A model generated the notes under the pieces. That model was not told the origin of the DNA, did no database searches, and saw nothing but the letters and a program-made list of their open reading frames with translations. Both the position numbers and the translations under genes were made by a program. Shown here one piece after another: positions 1-64,000 of a stretch of 64,000 bases of DNA. Origin of the DNA: Tetracentron sinense (taxonomy: Eukaryota > Streptophyta > Magnoliopsida > Trochodendrales > Trochodendraceae). Each line of letters opens with the position of its first letter. Within the stretch, counting starts at the first letter, position 1. The stretch covers positions 60,630,944 through 60,694,943 of the forward strand of contig CM026552.1 in the NCBI GenBank assembly GCA_015143295.1, read 5' to 3'.

Positions 1-172
1 CACTTGAGAGGGAGGGGAGGCCCCTCTTGAAATGAGATGCACTTGCGAGGGAAGGGAGACCCTTCTTTACATGAGATGCACTTGAGAGGGAAGGGAGACC
101 CTTCTTTCAATGATATGCAACTTGTGAGGGAGGGGAGACCCCTCCTTTAATCTTGAAGGGAGGGAAGTTTAA
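1..172 (-). repeat. Array of GAAGGG/CCCTTC and GAGGGG/CCCCTC hairpins (A left LTR)
   Basis: Four units of about 40 bases each hold a short perfect stem-loop. Some read GAAGGG-aga-CCCTTC and others GAGGGG-agg-CCCCTC. The A to G change on one arm is matched by T to C on the other. The array lies in the middle of the LTR, in the part expected to be transcribed (R/U5). Confidence 0.75.
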
Positions 173-574
173 AACTCCCTCATGTCCAATGCTTGTTCTT
201 GTCAAAGTGAGGCAAAGCATATTATAAGATATGTCCTACCTCTAAAATCCTTATTCTTGAAAACACCGGTAAACCATGTCATGCATGCCGTGCTCGTGAA
301 ATCGTGTACATGCTTTCACTTGGAATTAAATATGACATTTGAGATTTCAACGATACGTAGGATATCATTCATTTATACAAGTAAATATTCATGCCATTTA
401 GAGAAAGCAATTAATCACACTATCATAAACCCTAGCAATTTCATACGCTTTTAAGCATGCATTTCTTGATTTACAACTCATTTTCTTCACCTTGGCATTT
501 CATCAAACATGTGGTGTGTACATTATTTGTTAAGGCCTATAACATGCTTTTATAGGTAGGTTTATGTTCATAAC
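1..574 (-). mobile_element. Left (3') LTR of element A, first part; runs off the window
   Basis: This stretch aligns with 13702-14270 in the right LTR of A, including the GAGGGG/CCCCTC repeats and the trailing pyrimidine-rich text. The LTR begins before the window. It is interrupted at 574/575 by solo LTR K and resumes at 7664. No protein is encoded here; the short open frames are LTR noise. The assignment as the 3' LTR follows from the minus orientation of gag-pol to its right. Confidence 0.85.
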
Positions 575-1388
575 TGAAATTTATCCAGATCAATGATCTC
601 TAAGACCTAGAGGGGGCGGGTGAATAGGTCTATCTGATAATTTCTAACCAATTTTAATTTTTCAATTAATATGTTTAGAAATCAATGAACAATTCACTCA
701 GACAATCCACACAAATCAAACACAGAAGATTTTTACGTGGAAAACCCTAACGGGAAAAAACCACGGGACCTCGTCCAGCAATAAACTTCACTATGAAAAG
801 ATTTCAAGTATAAGACAAGACCTTACCAAAACAGAAACGACGTTCCTAGGTATAGACTCTTACTCTTGATTTCCACGAACCAACAGGTTCGATCTCCGCC
901 GTAGCAGCTTCGGTTCCACACCGACCAAATCTTTTCAAGCTACTTCAAAACCACGATCACACATGATCGATTTCTTTCCACGAAGGCTCCGGATCAAACA
1001 CCGGACACACACACAAGGTGTAGGGTTGTGAATCAATTTTGGAAGTTTCAAACCCTAGAGGGATCTCATATAGATCTGAGATCACACTGTAACCCCCCAA
1101 AATACCCCCTAGGAGTTAGGATACTTTGGCGACGTGACCTAACCTTAAATCAACCTGCAAGATTATACAAGGCATGCAAAATAGAGAACTAGAAATTTCT
1201 TTAAATACTTAACTATATTCCAAGTGCATTTGATTACAATAATTAAATAGGATTTACAACATGAACATGAACTCCTCCACTTGAGTCCCAACTCAAGTGA
1301 GACAACATCCCCAAACACAAGAACCTAAATACATGTCTCTCTCGCTAACTCATCCCAACCATTGACCATATGCCAAGCCTCCTAATAT

Positions 1389-1481
1389 CTAGGTAACCAT
1401 CCGAAGGATCTCCTGCTCACACCGAGCTACCTCGATCCAAGGGACAAGAGTCCACAAATCGCATACTGTACCTGCCGACAT
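1389..1481 (-). CDS. LTR leader small ORF (MSAG family), H version, 30 aa
   Basis: It starts MSAGT and keeps VCDLW and PWIE, matching the MSAG...DIC...PW[VI]EE core found in LTRs E, F, G and J. It then diverges to an unrelated C-terminus. The frame is open further upstream, where an in-frame ATG at 1577 would add a hydrophobic stretch rich in Leu and Ile. A conserved hairpin (CTGAG...CTCAG, 1487-1518) lies just 5' of the MSAG start. No known domain is recognised. It may be decaying, because the acidic EEEY block is lost. Confidence 0.4.
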   Translation of the reverse strand: MSAGTVCDLWTLVPWIEVARCEQEILRMVT

Positions 1482-1798
1482 AAAAAGTACGGCTGAGCAT
1501 GGAATACTCAGCGAGTACAAGCTACTAGCTAACAATAGTAATAACATTAATATGTCATACATGATACAGTTCATCAACGGTACATAATCAGAGTGCGGAA
1601 GCTAAAAGAAATAATAATGTAAAGTAAATCATGAACAACATATTTTAACTCATGCATTGTAAACTTGTATTCAAAAGTTATGACTTGTTCTTGATAATAC
1701 TTCTTATGATTTTCCGAAACTCGTTTGCCGTATTTACAACTTATTCTCGTCTTATTCTTGTATCGTGGGAATCACACATGCTTTGTTTCGTTCTTGTT

Positions 1799-2480
1799 TA
1801 GCTAGTACCCGAACTATGAAATGGACGGACATACTAGGTTCTTGTTATTCTTGCGTGTCATGTTTAACTAGTACCCGAACTATGACTTGGACGGTCATAC
1901 TAGCTCTTGCTTTCCTTTGCTAATGCCCGGACTATAATGGAACGGAACACATTAGCACCATGCCTACTAATGCCCGGACTATGATTGAACGGAACACATT
2001 AGTATCCTTATCTTGACTTGACTAGTGCCCGGACTATGGTTGAACGGAACACACTAGTTATCCTTGTTTACTAATGCCCGGACTATAATTGAACGGAACA
2101 CATTAGTATCTTTTTTGTTTTACTTTGCCAATGCCCGGACTATAATGGAACGGAACACATTAGCAACTTGCTTACTAATGCCCGGACTATGATTGAACGG
2201 AACACATTAGTATCTTGTTTGACTAATGCCCGGACTATAATGGAACGGAACACATTAGCCTCATGCTTGACTTGACTAGTGCCCGAACTATGGTGGAATG
2301 GAACACACTGGTTATCCTTGTTTACTTATGCCCGGACTATAATTGAACGGAACACATTAGTATCTTTCCTTTTTTACTTTGCTAATGCCCGGACTATAAT
2401 GGAACGGAACACATTAGCAACTTGCTTACTAATGCCCGGACTATGATGGAACGGAACACATTAGCATCTTCATTTCCTTG
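1799..2480 (-). repeat. Array of about 11 co-varying hairpins with a conserved loop (LTR H)
   Basis: Each unit has short complementary ends around a shared loop close to CCGGACTATAATGGAACGG. Stem pairs seen are CTAATG/CATTAG, ACTAGTG/CACTAGT and CTAGTA/TACTAG, so changes in one arm are compensated in the other. Units are about 55-65 bases apart. The array is in the transcribed middle of the LTR. Confidence 0.85.
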
Positions 2481-2506
2481 ATTATCGTGTTTTCTTGTGA
2501 GCCAGG

Positions 2507-2540
2507 TATGACATATCCTAGGGATATGCCCTACCCTTGA
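2507..2540 (-). other. Conserved CATATC...GATATG hairpin, H version
   Basis: GGTA, then CATATCC, a 3-base loop, GGATATG, then TACC form a two-part stem. The same hairpin with GAGGT/ACCTC outer arms occurs in LTRs A, E, F, I and J downstream of the repeat array. Confidence 0.6.
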
Positions 2541-3174
2541 CATTCATGTTAATTTAACTTGTGAGCCAGAGGCTAGCACCCGCACATCCCTGGGCTACCA
2601 ACCTCCTTGTCATATGCTTATTTCTTGTTATTTCATATGCTTATATTCAAAAAGTTTGGTTCATGCATGCGTGATGATCGTACTATCATAGATGAATCAA
2701 GGGACACATATTGCATTTCAATTCTCTTTTTCATAATCATGTTAACATGAAACAATAAAGCATAATATGGCATTTCTTGTAATTGCATAGGCATGGGGAA
2801 TTCAATGAACACATATAGAGCATTTGTTTTAAAATCACCCTTTTAAGGAAAACTACACAAGTCATATTTCCCAATTCCTTCTGTCGCGCCCCAAAACCCA
2901 CCCTAGGAGTTAGAGTGAACTTTGGACGACTAAACATGACTTGCTTGACAACCCAACCTGCAAAACCCACAGAGCATATACAATAGAGGACAAAACAGCG
3001 GAAACATACTCTAACATGGTATAGCGGAAGTCTACCAAACCTCTATGTATATACATACGCAAATCCAAGTTTTATACAAAAAGCAATCCATAAGAAAGTG
3101 CGGACATGCCCGCCAAAATACATAAATCTAACTCTCATCTCACTCACAGCTATTCACTCAGAATCTACAACCAC

Positions 3175-3302
3175 CTAATGGTAACCCTCTACGGGAAGTT
3201 CCTCCAAAGGCCCCTCGACGAACTCCTCCTCCACCCATGGACCAGGAGCACAAACATCAAAACATCAACTGGGGCAGTAGCTCCCTCAGAACCTGCCGAC
3301 AT
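3175..3302 (-). pseudogene. LTR leader small ORF (MSAG family), I version, frameshifted
   Basis: The frame starts MSAGSEGATAPVD and then meets an 8-base duplication (TTTTGATG) that shifts it, so the PWVEEE block is readable only in another frame. The stop position matches that of the intact 39-aa copies in E, F and J, and the length is 128 bases instead of 120. Confidence 0.6.
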
Positions 3303-3639
3303 AAGAAGTACGGCTGAGCATGGAATACTCAGCGGGTACTAAATACTAACCAACAGTCATAGTATACAGATAGCATACATAAAGTAGGAAACAAATTTGC
3401 ATATATAGAACAGGAACAATTTATATCATACAAGGAAGTAAAGCAATTTATATTCATGCTTGCATTCAGAAAGACTGATAAAACCCTTGAAAACATCGTG
3501 CACTTGACTTGAAATACCCTTTGCGTGATTGTGAACCTGTTAACCGTGTCATGCTTGTCATGCTTGCATCATGCGTGCCATGTCATGTCATGCGTGTCAT
3601 GCGAGTATCATGCTTGCTTGTTCATAATTTAAACATGTT

Positions 3640-3795
3640 CACATGCCTAGTTGCCGTTCATAGTCCGTCGCAACTAGTACCCTATATGTAGATGGGTATG
3701 CCTAGTTGCCGTTCATAGCCCGTCGCAACTAGCATCCATGCGGAATGTGAATGCCTAGTTGCCGTTCATAGCCCGTCGCAACTAGCATCCATGCG
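3640..3795 (-). repeat. Three hairpin units with perfect 8-bp stem (LTR I)
   Basis: CTAGTTGC...GCAACTAG encloses the loop CGTTCATAGCCCGTC, repeated about every 53-54 bases. Read on the opposite strand the loop is CGGGCTATGAACGG, which resembles the loop in the LTR H array. Confidence 0.8.
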
Positions 3796-3929
3796 TGTAA
3801 TGCCATGCAGAGTTATGCGTGTCATGTGAATGCTATGCTATGCGTGTCATGCGATGCTATGCGTGTCATGCGAGGGGATGGGGGACCCTTCTTATGATAA
3901 TGCATGATTGACTTGTCCTTGCCAAGAGC

Positions 3930-3963
3930 GAGGTAAAACATATCGTAGGATATGTTCCACCTC
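3930..3963 (-). other. Conserved GAGGT/ACATATC hairpin, I version
   Basis: GAGGT aaa CATATC gtag GATATG ttcc ACCTC is a two-part stem with a 4-base loop. It recurs at about 211-245 (A left), 13908-13943 (A right), 32740-32776 (J), 51772-51807 (F) and 58538-58570 (E). Confidence 0.7.
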
Positions 3964-4828
3964 TAACCATGTTCTTGAAAACCTCGATAAATCACGTCAT
4001 GCATGCCGTGCTCGTGGTAACCGTGTACATGCTTGCATTTAAATTTAAATATGACATTAGGGTAATTTCACAACACATATAACATCAATGATTGAGCAAT
4101 GTAATATTCATATCCTTTAGGGAAAGAAAGAAACACACTATCATAGGCCCTAGTAATATTCAGAATTTCTTAGGTATGCATTTCCTAATTCACAGCTCAC
4201 TTTATTCACCTTGGCATTTCATCAAACATGGTGTGTTCATTATGGATTTACCCTACAACACGCTTTTCTAGATGGGTTTTTCTCAATCACACATGTACGT
4301 TCATTATTGGAACAATGCCCTTCCCCATTTGTTCATCACACACAACCATTGGCATCCAATCGCCCATTCCATCTCCATTCACCATTCACCATTTACCATT
4401 CTCCATTCACCATTCACCATTCATCCATCTCATAGCACATGTATCAATGAAAGAAAAATCAAAAGAAATAGAGGGAGAAGAGGAACTATAACTAGGAGGG
4501 TAGTAAAAAGTACCGACCTTGAAGAAATGAGGAAGAAACCCTCTTTCCAAATGACTGTGAGTTGCTGCCCTAGCTTGGATCGCGAGCTCCACGAATGCTT
4601 GAGCCGAAATCTTGAAGAAAACGGGCTTGAGGTTGATCTAGGGTCTCAAAACCCTTTGATTTCTCTCCAAACTGGAAACCCTAGGTTTGGAATCGCCTTC
4701 TCCCCTTTCTCCTATTCTCTCAAACTCTCTAAGTGTCGAATGATGCCCTAAAGGCTCGGGTTAAACTCTTAAGGTAAGAGTGAACTGACAAAAGACCATA
4801 ACGCCCTTACTAAATTCCTGTAAAAACA

Positions 4829-4995
4829 CGAGTGTCGTACTCGTTGTGCTGTGAACAGTGCCAACTCGTGGTGCTGTGAACAGTGCCAACTCGTGGTGCT
4901 GTGAACAGTGCCAACTCGTGGTGCCGTGAACAGTGCCAACTCGTGGTGCTGTTGTGTTGTGCATCGTGCTGAGCTCGTTGAGCAGTGAACAGTGC
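4829..4995 (-). repeat. 25-bp tandem repeat in U3 of LTR I
   Basis: Units close to CTCGTGGTGCTGTGAACAGTGCCAA repeat about five times, then decay. They occupy the promoter-side position where other LTRs here carry CGATCG palindromes. Confidence 0.8.
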
Positions 4996-6082
4996 CAAAC
5001 ACGTTGTCCGTGGTGGACAGTGCTGAACACGTTGTCCGTTGTCTTATGTACAGCGTGCCCGTGGTGAGTTGTACAATGTACCCGTTGTGAGTTGTACAAC
5101 GGATGCACACAGTATACGTTATCAAAGTACGACGTCAGAGCACGTCCTTAGTGCCTTCCGAGCTACGTCCTCAGTGCATAACCGAGCTACGTTTTCCTAC
5201 AGGTTCAGACAGTTTTGGCCATATCTTTTGACTCGTTCATCCGATTTTGACGATTCAACTTGCGTTGTGTTCGTACTTCGAAAAGGAACATTTCTGACGT
5301 TTCGAAATTTCCAATTTCTTCTTTATTTATTTATTATACCTCTTAAAAAGGAAAAAATGACAACGAGAGTGTCATGTATTAACTGTGAAAAGGTCCGGGG
5401 CTCTACACCTTCATTTTATTCTTGGCATTCTCATTCATGCATTTTGTCAAACACCTAATGAGTAACACATTCAAACCACATTATTTAAAGTTCTTAAATG
5501 TTCATATGTTTCATCATACACAAGGCGTGCGTTCATTATTCGTACAATGCCCATCCACCATTTTCCATCACACACATCACACAATACGGCATCCAATCGC
5601 CTCCATGTCCAACAATCCACATCCCATTCACCAATTAATTATCTTGTTTATAATTAGGGAAAATAATGCATTTCAAGGAAAGGAAAGAACACAAGATCCA
5701 AAAATCATCATTTTCAAGAAAGGAATCTAGGTTATTGCTAAAGAATTTAGTAGGGTGTACTAACCTTGAAAAAGAGAAGAAAACCCTTGAAAAATGCTGT
5801 GGAGAACGCTGCCCTAGCTTGGAATGGGACTCCACACGTGCTTGAGGTTGGATTTGAGAGATCCAAGCTTTTGAGATGGTCTTGGGTTCCAAAACCCCTT
5901 GATTTTCTCAAGTTGATGCCCTAGGGTGAAAACCCCTTCTCTCCTCTCTCACTCCCTCTCAAAATATGGCTAAGGGTGTTTATGAACACCCTTGGCTCGA
6001 GCCAACCCTTAAAAATAAGGGTGGAGTGGCCAAAAGACCAAAAAATCCCTAAAAAAATTTCTGAAAATCGCGTAGGACTGAT

Positions 6083-6162
6083 AGATGACCAATCTACCGG
6101 TAGTGGACCGATCGATCGGTGCTTATGACCGATCTACCGGTAGTGGACCGATCTCTCGGTCT
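6083..6162 (-). repeat. CGATCG palindrome cluster in U3 of LTR H
   Basis: Four units of the type ACCGATCGATCGGT or ACCGATCTACCGGT, about 19-20 bases apart. The block is followed by the conserved text TTTTGACTCGGTACTCCGATTTTGACG, which resembles the text after the arrays in B, E and F. Confidence 0.75.
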
Positions 6163-7121
6163 TGACTGGTGCTGCAGAATGTACTTCAGTATTTTTGCCA
6201 TAACTTTTGACTCGGTACTCCGATTTTGACGATTCAACTTGTGTTGGATTCGTCTTTCGAAGAGGAACAACTTTCATGTTTTGAATAAATTCTAATTCTT
6301 CTTTATTCATGGAAAAAAATTCCCCTTAAGCTGACTGGTCTGCAATGGGTTGCGACAGCCCAAATTTGCAGCCGACCCGATTTTGGAAATCCCACTTTTG
6401 ACTCAACCCCGACTCAAACTCAGGGAAAGTGATCAACATGAACCTTGAAGAGGGTTCTAATACCTTTCCAAAAATTTAGTAATCACTCAAATTTGAGTAA
6501 CGATGACTAAACTAGAGCCCTTTAAAGTTGAGACAAATGCCGAGACATACCTTTTCACCACCTAGAACACCTCGAGTGTTTTCACACTCTTTTCCCTTGT
6601 GTCCAATACCCTACTCACACCTCATAAATCATTCTCCATAGGTTTTTAACCCACCTCAATGATAATTAAATTCACACCGACATGCGTGAGAGGCTCCGGC
6701 CTCTTTATGCCTCATGCACTAGCACTATTCACCAACAACCCATTTAAACAGTTAGGATATTTTATACCCTTGATTTTACCCACTTAGAGTATCTTTACAC
6801 TCTTTTTAAGACTCAAACCATGTACCTAAAACCCTCACTTGACTAATCATAATATCAAGAACACAATGGGAAGCCTTAGGCCTTTACACACACACCATGT
6901 AAGGGCACTATTCACATGAACAGTGAACTCAATTTCTGGGGCTCTACACACACAATGCAAGATCAAAGGTTTAGATCTATACTTGCATTCTCTAGGATCA
7001 AAGAAAGAGGAGGGATCAACAAAGATCTAATAAGAACAATAGGAAAAACCCTAGAGGAGTTTCTCAAACCTCTACTTTTTCAAAAATAAACAAAGATACG
7101 AATTAGGTCTCCAAAAAGTTG

Positions 7122-7130
7122 TTTATATAG
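7122..7130 (-). promoter_or_regulatory. TATA box of LTR K
   Basis: The minus strand reads CTATATAAAC. It lies about 50 bases downstream, in the sense direction, of the K palindrome array, as expected for an LTR core promoter. Confidence 0.5.
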
Positions 7131-7173
7131 GGTTTAAAAAAAGAATCCAGAAAAATAAAAATTCTTTTTACGG

Positions 7174-7362
7174 GGACCGATCGATCGGTGCACATTACCG
7201 ATCGCTTGGTCCAAAACGGATCGATCGGTGCTCATAACCGATCGAGCTGTTGAAAATCATCTCTCTGGAAAAATACCCCATACAAATTTTTTGTCCAGTC
7301 GATAGCCACCGATCGCTCGGTAGGCCACCGATCGATCGGTCTCAACACCGAGCGATCGGTTG
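7174..7362 (-). repeat. CGATCG palindrome array in LTR K
   Basis: About seven units of ACCGATCGATCGGT, ACCGATCGCTCGGT or ACCGAGCGATCGGT. A spacer in the middle (CTCTGGAAAAATACCCCATAC...CCAGTCGATAGCC, interrupted here) is shared with the arrays of A, B, E and G, although K otherwise belongs to a different family. Confidence 0.8.
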
Positions 7363-7663
7363 AGACAGAATTTTTTCAAACCATTCTTCATTTCATGTTT
7401 ATTTGATTCAACTAAGATCAAACAACTTTATTAGGTTTAAAACTATCCTCCTAGGTATGTTTAGAGTTATCTAAGTCAAATCCAACCTAGTTAGGGGTCT
7501 CTAAGTCCATTACCTTTCTAGATCCAGAGTAGGAGCTTTTTCTTCACTTTCTTCAATCTTCTTTATGCTTTAGCTCTTCTCTTCTGACAAGTTGAACCCG
7601 ACTCGACTCACATGACCTATCTAATGATCACGGAATTTGCCAACACCTACTTAGGGATTTACA

Positions 7664-8387
7664 ATAACATACATGTATATTCATTATTGGTACAATAACC
7701 TTCCCATTTCATTCATCACAACACATCTACACGGCATCCATCGCCCAACATCTAGCTCCATTCATGCATCCCAACTCATAGCATAGTTATAGTTTAGGGA
7801 AAACAAAGAATAAGGAAGGAAAGGAGGAAACCATGATTAGGAGGGTAGCAAAAGGTACCGACCTTGAAAAGGATGAGGAAGAACCCTCCAATCGTGCATG
7901 GAGTCATTGCCCTGGCTTGAAGAATGTGTTCCTCACGCGCTTGAGCCGTGTACTTGAAGAAATCCAAGCTTGTGATGATCTATGGTTCCCAAACCTTTGA
8001 TCCCTTCTCAAGTTGAAGACCTAGGTTAGAAATCCCCTTTCTCCTCTCTCCCTTTCTCTCAAAATGCCTTACTTAGGGTTTATGAAACCCATAAGGCTTG
8101 GGCAAGCCTTAATAGGCAAGGGTGTAACGCCCCAAAGACGAAAAAACCCTTAATGAAATTCTGCAAAACACGATATACCGATCGATCGATGGTTAATACC
8201 GAGCAATCAGTCGCCTACTGGGCGACCGGTTTTTTGACCGAGCGATCGATCAAAAACATGCTATCTGGAATTTTTCCCCATACAAAAAAGTGCACCAGTT
8301 AATAGCTACCGATCGATCGGTTGTAGACCGATCGATCGCCAATATGGACCAAGCGATCGGTTCTCTACAGGTTTTGACACTAAGTCC
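7664..8387 (-). mobile_element. Left LTR of element A, second part
   Basis: The LTR resumes after K and aligns with 14270-14995 of the right LTR, including the CGATCG array at 8177-8360. At about 8387 the text changes directly into integrase coding sequence. The last 230 or so LTR bases, the polypurine tract and the end of pol have been deleted. Confidence 0.85.
8177..8361 (-). repeat. CGATCG palindrome array in A left LTR
   Basis: Degenerate ACCGATCGATCGGT units, with the shared mid-array spacer CCCCATACAAAAAAGTGCACC. An equivalent array lies at 14771-14957. Confidence 0.75.
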
Positions 8388-11195
8388 ATGATATCAACTC
8401 CGGACCTAACACTTTTTTCTCTCCTACCTCATCCCAGTAGAGAGGAGATCTGTAGCTTCTCCCATACAAGGCCTCAAATGGTGCCATTTGGATGCTCGCC
8501 TGGTTGCTATTATTGTAGACGAACTCAATCAAAGGCAAGTGCTCTTCCCAGCTGCCCTTGAAATCCAACATACATGCTCAAAGCATGTCTTCAATGATCT
8601 GGTTCACTCTCTTGGTGTGTCCATCCATTTGTGGATGAAAGGTGGTGTTGGAAATCAAGTTGGGAACCCATGGCATCCTGAAAAATATTCCAGAACCTGG
8701 ACGTGAATCTTGGATCCCGATCTGACACAATACTAACTGGAACCCCGTGCAACCAAACAACTTCCTTGATATACAATACAGCCAATTGGCTCGAATTGAA
8801 CGTAGTCCGATAAGGCAAGAAATGGGTGGACTTCGTTAGACGGTCTACTACAACCCATATTGCATCCGACTTTCTTGCCCTTTTTGGCAAGCCAACAATG
8901 AAATCAATGGAGACGTGCTCCCATTTCCACTCGGGAATAGGGAGAGATTGCAATAGACCCGCCGGTCTCAAGTGCTCTGCCTTCACTTGTTGGCACACTA
9001 AACACCGGGATACATACTCTGCAACATCCCTCTTCATATTCCGCTACCAAAAGTGCCCTTCGAGGTTCCGGTACATCTTTGTACCCCCAGGATGCACTGT
9101 GTACTTTGAACGGTGGGCTTCATCCATAATCTCCCTCCGAGGATCCGCATTAGCTGGCACACAAAGTCTTCCCTTGAATGTAATAGCACCTCGGCTAGTG
9201 AGAGAGAAGTCCTCACTACCCTTGGCAACTTCCTTGTCCTAGAAAGCCAACAACTCAGCATCCGTGGCTTGAAACTCTCTGATTAGATCTATAATGTACG
9301 GTCGAACCGTGATATTTGCCAAGATAGGGGTGTGGATGAAATCATTCACATAGATGTCCAGATTAGCCAAATCTTCCAATAGTCTCCATTCCTGCACCAA
9401 CATGTGAGCCAACAAACCTGGAGGTCTTCTACTCAAAGCATCAGCTACTACATTTTCTTTATCCGGGTGGTATTAGATGGTGCATTCGTAGTCCTTCAAA
9501 AATTCTATCCAACTCCATTACCGTAAATTTAGCTCCTTTTGGGAAAGGAGATACTTAAGGCTCTTGTGGTCCGTGAACATATAGAACTCTTCCCCGTAAA
9601 GGTAATGGTGCCAAATCTTGAGTGCAAACACGACCGTAGCAAGCTCCAAGTTGTGAGTGGGGTAATTCTTTTCATGCTCCTTCAATTGCCTCGAAGCATA
9701 GGCAATGACCTTCTTGTGCTGCATTAGGATACACCCAAGTCCCACGTGCGAGGCATCATTGTACACCTCATACCCACCATGTCCGGATGGCACTGTAAGG
9801 ACGGGGGCCATGGTAAGCCGCTTCTTCAGTTCTATGAAACTGATCTCGCACTTATCGCCCACAAACTTGGTGTTCTTCCTTGTCAGATAAGTGAGCGGTG
9901 CCGTAACCCTCTATGAATCTCCTGTAATAGCCTGCCAACCCAAGGAAACTACTGATCTTTGTGACGCTCTTGGGCCTTGCCCAACTCATGACTGCCTCTA
10001 TCTTCTTCGGATCCACCAAGATGCCTTCTGCAGAAACAACAAGGCCTAGGAATGCCACTTCCTCCAACCAAAACTCACACTTGCTTAGTTTGGCATACAA
10101 CTTGTGTTCTCTCAGCATTTCCAAAGCAAGGCGAAGGTCTCGCGTGTGATCTTCTCGGGTCTGGGAATATATCAGGATGTCATCGACAAATATTATCATG
10201 CATCGATCCAGGTATGGTTGGAATACCCAGTTCATCAGATCCATAAAAGCCGCCGGCGCATTCGTGAGACCAAAAGGCATCACCAAGAACTTGTAATGTC
10301 TATACCGAGTCTGGAAATCAGTTTTGGGAACATCTTCTGCTTAATCTTCAACTGGTGGTAACCCGATCGAAGATCAATCTTAGAGAAAAATCTTGCTCCC
10401 TTTAACTGATCGAACAAGTCATCAATCCTAGGCAATGAATACCTATTCTTTATAGTGACCTTGTTCAACTGCTGGTAACCCGATCGAAGATCAATCGATG
10501 CACATCCGCATCGAGCCATCCTTCTTCTTAATAAAAAAAACTGGGAAACCCCATGGTGAGACACTTGGTCGAATGAAACCAAGGCCTTGCATCTCCTCTA
10601 ACTGTGTCTTCAACTCCTTGAGTTCAATCGGGGCCATTCTATACGGAGCCCAGAAGATAGGAGTTGTGCCTGGTGCAAGCTCGATCACAAACTCAATCTC
10701 CCTGTCTGGAGGCAACCCTGCCAACTCCTCTGAAAATACATCCAAGAATTCACTCACAACCGGGATAGTCGAAGAGTCATTTGTCTTGGGTTTCGCTAGG
10801 CTCAACGCTACAAAGTGGGCAATATCTTTACTTCTCAACCCCCCCAAAATGGAATGGCTTCCCTTCCACCGGCCTGAAGAGCACCATCTTCTCAAAGCAA
10901 GCCACATGCCCATGATGTGCTACTAACTAATCCATCCCCAAGATAACATCAAAGTCTTGGAATCCAAGGACGATGAGATCGGCTACCAATTCATGGCTTC
11001 CAACCTGAATTGCACTGCCTCTGAAAATGCGATCTGCTACTACTGTCTTGCCGATAGGAGTCGAAATGAATAACTCTGGTTTCAATTTACTAGGCTCCAT
11101 AGAAAAGGCCTGGGAAAAACTCGATGAGACAAATGAATGGGTAGACCCGGTGTTGATCAATACTCTAGCCAAACATTCATTGACTAGTAAGGTTC
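8388..11195 (-). pseudogene. Element A pol (protease, RT, RNase H, integrase), decayed
   Basis: Read on the minus strand from 11195 there is a protease (NTG in place of the usual DTG, about 11150), then RT with FVDD (about 10200) and RNase H (about 9518-9862). An integrase follows with CLVCQQ zinc ligands, DFIVGL, SDRD and truncated downstream text (about 8380-9436). Several stop codons and frameshifts break it. The YRQLNK region carries a local duplication (see findings). The chromodomain and C-terminus are deleted. The same lesions occur in the copy at 61901-64000. It cannot encode working proteins. Confidence 0.9.
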
Positions 11196-11338
11196 CTGAA
11201 ATTTTTACTCGCTAAGTCAATCCATGCATTAACATCATATGTATAGATATATATCGATATAGAACATGCCACATATGTACACAGAGAATAAGGCATAACA
11301 AGATTATCGTGGATAAATGAATAACTCCAAACGCGTAC
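11196..11338 (-). other. Predicted gag-pol intron of element A (143 bp)
   Basis: The 5' site is CAAG^GTACGCG and the 3' site TTTCAG^GAACC. Removal joins the gag codon CAA-G to GA and continues in the protease frame. Unspliced, gag ends within the intron. Confidence 0.65.
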
Positions 11339-12607
11339 CTTGCACTACATCATCCGATGCGAGTGCATCTTCCTCTGTCAAGGCAAATACTCGCCCATGG
11401 TTTGCCTGGCGAGGCGGAGGTGTAGATCGAGTAGGCTGGGAGGACACTTGGTATGATCCTGCCGGGCGTGCTGGGGGCCTAATTCCCTGAGACTGGCCTG
11501 GCAAATGCCGACTAGGGCAATCTCTTATCAAGTGGCCCTGGCGGCCACAATGAAAACATCCACCCGATGCCCTTCGGCAATCTCCTACCGGATGCCTTCG
11601 GTCGCAAGACGTGCAAACCTCATACGTGTAGGTCGGAGGGGCCAGAGGTGGAGCGTATCCCACCGCCTGAGGTGCAACTGACCGTGGAGCTGGAAGAGGT
11701 TGAGGTCGTGGCGCCTGAGGCATGTACAACCGTGGAACTGGAGGTGTATAAGATGGCCTCATTGGTGGTTCTGACCACTTATACTGAGGTGGTGTTGGCC
11801 ATGTGTACTGATAAGGGCCGGTCCAAGCCTACCTCTCTGGAGGTGCTGAACTACTAGGTTGGCCTCTCGCCAAATCTCTTCTTGGATACGGCCTCTGAAT
11901 TGGCCTCGATCAACAAAGCCTTGTCCACTACTTCTGGATAAGTAGCGTGCCTGAAAGCCGATACTTTCTCCATGATGACGTCCTTGAGCCCTTGCTCAAA
12001 CCTCCTCGCCTTCATTGCCTCCATTGCAATGATGTGAGTTGCGAAGCGTGATAGCTCCTAGAACTTGGCCTCATATTGAGCCACCGACATCAAACCTTGC
12101 TCAAGGTTGATGAATTCTCTCACTTTCTTTTTCCATGCTCTAACCAGGAAGTACTTCTTATAAAAAGTATCCTTGAACTCCTCCCAAATCCAGGGTTGAC
12201 CTTGCATGGTCAAATCTTGAGTCCTCAAGGCGGACAACCACAAATGGTGTGCCTCACCCTCTAGCATGAAAACAGCCCATGCTACTTTCACTTCCTCTGT
12301 CGGAGAAAAGACCGCAAAGATTTCTCTAACTGGAGGATCCATTCCTCCGTAGCAAGAGGGTCCACACTCCCATGGAATGATGGAGGCCTCAGTCTCCGGA
12401 ATGCCTCAACTCCAACGGTACGATGTACTGGAGCTGCGGGCAGTGGAGTAGGTGCCACTATGATGGTATAGTCTACCGAGCTGCCAGTATGGCGAGTGTC
12501 TTAGCAATAGATCCTAAGACCTAAGAGAGGTCCGGCTGCTCATCCTCATCCCGTGAAGAAGAGGAAGCTCTAGTGTGTGGCCCACGACCCTATGTGCCCC
12601 GCCTCAT
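11339..12607 (-). pseudogene. Element A gag, decayed
   Basis: Gag forms the virus-like particle and binds RNA. The start MRR...GRGPHTR matches the gags of B and E. The core region (12058-12342, LEGEAHHLW and EEFKDTFYKKYF) and the zinc-knuckle region (CFHCGRQGHLIRDC, about 11560) are recognisable. Stop codons and frameshifts separate them. It ends at the conserved DDVVQ splice junction. Confidence 0.85.
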
Positions 12608-12942
12608 GACTAACGTCCTGAGAACTATAGCACCACATGAGTCAAACTTGGAACCACAATTTATCACAGTCCCATTTCACAATAATTCAAGTAGTATTAG
12701 TGATATAATACTAATATACATTGCATCATAACCATCGGTGTATACATAATAGACTTAGTGTTCTAGCGTTTCTAAAACCAGTACTTGGTTAAAACAACCA
12801 TTTAGACTAAGACTAAAGTTTAATCTTACACTTGGAACATAACTCATTTCTGTCATACTTCCTTCCAAACTTGCTTCCTGAGATATGCTCTTGTCAAGCT
12901 GTGACACTAGATTCTAAGTGACCCGAAAGAACTAAAGCCTAA

Positions 12943-12954
12943 GCTTTGATACCA
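12943..12954 (-). other. Primer-binding site of element A
   Basis: The minus strand reads TGGTATCAAAGC, four bases inside the right LTR. It matches the 3' end complement of initiator-Met tRNA (TGGTATCAGAGC) with one difference. Confidence 0.7.
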
Positions 12955-13251
12955 CTTCTGTCGCGCCCCAAAACCCACCTTAGGAGTTAGAGTGAATCTT
13001 GGACGACTTATCATGACTTACATGACTTATTTGACAAACCATCCTGCAAAATACACGGAGCATAAACGATAGAGGACATAATAACGAAAGCATAAACTAA
13101 TATAGCACAGCGGAAGACTAACCAAACCTCTAAGTATATATACATGATCCAAGTTGTGTACAAAATGAGACAAAAGAAAGTGCGGACATGCCTACCAAAA
13201 TACATGAATATAATCTCTCAAGCTCACCCACAATCACTCAGAATCTACCAC

Positions 13252-13372
13252 CTAGTAATAGCCCTCTACAGGAGGTTCCTCCACAAGTTCCTCAATATAG
13301 TCCTCTTCTACCCAAGGGCCAGGGGCACAGATGTCGAAAAGGAGCGGTAGCCCCCTCAGTACCTACCGACAT
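13252..13372 (-). pseudogene. LTR leader small ORF (MSAG family), A version, +1 frameshift
   Basis: It starts MSVGTEGATAPF. One extra T then shifts the frame, after which DICAPGPWVEED and EEPPVEGYY are readable in the next frame up to the conserved stop. The length is 121 bases instead of 120. Confidence 0.6.
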
Positions 13373-13700
13373 AAACGTACGGCTGAGCATGAAATACTCA
13401 GCGTGTACTAAATGCTAACCAACAGTCACAGCATAACAATAATGATATATAAAGTAGGAAGCAGTTCATATAATAACAGGAAAGTAAGTAGTTTATATTT
13501 CATGCGTGCATCATATAAAAGCTGGGAAATGCTCTTGAAATCTTCGTGTGCTTGATGTGACTTGGAAAAACTCTTGTCGTATTTGAAAACTTGTCTTATC
13601 ATGTTCTGTCTTGCTTGACTTGTCGTGTCATGCGTGCCATGTCGTGTCATGCAGTCATGCGTGCTTGCTTGGAAATTAAACATGCTGATGCAACTTGTGA

Positions 13701-13862
13701 GGTACACTTGAGAGGGAGGGGAGGCCCCTCTTTAAATGAGATGCACTTGTAAGGGAAGGGAGATCCTTCTTTACATGAGATGCACTTGAGAGGGAAGGGA
13801 GACCCTTCTTTCAATGATATGCAACTTGTGAGGGAGGGGAGACCCCTCCTTCAATCTTGAAG
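13701..13862 (-). repeat. GAAGGG/CCCTTC hairpin array (A right LTR)
   Basis: Four units alternate GAGGGG/CCCCTC and GAAGGG/CCCTTC stems (one with GGGAGATCC), equivalent to 1-172. Confidence 0.75.
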
Positions 13863-14770
13863 GAGGAAAGTGGAAAACTCCCTCATATGCAATGCTTGTT
13901 CTTTTCAAAGCGAGGTAAAACATATCGTAAGATATATCCTACCTCTAAAACCCTTATCCTTGAAAACACCGGTAAACCATGTCATGCATGCCATGCTCGC
14001 GAAATCGTGTACATGCTTTCACTTGGAATTAAATATGACATTTGAGATTTCAACGATACATATGATATCATTAATTTAAACAAGTAAATATTCATGCCAT
14101 TTAGAGAAAGCAATTAATCAAACTATCATAAACCCTAGCAATTCCATACACTTTTAAGCATGCATTTCTTGATTTACAACTCATTTTATTCACCTTGGCA
14201 TTTCATCAAACATGCGGTGTGTACATTATTTGTTAAGGCCTATACCATGCTTTTCTAGGTGGGTTTATGTTCACAACATACATGTATATTCATTATTGGT
14301 ACAATACCCTTCGCATTTCATTCATCACAACACATCTACACGGCATCCATCACCCAACATCCATCTCCATTCATGCATCCTAACTCATAGCATAGTTATA
14401 GTTTAGGGAAAACAAAGAATAAGGAAGGAAAAGAGGAAACCATGACTAGGAGGGCAGCAAAAGGTACCGACCTTGAAAAGGATGAGGACGAACCCTCCAA
14501 TCATGTGTTGAGTCACTGCCCTAGCTTGAAGAACGTGTTCCTCACATGCTTGAAGAAATCCGAACTTGTGATGATCTAGGGTTCCCAAACCCTTGATCCC
14601 ATCTCAAGTTGAAGACCTAGGTTAGAAATCCGCTTTCTCCTCTCTCCCTGTCTCTCAAAATGCCTTACTTAGGGTTTATGAAACCCATAAGGCTCAGGCA
14701 AGCCTTAATAAGGAAGGGTGTAACGCCCAAAAGATGAAAAAGCCCTTAATGAAATTCTGCAAAACGCGAT

Positions 14771-14957
14771 ATACCGATCAATCAGTGGTTAATACTGAGC
14801 AATCGGTCGCCTACCGAGCGACCGGTGTTTTGATCGAGTGATCGGTCAAAAACATGCTATTTGGAATTTCTCCCCATACAAAAAAGTGCACCAGTCGATA
14901 GCTATCGATCGATCGGTTGTGGACTGATCGATTGCCAGTATGGACCGAGCGATTGGT
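14771..14957 (-). repeat. CGATCG palindrome array (A right LTR)
   Basis: Degenerate units such as ACCGAGCGACCGGT and ATCGATCGATCGGT, in the same position as in the left LTR. Confidence 0.7.
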
Positions 14958-15224
14958 TCTCTGCAGGTTTTGACACTAAGTCCATTTTTCATCCATTCCT
15001 ACTACTTGGACTTATCCTCCTTCCCTTTTGACCTCTTCTAAACATGACTAAGACCCCTTTCGAGGCTATAGTTCATTACTAATTATTTTTATTTAATTAT
15101 TTATAGCATTCTTGAAACAATTCTCAAATGTTCCAAATTCGCATTTCATGGAATTGGAGATTACATAGGCATCATGCCTTGACAAACATTCCAAGGAATA
15201 TACAAAAAGTTTTGGGGTTCTACA

Positions 15225-16062
15225 TCCTACCACAATAGTTGCACTCCTCCAAAGACGAAGAGGATGACGGTGACACATATCTAGTGCCTTGAGAAAAAGC
15301 GCGGCGAGGTGCCTCTGAAGTAGTAGGATGAGGTGTTGTCGGTACAAAAGGAGGCCTCTATGTCTGTGTAGGCCTAGGAGTTGGATAAGGGGAAATCCTG
15401 GTCCTCTTTTCTGGTGGTGCTAAACCAGTGGAATGACCCTTCTGCATGACTCTCTCGAATCCACTCTCTCCTCTTGAGAAAATCCTCTGAGTTCTTTTCG
15501 GTGATCCTCGCCTTTCCCATAATCTCTCTCCAAGACTCCACCTGAAGAATGGAGACTCGATCCTTGATGAAGGGCTTCAACCCATTCTCAAATTTCTGGA
15601 CTCGCATCTCCTCTGTCGACATCAAGTGCGGTGCGAATCAGGATAACTCCACAAATTTGGCCTCATACTCAGCCACACTTATGTCTCCTTATTCCAAGGT
15701 CATGAACTTCATTTCCTTTTGTTGTTTGACAATCTTGGGGAAATATTACCCATAGAAGGCATTTAGAAACTCACCCCAAGACCATGGCTCTCCGGCTCTG
15801 GTAGTGTCTCTCTATGTTAATGCTGCTCTCCACAAATGGTTAGCTTCCCCTTCCATCATGAAGGCTGCCCAATCTACTCTCTACTCATCCGTGCAACGAA
15901 GAGCACGAAATATTTTCTCCAGTTGCATAATCCACGCTTCTGCAACCATGGGGTCTGTAGTCCCATAGAAGGTAGGTGGATGAAGCCTTCAGAATGCCTC
16001 AAGTCCCGAAGTGTGATGAGGTAGAGGTGGGTGTACCAATGCATTTACAGCAGCAGGCTGTC
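15225..16062 (-). pseudogene. Element C gag, 3' part
   Basis: The sequence aligns with D gag at 38345-39180 (EEMRV.KFENGLKPFIKDRVSILQVESWREIMGKARI, interrupted here). It is cut on the left by the LTR of A, just before the last zinc knuckle, and on the right by solo LTR G. It resumes at 27230. Several stops and a gap make it non-functional. Confidence 0.85.
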
Positions 16063-16350
16063 TGTCACGCCCCAAAATACCCCTAGGAGTTTAGGGATAA
16101 TTTAGGCGTGACACTTCGTACCTGCCGAACCATCCTGTAGTAAACAAGATAAATAAAGTACTAAACAATGATAATCAGAGCGCGGAAGCTAAACATAATT
16201 TGCGGAAGCGAAAACTAAATTTTTCTTTTCTTTATAATGATCCAAAATGTAGTATTCCAAGTTAACATAAATACAAAACACGTCTAAGTCTAAGGTGGAC
16301 AGGCCCACCTATCAAAATATCAAAATACATAAGACCCAACACTATCTCGC

Positions 16351-16506
16351 TCAATAGTCACCCCCGTGGGGCCAATGGTCTAAGTCTCTCACCTCCGCCT
16401 GAGGCTCGACTACTAGATCCTCATACGGTTCTTCCTCCCCGTAGTCCTCCTCTATCCAAGGACCCGGATCACATATGTCAAGAGGAGCTCGTGTACCTGC
16501 CGACAT
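16351..16506 (-). CDS. LTR leader small ORF (MSAG family), G version, 51 aa
   Basis: This is the longest intact copy. It begins MSAGTRAPLDICDPGPW, continues with an acidic stretch (IEEDYGEEE, then YEDL), and ends with DLDHWPHGGDY and a stop. The core D-[ILV]-C...PW[VI]EE[ED]Y matches E, F, J and B, and the C-terminal DLDHWP..G.Y matches C. Codon differences from E are often at third positions (GAC/GAT, ATA/ATC). A conserved hairpin (16511-16542) lies immediately upstream of the ATG. A further in-frame ATG inside the hairpin would add MLSRTF. The function is unknown, and no transmembrane segment is present in the 51-aa form. Confidence 0.5.
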   Translation of the reverse strand: MSAGTRAPLDICDPGPWIEEDYGEEEPYEDLVVEPQAEVRDLDHWPHGGDY

Positions 16507-16510
16507 GAAA

Positions 16511-16542
16511 GTACGGCTGAGCATGGAATACTCAGCGAGTAC
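16511..16542 (-). other. Pan-family leader hairpin, G version
   Basis: GTAC, GGCTGAG, a 9-base loop CATGGAATA, CTCAGCG and AGTAC pair as GCTGAG/CTCAGC plus outer GTAC/GTAC. Near-identical copies stand upstream of the MSAG frame in H (1487-1518), I, A, C, D, E, F and J, and with changed outer bases in B. Confidence 0.75.
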
Positions 16543-16724
16543 AAACTCCTAACCAACAATGGTAATAACGAACAACATCATATACAAGTAATAGAAGGAG
16601 TACAATTCATAATCAATTTCTAACGACATCATACATAAACGTTTTATCAAGTATAATTGTTATGAAACCAAAACACGTCTATGAATCATACGAAACCTCT
16701 TTGAGTTATCCTTTCAATATTTCT

Positions 16725-17125
16725 TATGAGCCAGAGGTTAGCACCCGCATATCCCTGGGCTACCAACCTCCTTGACAGTACAATATATTTCTTATGAGCC
16801 AGGGGCTAGCACCCGTATAATCCCTGGGCTACCAACCCCCTTGACAATACCATTTCTTTTCTTATGAGCCAGAGGTTAGCACCCTTAACCGGGGCTACCA
16901 ACCTCCTTGACAATACCATTTCTTTTCTTATGAGCCAGAGGTTAGCACCCTTAACCGGGGCTACCAACCTCCTTGACAATACCATTTCTTTTATTATGAG
17001 CCAGAGGTTAGCACCCTTAACCGGGGCTACCAACCTCCTTGAGTACAATACCTTTTCTTTTCTTATGAGCCAGAGGTTAGCACCCTTAACCGGGGCTACC
17101 AACCTCCTTGACAATATCCTCCATC
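16725..17125 (-). repeat. 66-bp tandem repeat with co-varying hairpin (LTR G)
   Basis: Four close copies (starting at 16861, 16927, 16993 and 17062) and two diverged ones upstream. Each holds GAGGTT...AACCTC around GCACCCTTAACCGGGGC. The diverged copy at 16792 has AGGGG...CCCCT instead, a matched change in both arms. It resembles the single unit at 2560-2612 in LTR H. Confidence 0.85.
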
Positions 17126-17925
17126 TACATATGTGCTCGTGCATAGCAATCGTGAAATCATGATGACATATAGCATTTTAACAACTCCCAACTCACATGA
17201 GAATTTAAGAAGCGAAATAAACACATGTATACAACTTGCCAAATGGGGAACATTTATGTGACTCATGCTTTCAATCTTAGTTTATTCATGCATTCTATCA
17301 AACATGTGGTATTCAACCTTTTTACCTTTAGTTATTTCATATTTTCTCATTCGAACGTTTCATCAAACACTTGGGGTGTGTTCATTATGCGTAATATGCC
17401 CTTCCACCATTTTTCCATCATTCAATACATCACAACATGGCATCCAATCGCCTCCACTCCTCATCCATTCATACATTCCACCATTTGTTTGTATTATCTT
17501 GTTTATGTTTTAGGGATTTAGCATATACCAACACAAGGGAGCAATGGGGAAGATCTAACACATATTTACTTAGGAAAATCCTAGGTTATTACCAAAGTAA
17601 CTAGGAAGAGTGTACTAACCTTGAAAAGGGAAAGAAAAATCCTTGAGGATAATGTAGAAACGCTACCCTAGCTTGAAAGAGGTACTCCACACGAGCTTGA
17701 GGTTGGATTTGGAGAATCCAAGCCTTTAGAACGGTTCTAGGGTTCTAAAACCCTTGATTCTCTCAAGTGGAAAACCCTAGATGTAAATCCCCATTCTCTT
17801 CTCTTCTTCTCTCTCAAAAACTTCTAAGTGAGGTGAATGAATCCCTAAAGGCTCGGGCAAGCCCTTATGGGTAAGGGTTAACACCCAAAAGACGAAAACG
17901 CCCTTACTAAAAATTATGCAAAACT

Positions 17926-18080
17926 CGATAGACCGAGCGATCGGTGCTTATGACCGATCGATCGGTTGCCTACCGAGCGATCGGTGTTATTGACCAATCG
18001 ACCGGTCAAAAACATGCTCTCTGGAAAATTTCCCCATATAAAATTTCTGACCAGTCGATAGCCACCGATCGATCGGTTTT
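17926..18080 (-). repeat. CGATCG palindrome array in LTR G, cut by element B
   Basis: ACCGAGCGATCGGT and ACCGATCGATCGGT units with the shared spacer. The array continues after B at 26977-27022. B's insertion point is inside the array. Confidence 0.85.
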
Positions 18081-18384
18081 TGTCGCGACCCAAAATACCC
18101 CCTAGGAGTTAAGGATACTTTGACTCGTGACCGCCGTATCATACCTCCAGTATGATACATAAGGCACACGTGGAAACCTGTCAGAGTACCTGCATATACA
18201 TAGCGAAAACGAAATACAATGCACAGCGGAAAATAAAATACTAAACATAGCGGAAGCAAAATGAATACTCCTATAGCTTGGCTCAAGTAAGAACCAACAA
18301 GTACACATGTGTGAGAAACCCAAAAGTGGAGTGGACAAACCCCACACTCACATAACAAAATGACACAAGTTCTAAGTCGGTCGA

Positions 18385-18525
18385 TCAACAGAAATCGAAG
18401 TCACGACTCCTATCTAGAGCACCATCGTCATGATAGTGATCCATGGAAGGCTCCGGGTCACGGTACTCTTCCTCGACCCAAGGTTCGTCGCCACACAAAT
18501 CGAATGGAACCCGAGCACCTGCCGA
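18385..18525 (-). pseudogene. MSAG-family small ORF in B LTR, start lost (also 25410-25550)
   Basis: The frame reads SAGARVPFDLCGDEPWVEEEY and continues to a stop, 46 aa, clearly matching the family core. The usual ATGTCG reads ATGATCG here. One inserted A puts the ATG out of frame and a TGA directly before the serine. Both LTRs share this, so it was so before insertion. Either the peptide has been dispensed with in B or another start is used. Confidence 0.55.
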
Positions 18526-18769
18526 TCATAACAATATCGACTGAGCATGGAATACTCAGTGTATACAAACTAAGAACAATAAAGCGGTTAGGCATGGAGC
18601 ATACAAGACATGGAGAATGAAATCCGAACAATCCTTAAAGCATGGAAACCGTGAAAACATATGTGAGATAATATTCGAAACCAAAACTGTAACCGTGTGA
18701 GTCAATCGATAATCATAGCCTTATGAGTTCTTGTGAGTTCATGGAGTTACTTAGAGTCATTATGATCCG

Positions 18770-18975
18770 TAGAGACATAGAGCATAGAGCATAGAGCAAT
18801 ACCGTAGAGCATTTCCATAGAGCATAACCTTAGAGATCTTAGAGCATTTCATTGTGATCCGTGGAGCTTGTGAGACGATCTTAGAACATTATCATAGAGT
18901 TTCCTTGTGAGCACGGTATGATCCTTAGAGCTTGTGAAACGATCTTAGAGAAATCATAGAGTTACTTAGAATCAT
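18770..18975 (-). repeat. TAGAGCAT-type short repeats in R/U5 of B LTR
   Basis: Irregular repeats of TAGAGCAT, GATCTTAGAG and GATCCGTGGAGCTTGTGA occupy the position of the hairpin arrays in other LTRs. I see no clear co-varying stem. They are repeated at 25795-26000. Confidence 0.6.
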
Positions 18976-19477
18976 TCATTATTCGTCTTTTCGTGAAAAA
19001 CCTTTATTTGTACTTTGAGAAATCCATGGAAACCATCGGTTCATGCGAGACATGCGAGCATATGCACTTAATAAGAGAAATCATCGTATTTAAACATAGA
19101 ATCCCTTAGAGGTATTTCATCAAACACTTAGAGTGCATCATAATAGTAACCTTCATCCAAGTATATAATCACACCTTTTTCATACATAAAATCAATACAC
19201 ATAGATAGGGCATAGATAAGAAGAATCATACTTAGTAACTAGTAGGATTGCAAGATTGTAGTAGAGTGTATCTACCTTAGAGAAATCAATGGATTTGACT
19301 CCCAATGGCTGGAACAAGCAAGAACAGTGAGTTCTTGGTTGGAAATCACCAAGGGAAGTGGAAGAACCTTGATCTTCCACGAGCTTGATCAACAAGTAGT
19401 TCCTCTCCTTCTTCTCTCTCTCAAAATCTCCTAAGATAGGGCACAGAGGGTTTCTGAAACCCTAAGGCACGAACTCA

Positions 19478-19490
19478 GCCTATTTATAGG
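19478..19490 (-). promoter_or_regulatory. Core promoter (TATA box) of element B LTR
   Basis: The minus strand reads CCTATAAATAGGC. Transcription is expected to begin about 30 bases further along the minus strand (about 19450). The equivalent in the 5' LTR, which would drive the element, is 26503-26515. Confidence 0.75.
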
Positions 19491-19542
19491 CAAGGGGTTG
19501 TGTTTAAAGTCTTAAACACCCTTAATGAAGAAAAATTGCGTA

Positions 19543-19732
19543 TGACCGATCGATCGGTGGTATGGACCGAGCGATCGGTGGCTTACCGGTCGATCGGTGT
19601 TATGACCGAGAGATCGGTCAAAAACACACTCTCTGGAATTTTTCCCCATACAAAAAAGTTAACCGTGCGACAGCCATCGAGCGATCGGTAGTGGACCGAT
19701 CGATCGCAGGTAATGACCGAGCGATCGGTGCT
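19543..19732 (-). repeat. CGATCG palindrome array upstream of B TATA box
   Basis: Seven units such as ACCGATCGATCGGT, ACCGAGCGATCGGT and ACCGGTCGATCGGT lie about 55-245 bases upstream of the TATA box. In the 5' LTR it is 26568-26757. Position and palindromic form suggest protein-binding sites in the promoter. Confidence 0.85.
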
Positions 19733-19951
19733 CTGTTATGTCTGGACTGTTTTGACCATATCTTTTTACTCGCTCGTCGGATTTCGACGATTCAACTTGC
19801 GTTGGATCCGTCTTTCGAAAACGAACATTTCTGACGTTTCGGAATTTCCGATTTCTCCCTTATTTATTAATTAGACTACGAAAACTATGAAAACGGCCAA
19901 TTAGCTATGAAGGTGCTATTCATTAAGGATGAAAAAGTCCGGGGTGCTACA

Positions 19952-19970
19952 TTCTCCCCCCCTTACAAAA
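19952..19970 (-). other. Polypurine tract of element B
   Basis: The minus strand reads TTTTGTAAGGGGGGGAGAAT directly before the 3' LTR, the standard primer site for plus-strand DNA synthesis. Confidence 0.85.
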
Positions 19971-20042
19971 ATTTCGTCCCCGAAATTTGGACGATACATA
20001 CATGCGTAAAACTATAGCAAAATACAAGGGAATGCCATGGCC

Positions 20043-23000
20043 TTAAACAAATAAATGGGGGTACTTTTCTCGTACTTCGGCTTCTCGCTCCCATGTAGCC
20101 TCTTCCTTGGAATGATGCTGCCACTTCACTAGGACTAAAGGGATAGTCTTGGTTCGCAACACTTGATCTCGACGATCCAGAATCTGAACTGGTTGCTCAA
20201 CCAACGTAAGATCCTCTCGAATCTCAACAGGATCAAGAGCGATGACGTGAGACGGATCCGAAATGTATTTTCTAAGCATAGAGACGTGAAATACATTATG
20301 GACCGCTGCCATGTGAGGCGGTAGTGCTACCCTGTAAGCAACCTCACCAACCCTTGTGACGATCTCAAATGGTCCCACGTACCTAGGACTGAGCTTTCCC
20401 TTCTTCCCGAATCGCATGATTCCCCGACTCGGCGAAATCTTCACAAAGACCCGATCCCCAACTCGGAACTCTAAATCTCTGCGGCGTATATCCGCATAGC
20501 TCTTCTGCCTATCCTGAGCACTTTTCAATCGCTCCCGGATAATTTTGACCATTTCTGCGGTCCGCTCTATCAACTCAGGACCAAGAATTTTCCTCTCACC
20601 AACTTCATCCCAGTATAGCGGTGATCGACAACTCCGACCATACAGAGCTTCAAAAGGTGCCATCTGGATGCTCGCCTGATAGCTATTGTTGTAGGCAAAC
20701 TCAACCAACGGCAACTGTTCCTCCCAACTACCCTGAAAATCCAGCATACAAGCTCGGAGCATATCCTCCACTACTTGATTCACCCTCTCCGTTTGTCCAT
20801 CGGTCTGAGGATGGAAGGCGGTACTGAATTCTAAACGAGAACCCATAGCATCCTGGAAAGTTTTCCAAAACCTGGAAGTAAACCGAGGATCTCGATCAGA
20901 CACGATAGAAACTGGCACACCGTGCAGTCGAACCACCTCCTTAACATATAGGGCTACCAACTGATTTGCATTGAAAGTAGTTCGGTACGGAATAAAATGT
21001 GCAGACTTAGTCAACCTGTCCACAATCACCCAAATAGCATCGGAGCCCTTCGCCGTTCGCGGCAAACCCACAATGAAATCCATCGAGATGTTCTCCCATT
21101 TCCACTCCGGAATAGGAAGGGACTGCAAAAGACCTGCCGGCCTTTGATGTTCGGCTTTTACCTGCTGGCAAATCAAACATCTGGCGACGTACTCAGCGAC
21201 TTCCCTCTTCATGTTTCGCCACCAGTAGTGCTTCTTGAGATTCTGGTACATCTTAGTACCTCCCGGATGTACCGTGTACTTTGATCGGTGAGCTTCATTC
21301 AAAATTTCATCCCTCAAAACTGTGTCGGCGGGGACACACAACCTGCCTTTAAATGTGATAGCACCATCATCATTTAAAGCGAACTCCTGATTGCCGTTAC
21401 TCACCGACTTGTCTCGGTAAGCAAGCAACTCAACATCGGAATTCTGTAACTCCTTGATCTGGCTCAGGATCTGTGGCCTAACCACCACGTTGGACATTAT
21501 CGGCCCATAGGTGACATGCCTGAGAGTAGTGTCCAAATGACACATATCATGTAATAACTTCCACTCTTGCACTCTCAATTGAGCCATAACTCCGTAAGGT
21601 TTTCTGCTAAGAGCATCGGCTACCACGTTAGCCTTACCCGGGTGGTACTGGATGGAACAGTCGTAGTCCTTCATGAACTCCATCCAACGACGCTGCCTCA
21701 TATTCAACTCCTTCTGGAGGAAAAGATACTTCAAGCTCTTGTGGTCTGTGAACACCACGAACTCTTCTCCGTAGAGGTAGTGACGCCAAATTTTCAGTGC
21801 AAAGATGACTGCAGCGAGCTCTAAGTCATGTGTGGGGTAGTTTTGCTCATGCTCCTTCAGCTGACAGGAAGCATAGGCGACCACCTTTTTATGCTGCATC
21901 AAAACACATCCAAGTCCCACTAGTGAAGCATCACTATAGACTTCGAAACCACCGCTCCCAGATGGAACTGTGAGAACAGGAGCCGAAGTAAGCTTCTTTT
22001 TCAACTCCAAGAAACTAGCCTCGCACTTATCACTCCAAGTGAACCTCGTGTTCTTCCGTGTGAGATAGGTAAGCGGAGCTGCTAAACTTGAAAATCCTTC
22101 CACAAACCTCCTGTAATAACCTGCCAACCCGAGGAAACTACGAATCTCGGTGACACTCTTCGGCCTTTCCCAATTCATCACCGCTTCAATCTTTGCAGGA
22201 TCAACTGAAATACCTTCAGCGAATACCACGTGTTCAAGAAAAGACACCTTGTTCAGCCAGAACTCGCACTTGCTCAACTTAGCATACAGACTATGCTCTC
22301 GAAGTGTCTGCAAGACCAGACGGAGATCTCTCGTGTGATCCTCCTGTGACTGTGAATACACAAGGATATCATCTACGAACACGATCACACATAGATCGAG
22401 AGACGATCTGAACACCCGATTCATCAAATCCATGAATGCTGCCGGTGCGTTAGTCAGTCCAAAAGACATGACCAAAAACTCGTAATGACCGTATCGAGTT
22501 CGGAATGCTGTCTTCGGAATGTCCTCTTTCTTGATCTTCAACTGATGATAACCAGATCGAAGGTCAATCTTGGAGAAAAACTGCGCACCCTTCAATTGGT
22601 CAAACAAGTCGTCTATCCGAGGCAATGGATAACGATTCTTGATCGTGACCTTGTTCAATTGCCTGTAATCAATACACATACGCATTGATCCATCCTTCTT
22701 CTTCACGAAGAGAACCGGAGCTCCCCAAGGTGAAACACTTGGCCGGATAAAACCAAGGCCTTGCAATTCTTCTAACTGCTCTTTTAACTCCTTAAGCTCA
22801 ATAGGGGCCATCCTATACGGAGCTCTTGAAATCGGAACTGTGCCTGGAGCTAGCTCAATCGCAAACTCGATTGCACGATCGGGAGGCAATCCCGGTAAGG
22901 TTTCCGGAAAAACATCCATATACTCACATACCACTGGAATGGGTGTGGAGTCTCGCACTTCTACACCCTCGAGACTAAGAGTTGCAAAGCGGGCAATGTC

Positions 23001-23374
23001 TCTTCTCTGAAGTCCCCTGAAATGAAACGGCTTTAACCCCACGGGTTTAAAATGCACCACCTTCTCGAAACACGCCACGTGTCCATGGTGAGTTGAGAGC
23101 CAATCCATACCTAGGATGACATCGAAATCCCAATCCTGAATTCCCAGAAGGATCAAGTCGACTGGCAACTCGTGCTGCATGACTTGTACAACACTATCCG
23201 GATACACTTTATCTGTCTCAATAGATTTTCCCAATGGAGTTGAAATGGACAACTCCCTAGGTAGCTTGCTTGGCTCGGACGTAAAGCCTTTGGCAAAGCT
23301 TGGTGAAACGAACGAGTGAGTGGATCCTGTGTCTATCAACACTCTTGCCAAACATTCATTTACGAGCAACGAAC
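20043..23374 (-). CDS. pol: Element B pol: protease, RT, RNase H, integrase, chromodomain
   Basis: This polyprotein copies the element RNA into DNA and inserts it. Residues are counted from LLVNEC (pol residue 1 at 23369). Protease DTG is 13-15, RT FVDD 331-334, and RNase H acidic residues D480, E517 and D542. Integrase zinc ligands are H694, H701, C731 and C734, and the catalytic triad is D764, D825 and E861 with 35 residues between the last two. The GPF motif is about 999-1001, and a chromodomain-like tail runs about 1057-1108. The frame is intact. It has no ATG at its start and is closed upstream by TAA at 23388-23390, so it is presumably made as Gag-Pol after splicing of 23375-23512 (1515 aa joined). 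The usual FVDD replaces YVDD. Confidence 0.95.
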
Positions 23375-23512
23375 CTGAGAATTTGAATTATCCCAGTTAT
23401 AACACAACTGTACATATAGATACAAACATCGCAAAACACCACATAGGATATATATAGATACGAACATATCATGGCAACATTAGAACTTCAACAAAGACTA
23501 GTTCGCGCGTAC
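23375..23512 (-). other. Predicted intron between gag and pol of element B (138 bp)
   Basis: Donor CAAG^GTACGCG and acceptor TTCTCAG^GTTCG, with an AT- and T-rich interior. Splicing joins CAA-G to GT-TCG-TTG. The coding lengths on either side (1216 and 3332) sum to 4548, an exact multiple of three, and the joined frame is open. Unspliced, gag terminates at TGA 23469-23471. The same boundaries are kept in A, D and E. Confidence 0.75.
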
Positions 23513-24728
23513 CTTGCACAACATCATCAGATGCCTGTGCGTCTCTATCAGTCATGGCAAAGACTCTGCCCTGGTTTGCCTGACGAGGCTGCTGGGTAGG
23601 CTGCAAGGATCTAGAGGCCTGAGATGAAGACCCCTGAAGTGAATTCTGCCTGCCTGGAGGCCGAACTCCCTGTGATCCAGACTGTGAATGCTTGCGCGGG
23701 CAATCTCGAATCATATGGCCCATCTCGCCACAATGGAAGCATCCACCTGACATTCTTCGGCAATCTCCAGTCTTATGCCGACGACCACATGCGGCGCACT
23801 CCTCAAATGTCTGCGATGCGGAGGAAGCCGGAGGCATAACCCTCGTAGCTTGCGATGCTGTAGGACGCGGTGCCTGAGGCGCAAAAGAAGGTCTCTGAGC
23901 CGAAATCGTCTGGGAGAACTGGTACGGTGCAGTCCTAGTCCTCTTCTCTGAAGAACTACTCGTCTGACCCCGAGACATGTTCTTCCCGAAGCCACTGTCT
24001 CTTCTTCTCACGAAGTCTTCCGCATTCTTTTCGGCGATCTTTGCCTTCCCTACTATCTCTCTCCAAGACTCTACCTGGAGAATGGACACCCGATCTCGGA
24101 TGAAAGCCTTCAAGCCCATCTCAAACTTCCTAACCTGTAGGTCTTCAGTAGCCACCAAGTGCGGAGCAAACCTAGACAACTCGGTGAACTTAGCCTCATA
24201 CTCGGCTACGCTCATCGACCCTTGCTCCAAAAGCATAAACTCTCTCGCCTTTTGTTCCCGAATAAACCTGGGAAAGTACTGTTCCCTGAAAGTCTCTAAG
24301 AACTCCGCCCAAGTCCAGGGCACACCTGCCTTAGCAACATCTCTCTGCCTTTGGGCAGCTCTCCACCAGTGTTCGGCTTCACCCTCCATCACGAAGGAAG
24401 CCCATTCTACCCTTTGCTCATCGGTACAACGGAGAGCCCGGAAGGTCTTCTCCAGCTGCATAATCCAAGACTCGGCCACCATGGGGTCCAGAGTGCCATA
24501 GAATGTAGGAGGCCGCAGTCTCCTAAAAGCTTCGAGCCCCGCGGTGTGATGCACCGGTGTAGGCACAGGCGTGGACGGTGGGGTAGGCATAGGCCTTGCT
24601 GCCAACAATGCCAAAGTCTCGGCTATGGAGTCCATAGCATTCGTGAAATACAACGGTTCCTCTTCTCTTGGAACTTCACTCTCGGCCCTCCGAGTATGGT
24701 AACCTCGACCCCGATTGACACGTCTCAT
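23469..24728 (-). CDS. gag: Element B Gag, 419 aa
   Basis: Gag is the particle-forming, RNA-binding structural protein. I chose the ATG at 24728 because MRR.NRGRGYHTRR matches gag starts in A, C, D and E; an upstream ATG at 24782 would add 18 residues. The capsid-like core has EGEAEHWW and EFLETFREQYFP, followed by SMSVAEYEAKF. A first knuckle CAACGRRHKTGDC (shortened spacing) precedes a standard CX2CX4HX4C knuckle, CFHCGEMGHMIRDC, at about residues 330-343. After DDVVQ the frame runs 14 codons into the intron before its stop, giving a Gag-only product from unspliced RNA. Confidence 0.92.
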   Translation of the reverse strand: MRRVNRGRGYHTRRAESEVPREEEPLYFTNAMDSIAETLALLAARPMPTPPSTPVPTPVHHTAGLEAFRRLRPPTFYGTLDPMVAESWIMQLEKTFRALRCTDEQRVEWASFVMEGEAEHWWRAAQRQRDVAKAGVPWTWAEFLETFREQYFPRFIREQKAREFMLLEQGSMSVAEYEAKFTELSRFAPHLVATEDLQVRKFEMGLKAFIRDRVSILQVESWREIVGKAKIAEKNAEDFVRRRDSGFGKNMSRGQTSSSSEKRTRTAPYQFSQTISAQRPSFAPQAPRPTASQATRVMPPASSASQTFEECAACGRRHKTGDCRRMSGGCFHCGEMGHMIRDCPRKHSQSGSQGVRPPGRQNSLQGSSSQASRSLQPTQQPRQANQGRVFAMTDRDAQASDDVVQGTRELVFVEVLMLP

Positions 24729-25089
24729 GATATCAAATCCTGAGATCAATTTGGCAAAACATGAGTCTAACTTGGATACCAAACCTCACATATCATATAG
24801 CAATTCAATAATCATGAAATGCTAACACCGCATTTAGTATACATCAAGGTATACACGTAAGAATACCATCACAACTTAGAGTACCCTAGCATAGCTAAGA
24901 CACTTGCATTGGGCATCTATCTTTTCTAGGATCCTATACTAACCTAAAGATTCACTTGATACCGGGTATGTCGTGGTAACAAGCCTAAGACAACTGAGTC
25001 CTTCTGAGTTCTAAGTTCAACTCATAGGAATTACTTCCGCTTAGACCAAGCCTGAGTGACCTAACTAAGTCTGTCCTTAGACATAACTA

Positions 25090-25101
25090 GCTTTGATACC
25101 A
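25090..25101 (-). other. Primer-binding site of element B
   Basis: The minus strand reads TGGTATCAAAGC, four bases from the 5' LTR end, complementary to initiator-Met tRNA with one mismatch. Confidence 0.75.
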
Positions 25102-25105
25102 AGTC

Positions 25106-26976
25106 TGTCGCGACCCAAAATACCCCCTAGGAGTTAAGGATACTTTGACTCGTGACCGCCGTATCATACCTCCAGTATGATACATAAGGCACACGTGGAA
25201 ACCTGTCAGAGTACCTGCATATACATAGCGGAAAAGAAATACAATGCACAGCGGAAAATAAAATACTAAACATAGCGGAAGCAAAATGAATACTCCTATA
25301 GCTTGGCTCAAGTAAGAACCAACAAGTATACATGTGTGAGAAACCCAAAAGTGGAGTGGACAAACCCCACACTCACATAACAAAATGACACAAGTTCTAA
25401 GTCGGTCGATCAACAGAAATCGAAGTCACGACTCCTATCTAGAGCACCATCGTCATGATAGTGATCCATGGAAGGCTCCGGGTCACGGTACTCTTCCTCG
25501 ACCCAAGGTTCGTCGCCACACAAATCGAATGGAACCCGAGCACCTGCCGATCATAACAATATCGACTGAGCATGGAATACTCAGTGTATACAAACTAAGA
25601 ACAATAAAGCGGTTAGGCATGGAGCATACAAGACATGGAGAATGAAATCCGAACAATCCTTAAAGCATGGAAACCGTAAAAACATATGTGAGATAATATT
25701 CGAAACCAAAACTGTAACCGTGTGAGTCAATCGATAATCATAGCCTTATGAGTTCTTGTGAGTTCATGGAGTTACTTAGAGTCATTATGATCCGTAGAGA
25801 CATAGAGCATAGAGCATAGAGCAATACCGTAGAGCATTTCCATAGAGCATAACCTTAGAGATCTTAGAGCATTTCATTGTGATCCGTGGAGCTTGTGAGA
25901 CGATCTTAGAAAATTATCATAGAGTTTCCTTGTGAGCACGGTATGATCCTTAGAGCTTGTGAAACGATCTTAGAGAAATCATAGAGTTACTTAGAATCAT
26001 TCATTATTCGTCTTTTCGTGAAAAACCTTTATTTGTACTTTGAGAAATCCATGGAAACCATCGGTTCATGCGAGACATGCGAGCATATGCACTTAATAAG
26101 AGAAATCATCGTATTTAAACATAGAATCCCTTAGAGGTATTTCATCAAACACTTAGAGTGCATCATAATAGTAACCTTCATCCAAGTATATAATCACACC
26201 TTTTTCATACATAAAATCAATACACATAGATAGGGCATAGATAAGAAGAATCATACTTAGTAACTAGTAGGATTGCAAGATTGTAGTAGAGTGTATCTAC
26301 CTTAGAGAAATCAATGGATTTGACTCCCAATGGCTGGAACAAGCAAGAACAGTGAGTTCTTGGTTGGAAATCACCAAGGGAAGTGGAAGAACCTTGATCT
26401 TCCACGAGCTTGATCAACAAGTAGTTCCTCTCCTTCTTCTCTCTCTCAAAATCTCCTAAGATAGGGCACAGAGGGTTTCTGAAACCCTAAGGCACGAACT
26501 CAGCCTATTTATAGGCAAGGGGTTGTGTTTAAAGTCTTAAACACCCTTAATGAAGAAAAATTGCGTATGACCGATCGATCGGTGGTATGGACCGAGCGAT
26601 CGGTGGCTTACCGGTCGATCGGTGTTATGACCGAGAGATCGGTCAAAAACACACTCTCTGGAATTTTTCCCCATACAAAAAAGTTAACCGTGCGACAGCC
26701 ATCGAGCGATCGGTAGTGGACCGATCGATCGCAGGTAATGACCGAGCGATCGGTGCTCTGTTATGTCTGGACTGTTTTGACCATATCTTTTTACTCGCTC
26801 GTCGGATTTCGACGATTCAACTTGCGTTGGATCCGTCTTTCGAAAACGAACATTTCTGACGTTTCGGAATTTCCGATTTCTCCCTTATTTATTAATTAGA
26901 CTACGAAAACTATGAAAACGGCCAATTAGCTATGAAGGTGCTATTCATTAAGGATGAAAAAGTCCGGGGTGCTACA
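25106..26976 (-). repeat. 5' LTR of element B (1871 bp)
   Basis: It holds the promoter that should drive the element: palindrome array 26568-26757, TATA at 26503-26515, and transcription toward lower coordinates. It ends at GCTACA followed by the duplicated GTTTT. Confidence 0.95.
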
Positions 26977-27229
26977 GTTTTGGACCGATCGATCGCTGAT
27001 GAGGACCGATCGATCGGTGCTCTGCAGGTTCCACTATTTTGACCATATCTTTTGACTCGTTCGTCCGATTTTGACATTTCAACTTGCGTTGGATTCGTCT
27101 TTCGAAAACGGACATTTCTGACATTTCAGAATTTCCAATTTCTCCCTTATTTATTAATTATACTATGAGCAAGGCCAATTGGTAACGAAAATGCTATTCA
27201 TTAAAGTTGGAAAAGTCCGGGGTGCTACA

Positions 27230-27367
27230 CTGTCAGGCTACTAGCATGGTTAGGGTCTCTACCATAGTGTTGAACAACTGAGATATGTCAGTGTGATCAT
27301 CACTCGAAGGAGCATCACTTCCGCTACCTCTTGTATTGTATACGCGACCCTGAGCACAGCGCCTCAT
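27230..27367 (-). pseudogene. Element C gag, 5' part
   Basis: It begins at the conserved gag start (ATG at 27367) and aligns with D gag 39180-39318. It is continuous in sequence with 16062 leftwards once G and its CTGTC duplication are removed. Confidence 0.8.
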
Positions 27368-27683
27368 GATTAGATCCTGAGGACGATAGTACAACATGAG
27401 TTCGACTTGGATACATAGTCAATAAATATTTCCTAATTTCTCAGCATTCATTAAGCAGATAACAATATACCAAAGTACTCATAACAATTGATAACCATAC
27501 AACTTTGTGTTTCTAGTGTAGGGTACTAAGTTCGGTTGGAACCCTACCAGTTTTGGACTAAGACTAAGAATTAGTGTACACTTGGAATACAACTCTGTAG
27601 AATGACCCTAATGCTTTGTTCAATCATGCTATCAGTTCTAAGTGACCCTCGGGACTCTAATGCCTAGGCTCTGACACCACCTC
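27368..27683 (-). other. Untranslated leader and mutated primer site of element C
   Basis: It aligns with 39319-39634 of D. The primer site at 27669-27680 reads TGGTGTCAGAGC on the minus strand, with one change from the initiator-Met match. No gene is present. Confidence 0.7.
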
Positions 27684-27955
27684 TGTCGCGACCCAAAATA
27701 CCCCCTGGGAGTTACGGATACTTTGGCTCGTGATGTGCCATATCTGATACCGATTCATCTTGTGATGATACCCAAGGCGTAACATAATATACTCATCAAT
27801 AAAGGGGAAACTTAAAACCAAATTGCGGAATCATGACCCAAAAATTTCCTTTCTATACTTATCAACTGTATTCCAAGTTTGTACAATACATGACCCAAAA
27901 TAAGAGTAGACAGGCCTACTCATCATAATATGAAATATAATGACCTCTCTCTCTC

Positions 27956-28051
27956 TCAGTAATTGCCCTGAAAAGGCCAGTGGTCTAAGTCCTTTGCCAC
28001 CTCCTGAGGCTCCACATAGATGTCAAAAGGAACCCCTGTACCTGCTGACAT
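27956..28051 (-). CDS. LTR leader small ORF (MSAG family), C version, 31 aa
   Basis: It reads MSAGTGVPFDIY, then VEPQEV, then DLDHWPFQGNY and a stop. Compared with the 51-aa G version it lacks the PWIEEDY block but stays in frame and keeps the C-terminus, as expected for a deletion in a translated sequence. The frame is also open upstream to an ATG at 28141, which would give 62 aa with a hydrophobic N-terminal segment (IVIVLLAIGLY), similar to H. Confidence 0.45.
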   Translation of the reverse strand: MSAGTGVPFDIYVEPQEVAKDLDHWPFQGNY

Positions 28052-28257
28052 AACATGTACGGCTAAACTTGGAATACTCAGTGAGTACAAACCAATAGCT
28101 AACAACACTATAACAATCATAATATCACATACCCGTGCATACAAGAATATAATTCACAAATTGCATGCTTAAAACCCTTCATGGAAAACCTTTCACAAAA
28201 CTTATTCTTTTCATGCATGCTTATGAGTTCATATGAGCGTCGAGTTCTTGTGAATTC

Positions 28258-28505
28258 TTCACTAGTGCCGCCCTTCGTACCGTCCCACTAAACACCCACC
28301 CAAAGTAGCTTGAAATTATCAGATGGTTAGTGGCGCTCCTTGGGTTTTCCCACAAGCTCTTACAAGTCCTTCAAATTTTTACAAGTTCTTTACTAGTGGC
28401 GCCTTTCGTACCATCCCACTAAACCCCACCAAAAGTAGCTTGGGAATATCAGATGGTTAGTGGTGCTCCTCAGGCTGCCCCACTAGCTTACAAGTTCTTA
28501 CAAGT
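28258..28505 (-). repeat. AGTGG/CCACT hairpin repeats in C/D LTR
   Basis: Units contain ACTAGTG.CGCC...GTCCCACTAAAC and GTTAGTGG...CCCCACTAGC, separated by AAAGTAGCTTG text. The stem TAGTGG/CCACTA is repeated. D's right LTR has the equivalent at 40197-40440. Confidence 0.65.
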
Positions 28506-28550
28506 TCTTGTGAGCTTATCTTATGAATTTCTTGAAAACCTTCCTTATGC

Positions 28551-28700
28551 TTTTTGAAATACATGCTTATGAGAAAACTTCGGTTCATGCAAGTGTGCGT
28601 GCTTGTACCTGACAATAGGTGCTATTGTGATCGTGAGCATAATCAACATCATATAGCATTTCTACAATTCCATAGACATGAATTATTGATGGAAAAACAC
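28551..28700. repeat. 150-bp direct repeat flanking insert M, left copy (right copy 30724-30870)
   Basis: LTR text from TTTTGAAATACATGCTT to GGAAAAACACACA occurs on both sides of the 2-kb insert. The D right LTR has it once (40492-40640). The two copies differ at several sites, including a missing TA pair at about 28678. Confidence 0.75.
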
Positions 28701-30723
28701 ACAACGTTTTGGTTCCTTATACCTTATATAGTCACAGCTGTGGGTGAAGCTGGGCACTTCACTTATATGGCTGCCAGAATGCTAAGATGTTCTCAATAGT
28801 TGAGATATAGTTCTATCTCGAACTATTGTAGTGGAGACTACACATTAGCATATGGGTGCTTAAATGTACACTGACTGATTGCATTCAATGAGAGACCTCT
28901 TGCATAAACATACTATCAGATAGTTGGTCTCTCATTCACATTGAACAGTTTCGATGATCATTAGATCTGATAAGTTCATCTATGACTGAGCAGTGATCTG
29001 ACTGTTTTGATTTCACCAATATATTTTCTAACTTAGGGAATATAATACAGTGACACTTGGATAGTCAGAAAGTTGTTCGAGTCATGATGAATTTCAAACA
29101 AGAAATCCATGCTCATTAATTTGAGAGATTATCCAAGTTCCGGGTAAGACAGTTGATTAAGTTCAAATCCTGCGCAGGTGATTTTGAAAACAAAATAAGT
29201 TTTGAAATATACTTTTATTAAAAGGTATTATACTTATAAAAGGATTTTCTCAAAATATTTTTCATGAGAAATTGTTTCTCATGGCTTAATCATAAGTCTT
29301 GGAAACCCGGATGATTTGCAATGGGCTATGGGTTAGATAGTATGTCAATCTCGAAGGCCCATTAGGGATAATGTATTTGGAAGGATAAATCGAATTTAAA
29401 AGTTCATGTGGTGGGATCCGTAATGGTTAATGTTCATACACTGGGATTCAATTGCAACATGGATATCTCACGTCACTTGCAATTCTCATGTAATTCCTGT
29501 TTAGGGTAATTGGGATAACATTGGATAAGCCAGGGTAAGAATGTCCTAGAGCAATCTGTGGAGGTGCTCACATAAGAAATATAAGCTCAATAATTGATTA
29601 AAATTTAATCAATTATTTTAAGTGATTAAAAGTTCATCATTTAATTAAATAGATTAAAAGTTAATCTATTGTTTAAATTAATTGTTAATTTAAACATATG
29701 GATTATTTTAACAATTATTTAATTAACATAATTAAAGGGGAAATGGGTTTGACCCATATACATAAACGCATTAAAATGGACCTTTAATATAGGCCAAAGC
29801 CCATGGGTTTAAACCCTAGGGTGGGGCGCCCACTTGAGGAATCCTAATTGGATTAGGATTTGTTTAATTGAATAATTGTTGAAATATAATTCCTATAATT
29901 ATGGAATTAAAATCCAATTGTTGGATTGCAATAACAATGAGGATAAGTTGTAATTGGATTACAACATGGAGTGTTTTAACTCCCCAAAGTCCACGCCCCT
30001 TGAAGCTCACGCCCACCCGTATGTAGGGTTTCCTAGTTTGACTAGGTTTCCTTCTTTTTGTTGGATGTTGACTTATCCCTTTTAATTAAGGAATCCTTTT
30101 GCAATAAGGACTCTTTAATTAGTAGGATTACTATAACTAAAGTAGTTATAGCTTAAGTAGGAGTTTAATTAATTAATAGTAAGAGTTATTATTAATTAAT
30201 AAATCCTACTAGATAAGATCAAGTTGGAGTAGGATTAAGATATGATCCTAGTCTATAAATACCCCAACACCCTAGATCATTAAGTACTTTTTTCTAGAAT
30301 TTTTTCTCTCATCTCCTCTCTCTCTCCAAACCGTGAGCCCTAGGGGATACCCCTAGGGATTTTCGTGAGCTTCTAAGGTGGTGCAAGTTGGGTTTTGTTA
30401 ATTCTAGGGTTTTGAACCTTAGTACTTTTGGTGATAGAAGGTCTACACCATTACTCCATCTTCTTCCTCTTACTTCTATAATTTCAAAGGAGATTCTACA
30501 GCTTTGTGGGGATAGCGAAGAACAAAGATCGAGCTTCTAGTATTTTTTTTAGAGAAATCTTTACAAAGAGTTTTGACAATTCGAGTGGATTAAGCTTCAC
30601 CGGTGAAAAGCATTCACCGAGGTGATATGACTAAAACTCTTAGTAAATTTTGATGCTTTCTATGGTTATAAGATCTAGGGGATCCAGTTTCCGCATAACT
30701 TTTTATCCGGATCCCCCTACATT
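28701..30723 (+). mobile_element. Insert M: LTR-like sequence of a different family, about 2 kb
   Basis: AT-rich and non-coding. A TATA box on the plus strand (30253-30262) is followed by a pyrimidine-rich leader (TCTCATCTCCTCTCTCTCTCC) and text homologous, in reverse, to 47590-47880. This suggests a solo LTR of a non-Tekay element, possibly copia type. Clear TG...CA ends and a 5-base duplication are not found; instead a 150-base LTR segment is repeated at both edges. Confidence 0.55.
30253..30262 (+). promoter_or_regulatory. TATA box of insert M
   Basis: CTATAAATAC, followed about 40 bases later by a T/C-rich stretch, is typical of a plant core promoter and transcript start. Confidence 0.55.
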
Positions 30724-31732
30724 TTGAAATACATGCTTTTTAGAAAACTTCGGTTCATGCAAGTGTGTGTGCTTGTACGTGACAATAGGTGCTATTGTGA
30801 TCGTGAGCACTATCAACATCATATAGCATTTCTACAATTCCATAGACATATGAAATATTGAAGGAAAAACACACATATAACATTTCACTTAATATCTACC
30901 CAATGTGGGAAAATCCCCTAAATCATATCCTCATTTTTTTAACTTAGTCCTCATTCACACATTTCATCAAACATGTACTATGCAACACTTCTTAGGTCTT
31001 TAATTCGTGCTTTCATTTACAACATTTCATCAACATCATATGTGTATTCATTATTGGTACAATGCCCATCCATCTTTTTCATCACACAACATCATCCATC
31101 ACATTCTACGTGGCATCCATTTTCCTTAACCTCCATACATTCTCCTCACACCCATTTCCTTCCCATTAATCTTATTCTTTTAGGTTACAAGATTACCTTC
31201 ATGAAATGAACTCAAAATATGTAGAGCCCCGGACCTTTTCACATTTAATGCATGACACTTTCGTTGCCATTTTGCCTTTACAGAGGTATAATTAATAAAT
31301 AAGGAAGAAATTGAAAATTCCAAAACATCAGAAATGTTCCTTTTCGAAGTACGAACCCAACGCAAGTTGAATCGTCAAAATCGGACAAACGAGTCAAAAG
31401 ATATGGCCAAAACAGTCTGGACTTGCAGGCAATCGATCGCTCGGTTATGCACTTGAGGGCGAGCTCTGGAGAGGCACTAAGGACGTAGCTCGGAAGGCAC
31501 TAAGGACGTAGCTCTGATAACGTGCTCTGACAACGTGCTCTGATAAGGCACAGACAACGCATAGACAACGTACTCTGATAACGTAGCTCTAGCTTTGATA
31601 ACGTATACGTTGTGCATCCGTCGTGCAGCAGACAACGTGTACGTTGTACAGCTCACGACGGGCACGTTGTACATAAGACAACGGACAACGAGCTCAGCAC
31701 TATGCACAACACAACGTGACAACGGGTTCGGC

Positions 31733-31890
31733 ACCCTTCACAGCACAACGTACTCGGCACTATTCACAGCACAACGTGTTCAACACTATTCACAGCACAA
31801 CGTGTTCAACACTATTCACAGCACAACGTGTTCAACACTATTCACAGCACAACGTGTTCGGCACTATTCACAGCACAACGTGTTCGGCAC
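31733..31890 (+). repeat. 26-bp tandem repeat in U3 of LTR J
   Basis: About six units close to CACAGCACAACGTGTTC then AACACTATT. They lie in the position of the 25-bp repeats of I and the CGATCG arrays of other LTRs. Confidence 0.85.
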
Positions 31891-32739
31891 TCGTGTTTTT
31901 GCATAAATTTCAGTAAGGGTATTATGGTCTTTTGGTCGGTTCACTCTTACCTTAAGAGTTTAACCCGAGCCTTTAGGGCTCATTCTCAACACTTAGAGGA
32001 TTTGGGGGATTAGAAGAGAGGAGAAAGGGTTTCCTAAGCTAGGGTTTTGCTTTTGGAGAAGAATCAAAGGGGTTTTGAGACCCTAGATCACTTCAAGTCC
32101 GATTTTTCTCCAAGATCACGGCTCAAGCACTCGTGGAGAGCGTTCCCCAACCTAGGGCAGCACCTCACGGTCGTTTTTGGAAGGGGTTTCTTCCTCATTT
32201 CTTCAAGGTCGGTACTTCTTACTACCCTCCTAGTTATAGTTCCTCTTTTCCCTTTATTTCTTTTGATTTTTCTTTCATTTACACATGTGCTATGAGATGG
32301 ATGGTTGTGAATGGTGAATGGAGATGGAATGGGCGATTGGATGCCAAGGGTTGTGTTGTGATGATAAAAATGGGGAGGGCATTGTATCCATAATAAACAC
32401 ACCTTTATGATGTGAGTAAACTCACCTAGAAAAGCATGATTTAGGTTTAAATGAATAATGAATAATGAACACACCATGTTTGATGAAATGCCAAGGTGAA
32501 TAAAATGAGTTGTAAATTAGGAAATGCATGCCTAATAAATTATGAATATTGCTAGGGCCTATGATAGTATGTTTCTTGCTTTCCCTAAATGATATGAATA
32601 TTACATTGCTCAATCATTGATGTTATATGTGTTGTGAAATTACCCAAATGTCATATTTAAATTTAAATGCAAGTATGTACACGGTTCCCATGAGCACGGC
32701 ATGCATGACATGATTTATCGAGGTTTTCAAGAACATGGT

Positions 32740-32776
32740 TAGAGGTGGGACATATCCTACGATATGTTTTACCTCG
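32740..32776 (+). other. Conserved GAGGT/ACCTC two-part hairpin, J version
   Basis: GAGGT, GGGA, CATATC, a 4-base loop, GATATG, TTTT, ACCTC. It is the same hairpin as at 3930-3963, read in the sense direction. Confidence 0.65.
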
Positions 32777-32811
32777 CTTTTCACAAGAAAACAAGAACCA
32801 ACATTCCACGA

Positions 32812-32955
32812 GGGGTCTCCCCTCACTAAAAAGTGCATATCATGAAGAAGGGCCTCCCTTCCCTCGCAAGTACATACATATCATGAAGAAGGGTCTCCCT
32901 TCCCTCGCAAGTGCATTGCATAAAGAAGGGTCTCCCTTCCCTCTCAAGGCATCTC
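32812..32955 (+). repeat. GAAGGG/CCCTTC hairpin array (LTR J)
   Basis: Three GAAGGG-(t/c)ct-CCCTTC units and one GGGG-tct-CCCC unit, separated by CATAT.ATGAA text. Confidence 0.75.
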
Positions 32956-33326
32956 TCAAGCGCATCTCACAAGGATATCTCACAAGTGTATCTCCCAAGT
33001 TACATGATCACAAGCAAGCACGCATGACATGCATGACATGACACGTACGACACGCTTGACAAGATCAAGTAAGACAAACACGACAAGCTTTCAAGTACGA
33101 AAAGATATTTCAAGCCAAGTCAAGTGCACGATGTTTTCAAGAGGTTTTATCGGCTTTCTACGAAATAGAAGCATGATTATAAATTGCTTTACTTCCTTGT
33201 ATGATATGAATTGTTTCCGTCTAACATATATGAATTGCTCCTGATTTATGTATTGCCATTTTTATGCTATGACTATTGGTTAGTATTTGGTACCCGCTGA
33301 GTATTCCATGCTCAGCCGTACTTCTT

Positions 33327-33446
33327 ATGTCGGCAGGTTCTGAGGGAGCTGCTGCTCCATTTGATGTTTGTGCTCCTCGTCCATGGGTGGAAGAGGAGTA
33401 CGTCGAGGAGCCTTTGGAGGAACCTCCCGTAGAGGGTTATCAGTAG
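33327..33446 (+). CDS. LTR leader small ORF (MSAG family), J version, 39 aa
   Basis: Intact frame MSAGSEGAAAPFDVCAPRPW, then VEEEYVEEPLEEPP, ending GYQ. It differs from the E and F copies at three residues (I/V, S/R and H/Q), and some codon changes (CCG/CCT and CCT/CCA) are silent. The conserved hairpin stands at about 33292-33322, ending a few bases before the ATG. The peptide is very acidic and has no recognised domain. It lies in a solo LTR, so it may not be expressed now. Confidence 0.5.
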   Translation: MSAGSEGAAAPFDVCAPRPWVEEEYVEEPLEEPPVEGYQ

Positions 33447-34091
33447 GTGGTGTTAGATTCTGAGTGGATTGGCTGTGGGTGAGCATGAGTGATTATATCC
33501 ATGTATTTTGGCGGGCATGTCCGCACTTTCTTTGTTTTCATTTCTTTGTATTAAACTTGGACCATGTGTATATACTTAGAGGTTGTTAGACTTCCGCTGT
33601 GTTTTATAGTTATGTTTCCGCTGTCATCCTCTATTGTATATGCTCTGTGGGTTTTTGCAGGTTGGTTTGTCAAGCAAGTCATGTAAGCCATGATTAGTCG
33701 TCCAAAGTTCACTCTAACTCCTAGGGTGGGTTTTGGGTCGCAACAAAATATAGGGTAATACTAGGTTAACTATAAGAGTGTACTAAACTTGAAGATCAAT
33801 GCTTGATCTTGAAGAAAATCCTTGGATTTTGGATCCCAAGCTTGAGGAAGAATACCCACTTGAAATATTGAGGAATCCTTGCTTGATTTAAGGAAGAATC
33901 TTGATCTCCCTCTTTTTCAATCTCAAACCCCTCTTGCAAATCCCCAAATTTCTCCTCCCTTTCTCTCTCTCAATTCTTCTCTTAGTCTCTCTAGGTTTAT
34001 GGTAAATCCCAAAAGCCCCAAATGAGCCCTATTTAAAAGCCTAAGGGTTAAAACCCTTATTTCCGTGGGTTAAAAAAAAACAGGTTTTCGT

Positions 34092-34305
34092 GATGACGAT
34101 TGATCGTTGGCTTGGGACGATCGATCGTCCATGTTCGATCGTCGGTTTTGGACGAGCAATTGTCCAGCTTCTCGAAAGCCATCTCAATTTCTAAGTTCAG
34201 GGCGATCGATCGTCAAGTTTGGGATGATCGATCGTCCAAGTTCCAGTAGGGTTGCCCAGGTTTCTGGGCTCATGATGATCGATCGTCGCCATGTGGCGAT
34301 CGATC
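34092..34305 (-). repeat. GACGATCGATCGTC palindrome array (C/D shared LTR)
   Basis: About seven units of the CGATCGATCG core with GA/TC flanks instead of CC/GG. They are interspersed with TTCTCGAAAGCCATCTCAAT and GTTGCCCAGGTTTCTGGGCT. They lie at the promoter side of the LTR. Confidence 0.8.
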
Positions 34306-34519
34306 GTCCAACCCCAGTTTTCATCCTTTAACTTGCAGAGTACTTTAGGATGGTTTTTCGACCCTATTTTTACTATTTTTAGGGTAATAACAAATTCATA
34401 CCTCACACCTAAGTTGTTACACGTCATTTCCTATAAATCCCAATTTTCACTTTGCATGAAAGGCTTTTTGGCCAAAAGTACTATTCACAACCATATGTAA
34501 AATGTTCCAGGGTTCTACA

Positions 34520-34534
34520 TCCTCCCCCCTTACA
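34520..34534 (-). other. Polypurine tract of element D
   Basis: The minus strand reads GTAAGGGGGGAGGA directly before the LTR, very like that of B. Confidence 0.75.
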
Positions 34535-34608
34535 AAAAATTTTGTCCTCGAAATTTGGACCATACACATAGATACAAGAAAGCCAATACATACATAAATA
34601 CCAAGAAA

Positions 34609-37600
34609 TTACACAAACAAATGAGGGTGCTTTTCTTTTACTTCCGCTTCGCGCTCCTATGTAGCTTCTTCTCTGGTATGATGTTGCCATTTAACAAGGA
34701 CCAAGGGAATGACTTTGTTGCGCAAAACTTGGTCTCTACGATCCAAGATCTGAACCGACTCTTCCACTAAGGTAAGATCTTCCTGGATTTTCAATGGATC
34801 TAGGTCAATCACATGTGAAGGATCCGAAATGTATTTTCAAAGCATGGACACATGAAAGACGTTGTGAACAGCCGCCATTGAGTGGGTAGAGCAACCCGGT
34901 AAGCAACTTCACTAACTCAGGTGACAATTTCGAACGGACCCATATACCTCGGGTTGAGCTTTCCTCTTTTGCCAAACCTCATAACACACTTTGTCGGCGA
35001 AACCTTCACAAATACTAAATCACTAACATGAAATTCAAGATCTCGTGTATGGGTGTCGGCATAGCTCTTCTACCTGTCTTGAGCTGTCTTCAATCTCTCC
35101 CTGATAATCTTGACCTTATTCGCGGTTTGCTCAATCAACTCCGGGCCCAATATCTTTCTCTCTCCAACTTCATCCCAATATAGGGGAGATCTACAACTTC
35201 TACCATATAAGGCCTCGAAAGGTGCCATTTGGATACTCGCCTGATAACTATTATTATAGGCAAATTCTACCAACCGTAAATGATCCTCCCAACTGCCCTT
35301 GAAATCCAACATGCAAGCTTGAAGCATGTCTTCTATAACTTGGTCTGCCCATCTATTTGAGGATGAAAGGCGGTACTAAAGTTCAAACGGGAACCAATAG
35401 TGCTCTGAAAGCTCTTCCAGAACCTAGAAGTGAATCTTGGATCCCTGTCGGAAACAATACTTACCGGCACTCCATGCAACCGAACATCTTCTTTGATGTA
35501 CAATGCCACTAGCTGGTTCGCCTTGAACATGGTCCGATACGGCAAGAAGTGAGTGGACTTTGTCAAACGATCAACCACTATCCAAATCACATCGGAGTTC
35601 TTTGCGGTCCTTGCCAATCCAACAATGAAGTCCATGGAGAAGTTCTCCCAATTCCACTTGGGAATCAGAAGGGATTGCAAAAGACCTGCCGGCCTCATAT
35701 GCTCGGCCTTCACCTATTGGCACACTAAGCATCTGGACACATATTCGACAAGTTCCCTCTTCATGTTCCGCCACCAATAGTTCTTCTTTAGATTCTGGTA
35801 CATCTTCGTACCACTAGGATGCACAGTGTACCTAGATTGGTGAGCTTCATATAAGATCTCGCTCTTAAATTCCATATCCGAAGGGACACACAACCTTCCT
35901 TTAAATGTGATTGCTCCATTACTATTCACTGAGAACTCATCACTCCCCTTACTAATCGCCTTATCTCTATAAGCAAGTAGCTCTGCATCCGAATCCTGCA
36001 ACTCTCGGATCCGAGCTAGGATATGAGGCCTGACTGTAAGATTTGCTATGACTGGCCCATAGGTGGGAATACTGAATCTGGTATTGAGGTTTGCCATGAC
36101 CTCCAACATCTTCCACTTATGAATCATTATATGAGCCACAAGTCCAGTAGGCTTTCTGCTCAAGGCATCTGCCACCACATTAGCTTTACCCAGATGGTAC
36201 TAGATCGAACAATCGTAGTCCTTTAAGAATTCTATCCATCGGCGTGTCGCATATTTAACTCCTTTTGGGAAAATAAGTATTTTAAACTTTTGTGATCAGT
36301 GAAAACATCAAACTATTCCCCATAAAGGTAATGCCGCCATATCTTTAATGCGAAAACCACTGTGGCGAACTCCAAGTCATGAGTAGGATAGTTCTTTTCA
36401 TGATCCTTCAATTGTCAGGAAGTGTAGGCAATGACATTCCCATGCTACATAAGAACACATCCTAGCCCAATGTTCGAGGCATCATTGTAGACCACGAAAC
36501 CTCCACTTTCAGATGACACTATGAGAACGGGGGTTATAGCAATCCTCTTCTTCAATTCTATAAATCTTGCTTCACACTTATCACTCCAAATGAACTTTGC
36601 ATTCTTCCGTGTAAAATACGTGAGTGGTGCCGCTAAGTGGGAGAATCCCTCTACGAATCTCCTGTAGTATCCTGCCAAACCGAGGAAGCTACGTATCTCG
36701 GTAACACTTCTGGGTCTCTCCCATTTCATCACAGCTTCTATCTTTGCTAGGTCTACTGAAATACCCTCGGCAGATACCACGTGGCCAAGGAATGCAACTT
36801 TCTCCTACCAAAATTTGCACTTACTCAACTTCGCATAAAGTCTATCATCTCGAAGAGTCTCAAGTGTAAGGCGAAGGTCTTGATCATGATCCTCCCATGT
36901 CGGGGAATATACTAAGATGTCATCAACAAAGACGATAACACATCTGTCGAGACAAGGCTTGAATACATGGTTCATCAAATCCATGAATGCCGCCAGTGCA
37001 TTCGTTAGACCAAAAGGCATTACTAGGAACTTGTAGTGCCCGTACCGAGTCCTAAAGGCAATCTATAGAACATCTTCGGCCTTGATCTTCAACGGTTGAT
37101 ACCCTGATCGCAGATTAATCTTGGAGAAGAACTTTGCTCCTTTTAGTTGGTCAAATAAATCGTCTATCCGTGGCAATGGGTAACGATTTTTGATCATAAC
37201 TTTGATCAACTGCCGATAGTCGATGCACATCCTCATCGACCCATTTTTCTTCTTCACAAAGAGTACCGATGCTCCCCATGGTGAAACACATGGCCGGATA
37301 AAACCAAGCCGTTGTAATTCTTCAATTCGCTCCTTCAATTCTTTAAGCTCAATGGGAGCCATCCTATATGGAGCTTTAGAGATTGGAGTTGTTACTGGAG
37401 CGAGCTCTATTGCAAACTCCATCTCCCTATCTAGAGGTAATCCTGACAAGTCCTCGGGAAATACATCCAAATACTCAATCACATCTGGGATGACTGAGGA
37501 ATCTCGTGCCTCTGGATTTGCAAGACTTAGAGCCGCTAGATGGGCTATATCTCTCCTTCTAAGTCCGCGAAAATGAAAAGGTTTGATGCCCTCTGGCTTA

Positions 37601-37925
37601 AACTTCACCATCTTTTCGAAACAAGCCACATGTCCATGGTGTGCAGCTAGCCAATCCATCCCAAGAATAACATCGAAGTCCAAGTTTTGAAACTCAAGGA
37701 TGATTAGATCTATCAGCAATTCATATTGCCCGACTTGAACTCTATAGTTCTGGTATCCTCGGTCTGTATCAACCCACTTGCCAAGCGGAGTCAAAATGGT
37801 TAACTTGTGATGTAGGCGACTCGGCTCAGACACAAAACCTTTGGCGAAGCTAGGTGATACAAAAGATTGTGTTGATCCCGTGTCAATCAACACACGAGCT
37901 AGACACTTGTTTATTAGTAATACGC
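34609..37925 (-). pseudogene. Element D pol, decayed but full length
   Basis: From 37925 downward: protease (DTGSTQSF, about 37880), RT (YRQLIK, and VDDILVYS at about 36920), and RNase H (about 36200-36550). Then come integrase (CLVCQ at about 35720, DFIVGL, SDRD at 35440, then truncated helices to 35070) and a chromodomain-like tail ending at a TAA (34609-34611) that matches B's stop position. At least five stop codons or frameshifts break it, so no complete product is possible. Confidence 0.9.
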
Positions 37926-38065
37926 CTGTGCATTGTAGTTAGCTACATCAATAAATTTTAAGCAACACATACATAGAGTTCAAGTAATAAAATATACTCA
38001 TATGCAACCATATAAGATATAATACTCATCCATTCATACTTGAGAAATTTAGAATTTTCACGTAC
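37926..38065 (-). other. Predicted gag-pol intron of element D (140 bp)
   Basis: Donor CAAG^GTACGTG and acceptor ATGCACAG^GCGTA. Removal joins CAA-G to GC in the protease frame. Unspliced gag stops at once (GGT-ACG-TGA). Confidence 0.65.
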
Positions 38066-39318
38066 CTTGCACAACATCATCAGATGCCTGTGCGTCCCTT
38101 TCAGTCAAGGCAAAGACCCGACCCTAGTTAGCCCTATGAGGCTGCTGTGTGGTATATGTGGGTCATGCGGGTCTAGATGCTGAAGCTTGCAAAGACCCTT
38201 GTGGAGCAGTTTGCCGAACTTGGTGCCTACTTCCCTAAGGTAGAACCCCGTGACTGCTAGAGTGGGCAATCTTTAACCATGTGGCCATGCTCGCCACAAT
38301 GGAAACACCCTTCAGATGCCCTCTAACACTCTCCCACCAGGTGTCTCCAGCCACAATAGTTGCACTCCTCCAAAGATGAAGAGGATGACGGTGACACATA
38401 TCTAGTGCCCTGAGAAAAAGCGAGGCGAGGTGCCTGTGAAGTAGTAGGACGAGGTGCTGTCGATACAAAAGGAGGCCTTTGTGTCTGTGTAGGCCTAGGA
38501 GCTGGATAAGGGGAAATCCTGGTCCTCTTTTCCAGTGGTGCTAAACCACTGGACTAACCCTTCTACATGACTCTCCCAAAGCCACTCTCTCTTCTCTTGA
38601 GAAACTCCTCTGAGTTCTTTTCGGCGATCCTCGCCTTTCCCATAATCTCTCTCCAAGATTTCACCTGAAGAATGGAGACTGGATCCTTGATGAAGGGCTT
38701 CAAGCCATTCTTAAATTTTCGGACTCGTATCTCCTCTGTCGAGATCAAGTGTGGTACAAATCAGGATAACTCTACAAATTTGGCCTCATACTCAGCCACA
38801 CTCATGTCTCCTTGTACCAAGGTCATGAACTCCATTTCCTTTTGTTGTTTGACAATCTTGGGGAAGTATTGCCCATAGAAGGCATCCAGAAACTCACCCC
38901 AAGACCATGGCTCTCCGGCTCTAGTAGTGTCTCTCTCTCTCAATACCGCTCTCCACCAATGGTTAGCTTCCCCTTCCATCATGAAGGCTACCCAATCTAC
39001 TCTCTGCTCATCCATGTAGGGAAGAGCACGAAAGATTTTCTCTAGTTGCATAATCCACGCTTTTGCAACCATGGGCTCTGTAGTCCCATAGAAGGTAGGT
39101 GGATGAAGCCTTTGGAATGCCTCAAGTCCTGAAGTGTGATGAGCCGGAGGTGGGTGTACCAATGCATTTGTAGCAGCAAGCTTTTGGGCTGCTAGCATGG
39201 TCATGGTCTCCACCGATGTGTTGAGAAACTGAGATATGTCGGGTTGATCATCACCCGAAGGAGCATCACTTCCGCTACCCCTTGTATTGTATCCACGACC
39301 CTGAGCACCGTGCCTCAT
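38066..39318 (-). pseudogene. Element D gag, decayed
   Basis: It starts MRHGAQGRGYNTRG at 39318. Core EGEANHWW and EFLDAFYGQYFP, then SMSVAEYE-like DMSVAEYEAKF, and a degraded zinc-knuckle region (about 38270-38360), are all recognisable. It is broken near 38760 and further downstream. It ends at the same DDVVQ junction. Confidence 0.88.
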
Positions 39319-39618
39319 GATTAGATCCTGAGGACAACAATACAACATGAGTTTGACTTCGATATATATTCAATAAATATTTCCTAATATCTCAACATTC
39401 ATCAAGTAGATAACAATATACCAAAGTACTCATAACAATTGATAAGCATACAAGTTTGTGTTCCTAGAGTAGTGTACTAAGTTCGGTTGGAACCCAACTG
39501 GTTATGGACTAAGACTAAGAAGTAGTCCACACTTGGAATGCAACTCTTTAGAATGACCCTAATGCCTTGTTCAATCAAGGTATCAGTTCTAAGTGACCCT
39601 AGAGACTCTAACGCATAG

Positions 39619-39630
39619 GCTCTGATACCA
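39619..39630 (-). other. Primer-binding site of element D
   Basis: The minus strand reads TGGTATCAGAGC, a perfect match to the initiator-Met primer site, four bases from the LTR. Confidence 0.8.
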
Positions 39631-39883
39631 CCTCTGTCGCAACCCAAAATATCCACTGGGAGTTAGGGATACTTTGGCTCGTGATGTGCCTATCAGATAC
39701 CGATTCATCTTGTAATGATACCCAAGGCATAGCATAATATAATCATCAATAGTGCGAAAGCTTAAAACCAAAGTGCGGAATTGTGACCAAAAAATTTCCA
39801 TTCTATAGTTATCAATTGTATTCCAAGTTTGTATAATACATGACCCAAAATAAGAGTAGACGGGCCTACTCATCAAAATACAA

Positions 39884-39971
39884 AACGTATGGCTCCTCCT
39901 TGCCATAATCCTCCTCTATCCAATGGCCTAGGGCACAGATGTCAAAAAGGAACTCGTGTACCTACCGACTT
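39884..39971 (-). pseudogene. MSAG-family small ORF remnant in D LTR
   Basis: The start is AAGTCG instead of ATGTCG. After VGTRVPF a one-base change in phase is needed to read DIC...WIEEDYG. It is decayed. Confidence 0.5.
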
Positions 39972-40196
39972 AACATGTATGGCTGAGCGTGGAATACTAA
40001 TTGAGTACAAACTAATAGCTAACAACACTATAACAATCATAATATCACATACCCGTGCGTACAAGAATACAATTCACAAAATGCATGCTTAAAACCCTTC
40101 ATGGAAAACCTTTCACAAAACTTATTCTTTTCATGGAAAACAAACCATCTCATGCATGCTTATGAGTTCTTATGAGCGTCGAGTTCTTGTGAATTC

Positions 40197-40440
40197 TTCA
40201 CTAGTGGCACCCTTCGTACCGTCCCACTAAACACCCACCCAAAGGAGCTTGGGAATATCAGATGGTTAATGGTGCTCCTCGGGCCGTCCCACAAGTTCTT
40301 ACAAGTCTTTCAAGTTCTTACAAGTTCTTTACTAGTGGCGCCCTTCGTACCATCCCACTAAACACCCACCCAAAGTAGCTTGGGAATATCAGATGGTTAG
40401 TGGCACTCCTCGGGCAGCCCCACTAGCTTACGAGTTCTTA
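40197..40440 (-). repeat. AGTGG/CCACT hairpin repeats in D LTR
   Basis: Two full cycles of ACTAGTGGC.CCCTTCGTACC.TCCCACTAAAC and GTTAGTGGC.CTCCTCGGGC...CACTAGC, about 145 bases apart. Confidence 0.65.
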
Positions 40441-41330
40441 CAAGTTCTTGTGAGCTAATCTTATGAATTTCTTGAAAACCTTCCTTATGCTTTTTGAAAT
40501 ACATGCTTATGAGAAAACTTCAGTTCATACAAGTGTGCATGCTTGTACGTGACAATAGGTTCTATCGTGATCATGAGCATAATCAATATCATATAGCATT
40601 TCTACAATTCCATAGACATATGAATTATTGAAGGAAAAACACACATATCGCATTTCACTTAATATCTACCCAATGTGGGAAAATCCCCTAAATCATATCC
40701 TCATTTTCTTAACTTAGTCCTCATTCCCACATTTCATCGAACATGTAGTAAGCAACATTTCTTATGTCTTTAATTCATGCTTTCATTTACAATATTTCAT
40801 CAACATCATATGTGTATTCATTATTGGTACAATGCCCATCCATGTTTTTCATCACACAACATCATCCATCACATTCTACGTGGCATCCATTTGCCTTAAC
40901 CTCCATACATTCACCTCACACCCATTTCCTTCCCATTTATCTTATTCTTTTAGGTTATAAGATTAACATCGTAAAATGAACTCAAAATATAGGGTAATAC
41001 TATGTTAAATATAAGAGTGTACTAACCTTGAAGATCAATGCTTGATCTTGAAGAAAATCCTTGGATTTTGGGTCCCAAGCTTGAGGAAGAACACCCACTT
41101 GAAATATGGAGGAATCCTTGCTTGATTTGGGGAAGAATCTTGATCTCCCTCTTCTTTAATCTCAAACCCCTCTTGCAAATCCCCAAACTTCTCCTCCCTT
41201 TCTCTCTCTCAATTCTTCTCTTAGTCTCTCGAAGTTTATGGTAAATCCCAAAGGCCCCAAATGAGCCCTATTTATAAGCCAAAGGGTTAAAACCCTTATT
41301 TTCGCGGGTTAAAAAAACATGTTTTCGCGG

Positions 41331-41550
41331 TGACGATCGATCGTCCATGTTCCCGTAAGCTTGACCAGTTTCCTATGTCCGGGCGATTGATCGTCGTTTT
41401 TGGACGATCGATCGTCCAGCTTCCCGAAAGCCATCTCAATTTCTGGGTTCAGGGTGATCGATCATCAAGTTTGGGATGATTGATTGTCCAAGTTCCAGTA
41501 GGTTGCCCAGGTTTCTGGGCTCTTGACGATCGATCGTCGCCATGTGGCAA
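41331..41550 (-). repeat. GACGATCGATCGTC palindrome array in D right LTR
   Basis: Same organisation as 34092-34305, with several units mutated (GATTGATCGTC, GATTGATTGTC). Confidence 0.75.
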
Positions 41551-41770
41551 TCGATCTTCCAACCCCAGTTTTCATCCTTTAACCTACAGAGTACTTTGGG
41601 ATGGTTTTCTAACCCTGGTTCTACTATTTTTAGGGTAATAACCCCTTCTTACCTCACACCTAAGTTGTTCTACATCATTTCCTATAAATCCCAATTTTGA
41701 CATTGCATGAAAGGCCTTTTGGCTAAAAGTACTATTCACAACCATATGTAAAAAGTTCTGGGGTTCTACA

Positions 41771-43450
41771 GGTTTGGTCACACGGGGTGTGACGCTATGC
41801 AGAGTGATGTCATGGAGGGGATAAAGGTGAGGATCCTTTCCCATGACTCTGTTGATTGCGAGTTGCACGGATGCATGGTGTCGGCTTCTTCTGCTTCGTC
41901 TCACCGGGGCTGCTCAGTGCAGGTTGGTAGGACCAGGTTTGGATACCGGAAGATTTGTTTTGAAAACATTTTTAGAAAAGTGTAGGACTTTTGCAAAAGT
42001 TTTTGATTTTGGCAGAGAGAAAGCATAGGATAGCTTTTTAGATTTGCCAGGGAATTGCCTTTGTTAGGGGTTGGGGATTTTGTAATCTGTCTTTCACTCT
42101 CAGAGAGTAGAGTACGACCTAGAATAGGTTTCTTCACCGTTAGGGATATTTGTGGGTAGACCTGTTTGTCTTGCCATTGCTGGAGATTGGACTCTGGCTG
42201 GGGAGCAACTTGCTGGGGAGCCACTGAGGCTTCTACTGAGGATCCGCTGGGGAATATGACGTTGTCGTAGACCACCGCCGGGGATCTATCGGGGAGTGGC
42301 ACTTTGCCGGAGGCTGTCAACTATCTGCTTGGGGAATTATGGCCTCTGCTGGAGACTGTTACCCGGGAGTCTGTTTCTCAGTTCTATCTGCTGGAGATTA
42401 CTACAGGGGTACCTATTTTTCAGTGCCATCTGTCGGTGACTTGTTGGGGGTTGTCGGGAGTTCGGCGAGACTACTTATTGCTAGATTCTGTTTCCAAATT
42501 ACTCTTCAATTTTTCTCCCTTTTTTACCCTTGGAATGACCAAGTCAAGGGGTTCGCATAATTTTTGTGCGATGAGGATGTTGTCGATTTTCCTCATGCCT
42601 GCGAAGCTGGTTGGTTTTTTGTCCCTCTTTGGCCCCTAGTCGCAAGACTAGGTCTGGGGTCGCGTAATTTTTGCGCAATGAGGCCGTTGCCGATTTTCAC
42701 TCATACTCGCGATTTGTTAGGAGAAATAGATCTTCTCCCATCATTGCCCTGAATGGCGCTCTGTGGCCGATTTCTGCTCCGCCAAGGATGTAGATGAAAT
42801 ACTGCACTTGCACTCATAGTTTTTAGGGGATCTAGAAGGACTTAGAGTTGGACAAAATGTAGGCTAGGGGACCGAAGTTTGGGACACCCTGAGATTTCTC
42901 TTGTTGTAATTGATTTGCACTCCCTTGGAGATTTGTCTTGTTATAGTTGACTTTCACTCTTTTGGGGAGCTCTCCCATTGAAGATTTGTATTTTAGGATT
43001 CCCGACGGGTTTTTTTTTTGCTCCGCTAGGGAATTTGAGATAAGTTGTCTTTTCTGGGGAGTTTCTGGCTTTGAAAATGTTTCAACTTCTATTTTGGGTT
43101 TTCCTTTGATGGAAATTTTGTACCCTTGAAGTCAACTCGTCTGGGGACGTTGAGAGGATTTTTGCTATGTCTGGACTCTATGGGGAGAGGTTTTAGAGAG
43201 GCTTTGGTTCCACTGGAGATGATTTGACTCTGCGTGGGAAGTGGGGGAAGGTATGATTCCCTTTTCGTGACCGTACCTGATTTGTCAGGTTGCCTACGTA
43301 CCCTTTACAGGATCAGGTCAAGACGTAGATCAAGTAAATACCGCAGAGGACAAGGTAGGGTGTCCCTAAAAATGTTTCATGAAAGAAGGGCTATAAGACT
43401 TGAGGGGCTAAGTAACGGATTTCATTGATTTTGTAAAATGGGTTTACATT
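41771..43450 (-). other. Non-coding 3' region of Tat/Athila-type element T
   Basis: It contains many short imperfect repeats around GCTGGGGA or CCGGGGAT, each about 20-35 bases apart (strongest 42175-42470 and 43000-43250). I see no gene. The position, directly downstream of the minus-strand pol end, suggests the 3' untranslated or LTR part of T. Its edges are not resolved. Confidence 0.45.
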
Positions 43451-43548
43451 TGCTGGGGATAAGGAGTGTGCCAAAGATAGCCTCCTGTCATTTCCCAGAG
43501 AAACTATGAGTGCAAAGCACCTATTAGATCTAGACCCTAAACGTAGTA

Positions 43549-44480
43549 TCACTTGACTTTGTCTATGTTGATGGGCTCTGGGAGGTCTTCATCATCCATA
43601 CGTCCGAGTCGAAGGGCGCTGCCTGAGAATTTGTCTCGGACGATGTATGGGCCTTCATAGTTGGAGGTGAACTTGCCCCTAGGATTAGGCTGGTTTGGGA
43701 ACATTTTTTAGAGAACCAGGTCACCGACTTTGATGCTTCGGGGCTTGAATTTTTGTTGAATGCCCTAGCCATGAAACCTATGATAGGTGAGAGTGGGTTT
43801 GAGGCTAGTCGATACTCTCTCATGATTAAGATGCTGACTGGGTCATTCTGTGCCATTACGCTTTTGAATTTCTGCTCCATTAACAATCAAGCTAGGATGG
43901 AATTTATACTTGAGGGGAGGACTGCGTCCATACCATAAGCCAGAGAGGAATGGGGTTGCTCATGTTGAAGTCTGATGGTAGTTTGTAGGCCATGAGTGTT
44001 ATGGAAGCATCTCAGCCAGGCAGAGTAATTGGTTGCAATCTTTCTGAGATCTGCTCATGTTCTTGTGTGGCGCTTCTAGGCAACCATGGTCTATGGCATG
44101 TATGGCGTAGATTTGTGCTGTGAATCTTGAATTTCTGGTAGAGCACAGACTCCCTTTGTTGCAGAAGTTGAAAAAAGGAATGGTCCCGTTACATATCATA
44201 CGAGACTCATATTGATAGAGAATCCCTGTTCAGGGAAAAAAGGAACCACATAGTGTGATGGTGGTAAAGAGGCTTCCTCAACCATTTTTTTTTAAGTAAT
44301 CGATTGCAAACCAGGATGAATCGATGGCCATTTGATGCTTTCAGAGTATGGGTCCGATGACGTCGATGCCCCAAGCTAAGAAGGGATAAAGGAGCAGTGA
44401 AGTTGTTCAGCATGGTTGTTGTGTAGTCATCTGTCAGTATAGACTGGGCATTTGGTGGCACTTTGGTACATGCTTGCAAC
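43549..44480 (-). pseudogene. Element T integrase region (Tat/Athila-type), eroded
   Basis: The minus strand shows KASNGHRFILV after a frameshifted WGIDVIGP motif (about 44330-44360), as in Tat/Athila integrases. A zinc-finger-like C..C remnant lies near 44450. The characteristic C-terminus GKFTSNYEGPYIV, DKFSGSALRL and PINIDKVK lies at 43549-43700. Numerous stops and frameshifts make it inactive. It is only distantly related to the other elements here. Confidence 0.75.
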
Positions 44481-44970
44481 AGTCGGAATCCATTGATAGA
44501 CCAGTAAGTGCCCAGTTAAGTATCTTTTTGAGAGCATCAACCCGTCAGGTTGTGGGCCATAAGTCCTCCATGAACTGACTAACCTGTGCTGCTTCACTGG
44601 GATCTGGCATCTGAGCCAGATAGGTTCGAACGATCTCTTGTCTAAGAATTCTTAGGGAGGACACATGAATGGCCCAGTCTTATGATGCACGGTAAGACTA
44701 CTATGGAATTCACTTTTGGCACACATACTTCGAGATCACTCGTCTGGCACAATATTTGAATTTAATTTTTGGATCCGACTAGAAAAGAATTGATTGTGGT
44801 GAAAAAACGGAGATTTGTACTTGTTTGGACACAATGGGAAGGGATTTGCCAATTACTAAGGACGTTAACATGTGTGCAACAAAACATGGAGTTGATTTGG
44901 GTTTACCTCGAACAAGTTCGTCTTCCGAAAACAAGTCTTGGGGGGCAAGATCCTTAGATGAGTTAACAAG
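44481..44970 (-). other. Eroded spacer between integrase and RNase H of element T
   Basis: It aligns by position with the RNase H-integrase linker. The text is too decayed for me to read motifs. Confidence 0.3.
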
Positions 44971-45660
44971 GCTCGATCAGTAGTCGGTGACCACGTTTCA
45001 GAGCATTTCTTGCCGAATCTAAAGGTTACAATTTGCAAGAGGAGGAATCCATCAAATCAAACTGGTTTGGTGTTGTCTTAGAAAGAAGATAACCGCAAAG
45101 CGGCATGATCAGTATACACAACGATTTTGGATCCAAGAAGGTAGGACCCGAATTTGTCTAAGGATCTCGACAGCCAATAACTCTTCGCGGTGGTGGTGTA
45201 ATTCAATGAAACAGTCCGAGAAGAGTTACTAGCATAGTAAATAGCATGAGGGGTTCCGATTCACCTTTGCCTAAGGACTGCCCCGATGAATAGCCGAAGC
45301 ATCACAGATCAGCGCAAAAAGGAAGAGACCCAATCAGGGTGGCTCTGCATAATTCGGACTGTAGAGAGTAGATGCCAGAGTTTTTAAAGGCCTCGAGACA
45401 TGAGTTATTAACGGAAAAAGGAATGTCCTGGCAAGAAGATGCTCAAGGGCAAGAGATTTTGCCTGCAATCCTTGATTTTAAACGACGATAAAACCCGTAA
45501 TGGCCAAGGAAGAGCGAACTTTCGCACTGTGGTGATGGGGCGAGACTTGAGGGAAAAGATCGATCTTGGTTTATCTACCTTAATACCCGTTTGACATAAA
45601 GTGCTCCAAGACAATGCCCTCTGAAACCATAAAATGGCTCTCACAACTCAACATAGATTG
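44971..45660 (-). pseudogene. Element T RNase H and RT end, eroded
   Basis: Minus strand: SYLLGSKIVVYTDHAAL then LLSK (about 45060-45165) is the RNase H of Athila/Tat type. Further along the sense start, GIKVDKP and a FYRR-like segment in shifted frames (about 45430-45600) mark the end of RT. Several frames must be combined to see them. Confidence 0.7.
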
Positions 45661-47585
45661 TCTCCTCACACCGACCTAAGACCCAACGACAAAATGGTGG
45701 AGAAGGTCATGAAGATGTTCCAAAGTATGGACAGTGATTCATAAAGGACTTCGAGAAATTTTTCTACCATGTCGGAGAAATGACATAACACCATTGAAAA
45801 GTCCACGAGGCATTAGGGCCAAAATTGGCTATGCGCCTATAGGGAAAAAGTGCCAAAAGGGCATGTGAATGTAGTTTTCTCGTGGTTTCCGAGTAGACGG
45901 CATTGATTATACCCAGAATAACCATATGGAAATAGTTAGTAACTTTTGCCCGCTAAAAGCTCTCGAATTTGATCAATAAATGGGGAGTGGGAGTGATCTT
46001 TCACTAGTCATGGAGTGAGTTCAATAGGTCAATGCAAACCCGCCACCCAGTAGTGACAAGCGTAGGGACCTCTCTCGTTGGGATTGGACAACGTGATGAC
46101 GGATTCTTTAGAATACCAGACTTGGGTAGGATTACCCACTTATTGCAGAGATGGGGTATATGAAGCCACATCAAGCGTTTCACAAATTCTTCATGGACAC
46201 CTCTTCAGATGTGGTCTAACCTTGTGTGCTTCTCGAGGAGGGTTTGGCATCCTCTTCAAGATGGAAGCGATGCATGACCACGGAAAAGGTCAATGCCCTT
46301 CAAATCAAACGATGGTCAACCCAATGGACCCCTTTGTGCTTTTGGCAGCCCGCCACAATTTACCTCTCTGTTCAACAAAAAATCAGAGGCAAAATGATTG
46401 GGAGAGTATTTGAGTCCCAAGACAGAAACATATTTGAGGTGAACCGGAGTGGCTTCAACTCAGAGGTGGTGGGTTTCGACGGATGGGGTGGTTGGAAATA
46501 ATAGAAGTGGGAGGTGAGGAGCGGTCAACCGAGCCTCATGGGTGAGCATCAAAAAGGAAGTGAATTGAAGATGGTGGACTTCCTTAATGGACTCTTTGAT
46601 ATCAAAGTCACCCATGTTAAAGGCTGCCAAAATGCCTCACAAGGATCATTTAGATAGATGTAAGAAGGGTATCCTCATCATCTCTTCAAATAGAATCAAT
46701 TAGAGCAATCTATGGAGGGAGGGCTAGTGAAAGAGTGAGAGGTTTAACCGGACTTTCAGGTTTCCAAATGAAAATATCCCCTCACCCCGGTCCGACAATT
46801 GATACAAGCATGGCCAGAGAAAAATGGTCGACGGAGGATCACCGCGAATTGTTTGTGAGGATTTGTACTGGTTCCATGTCAAGAACTAAAAGTCGACAGG
46901 AAGTAGAATTTATCGACTTTGATCAAAAACACTTCAATCATTCATCTAGGATTTAAACAGATCTGTAGCTAGTGGAGGATGAGATGTGGGGCTGAGGTCT
47001 TATTAAATCTAAATTCTCTAGATTACAAATGAAGGAAGGAGGTTAACACTAGCTCCTAGATGAGGAGTGCACGATCAATGGGTGATTTTTAACGCATGAG
47101 ATTGTTGCGGGACACCCGGAGCTTTGAATTTGGGACAAGGAGATGATTGTTGAAGGAGGAGCTCACGTGCTCGGTGTGCGACAGAAGGACGTACTTGGAA
47201 CATGAGTCGTTGATTTGCGCTTTTGGTGTGCACAAGTCCTTGAAAAATTTGGCATCTAAGCGGGCGCACGTGTGATTGCATCAAGTAGAGGCAAGTTGAT
47301 CTTCATGGTTTGAAGACTTCAATCCTATCATCCATTTGGGGGCTCCCTCTAGAAAAGGGGGGCTGGGTCCTTCAAACAGATGGAAAAGGGACTTAGCATT
47401 TGCCTCGAAGGTAGGGGGTTGGTGATGATGAAAGGTATGGGTGGAGTCAGGATAAAATTTATGCGGAAAATGGATACCCTAGCTCTTAATACCATAGAAA
47501 GAATCAAAATATCCAAGAGTTGTAGTCATATCACACCGGTGCATGCTTTTCACCAGGGAAGCTTACAAGGATACCATCAGAGAGA
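45661..47585. other. Unassigned sequence, probably upstream remains of element T
   Basis: There is no convincing gene. Short frames (for example 46078-46413 and 46735-46956) lack recognisable motifs and look like noise. RT and protease of T would be expected here but I cannot read them. Confidence 0.3.
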
Positions 47586-47880
47586 TTCTCGAAAAATCTA
47601 GAAGTCGATCCTTGTGCTTCGCTACCCACGAAGCTTAGAATCTCCTTTGGAATTTATAAAATCAAAGAGGAAGAAGAGGGCAGGAACAATGGTATAGACC
47701 TCTATCACCAAAACACTAAGGTTCAAAACACTAAATTTGCAAAACCCAATATGCACCACTATATAGCTCACAAAATCCTAGGGGTCTCCTAGGGTATCCA
47801 CAGTTTTGAGGAGAGGAGAGAAGCGAAACAAAATTCTGGAGAAAAGTGCTAATGGGCTAGGGTATAGAGGACACGGGATT
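47586..47880 (-). mobile_element. LTR fragment homologous to insert M
   Basis: Reverse-complemented, it matches 30300-30560: the leader after the TATA box, CCTAGGGG.TCTCCTAGGG, GTGGTGCA..TTGGGTTTTG and GGTGATAGAGGTCTA. It is therefore a second, diverged copy of that LTR in the opposite orientation. Confidence 0.65.
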
Positions 47881-48674
47881 TGGTTCACTGTGGCTATGAA
47901 TAGGTGTCAGTGAATAGTGCCTTGTGTGTAAGGCTTAGAGCCTTCATCTTGTCTGGGTATGGGAGTCAAGTAAGTATTTTAGGGGATGGGTTGAGGCTCA
48001 AAAAGAGCGTAAGTAGACACTCTAAGTGGGTTTAAATTCAAGGTTTAAAATATCCTAGTGCTTAAAGGGTCATTAAGTAAATAGTGCGGGGGAATCGTGC
48101 GGTGAATAGTGCTAGGAATAGTGCTTGTGAGCTCAAAGTACTCTATGTGCTTGTGAATTAGGTGAGGAGTTATAAGTCAGTAGTATGGTTTTAGGTGGGT
48201 GCGGTAACTAAAGAAACACATTGATGTTATATGGGTGTTTTAAAATAAAAAAAGGGGGAAAGTTATCCGTGTCAAATAGGGGTGGATGCTTACCATACCT
48301 GCAACTTGAGGAGATCTAGTGGGGTCATAGCTATCGGAATCGAGAATTCTGACCATTAGATAGATGTTGACCCCTCTTTAAAGTTCATGTTTACAGACTT
48401 TGAATTGGATTAGAAGTTAAGTAAAATGTGGGATTCCGGAACCTGGTCTACTGAGAATTCCTGGAAACGTTTGGACACGTCCACTTGTGGGTCATTTCGA
48501 CATTTTTAAAAAAAAAAAAACTAATAATGGCATGTCAAAACATGAAAGTTGTTCCTCTTTTGAATGTTAAAATCAAACGCACGTGAATCTCAAAATCCAA
48601 CATGGATTCAAAGGTAGGGCCCGTCCTCTTAAAACATCGAGGCAGACAAAACAAGACAGCAATGGGCGGGGGAC

Positions 48675-48812
48675 CAGCGGCTTGTCGACCCCGCCAAAGG
48701 GTCGATGGTCAGACCAAGGGTCGACCCTTCGCACTTGTTTTGTTATGGGGTTCATTTCCAAGACCCCCAATCAAACCAGTCGACCCCGCGTCCACCTACA
48801 GTCGACCCCTCC
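48675..48812 (+). repeat. GTCGACCC repeat cluster in LTR L
   Basis: Five copies of GTCGACCC or its complement GGGTCGA occur within 140 bases, in the position held by CGATCG palindromes in H. Confidence 0.7.
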
Positions 48813-49574
48813 ATGTTTTTTTGTGCTGAAACCGATCTGTTGGATCTTTTAAGGGTATGGGGGTCTGTGGGCAACCATTTGGCTATAATACAAGCACTTT
48901 CGTTTCCTTGGCTTATGTTTAAAAAACCGTAGAGATATTTTGACAGAGGGAAAAGAGAGATACAGATAATTAGGGTTCTTGCAAAGGGTTTTGCTGGCTT
49001 CGTCAAGGATCGATAGGTGAAGGTGGTTCTTGCTTCGAAGCCCGATATTCACTTCATTGAGCTTTTCAAGCTGGGTGTATTCAATAAGATTCTCAAAGCT
49101 TTTATACGCTGCAAGAGTTCTTATCAAAACGGTCGACACACTCACTACTTACCATGTACTCTTCTCTTGCGGAAAACCATGATTAAAGTATGTTCTTGGG
49201 ATTGATTGGATGTTGATTTTATACTTAGAGTAAACTACCACTATAGGCACTCTATGTGTTTGGGTAAATGGCCTCCAAGGTATTATGTGTAAGTATGTTC
49301 CTAAGTTTCTATGAAATGGAAGTTATCACAGTATTGAGTTCTATGAAATATGAGGCTAGGTTACAGTTTCTAATCCACATGAGCTCGCTCAAGTATTATA
49401 TGACTCTAGTTCACGAGTCTGCATGATTAGATGATGTTCTCACAAGGAAAAGGTTTATTAAGTTAATAAGTTAAGGTTCGTTTCAAAAGGGTTTGTGTTC
49501 AAAGTTAAGGTTCCAAGTGGTTTTGATAAAGAGGGTGGTTATCAAAAGGGATTGCTCAAAGAATGATTTCCAGG

Positions 49575-49877
49575 ATCAAAGGGCTTAGGCCTTGTTGGAA
49601 AGAGCGCTTTGATACGAATCAAGGGAGTTACCTCCTTGCTGTAAAGTATCACTTTGATTTAGACTCAAGGGGAGCTACTCCGGGCTTGGAAATTCTCGCC
49701 TTGATTCGACTCAGGGAGTTACCTACTATTGTAAAGTATCGCTTGATTCGACTCAAGGAGTTTACTCATTGCTTGAAAGTATCGTCTTTGTTTTGAATCA
49801 AGGGAGTACCTCCTTGCTGAAAAGTACGCTTTGTTTTTCGGACTCAAGGGGTATTTAGGGACAACTAGCTTGTAAAG
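49575..49877 (+). repeat. About 60-85-bp degenerate tandem repeat at the gap edge
   Basis: Units of GACTCAAGGGAGTTACCTCCTTGCT...AAAGTATCGCTTTGATT repeat four to five times and run into the N block. The repeat may explain the failure to assemble across it. It also sits where other LTRs have their leader arrays. Confidence 0.75.
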
Positions 49878-49977
49878 NNNNNNNNNNNNNNNNNNNNNNN
49901 NNNNNNNNNNNNNNNNNNNNNNNNNNNNNNNNNNNNNNNNNNNNNNNNNNNNNNNNNNNNNNNNNNNNNNNNNNNNN
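49878..49977. other. Assembly gap (100 N)
   Basis: Exactly 100 undetermined bases, the usual placeholder for a gap of unknown size. Neighbouring sequences on the two sides need not be adjacent in the genome. Confidence 0.99.
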
Positions 49978-50421
49978 TCGATACGAACGAGAGTGGCTTG
50001 CGGTTCAAGTAGTGATCAATGTTTGTGTGAAAGATGGTCCTAGCAAGGGATCGAGGGTGGAGTTTGGCAACAGCAGTCTGTGCGCCTCGCTATTTGACCG
50101 TTTGATATCCGCGTTCTGTGAATGTTGCTTACGAGTCAGCTCTCCCACCTACATCCGCGTTCACACGTTTTCCACGGTATTGCTTCGGAAGTAACATTGC
50201 GACCCTTCTCATGTACTAGAATTCGAACCGTTGAAATTCGAAGATCTCACTTTGGTTGAGGAAGCCGATTCACACTTGGGATCGCATAGATCAAGTGCTT
50301 CGCCAAACAAACTACCATTTGGGTCTCCTACTAGTGCTTGGGCAACACCAGCTCGGGTAAAGAAGGCTACACGGTGAGCGTGAAGCCGAAGTCAAAGCGA
50401 AGTACCCAGAAATCTTTGAAT
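49978..50421 (+). pseudogene. Element F pol, chromodomain end only
   Basis: The last codons read EREAEVKAKYPEIFE and a stop (50419-50421), matching B's [14 protein letters not shown]. Upstream, EDLTLVEE and DQVLR appear in shifted frames. The rest of the element is absent or beyond the gap. Confidence 0.75.
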
Positions 50422-50523
50422 GAGTTTTGATAAGTTTGTATATGACTTGTAATTTTCTTGTTGCTTTGTAATGCAAGTAGCGTCTAAATTTCGAGGACTA
50501 AATTTTTTGTAAGGAGGGAAGGA
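50422..50523 (+). other. 3' untranslated region and polypurine tract of element F
   Basis: TTTCGAGGACTAAATTTTTTG, followed by TAAGGAGGGAAGGA directly before the LTR, is the sense counterpart of B's 19952-20042. Confidence 0.75.
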
Positions 50524-50739
50524 TGTAGAGCCCCGGCCTTTTCACATTTACTGCATGACCCTTCGTAGCCATTTTTCCTTTAAAGTAATGCAATTAATAA
50601 ATAAGGAAGAAATTAGAAATTCTGAAAGTCAGAAATGTTCGTTTTCGAAGTACGAACCCAACGCAAGTTGAATCGTCAAAATCGGACGAACGAGTCAAAA
50701 GTTATGGCCAAAACCGTTTGGGACCGCAGACCACCGATT

Positions 50740-50925
50740 CGCTCGGTCCATGGAGCGATCGATCGGTCCAAAACGATCGCTCGGAGGCTATCGACTGGTC
50801 GAGATTTTTACTATGGGGAAATTTTCAGGAGAAGTGAAATTTCAACCGATCGCTCGGTTATGAAACCGATCGATCGGTAGGCAACCGCTCGGATTGGTCA
50901 TTAACACCGATCGCTCGGTCCTCGC
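50740..50925 (+). repeat. CGATCG palindrome array in LTR F
   Basis: Seven units such as ACCGATCGATCGGT and ACCGATCGCTCGGT, some mutated, with the shared GTCGAGAT/GGGGAAATTTTC spacer. Confidence 0.8.
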
Positions 50926-51837
50926 GTTTTACAGAATTTCACTAAGGGCATTTTTCGGCATTCGGATGTTATACCCCTTTTCTTACTATAGGATTGCCCG
51001 AGCCTTTAGGGCTCATTCTCAACCTTAGAAGATTTGGGAGATTAGAGAGAAAGGAGAAGGTTTTCCAAAACCTAGGTTTCCATTTTGGAGAGAAATCAAA
51101 GGGTTTTGAAACCCTAGATCAACCTCAAGCCCGATTTCTTCAAGATTTTCGGTTCAAGCATTCGTGGAGCTCGTGTGGGGCACTCTCCTCAAGCTAGGGC
51201 AGCAACTCACGTGCGTTTGGTGGAGGATTTCTTCCCCCATTTGTCAAGGTCGGTACTTTTTACTACCCTCCTAGTTATAGCCTCTCCTTTCCTTATTTCT
51301 TCTTGTTTTCCTTCATATATATATATATATTATGAGATGGGCGGTAATGTATGGTAAATGGAGAGGGATGTTGGCGAATGGATGCCGTGTGGATGATGTA
51401 TTGAATGAATGGGGAAGGGCATTGTACTAATAATAAACATACAAGTGTGATGTGAGTATAACCCACCTAGAAAAGCATGTTGTAGGGTTAATGAATAATG
51501 AATTACCATGTTTGATGAAATGCCAAGGTGAATAAAATGAATGATAAATTAAGAAAATGCATGTTTAAGGTTTATGGAAATTGCTAGGGTTATGATAGTG
51601 TGATTGTTCGCTTTCCCTAAATGATATCAATATTAAATTGCCCAAATCATTGATGTTATGGTGTTATGAATTACTCAAATGCCATATTTAATTCCAAATG
51701 CAAGTATGCACACGACCTCACGAGCACGCATACATGACATGATTTACCGAGGTTTTCAAGAATGGGATTTAGAGGTGGGGCATATCGTACGATATGTTTT
51801 ACCTCGCTTTTGGCAAGGACAAGACAATCATGCATTT

Positions 51838-52085
51838 TCATAAGAAGGGTCTCCCTTCCCTCACAAGTGCATACATAACATAAGAAGGGCCTCCCTTCCC
51901 TCGCAAGTACATCTCACAAGAACATCTCACAAGTGAAAGGACATGACATGAGCATTTAGGAAGAAGGGTCTCCCTTCCCTCACAAGTAGTTTACTCTTCC
52001 AAGCATGATACAAGCAAGCATGACATGGCATGACAAGCATGGGCATTTAGGAAGAAGGGTCTCCCTTCCCTCACAAGTAGTTTAC
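51838..52085 (+). repeat. GAAGGG/CCCTTC hairpin array (LTR F)
   Basis: Four units of GAAGGGtctCCCTTCCCTCACAAG or the cct-loop variant. The outer TTTAGGAAG...AGTAGTTTAC text is repeated around two of them. Confidence 0.8.
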
Positions 52086-52412
52086 TTTCCAAGCAAGCAT
52101 GACATGGCATGACACGCACGATACGATAAGATAAGACAAACATGACAAGTTTTCAAGCAAGGAATGGTATTTTCAGTCAAGTCAAGTGCACGGTGTTTTC
52201 AAGGGTTTTATCGGCTTTTATGAATTCAAGCATGATTATATACTCCTTTACTTTATTGTCATGATATGAATTATTCCTGCTTTATATGCTTGAATTGTTT
52301 CCTGCTTTAGATATGTGAAATGCTTCCTGCTTCCTATACTGCTATGGTTTTGCTATGACTATTGGTTAGTATTTAGTACCCGCTGAGTATTCCATGCTCA
52401 GCCGTACTTCTT

Positions 52413-52532
52413 ATGTCGGCAGGTTCTGAGGGAGCTGCTGCTCCGTTTGATATCTGTGCTCCGAGCCCTTGGGTGGAGGAGGAGTACGTCGAGGAGCCTT
52501 TGGAGGAACCTCCCGTAGAGGGTTACCATTAG
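52413..52532 (+). CDS. LTR leader small ORF (MSAG family), F version, 39 aa
   Basis: Intact frame: MSAGSEGAAAPFDICAPSPW, then VEEEYVEEPLEEPP and VEGYH. It is identical in residues to the E copy. The hairpin CTGAG...CTCAG (52382-52402) and 11 further bases precede the ATG. No ribosome signal beyond this can be read, and the product is unknown. Confidence 0.5.
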   Translation: MSAGSEGAAAPFDICAPSPWVEEEYVEEPLEEPPVEGYH

Positions 52533-52833
52533 GTGGTTGTAGATTCTGAGTGAATAGCTGTGGGTGAGATGAGAGATATACTTTCATGTATTTTGGCGGG
52601 TCTGTCCGCACTTTCTTTTGGTTACTTTTGTATAACTTGGATTTGCGCATGTATATTCATAGAGGTTTGGTTAGACTTCCACTGTGTTTTATAGTTATGT
52701 TTCCGCTATAATGTCCTCTATTGTATATGCTCTGTGGGTTTTTGCAGGTTGGTTTGTCAAGCAAGTTATGTAAGTCATGATTGAGTCGTCCAAGATTCAC
52801 TCTAACTCCTAGGGTGGGTTTTGGGTCGCGACA

Positions 52834-55766
52834 TACTTTCACAAAAACTTGATCCCCTACTTGAAATTCCAAGTCCCTACGGCGCGTGTCCGCATAACTT
52901 TTCTGGCGATCTTGAGCGGCTTTCAATCGATCCCGAATGATCTTAACTATGTTTACAGTTTGCTCAATCAATTCTGGACCAAGTAATTTCCTTTCTCCTA
53001 CCTCATCCCAATAGAGAGGAGACCTACAACTTCGCCCATACAAGGCCTCAAATGGTGCCATTTGGATACTTGCCTGATAGCTGTTATTGTAGGCGAATTC
53101 AACCAAAGGCAAATGCTCTTCCCAACTGCCTCTGAAATCCATCATACAAGCCCGAAGCATGTCTTCAATGACTTGGTTCACTCTCTCGGTTTGTCCATCC
53201 GTCTGTGGATGAAAAGCAGTGCTGAAATCTAGTCGGGAACCCATAGCTTCCTGAAAGCTTTTCCAGAATCGTGATGTGAATCTTGGATCCCGATCCGACA
53301 CAATACTGACAGGCACTCCGTGCAACCTCACCACTTCCTTGATGTACAAAGCAGCTAACTGACTAGAGTTGAAAGTAGTTCGGTAAGGCAAGAAGTGAGC
53401 GGACTTCGTCAAACGATCCACTACTACCCATATCGCATCTGAACCCCTTGCCGTCTTTGGCAAGCCAACTATGAAATCCATGGATATGTTCTCCCATTTC
53501 CACTCGGGAATCGGAAGGGACTGTAATAGACCTGCGGGCCGCATGTGTTCTGCTTTCACCTGTTGACACACCAAGCACCGTGCTACATATTCCGCAACCT
53601 CCCTCTTCATATTCCGCCACCAAAAGTGACTCTTGAGGTTCCGGTACATCTTCGTACCCCCTGGATGCACTGTGTACTTCGAACGGTGTGCTTCGTCCAA
53701 AATCTCTCTTCGAAGATCTGCATTGGCTGGGACGCACAGTCTTCCCTTGAATGTGATAGCACCCCGACTAGTGAGAGAAAAGTCTTCACTGCCCTTGGCA
53801 ACTTCCTTGTCCCGGAAAGCCAACAATTCCGCATCCATGGCTTGATATTCTTGGATCAAATCTATAATGTACGGCCGAACCGTAACATTTGCCAAGGTAG
53901 GACCACGGACAGAGTTATTCACACTGATGTCCAGATTTGCCAAATCTTCTAGTAGCTTCCATTCTTGAACCAACATGTGTGCTAACAACCCTTGAGGTCT
54001 TCTACTCAGAGCATCAGCCACTACATTTGCCTTACCCGGATGGTATTGAATGGTACAATCATAATCCTTCAGAAATTCCATCCAACGCCGTTGCCTTAGA
54101 TTCAATTCCTTTTGGGAAAAGAGGTACTTGAGGCTCTTGTGGTCCGTATACACATAGAATTCCACCCCGTATAAGTAATGTCGCCAGATCTTGAGTGCAA
54201 ACACGACTGCGGCAAGCTCTAAGTCGTGCGTGGGGTAATTCTTCTCATGCTCCTTCAATTGCCTTGATGCATAGGCAATGACCTTCTTGTGTTGCATAAG
54301 CACACATCCAAGTCCAACGTGTGAGGCATCACTGTACACCTCATACCCAAGAGGTCCGGATGGCACTGTAAGGACAGGAGCTGTAGTAAGCCTCTTCTTC
54401 AGTTCCGTGAAACTGATCTCACACTTGTCGCTTCAAACAAACTGCGCATTCTTCCGTGTCAGGTGAGTAAGCGGTGCTGCAAGGCTAGAGAAACCCTCTA
54501 CGAATCTCCTGTAGTAGCCTGCCAGCCCAAGAAAGCTGCGTATCTCAGTAACACTCTTGGGCCTCGCCCAACTCATAACAACTTCTATCTTCTTCGGATC
54601 AACGGAGATGCCTTCCGCGGAAACAACGTGGCCTAGGAATGCCACCTCTTCCAACCAAAACTCACACTTGCTAATTTTGGCGTATAGCTTGTGCTCTCTT
54701 AACATTTCCAATGCAAGGCGAAGGTCGCGTATGTGATCTTCCCGTGTCTGGGAATAGACCAAAATGTCATCAACAAATACAATCACGCACCGATCTAGGT
54801 ATGGTCGGAACACCCGGTTCATCAAATCCATAAAGGCTGCCGGCGCGTTCGTGAGACCAAAAGGCATCACCAAGAACTCATAGTGCCCATATCGAGTCCT
54901 GAAAGCAGTTTTGGGAACATCTTCCACCTTAATCTTCAACTGGTGATAACCCGATCGAAGATCTATCTTTGAGAAAAATCTTGCTCCCTTCAACTGATCG
55001 AACAAGTCGTCAATCCTAGGCAATGGATACCTATTCTTTATAGTGACTTTGTTCAATTGCCGGTAATCGACACACATCCGCATCGAACCATCTTTCTTCT
55101 TGACAAACAACACTGGGGCACCCCATGGTGAGACACTTGGTCGAATGAAGCCAAGGCCTTGCAATTCCTCCAACTGAGTCTTTAACTCCTTGAGTTCCAT
55201 AGGGGCCATTCTATATGGAGCTCTGAATACAGGAGCTGTGCCTGGTGCAAGCTCGATCATAAACTCAATCTCCCTGTCTGGAGGCAATCCTGGCAACTCC
55301 TCTGGAAATACATCCAGGAACTCACTCACAACCGGAATAGTTGATGAGTCCTTTGCCTCGGGGTTAGCTACGCCCAACGTCGCAAAACGAGCAATAGATC
55401 TGCTTTTCAACCCGCGAAAGTGGAATGGTTTTCCTTCTACTGGCTTGAAGAGTACCATTTTCTCAAAGCAAGCTACATGCCCATGATGTGCTGCTAACCA
55501 ATCCATTCCCAATATAACATCAAAGTCTTGGAATCCAAGGACGATGAGATCAACCGCCAACTCGTGGCTTCCAACTTGGACCACACCATTTCTATACACT
55601 TTATCTGCCAATACTGTTTTGCCAAGAGGAGTCGAAATGGATAACTCCGGTTCTAGCTGACTTGGCTCCCCAGAAAAGCCTTCTGAAAAACTCGGCGAGA
55701 CAAACGAATGAGTAGACCCGGTATCAATCAATACTCGAGCCAAATACTCATTGACTAGTAGGGTTC
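52834..55766 (-). pseudogene. Element E pol, truncated, one nonsense codon
   Basis: From 55766: protease (DTGSTHSF), RT (VDDILVYS, about 54770), RNase H (YSDASH, TDHKS), integrase zinc domain (CLVCQQ), DFIVGL, SDRD and QTERVNQ all read in one frame. The exception is a TGA at 54433-54435, where B has Trp (TWSDKCE). It ends at FVKV where LTR F begins, so the GPF motif and chromodomain are missing. Confidence 0.92.
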
Positions 55767-55910
55767 CTGAAATTTTAGCTAGTTACGTCAATTCAAGCTT
55801 CAACAGTGTATACACGTAAGTAAATATATATATAGCATACCAACTACGTACACAAGGAATAAAACATAACACAACAATCACGAATAAGGAAAATAACTCC
55901 TAACGCGTAC
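55767..55910 (-). other. Predicted gag-pol intron of element E (144 bp)
   Basis: Donor CAAG^GTACGCG and acceptor AATTTCAG^GAACC. The splice joins CAA-G to GA-ACC in the protease frame. Unspliced gag ends three codons in, at TAG. Confidence 0.72.
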
Positions 55911-57159
55911 CTTGCACCACATCGTCAGATGCAAGTGCATCACCCTCTGTCAAGGCAAAAACTCGCCCCTGGTTCGCCTGGCGAGACTGAGGTGTAGACC
56001 GGGTAGTCTGAGATGACGCCTGATATGATCCTGCTGGGCGTGCTGGTGGCCTAATCCCTTGAGACTGGCCTGGTAAATGCCGGGTAGGGCAATCCCTGAT
56101 CACGTGGCCCTGGCGACCGCAATGATAACATCCACCAGATGCTCTTCGGCAATCTCCTGCCGGGTGCCTTTTGCCGCATGAAGTGCAGACCTCATATGTG
56201 TAGGCTGGAGGGGCCAGAGGTGGTGTATACCTCGCTGCCTGAGGGGTAACTGGCCGTGGGGCCGGAAGAGCCTGAGGTCGAGATGCCTGTGGCACGTACT
56301 GCCGGGGTGCTGGAGGCGCATAAGTCGGCCTCATCTGTGGTGCTGGCCATGTATACTGATAAGGACCAGTCCGGGCCCGCCTCTCTAAAGGTACCAAACC
56401 ACTAGATTGGCCTCTCGCCAATTCTCTCTTCTTGGACACAGTCTCTGAATTGGTCTCAACCAACAAGGCTTTATCCACTACCTCGGCGTAAGTGGCGTGC
56501 CTGAAGACCGACACTTTCTCCATGATGACATCCTTGAGCCCTTGCTCAAACCTCCTCGCCTTCATTGCCTCGGTGGCAATCATATGTGTCGCGAAGCGTG
56601 ATAGCTCCGAGAACTTGGCCTCATAAGCGGCCACAGACATCGAACCTTGCTCAAGGTTGATGAATTCTCTCTCTTTCCTTTCCCGAGCTCCAACCGGGAA
56701 ATACTTCTTATAGAACGTGTCCTTAAACTCCTCCCAAGTCCACGGTTGACCTTGCATGGTCAAGTCCCGTGTCCTCAATGCGGACAACCACCAATGGTGG
56801 GCTTCGCCCTCTAGCATAAAAACTGCCCATGCCACTTTCTCTTCCTCTGTAGGAGAGAGCACCGCAAATATCTTCTCAACCTGGAGGATCCAAGCCTCCG
56901 CAGTAAGAGGGTCCACACTCCCGTGGAAAGATGGAGGCCTCAATCTCCTGAATGCCTCAACTCCAGCTGTACGATGTACTGGAGCTGCGGGCGGTGGAGT
57001 AGGTGCCGCTGATGCCGGTATAGTTTGCCGAGCCGCCAGGATGGCGAGTGTCTCAGCAATAGAGCCTAAGACCTGAGAGAGGTCCGGCTGCTCATCCTCA
57101 TCCCGTGAAGAAGAGGAAGCTCTTGTATGTGGTCCACGACCCCGTGTGTTCCGTCTCAT
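55900..57159 (-). CDS. gag: Element E Gag, 419 aa, intact
   Basis: Start MRRNTRGRGPHTR at 57159. The capsid-like core has LEGEAHHWW and EFKDTFYKKYFP, then SMSVAAYEAKF. Knuckles are CTSCGKRHPAGDC (shortened) and CYHCGRQGHVIRDC (CX2CX4HX4C), followed by a Pro/Gln-rich tail. The last three residues (GTR) are read from the intron in unspliced RNA. The frame is complete even though the element's pol is truncated, so it could at most supply Gag. Confidence 0.9.
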   Translation of the reverse strand: MRRNTRGRGPHTRASSSSRDEDEQPDLSQVLGSIAETLAILAARQTIPASAAPTPPPAAPVHRTAGVEAFRRLRPPSFHGSVDPLTAEAWILQVEKIFAVLSPTEEEKVAWAVFMLEGEAHHWWLSALRTRDLTMQGQPWTWEEFKDTFYKKYFPVGARERKEREFINLEQGSMSVAAYEAKFSELSRFATHMIATEAMKARRFEQGLKDVIMEKVSVFRHATYAEVVDKALLVETNSETVSKKRELARGQSSGLVPLERRARTGPYQYTWPAPQMRPTYAPPAPRQYVPQASRPQALPAPRPVTPQAARYTPPLAPPAYTYEVCTSCGKRHPAGDCRRASGGCYHCGRQGHVIRDCPTRHLPGQSQGIRPPARPAGSYQASSQTTRSTPQSRQANQGRVFALTEGDALASDDVVQGTR

Positions 57160-57503
57160 GACTAAAGTCCTGAGAATAATAACACCACATGAGTCTAACT
57201 TGAAACCACAATTTATTTCAATGTCACTTCACAATAATTCAATTTGTATTAGTTGTATAATACTAATATACATCACATCGAGTCATCAGAGTATTCATCA
57301 CATTATACTTACACTTCAGTGTTCTAGCGTACCTAGGACCCGTACTTGGTTGAAACAACCATTTTGACTAAGACTAAAGTTTAGTCTTACACTTGGAACC
57401 AGACTCGCTCCCGACTTACTTCCTTCCTAACTTGCTTCCTAACATATGCTCTTGTCAAGCCGTGGTATAAGATTCTAAGTGACCCTAGAGACCTAAAGCC
57501 TAA

Positions 57504-57515
57504 GCTCTGATACCA
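57504..57515 (-). other. Primer-binding site of element E
   Basis: The minus strand reads TGGTATCAGAGC, a perfect initiator-Met match, four bases from the LTR. Confidence 0.8.
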
Positions 57516-57808
57516 CTTCTGTCGCGACCCAAAACCCACCCTAGGAGTTAGAGTGAACTTTGGACGACTAATCATGACTTGCTTGACAACCAACCTGCAA
57601 AACCCACAGAGCATATACCATAGAGGACAATATAGCGGAAACATAACTATAAAACACAGCGGAAGTCTAACCAAACCTCTATGAATATACATGCGCAATT
57701 CCAAGTTATACAAAAGTAACCAAAAGAAAGTGCGGACAGACCCGCCAAAATACATGAAAGTATATCTCTCATCTCACCCACGGCTATTCACTCAGAATCT
57801 ACAACCAC

Positions 57809-57928
57809 CTAATGGTAACCCTCTACGGGAGGTTCCTCCAAAGGCTCCTCGACGTACTCCTCCTCCACCCAAGGGCTCGGAGCACAGATATCAAACGGAG
57901 CAGCAGCTCCCTCAGAACCTGCCGACAT
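57809..57928 (-). CDS. LTR leader small ORF (MSAG family), E version, 39 aa
   Basis: Intact frame identical in residues to F: MSAGSEG, PFDICAP, PWVEEEYVEEP, EGYH. It lies about 290 bases inside the 5' LTR end and upstream of the intact E gag, so on the element RNA it is an upstream ORF. The hairpin at about 57939-57959 is just before it. The antisense frame (79 aa) is a shadow. Confidence 0.5.
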   Translation of the reverse strand: MSAGSEGAAAPFDICAPSPWVEEEYVEEPLEEPPVEGYH

Positions 57929-58258
57929 AAGAAGTACGGCTGAGCATGGAATACTCAGCGGGTACTAAATACTAACCAATAGTCATAGCAAAACCATAGC
58001 AGTATAGGAAGCAGGAAGCATTTCACATATATAAAGCAGGAAACAATTCAAGCATATAAAGCAGGAATAATTCATATCATGACAATAAAGCAAAGGAGTA
58101 TATAATCATGCTTGAATTCATAAAAGCCGATAAAACCCTTGAAAACACCGTGCACTTGACTTGACTGAAAACACCATTTCCTTGCTTGAAAACTTGTCAT
58201 GTTTGTCTTATCTTATCGTATCATGCATGTCATGCCATGTCATGCTTGCTTGGAAAGT

Positions 58259-58505
58259 AAACTACTTGTGAGGGAAGGGAGACCCTTCATCCTAAATGCC
58301 CGTGCTTGTCATGCCGTGCCATGTCATACTTGTATCATGCTTGGAAAAGTAAACTACTTGTGAGGGAAGGGAGACCCTTCTTCCTAAATGCTCATGTCAT
58401 GTCCTTTCACTTGTGCGATGTTCTTGTGAGATGTACTTGCGAGGGAAGGGAGGCCCTTCTTATGTTATGTATGCACTTGTGAGGGAAGGGAGACCCTTCT
58501 TATGA
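58259..58505 (-). repeat. GAAGGG/CCCTTC hairpin array (LTR E)
   Basis: Four units of CTTGTGAGGGAAGGGAGACC or AGGC, followed by CTTC, separated by GTCATG-rich text. It is the mirror of the F array. Confidence 0.8.
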
Positions 58506-59407
58506 AAATGCATGATTGTCTTGTCCTTGCCAAAAGCGAGGTAAAACATACCGTACGATATGCCCCACCTCTAAATCCCATTCTTGAAAACCTCGGTAAA
58601 TCATGTCATGTATGCGTGCTCGTGAGGTCGTGTGCATACTTGCATTTGGAATTAAATATGGCATTTGAGTAATTCATAACACATAACATCAATGATTTGG
58701 GCAATTTAATATTGATATCATTTAGGGAAAGCGAACAATCACACTATCATGACCCTAGCAATTTCCATAAACCTTAAACATGCATTTTCTTAATTCATCA
58801 TTCATTTTATTCACCTTGGCATTTCATCAAACATGGTACATTCATTATTTATTTACCCTACAACATGCTTTTCTAGGTGGGTTATACTCACATCACACTT
58901 GTATGTTTATTATTAGTACAATGCCCTTCCCCATTCTTTCATTACATCATCCACACGGCATCCATTCGCCAACATCCATCTCCATTTACCATACATACCA
59001 CCAATCTCATAACACATATATAAATGAAGGAAAATAAGGAGAAACAAAGGAAAAGGAAAGCTATAACTAGGAGGGTAGTAAGAAGCACCGACCTTGAAGA
59101 GATGAGGAAGAAACCCCTCTTCCAAACGACCGTGAGTTGCTGCCCTAGCTTGGAACACGAGCTCCACCCGAGCTTGAGCCGAGATCTTGAAGGAAAACGT
59201 GCTTGAGGATGATCTAGGGTCTCAAACCCCTTTGATTCCTCTTAAAAATGGAAACCCTAGATTTAGGAACCCTTTCTCCTCTCTTCTAATCTCCCAAATC
59301 TTCTAAGGGTTGAGAATGAGCCCTAAAGGCTCGGGCAATCCTATATAAGAAAGGGCATGACACCCGAATGCCGAAAATGCCCTTAGTGAAAATTCTGTAA
59401 AACGCGA

Positions 59408-59602
59408 GGGCCGAGCGATCGGTGTTAATGACCGATCGATCGGTTGCCTACCGATCGATCGGTTTCATAACTGAGCGATCGGTTGAAATTTCACTCTCTG
59501 GAAAATTTCCCTATAGTAAAATCTCGACCAGTCGATAGCCTCCGAGCGATCGGTTTTGGACCGATCGATCGCTCCATGGACCGAGCGATCGGTGGTCTGC
59601 AG
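59408..59602 (-). repeat. CGATCG palindrome array (LTR E)
   Basis: Seven units, for example ACCGATCGATCGGT and ACCGAGCGATCGGT, upstream of the TATA box. Confidence 0.85.
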
Positions 59603-60686
59603 GTCCAAACTGTTTTGGCCATAACTTTTGACTCGTTCGTCCGATTTTGACGATTCAACTTGCGTTGGGTTCGTCTTTCGAAAACGCACATTTCTGACGT
59701 TTCGGAATTTTCGATTTCTCCTTTATTTATTAATTAGACTACAAAAATGGCCAATTAGCTACGAAGGTGCTATTCATTAAGGATGAAAAAGTCCGGGGTG
59801 CTACATAATTCTTCTTTATTCATGGACAAAAATGCCCCTTACGCTGACTGGTCTGCAATGGGTTGCGATAGCCCAAATTTGCAGCTGACCCGATTTTGGA
59901 AATCCCACTTTTGACTCAACCCCGACTCAAAATCAGGGAAAGTGATCAACATGAACCTTGAAGAGGGTTCTAATACCTTTCCAAAAATTCAGTAATCACT
60001 CAAATCTAAGTAACGATGACTAAACTAGAGCCCTTTAAAGTTGAGACAAATGCCGAGACATACCTTTTCACCACCTAGAACACCTCGAGTGTTTTCACAC
60101 TCTTTTCCCTTGTGTCCAATACCCTACTCACACCTCATAAATCCTTCTCCATAGGTTTTTAACCCACCTCAATGATAATTAAATTCACACCGACATGCGT
60201 GAGAGGCTCCGGCCTCTTTATGCCTCATTCACTAGCACTATTCACCAACAACCCATTTAAACAGTTATGATATTTTATACCCTTGATTTTACCCACTTAG
60301 AGTATCTTTACACTCTTTTTAAGACTCAAACCATGTACCTAAAATCCTCACTTGACTAATCATAATATCAAGAACACAATGGGAAGCCTTAGGCCTTTAC
60401 ACACACACCATGTAAGGGCACTATTCACATGAACAGTGAACTCAATTTCTGGGGCTCTACACACACAATGCAAGATCAAAGGTTTAGATCTATACTTGCA
60501 TTCTCTAGGATCAAAGAAAGAGGAGGGATCAACAAAGATCTAATAAGAACAATAGGAAAAACCCTAGAGGAGTTTCTCAAACCTCTACTCTTTCAAAAAT
60601 AAACAAAGATACGAATTAGGTCTCCAAAAAGTTGTTTATATAGGGTTTAAAAAAAGAATCCAGAAAAATAAAAATTCTTTTTACGG

Positions 60687-60875
60687 GGACTGATCGATCG
60701 GTGCACATTACTGATCGCTTGGTCCAAAACGGATCGATCGGTGCTCATAACCGATCGAGCGGTTGAAAATCATCTCTCTGGAAAAATACCCCATACAAAT
60801 TTTTTGTCCAGTCGATAGCCACCGATCGCTCGGTAGGCCACCGATCGATCGGTCTCAACATCGAGCGATCGGTTG
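60687..60875 (-). repeat. CGATCG palindrome array, second copy of K
   Basis: Duplicate of 7174-7362, with a few single-base changes in the units (ACTGATCGATCGGT). Confidence 0.75.
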
Positions 60876-61176
60876 AGACAGAATTTTTTCAAACCATTCT
60901 TCATTTCATGTTTATTTGATTCAACTAAGATCAAACAACTTTATTAGGTTTAAAACTATCCTCCTAGGTATGTTTAGAGTTATCTAAGTCAAATCCAACC
61001 TAGGTAGGGGTCTCTAAGTCCATTACCTTTCTAGATCCAGAGTAGGAGCTTTTTCTTCACTTTCTTCAATCTTCTTTATGCTTTAGCTCTTCTCTTCTGA
61101 CAAGTTGAACCCGACTCGACTCACATGACCTATCTAATGATCACGGAATTTGCCAACATCTACTTAGGGATTTACA

Positions 61177-61900
61177 ATAACATACATGTATATTCATTAT
61201 TGGTACAATAACCTTCCCATTTCATTCATCACAACACATCTACACGGCATCCATCGCCCAACATCTAGCTCCATTCATGCATCCCAACTCATAGCATAGT
61301 TATAGTTTAGGGAAAACAAAGAATAAGGAAGGAAAAGAGGAAACCATGATTAGGAGGGTAGCAAAAGGTACCGACCTTGAAAAGGATGAGGAAGAACCCT
61401 CCAATCGTGCATGGAGTCATTGCCCTGGCTTGAAGAATGTGTTCCTCACGCGCTTGAGCCGTGTACTTGAAGAAATCCAAGCTTGTGATGATCTATGGTT
61501 CCCAAACCTTTGATCCCTTCTCAAGTTGAAGACCTAGGTTAGAAATCCCCTTTCTCCTCTCTCCCTTTCTCTCAAAATGCCTTACTTAGGGTTTATGAAA
61601 CCCATAAGGCTTGGGCAAGCCTTAATAGGCAAGGGTGTAACGCCCCAAAGACGAAAAAACCCTTAATGAAATTTTGCAAAACACGATATACCGATCGATC
61701 GATGGTTAATACCGAGCAATCAGTCGCCTACTGGGCAACCGGTTTTTTGACCGAGCGATCGATCAAAAACATGCTATTTGGAATTTTTCCCCATACAAAA
61801 AAGTGCACCAGTTAATAGCTACCGATCGATCGGTTGTAGACCGATCGATCGCCAATATGGACCAAGCGATCGGTTCTCTACAGGTTTTGACACTAAGTCC
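61177..61900 (-). mobile_element. Second copy of A left LTR, second part
   Basis: Corresponds to 7664-8387, including the duplicated ATAAC next to K and the same deletion junction into integrase. Confidence 0.85.
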
Positions 61901-64000
61901 ATGATATCAACTCCGGACCTAACACTTTTTTCTCTCCTACCTCATCCCAGTAGAGAGGAGATCTGTAGCTTCTCCCATACAAGGCCTCAAATGGTGCCAT
62001 TTGGATGCTCGCCTGGTTGCTATTATTGTAGACGAACTCAATCAAAGGCAAGTGCTCTTCCCAGCTGCCCTTGAAATCCAACATACATGCTGGAAGCATG
62101 TCTTCAATGATCTGGTTCACTCTCTTGGTGTGTCCATCCATTTGTGGATGAAAGGTGGTGTTGGAAATCAAGTTGGGAACCCATGGCATCCTGAAAAATA
62201 TTCCAGAACCTGGACGTGAATCTTGGATCCCGATCTGACACAATACTAACTGGAACCCCGTGCAACCAAACAACTTCCTTGATATACAATACAGCCAATT
62301 GGCTCGAATTGAACGTAGTCCGATAAGGCAAAAAATGGGTGGACTTCGTTAGACGGTCTACTACAACCCATATTGCATCCGACTTTCTTGCCCTTTTTGG
62401 CAAGCCAACAATGAAATCAATGGAGACGTGCTCCCATTTCCACTTGGGAATAGGGAGAGATTGCAATAGACCCGCCGGTCTCAAGTGCTCTGCCTTCACT
62501 TGTTGGCACACTAAACACCGGGATACATACTCTGCAACATCCCTCTTCATATTCCGCTACCAAAAGTGCCCTTCGAGGTTCCGGTACATCTTTGTACCCC
62601 AAGGATGCACTGTGTACTTTGAACGGTGGGCTTCATCCATAATCTCCCTCCGAGGATCCGCATTAGCTGGCACACAAAGTCTTCCCTTGAATGTAATAGC
62701 ACCTCGGCTAGTGAGAGAGAAGTCCTCACTACCCTTGGCAACTTCCTTGTCCCAGAAAGCCAACAACTCAGCATCCGTGGCCTGAAACTCTCTGATTAGA
62801 TCTATAATGTACGGTCGAACCGTGATATTTGCCAAGATAGGGCTGTGGATGAAATCATTCACATAGATGTCCAGATTAGCCAAATCTTCCAATAGTCTCC
62901 ATTCCTGCACCAACATGTGAGCCAACAAACCTGGAGGTCTTCTACTCAAAGCATCAGCTACTACATTTTCTTTATCCGGGTGGTATTAGATGGTGCATTC
63001 GTAGTCCTTCAAAAATTCTATCCAACTCCATTACCGTAAATTTAGCTCCTTTTGGGAAAGGAGATACTTAAGGCTCTTGTGGTCCGTGAACACATAGAAC
63101 TCTTCCCCGTAAAGGTAATGGTGCCAAATCTTGAGTGCAAACACGACCGTAGCAAGCTCCAAGTTGTGAGTGGGGTAATTCTTTTCATGCTCCTTCAATT
63201 GCCTCGAAGCATAGGCAATGACCTTCTTGTGCTGCATTAGGATACACCCAAGTCCCACGTGCGAGGCATCATTGTACACCTCATACCCACCATGTCCGGA
63301 TGGCACTGTAAGGACGGGGGCCATGGTAAGCCGCTTCTTCAGTTCTATGAAACTGATCTCGCACTTATCGCCCACAAACTTGGTGTTCTTCCTTGTCAGA
63401 TAAGTGAGCGGTGCCGTAACCCTCTATGAATCTCCTGTAATAGCCTGCCAACCCAAGGAAACTACTGATCTTTGTGACGCTCTTGGGCCTTGCCCAACTC
63501 ATGACTGCCTCTATCTTCTTCGGATCCACCAAGATGCCTTCTGCAGAAACAACAAGGCCTAGGAATGCCACTTCCTCCAACCAAAACTCACTCTTGCTTA
63601 GTTTGGCATGCAACTTATGTTCTCTCAGCATTTCCAAAGCAAGGCGAAGGTCTCGCGTGTGATCTTCTCGGGTCTGGGAATATATCAGGATGTCATCGAA
63701 AAATATTATCATGCATCGATCCAGGTATGGTTGGAATACCCAGTTCATCAGATCCATAAAAGCCGCCGGCGCATTCGTGAGACCAAAAGGCATCACCAAG
63801 AACTTGTAATGTCTATACCGAGTCTGGAAATCAGTTTTGGGAACATCTTCTGCTTAATCTTCAACTGGTGGTAACCCGATCGAAGATCAATCTTAGAGAA
63901 AAATCTTGCTCCCTTTAACTGATCGAACAAGTCATCAATCCTAGGCAATGAATAACTATTCTTTATAGTGACCTTGTTCAACTACTGGTAACCCGATCGA
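61901..64000 (-). pseudogene. Second copy of element A pol, partial
   Basis: Integrase (61893-62949), RNase H (63031-63375) and the RT palm (63365-63980) read in the same broken pieces as 8388-10487. One stop of the first copy (TAG at about 9239) is Trp here. The duplicated text in YRQLNK is also present at the window end. Confidence 0.9.

Follow-up and report, generated by a model that had tools for sequence, protein, structure and literature searches.

In the LTR retrotransposon copies at this locus, gag and protease are held apart by a short stretch of DNA, which raises the question of how the protease and the domains encoded behind it come to be translated. A first-pass annotation had proposed that the stretch is a spliceosomal-type intron that controls the production of Gag versus Gag-Pol. 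Here we examine this proposal in a window of 64,000 nt (the whole stretch of DNA that was analysed), together with protein relatives of the copies and with the plant elements for which splicing has been described.

The window is rich in LTR retrotransposons, and its gag-pol copies all lie on the minus strand (Table 1). Protein searches gave plant proteins as relatives of these copies, and the window accordingly resembles plant DNA. The copies referred to here as A, B, C and D correspond to A, B, D and E of the first-pass annotation. Copy B is a complete and young element, inserted recently by its LTRs, with a primer binding site (TGGTATCAAAGC) that is one mismatch away from the initiator-tRNA-Met type motif. 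Its first frame encodes capsid and zinc knuckle domains, while the second, with 1109 open codons, has Pfam matches to RVP_2 (1.4e-26), RVT_1 (1.6e-35), RT_RNaseH, Integrase_H2C2 and Chromo (PF00385; 7.4e-6). This domain content, two frames in the order Gag-PR-RT-RH-IN with a chromodomain after the integrase, identifies copy B as a chromovirus (Ty3/gypsy). Among the four copies only B is open throughout on both sides of the stretch. The pol frame of copy D is broken into two ORFs, and copies A and C are degraded, with 163 (A) and 19 (C) open codons upstream of the donor and 88 (A) and 286 (C) downstream of the stretch; in copy A the catalytic Asp of the protease is replaced by Asn (NTG versus DTG in B, C and D).

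Table 1 Features of the gag-pol copies, with positions in the 64,000-nt window
Feature	Position	Strand	Remarks
Copy B, whole element	18081..26976	-	both LTRs and a 5-bp duplication at the ends
Copy B, 5' LTR	25106..26976	-	1871 nt; differs from the 3' LTR at 5 positions
Copy B, 3' LTR	18081..19951	-	1871 nt; 5/1871 mismatches between LTRs
Copy B, target duplication GTTTT	18076-18080 and 26977-26981		5 bp, flanking the element
Copy B, primer binding site	25090..25101	-	TGGTATCAAAGC
Copy B, predicted exon 1 (Gag, from ATG to the split Gly codon)	23513..24728	-	Pfam Retrotrans_gag (9e-18), Ty3_capsid, zf-CCHC
Copy B, predicted exon 2 (protease, RT, RNase H, integrase, chromodomain)	20043..23374	-	stop codon TAA at 20045-20043
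Copy B, Gag predicted from unspliced RNA	23469..24728	-	stop within the intron-like stretch
Copy A, intron-like stretch	11196..11338	-	143 nt
Copy B, intron-like stretch	23375..23512	-	138 nt; phase 1; gag/protease boundary
Copy C, intron-like stretch	37926..38065	-	140 nt
Copy D, intron-like stretch	55767..55910	-	144 nt
Fifth copy	59806-64000		truncated by the window end ahead of the gag-protease junction

Several rearrangements were observed around these copies. A gag remnant at 15230-16059 is 92% like the gag of copy C; beside it, 14275-14985 resembles 7666-8389 next to the pol of copy A, and pol and the junction are absent between the two. Copy D is bounded by LTR-like arms (50523-52833 and 57520-59806) that are 93% alike over 2.3 kb, with inner parts at 99%, and that are inverted relative to each other, in contrast to the direct LTRs of a normal LTR element; inversion, recombination or an assembly error may account for this arrangement. 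A 4.2-kb direct duplication with 99.07% identity links 6293-10487 to 59806-64000, the latter beginning where the upstream LTR-like arm of copy D ends (59806) and running off the window. A 205-nt repeat occurs three times at 1804-2470, at spacings of 208 and 254 nt, with two units 95% alike and the third 60%, and a run of 100 N at 49878-49977 is probably an assembly gap.

At the gag-protease junction the four copies share one arrangement. The Gag frame of each reaches ...AS(D)DVVQ and passes into the donor TGCAAG/GTACG, and after the acceptor CAG/G each protease begins with (S/T/V)LL(V/I)NxxLARVLI(D/N)TGST, such that the borders are GT...AG with the exon-side consensus of a spliceosomal intron in 4/4 copies. 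The coordinates and lengths reported by the first-pass annotation proved right, as did its placement of CAAG^GTACG and CAG^G at the same codon in four copies and its assignment of phase 1, the join falling in a Gly codon split G/GN. The lengths of the stretch modulo 3 are 2, 0, 2 and 0 (A to D), yet excising it from GT to AG brings gag and protease into one frame in every copy, with a gap of 13 residues from the Gly to the catalytic Asp position. For copy B the join unites 1216 and 3329 nt into 405 + 1 + 1109 = 1515 sense codons, which gives the 1516 codons of the first-pass annotation once the stop is included.

The restoration of the protease frame was examined further by listing all frame-joining GT-AG pairs near the junctions that lie 60-300 nt apart and at most 45 nt from the borders on the exon sides. 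There were 11 such pairs in A, 4 in B, 4 in C and 14 in D, and among the pairs tested TGCAAG/GTACG...CAG/G was the sole one common to all four copies. Exact matches to TGCAAGGTACG in the window number four, all at the four junctions; with up to two mismatches there are 14 matches where chance predicts 10.2 on average. The loosely matched motif is thus no commoner than expected by chance, and it is the position, rather than the motif, that carries weight. Without removal of the stretch, the Gag frame stops inside it in 4/4 copies, as had been claimed, after 11 (A), 14 (B), 2 (C) and 3 (D) codons past VVQ.

Translational recoding is common among retroelements whose gag and pol are split, and a gag stop bypassed by frameshift, stop readthrough or ribosome hopping would make the stretch a mere spacer. 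At this junction we regard such a bypass as highly improbable. Stretches of 143 and 140 nt put the protease in another frame than gag, while those of 138 and 144 nt keep it in the gag frame but with several intervening stops, and as the frame relation differs among copies no single recoding event suits all four. Folding of the stretch is not above that of shuffled sequences (z of 1.18, 0.70, -0.32 and -0.32), with no structure standing out, and recoding would not keep GT and AG at the breaks in homology. Separate initiation of the protease was also rejected: there is no Met in the 5-6 open codons ahead of exon 2 in the four copies, and within exon 2 the earliest in-frame Met comes only after the catalytic motif (DTG in B, C and D, NTG in A), at residues 65 (B), 89 (C), 87 (D) and 32 (A). 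With no Met before the catalytic motif, the protease cannot start by itself at an ATG.

The composition of the stretch also differs from that of its surroundings. Pairwise identity between copies is 46-70% in the stretch versus 63-85% in the coding flanks (102 nt on each side), the stretch being less alike than the flanks in 6/6 copy pairs while both of its ends are fixed. Its U content is 40-44%, which is 12-16 points above the flanks, and its GC content 28-35% (AT 65-72%) compared to 46-51% in the flanks. Plant introns are expected to be U/A-rich relative to exons, according to the relevant passages of PMC3735527, and the stretch is U/A-rich in this manner. Signals at the 3' side are weaker: the pyrimidine fraction in the final 20 nt before AG is 0.45-0.55, and a YTNAY branch-type motif is present in the last 55 nt of A, C and D and absent from those of B. 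These weak 3' signals fit inefficient splicing and would also fit none. A self-splicing intron was considered and rejected, with no Rfam matches to group I or II introns at gathering score in the window and no excess folding.

Degradation of A and C and the split pol frame of D could be taken to suggest that the gap arose by decay or insertion in dead copies, or as an assembly artefact, and resembles an intron by chance. We find this scarcely credible, given that four diverged copies carry the stretch at the same codon and in different lengths, and that copy B is open on both sides, with 5 differences in 1871 nt between its LTRs and with a target duplication. The copy B stretch matches nothing else in the window at an E value of 0.1. 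Other repeats of the window were rejected as a source of the stretch at this threshold: B matched itself only, A and D matched each other, and the remaining matches were just 15 nt (C) and 19 nt (A, in two places). The four identical border sites are nevertheless not four independent facts, since the copies are related. Sequence features taken together strongly support the spliceosomal-type intron of the first-pass annotation, and we conclude that the stretch is very likely a spliceosomal intron.

A total of 170 relatives from three protein searches (44, the best 120 of 7980, and 6 new) were used to examine the same junction elsewhere; among the matches listed, those covering at least 88% of the query are about 55-63% identical, and several top Tanacetum matches (P0047, P0050, P0052, P0053 and P0055) are models with repeated RT segments. 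Counting forward from a gag tail ending in Gly alone was possible for 59 of the 170 (which include the best 120 of 7980), and excludes 111 relatives without the gag-tail pattern, including P0066, P0107 and those that start inside the protease. Among the listed matches, 52 of the 59 gag-tail relatives continue into the protease with a spacer of 13 residues separating the Gly from the catalytic Asp position; a pattern identified 43 of them and visual inspection 9. In 51 of the 59 the sequence extends at least 40 residues past the Gly; 42 of these fit the catalytic pattern at the 13-residue gap, and the other 9, among them P0142 with Val where Asp is expected, do so by eye. P0019 ends at 31 but still arrives at the catalytic position at 13. 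The other 7 of the 59 (P0004, P0005, P0010, P0012, P0014, P0026 and P0044) end 0-11 residues past the Gly, too early to judge.

Counting backward from the catalytic motif gave 49/49 uninterrupted relatives among those listed, 46 of them with the Gly, in a count that demanded a gag tail at most 45 residues from the motif and which an interrupted relative could therefore not enter. In this count 93 of the 170 lacked a match to the catalytic motif, and in 15 the motif was preceded by fewer than 25 residues; among the 62 left, 13 were without a recognised gag tail, comprising 10 that are VxG-type by eye, P0086 with Ser for Gly, and P0066 and P0107, neither of which looks like gag. A scan of genome contigs found two plant-like stretches in bacterial assemblies, which are most likely contamination: L001, 1-3816 (pol) of a contig filed as Streptomyces clavifer, does not span the junction, and L002, 1-3565 (gag-pol) of a contig filed as Labilibacter sediminis, spans it with gag and protease contiguous at the DNA level. 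Scans of IMG/VR with the PR-RT and Gag proteins found no relatives, and a pattern scan for the donor context returned five viral contigs, in which neither gag nor PR-RT was matched at an E value of 0.01.

Related elements with gag and protease in one uninterrupted frame had been named in advance as evidence against an intron. Such relatives exist literally (52/59 listed), and the uninterrupted state is the usual one, yet they do not refute the intron but mark the exact join: given their uninterrupted 13-residue spacing, the stretch falls within a single codon of a frame that is conserved in other respects. In a PR-RT tree of 97 pieces, rooted at midpoint only and with relatives that carry no clade labels, B and D group by themselves (100/99), and a long stem leads to them. 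Their nearest neighbour, P0079, is an uninterrupted relative whose position is unsure because of its own long branch. The simplest reading would be that the stretch was gained on the stem of the B and D clade.

Divergence between B and D is saturated at synonymous sites (pS 0.79 in gag, 0.85 in PR-RT) while the protein is conserved (pN 0.29 and 0.12, respectively), which suggests that interrupted elements were functional and kept transposing over a long time. With 3/4 copies damaged, the evidence of conservation comes from B and D together with an old event that the copies share. The same data bear on whether a real intron might be spliced nearly always, or accidentally, with no part in the Gag to Gag-Pol ratio. 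Introns of a similar kind in genes are constitutive, but an element copied through RNA loses any intron that is always spliced, and here the stretch has been kept in copies at synonymous saturation, so that unspliced RNA is likely the usual genome. A role for splicing is further indicated in that, without it, no DTG-containing protease can begin at an ATG. An intron with no part in the ratio is thus, in our estimation, unlikely.

Introns are known from some plant LTR elements. In the parts drawn on here, the classification of Neumann et al. 2019 gives single ORFs for most groups and gapped ORFs for Bianca and Ogre (PMC6317226), and a December 2025 review describes plant LTR elements as generally intron-free with Ogre and EVADE as notable exceptions (PMC12786077). 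The first-pass annotation had cited Ogre and BARE-type elements as precedents, and of these it is Ogre (Ty3/gypsy, Tat lineage) that has the polarity proposed here, in which splicing produces the longer polyprotein. The Ogre intron lies between GAG-PROT and RT and its gap averages 274 bp, whereas the stretch of about 140 nt in the window precedes the protease (RVP_2), with PR and RT in one frame; Ogre also carries an additional RNase H and lacks a chromodomain, in contrast to copy B, which has one RNase H position (E values up to 0.01) and a chromodomain. Bianca has two ORFs with a gap of 172 bp on average, described as a possible expression strategy, but belongs to another superfamily (Ty1/copia), and its section of PMC6317226 cites no splicing. 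BARE1 and EVADE (both Ty1/copia) resemble the window copies in that a facultative intron governs which of Gag and Gag-Pol is produced, the BARE1 intron being 104 nt long, U-rich and at the start of the protease, and EVADE splicing taking out the protease domain; their polarity is the opposite, the spliced RNA giving Gag alone and the unspliced RNA holding gag-pol, according to the passages on these elements in PMC3735527 and PMC12786077. In the window copies a switch of the BARE/EVADE type is excluded by the unspliced frame, which stops within the stretch in 4/4 copies.

The rice centromeric element CRR is a chromovirus. Its transcripts are also spliced, but with removal of RT and creation of two ORFs rather than at a gag-protease intron, as given in the relevant passage of PMC3735527, and among expressed sunflower elements the sections used of PMC7730604 describe spliced Gag isoforms for Tyran and Varan, with Tekay members absent from the expressed set. 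Retrosat2 and its homologues carry gag-pol in one ORF1 in the part of PMC3485330 that describes them, and in this ordinary Tekay/Del-type elements differ from the window copies, as the 52/59 listed relatives do. Elements of this type share with copy B the domain order, the chromodomain, the tRNA-Met-type primer site and long LTRs. The accessible parts of papers on Tekay elements in beet and Stevia mention no gag-protease intron, and those of Medicago and orchid papers mention introns for Ogre-type elements and none at a chromovirus gag-protease junction. No chromovirus with a gag-protease intron was found in the portions covered of the open-access literature, which is not proof of absence, subscription papers and preprints being outside its scope. 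As far as searched, the position and the lineage are new, and the principle is known from Ogre.

A few relatives are candidates for interruption at the same codon. Of the 59 listed gag-tail relatives, 42 have Thr and 3 have Gln immediately ahead of the Gly, Gln-Gly being what the CAAG/G donor encodes. All three Gln-Gly relatives end early: P0004 at 11 residues past the Gly, P0014 (Sarracenia, U1Q18_052446) at 5 and P0044 (Senna, G2W53_044682) at 0, the latter two being gene models. Ending at most 40 residues past the Gly is thus seen in 3/3 of these versus 5/56 of the others (Fisher p 0.0017, post hoc and on few rows). P0004, a 54%-identical Gag from an ENA contig, lies at about the same distance from that of B as D does (56% versus 55%) and leaves homology at the same codon as the window copies (VVQGT/SSQSFITAWY); P0167, found in a protein search with the Gag alignment, joins the close Gags and is without the junction. 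The protease-RT ORF of P0066, which comes from a 75.9-Mb contig, represents a cluster of 1330 members and falls outside the group of the window copies in the PR-RT tree, has MVRKILNAFNLFI ahead of the Gly, unlike the gag tails seen, and makes P0066 a candidate for a second split gag-protease junction. The Gln-Gly relatives or P0066 could represent more introns at the gag-protease codon, or ordinary frame breaks.

Based on these observations, we consider it likely that the 138-144-nt stretch is a spliceosomal intron and that its partial splicing would determine whether Gag or Gag-Pol is made, this switch being the best-supported function. Intron-bearing full-length RNA would give Gag only, with the frame stopping 2-14 codons past VVQ, and would also be packaged and reverse transcribed, by which the intron is inherited; that this unspliced RNA is the genome we infer from the fact that copying of spliced RNA would have lost the stretch. 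In a minority of transcripts the host spliceosome would join CAAG to the G after CAG and restore the VxG-(13 residues)-DTG start of the protease, and with it a Gag-Pro-RT-RH-IN-chromodomain polyprotein, while the weak 3' signals could keep splicing partial. That splicing occurs, is partial and sets the Gag to Gag-Pol ratio is deduced here from genomic sequence. A broader version, in which chromoviruses possess an intron switch of their own at the gag-protease codon, independent of Ogre, that sorts transcripts into genome and Gag mRNA or Gag-Pol mRNA, with introns at the same codon in more than one plant lineage, is tentative and at present rather doubtful.

Chromoviruses rank with the most abundant retrotransposons of plants, and the single-frame polyprotein of most plant LTR-element groups leaves open how Gag comes to exceed Pol. 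If the proposed working is true, a retained intron at the gag-protease codon would explain the excess of Gag over Pol for one lineage, and an Ogre-like solution would have arisen anew in another branch of Ty3/gypsy.
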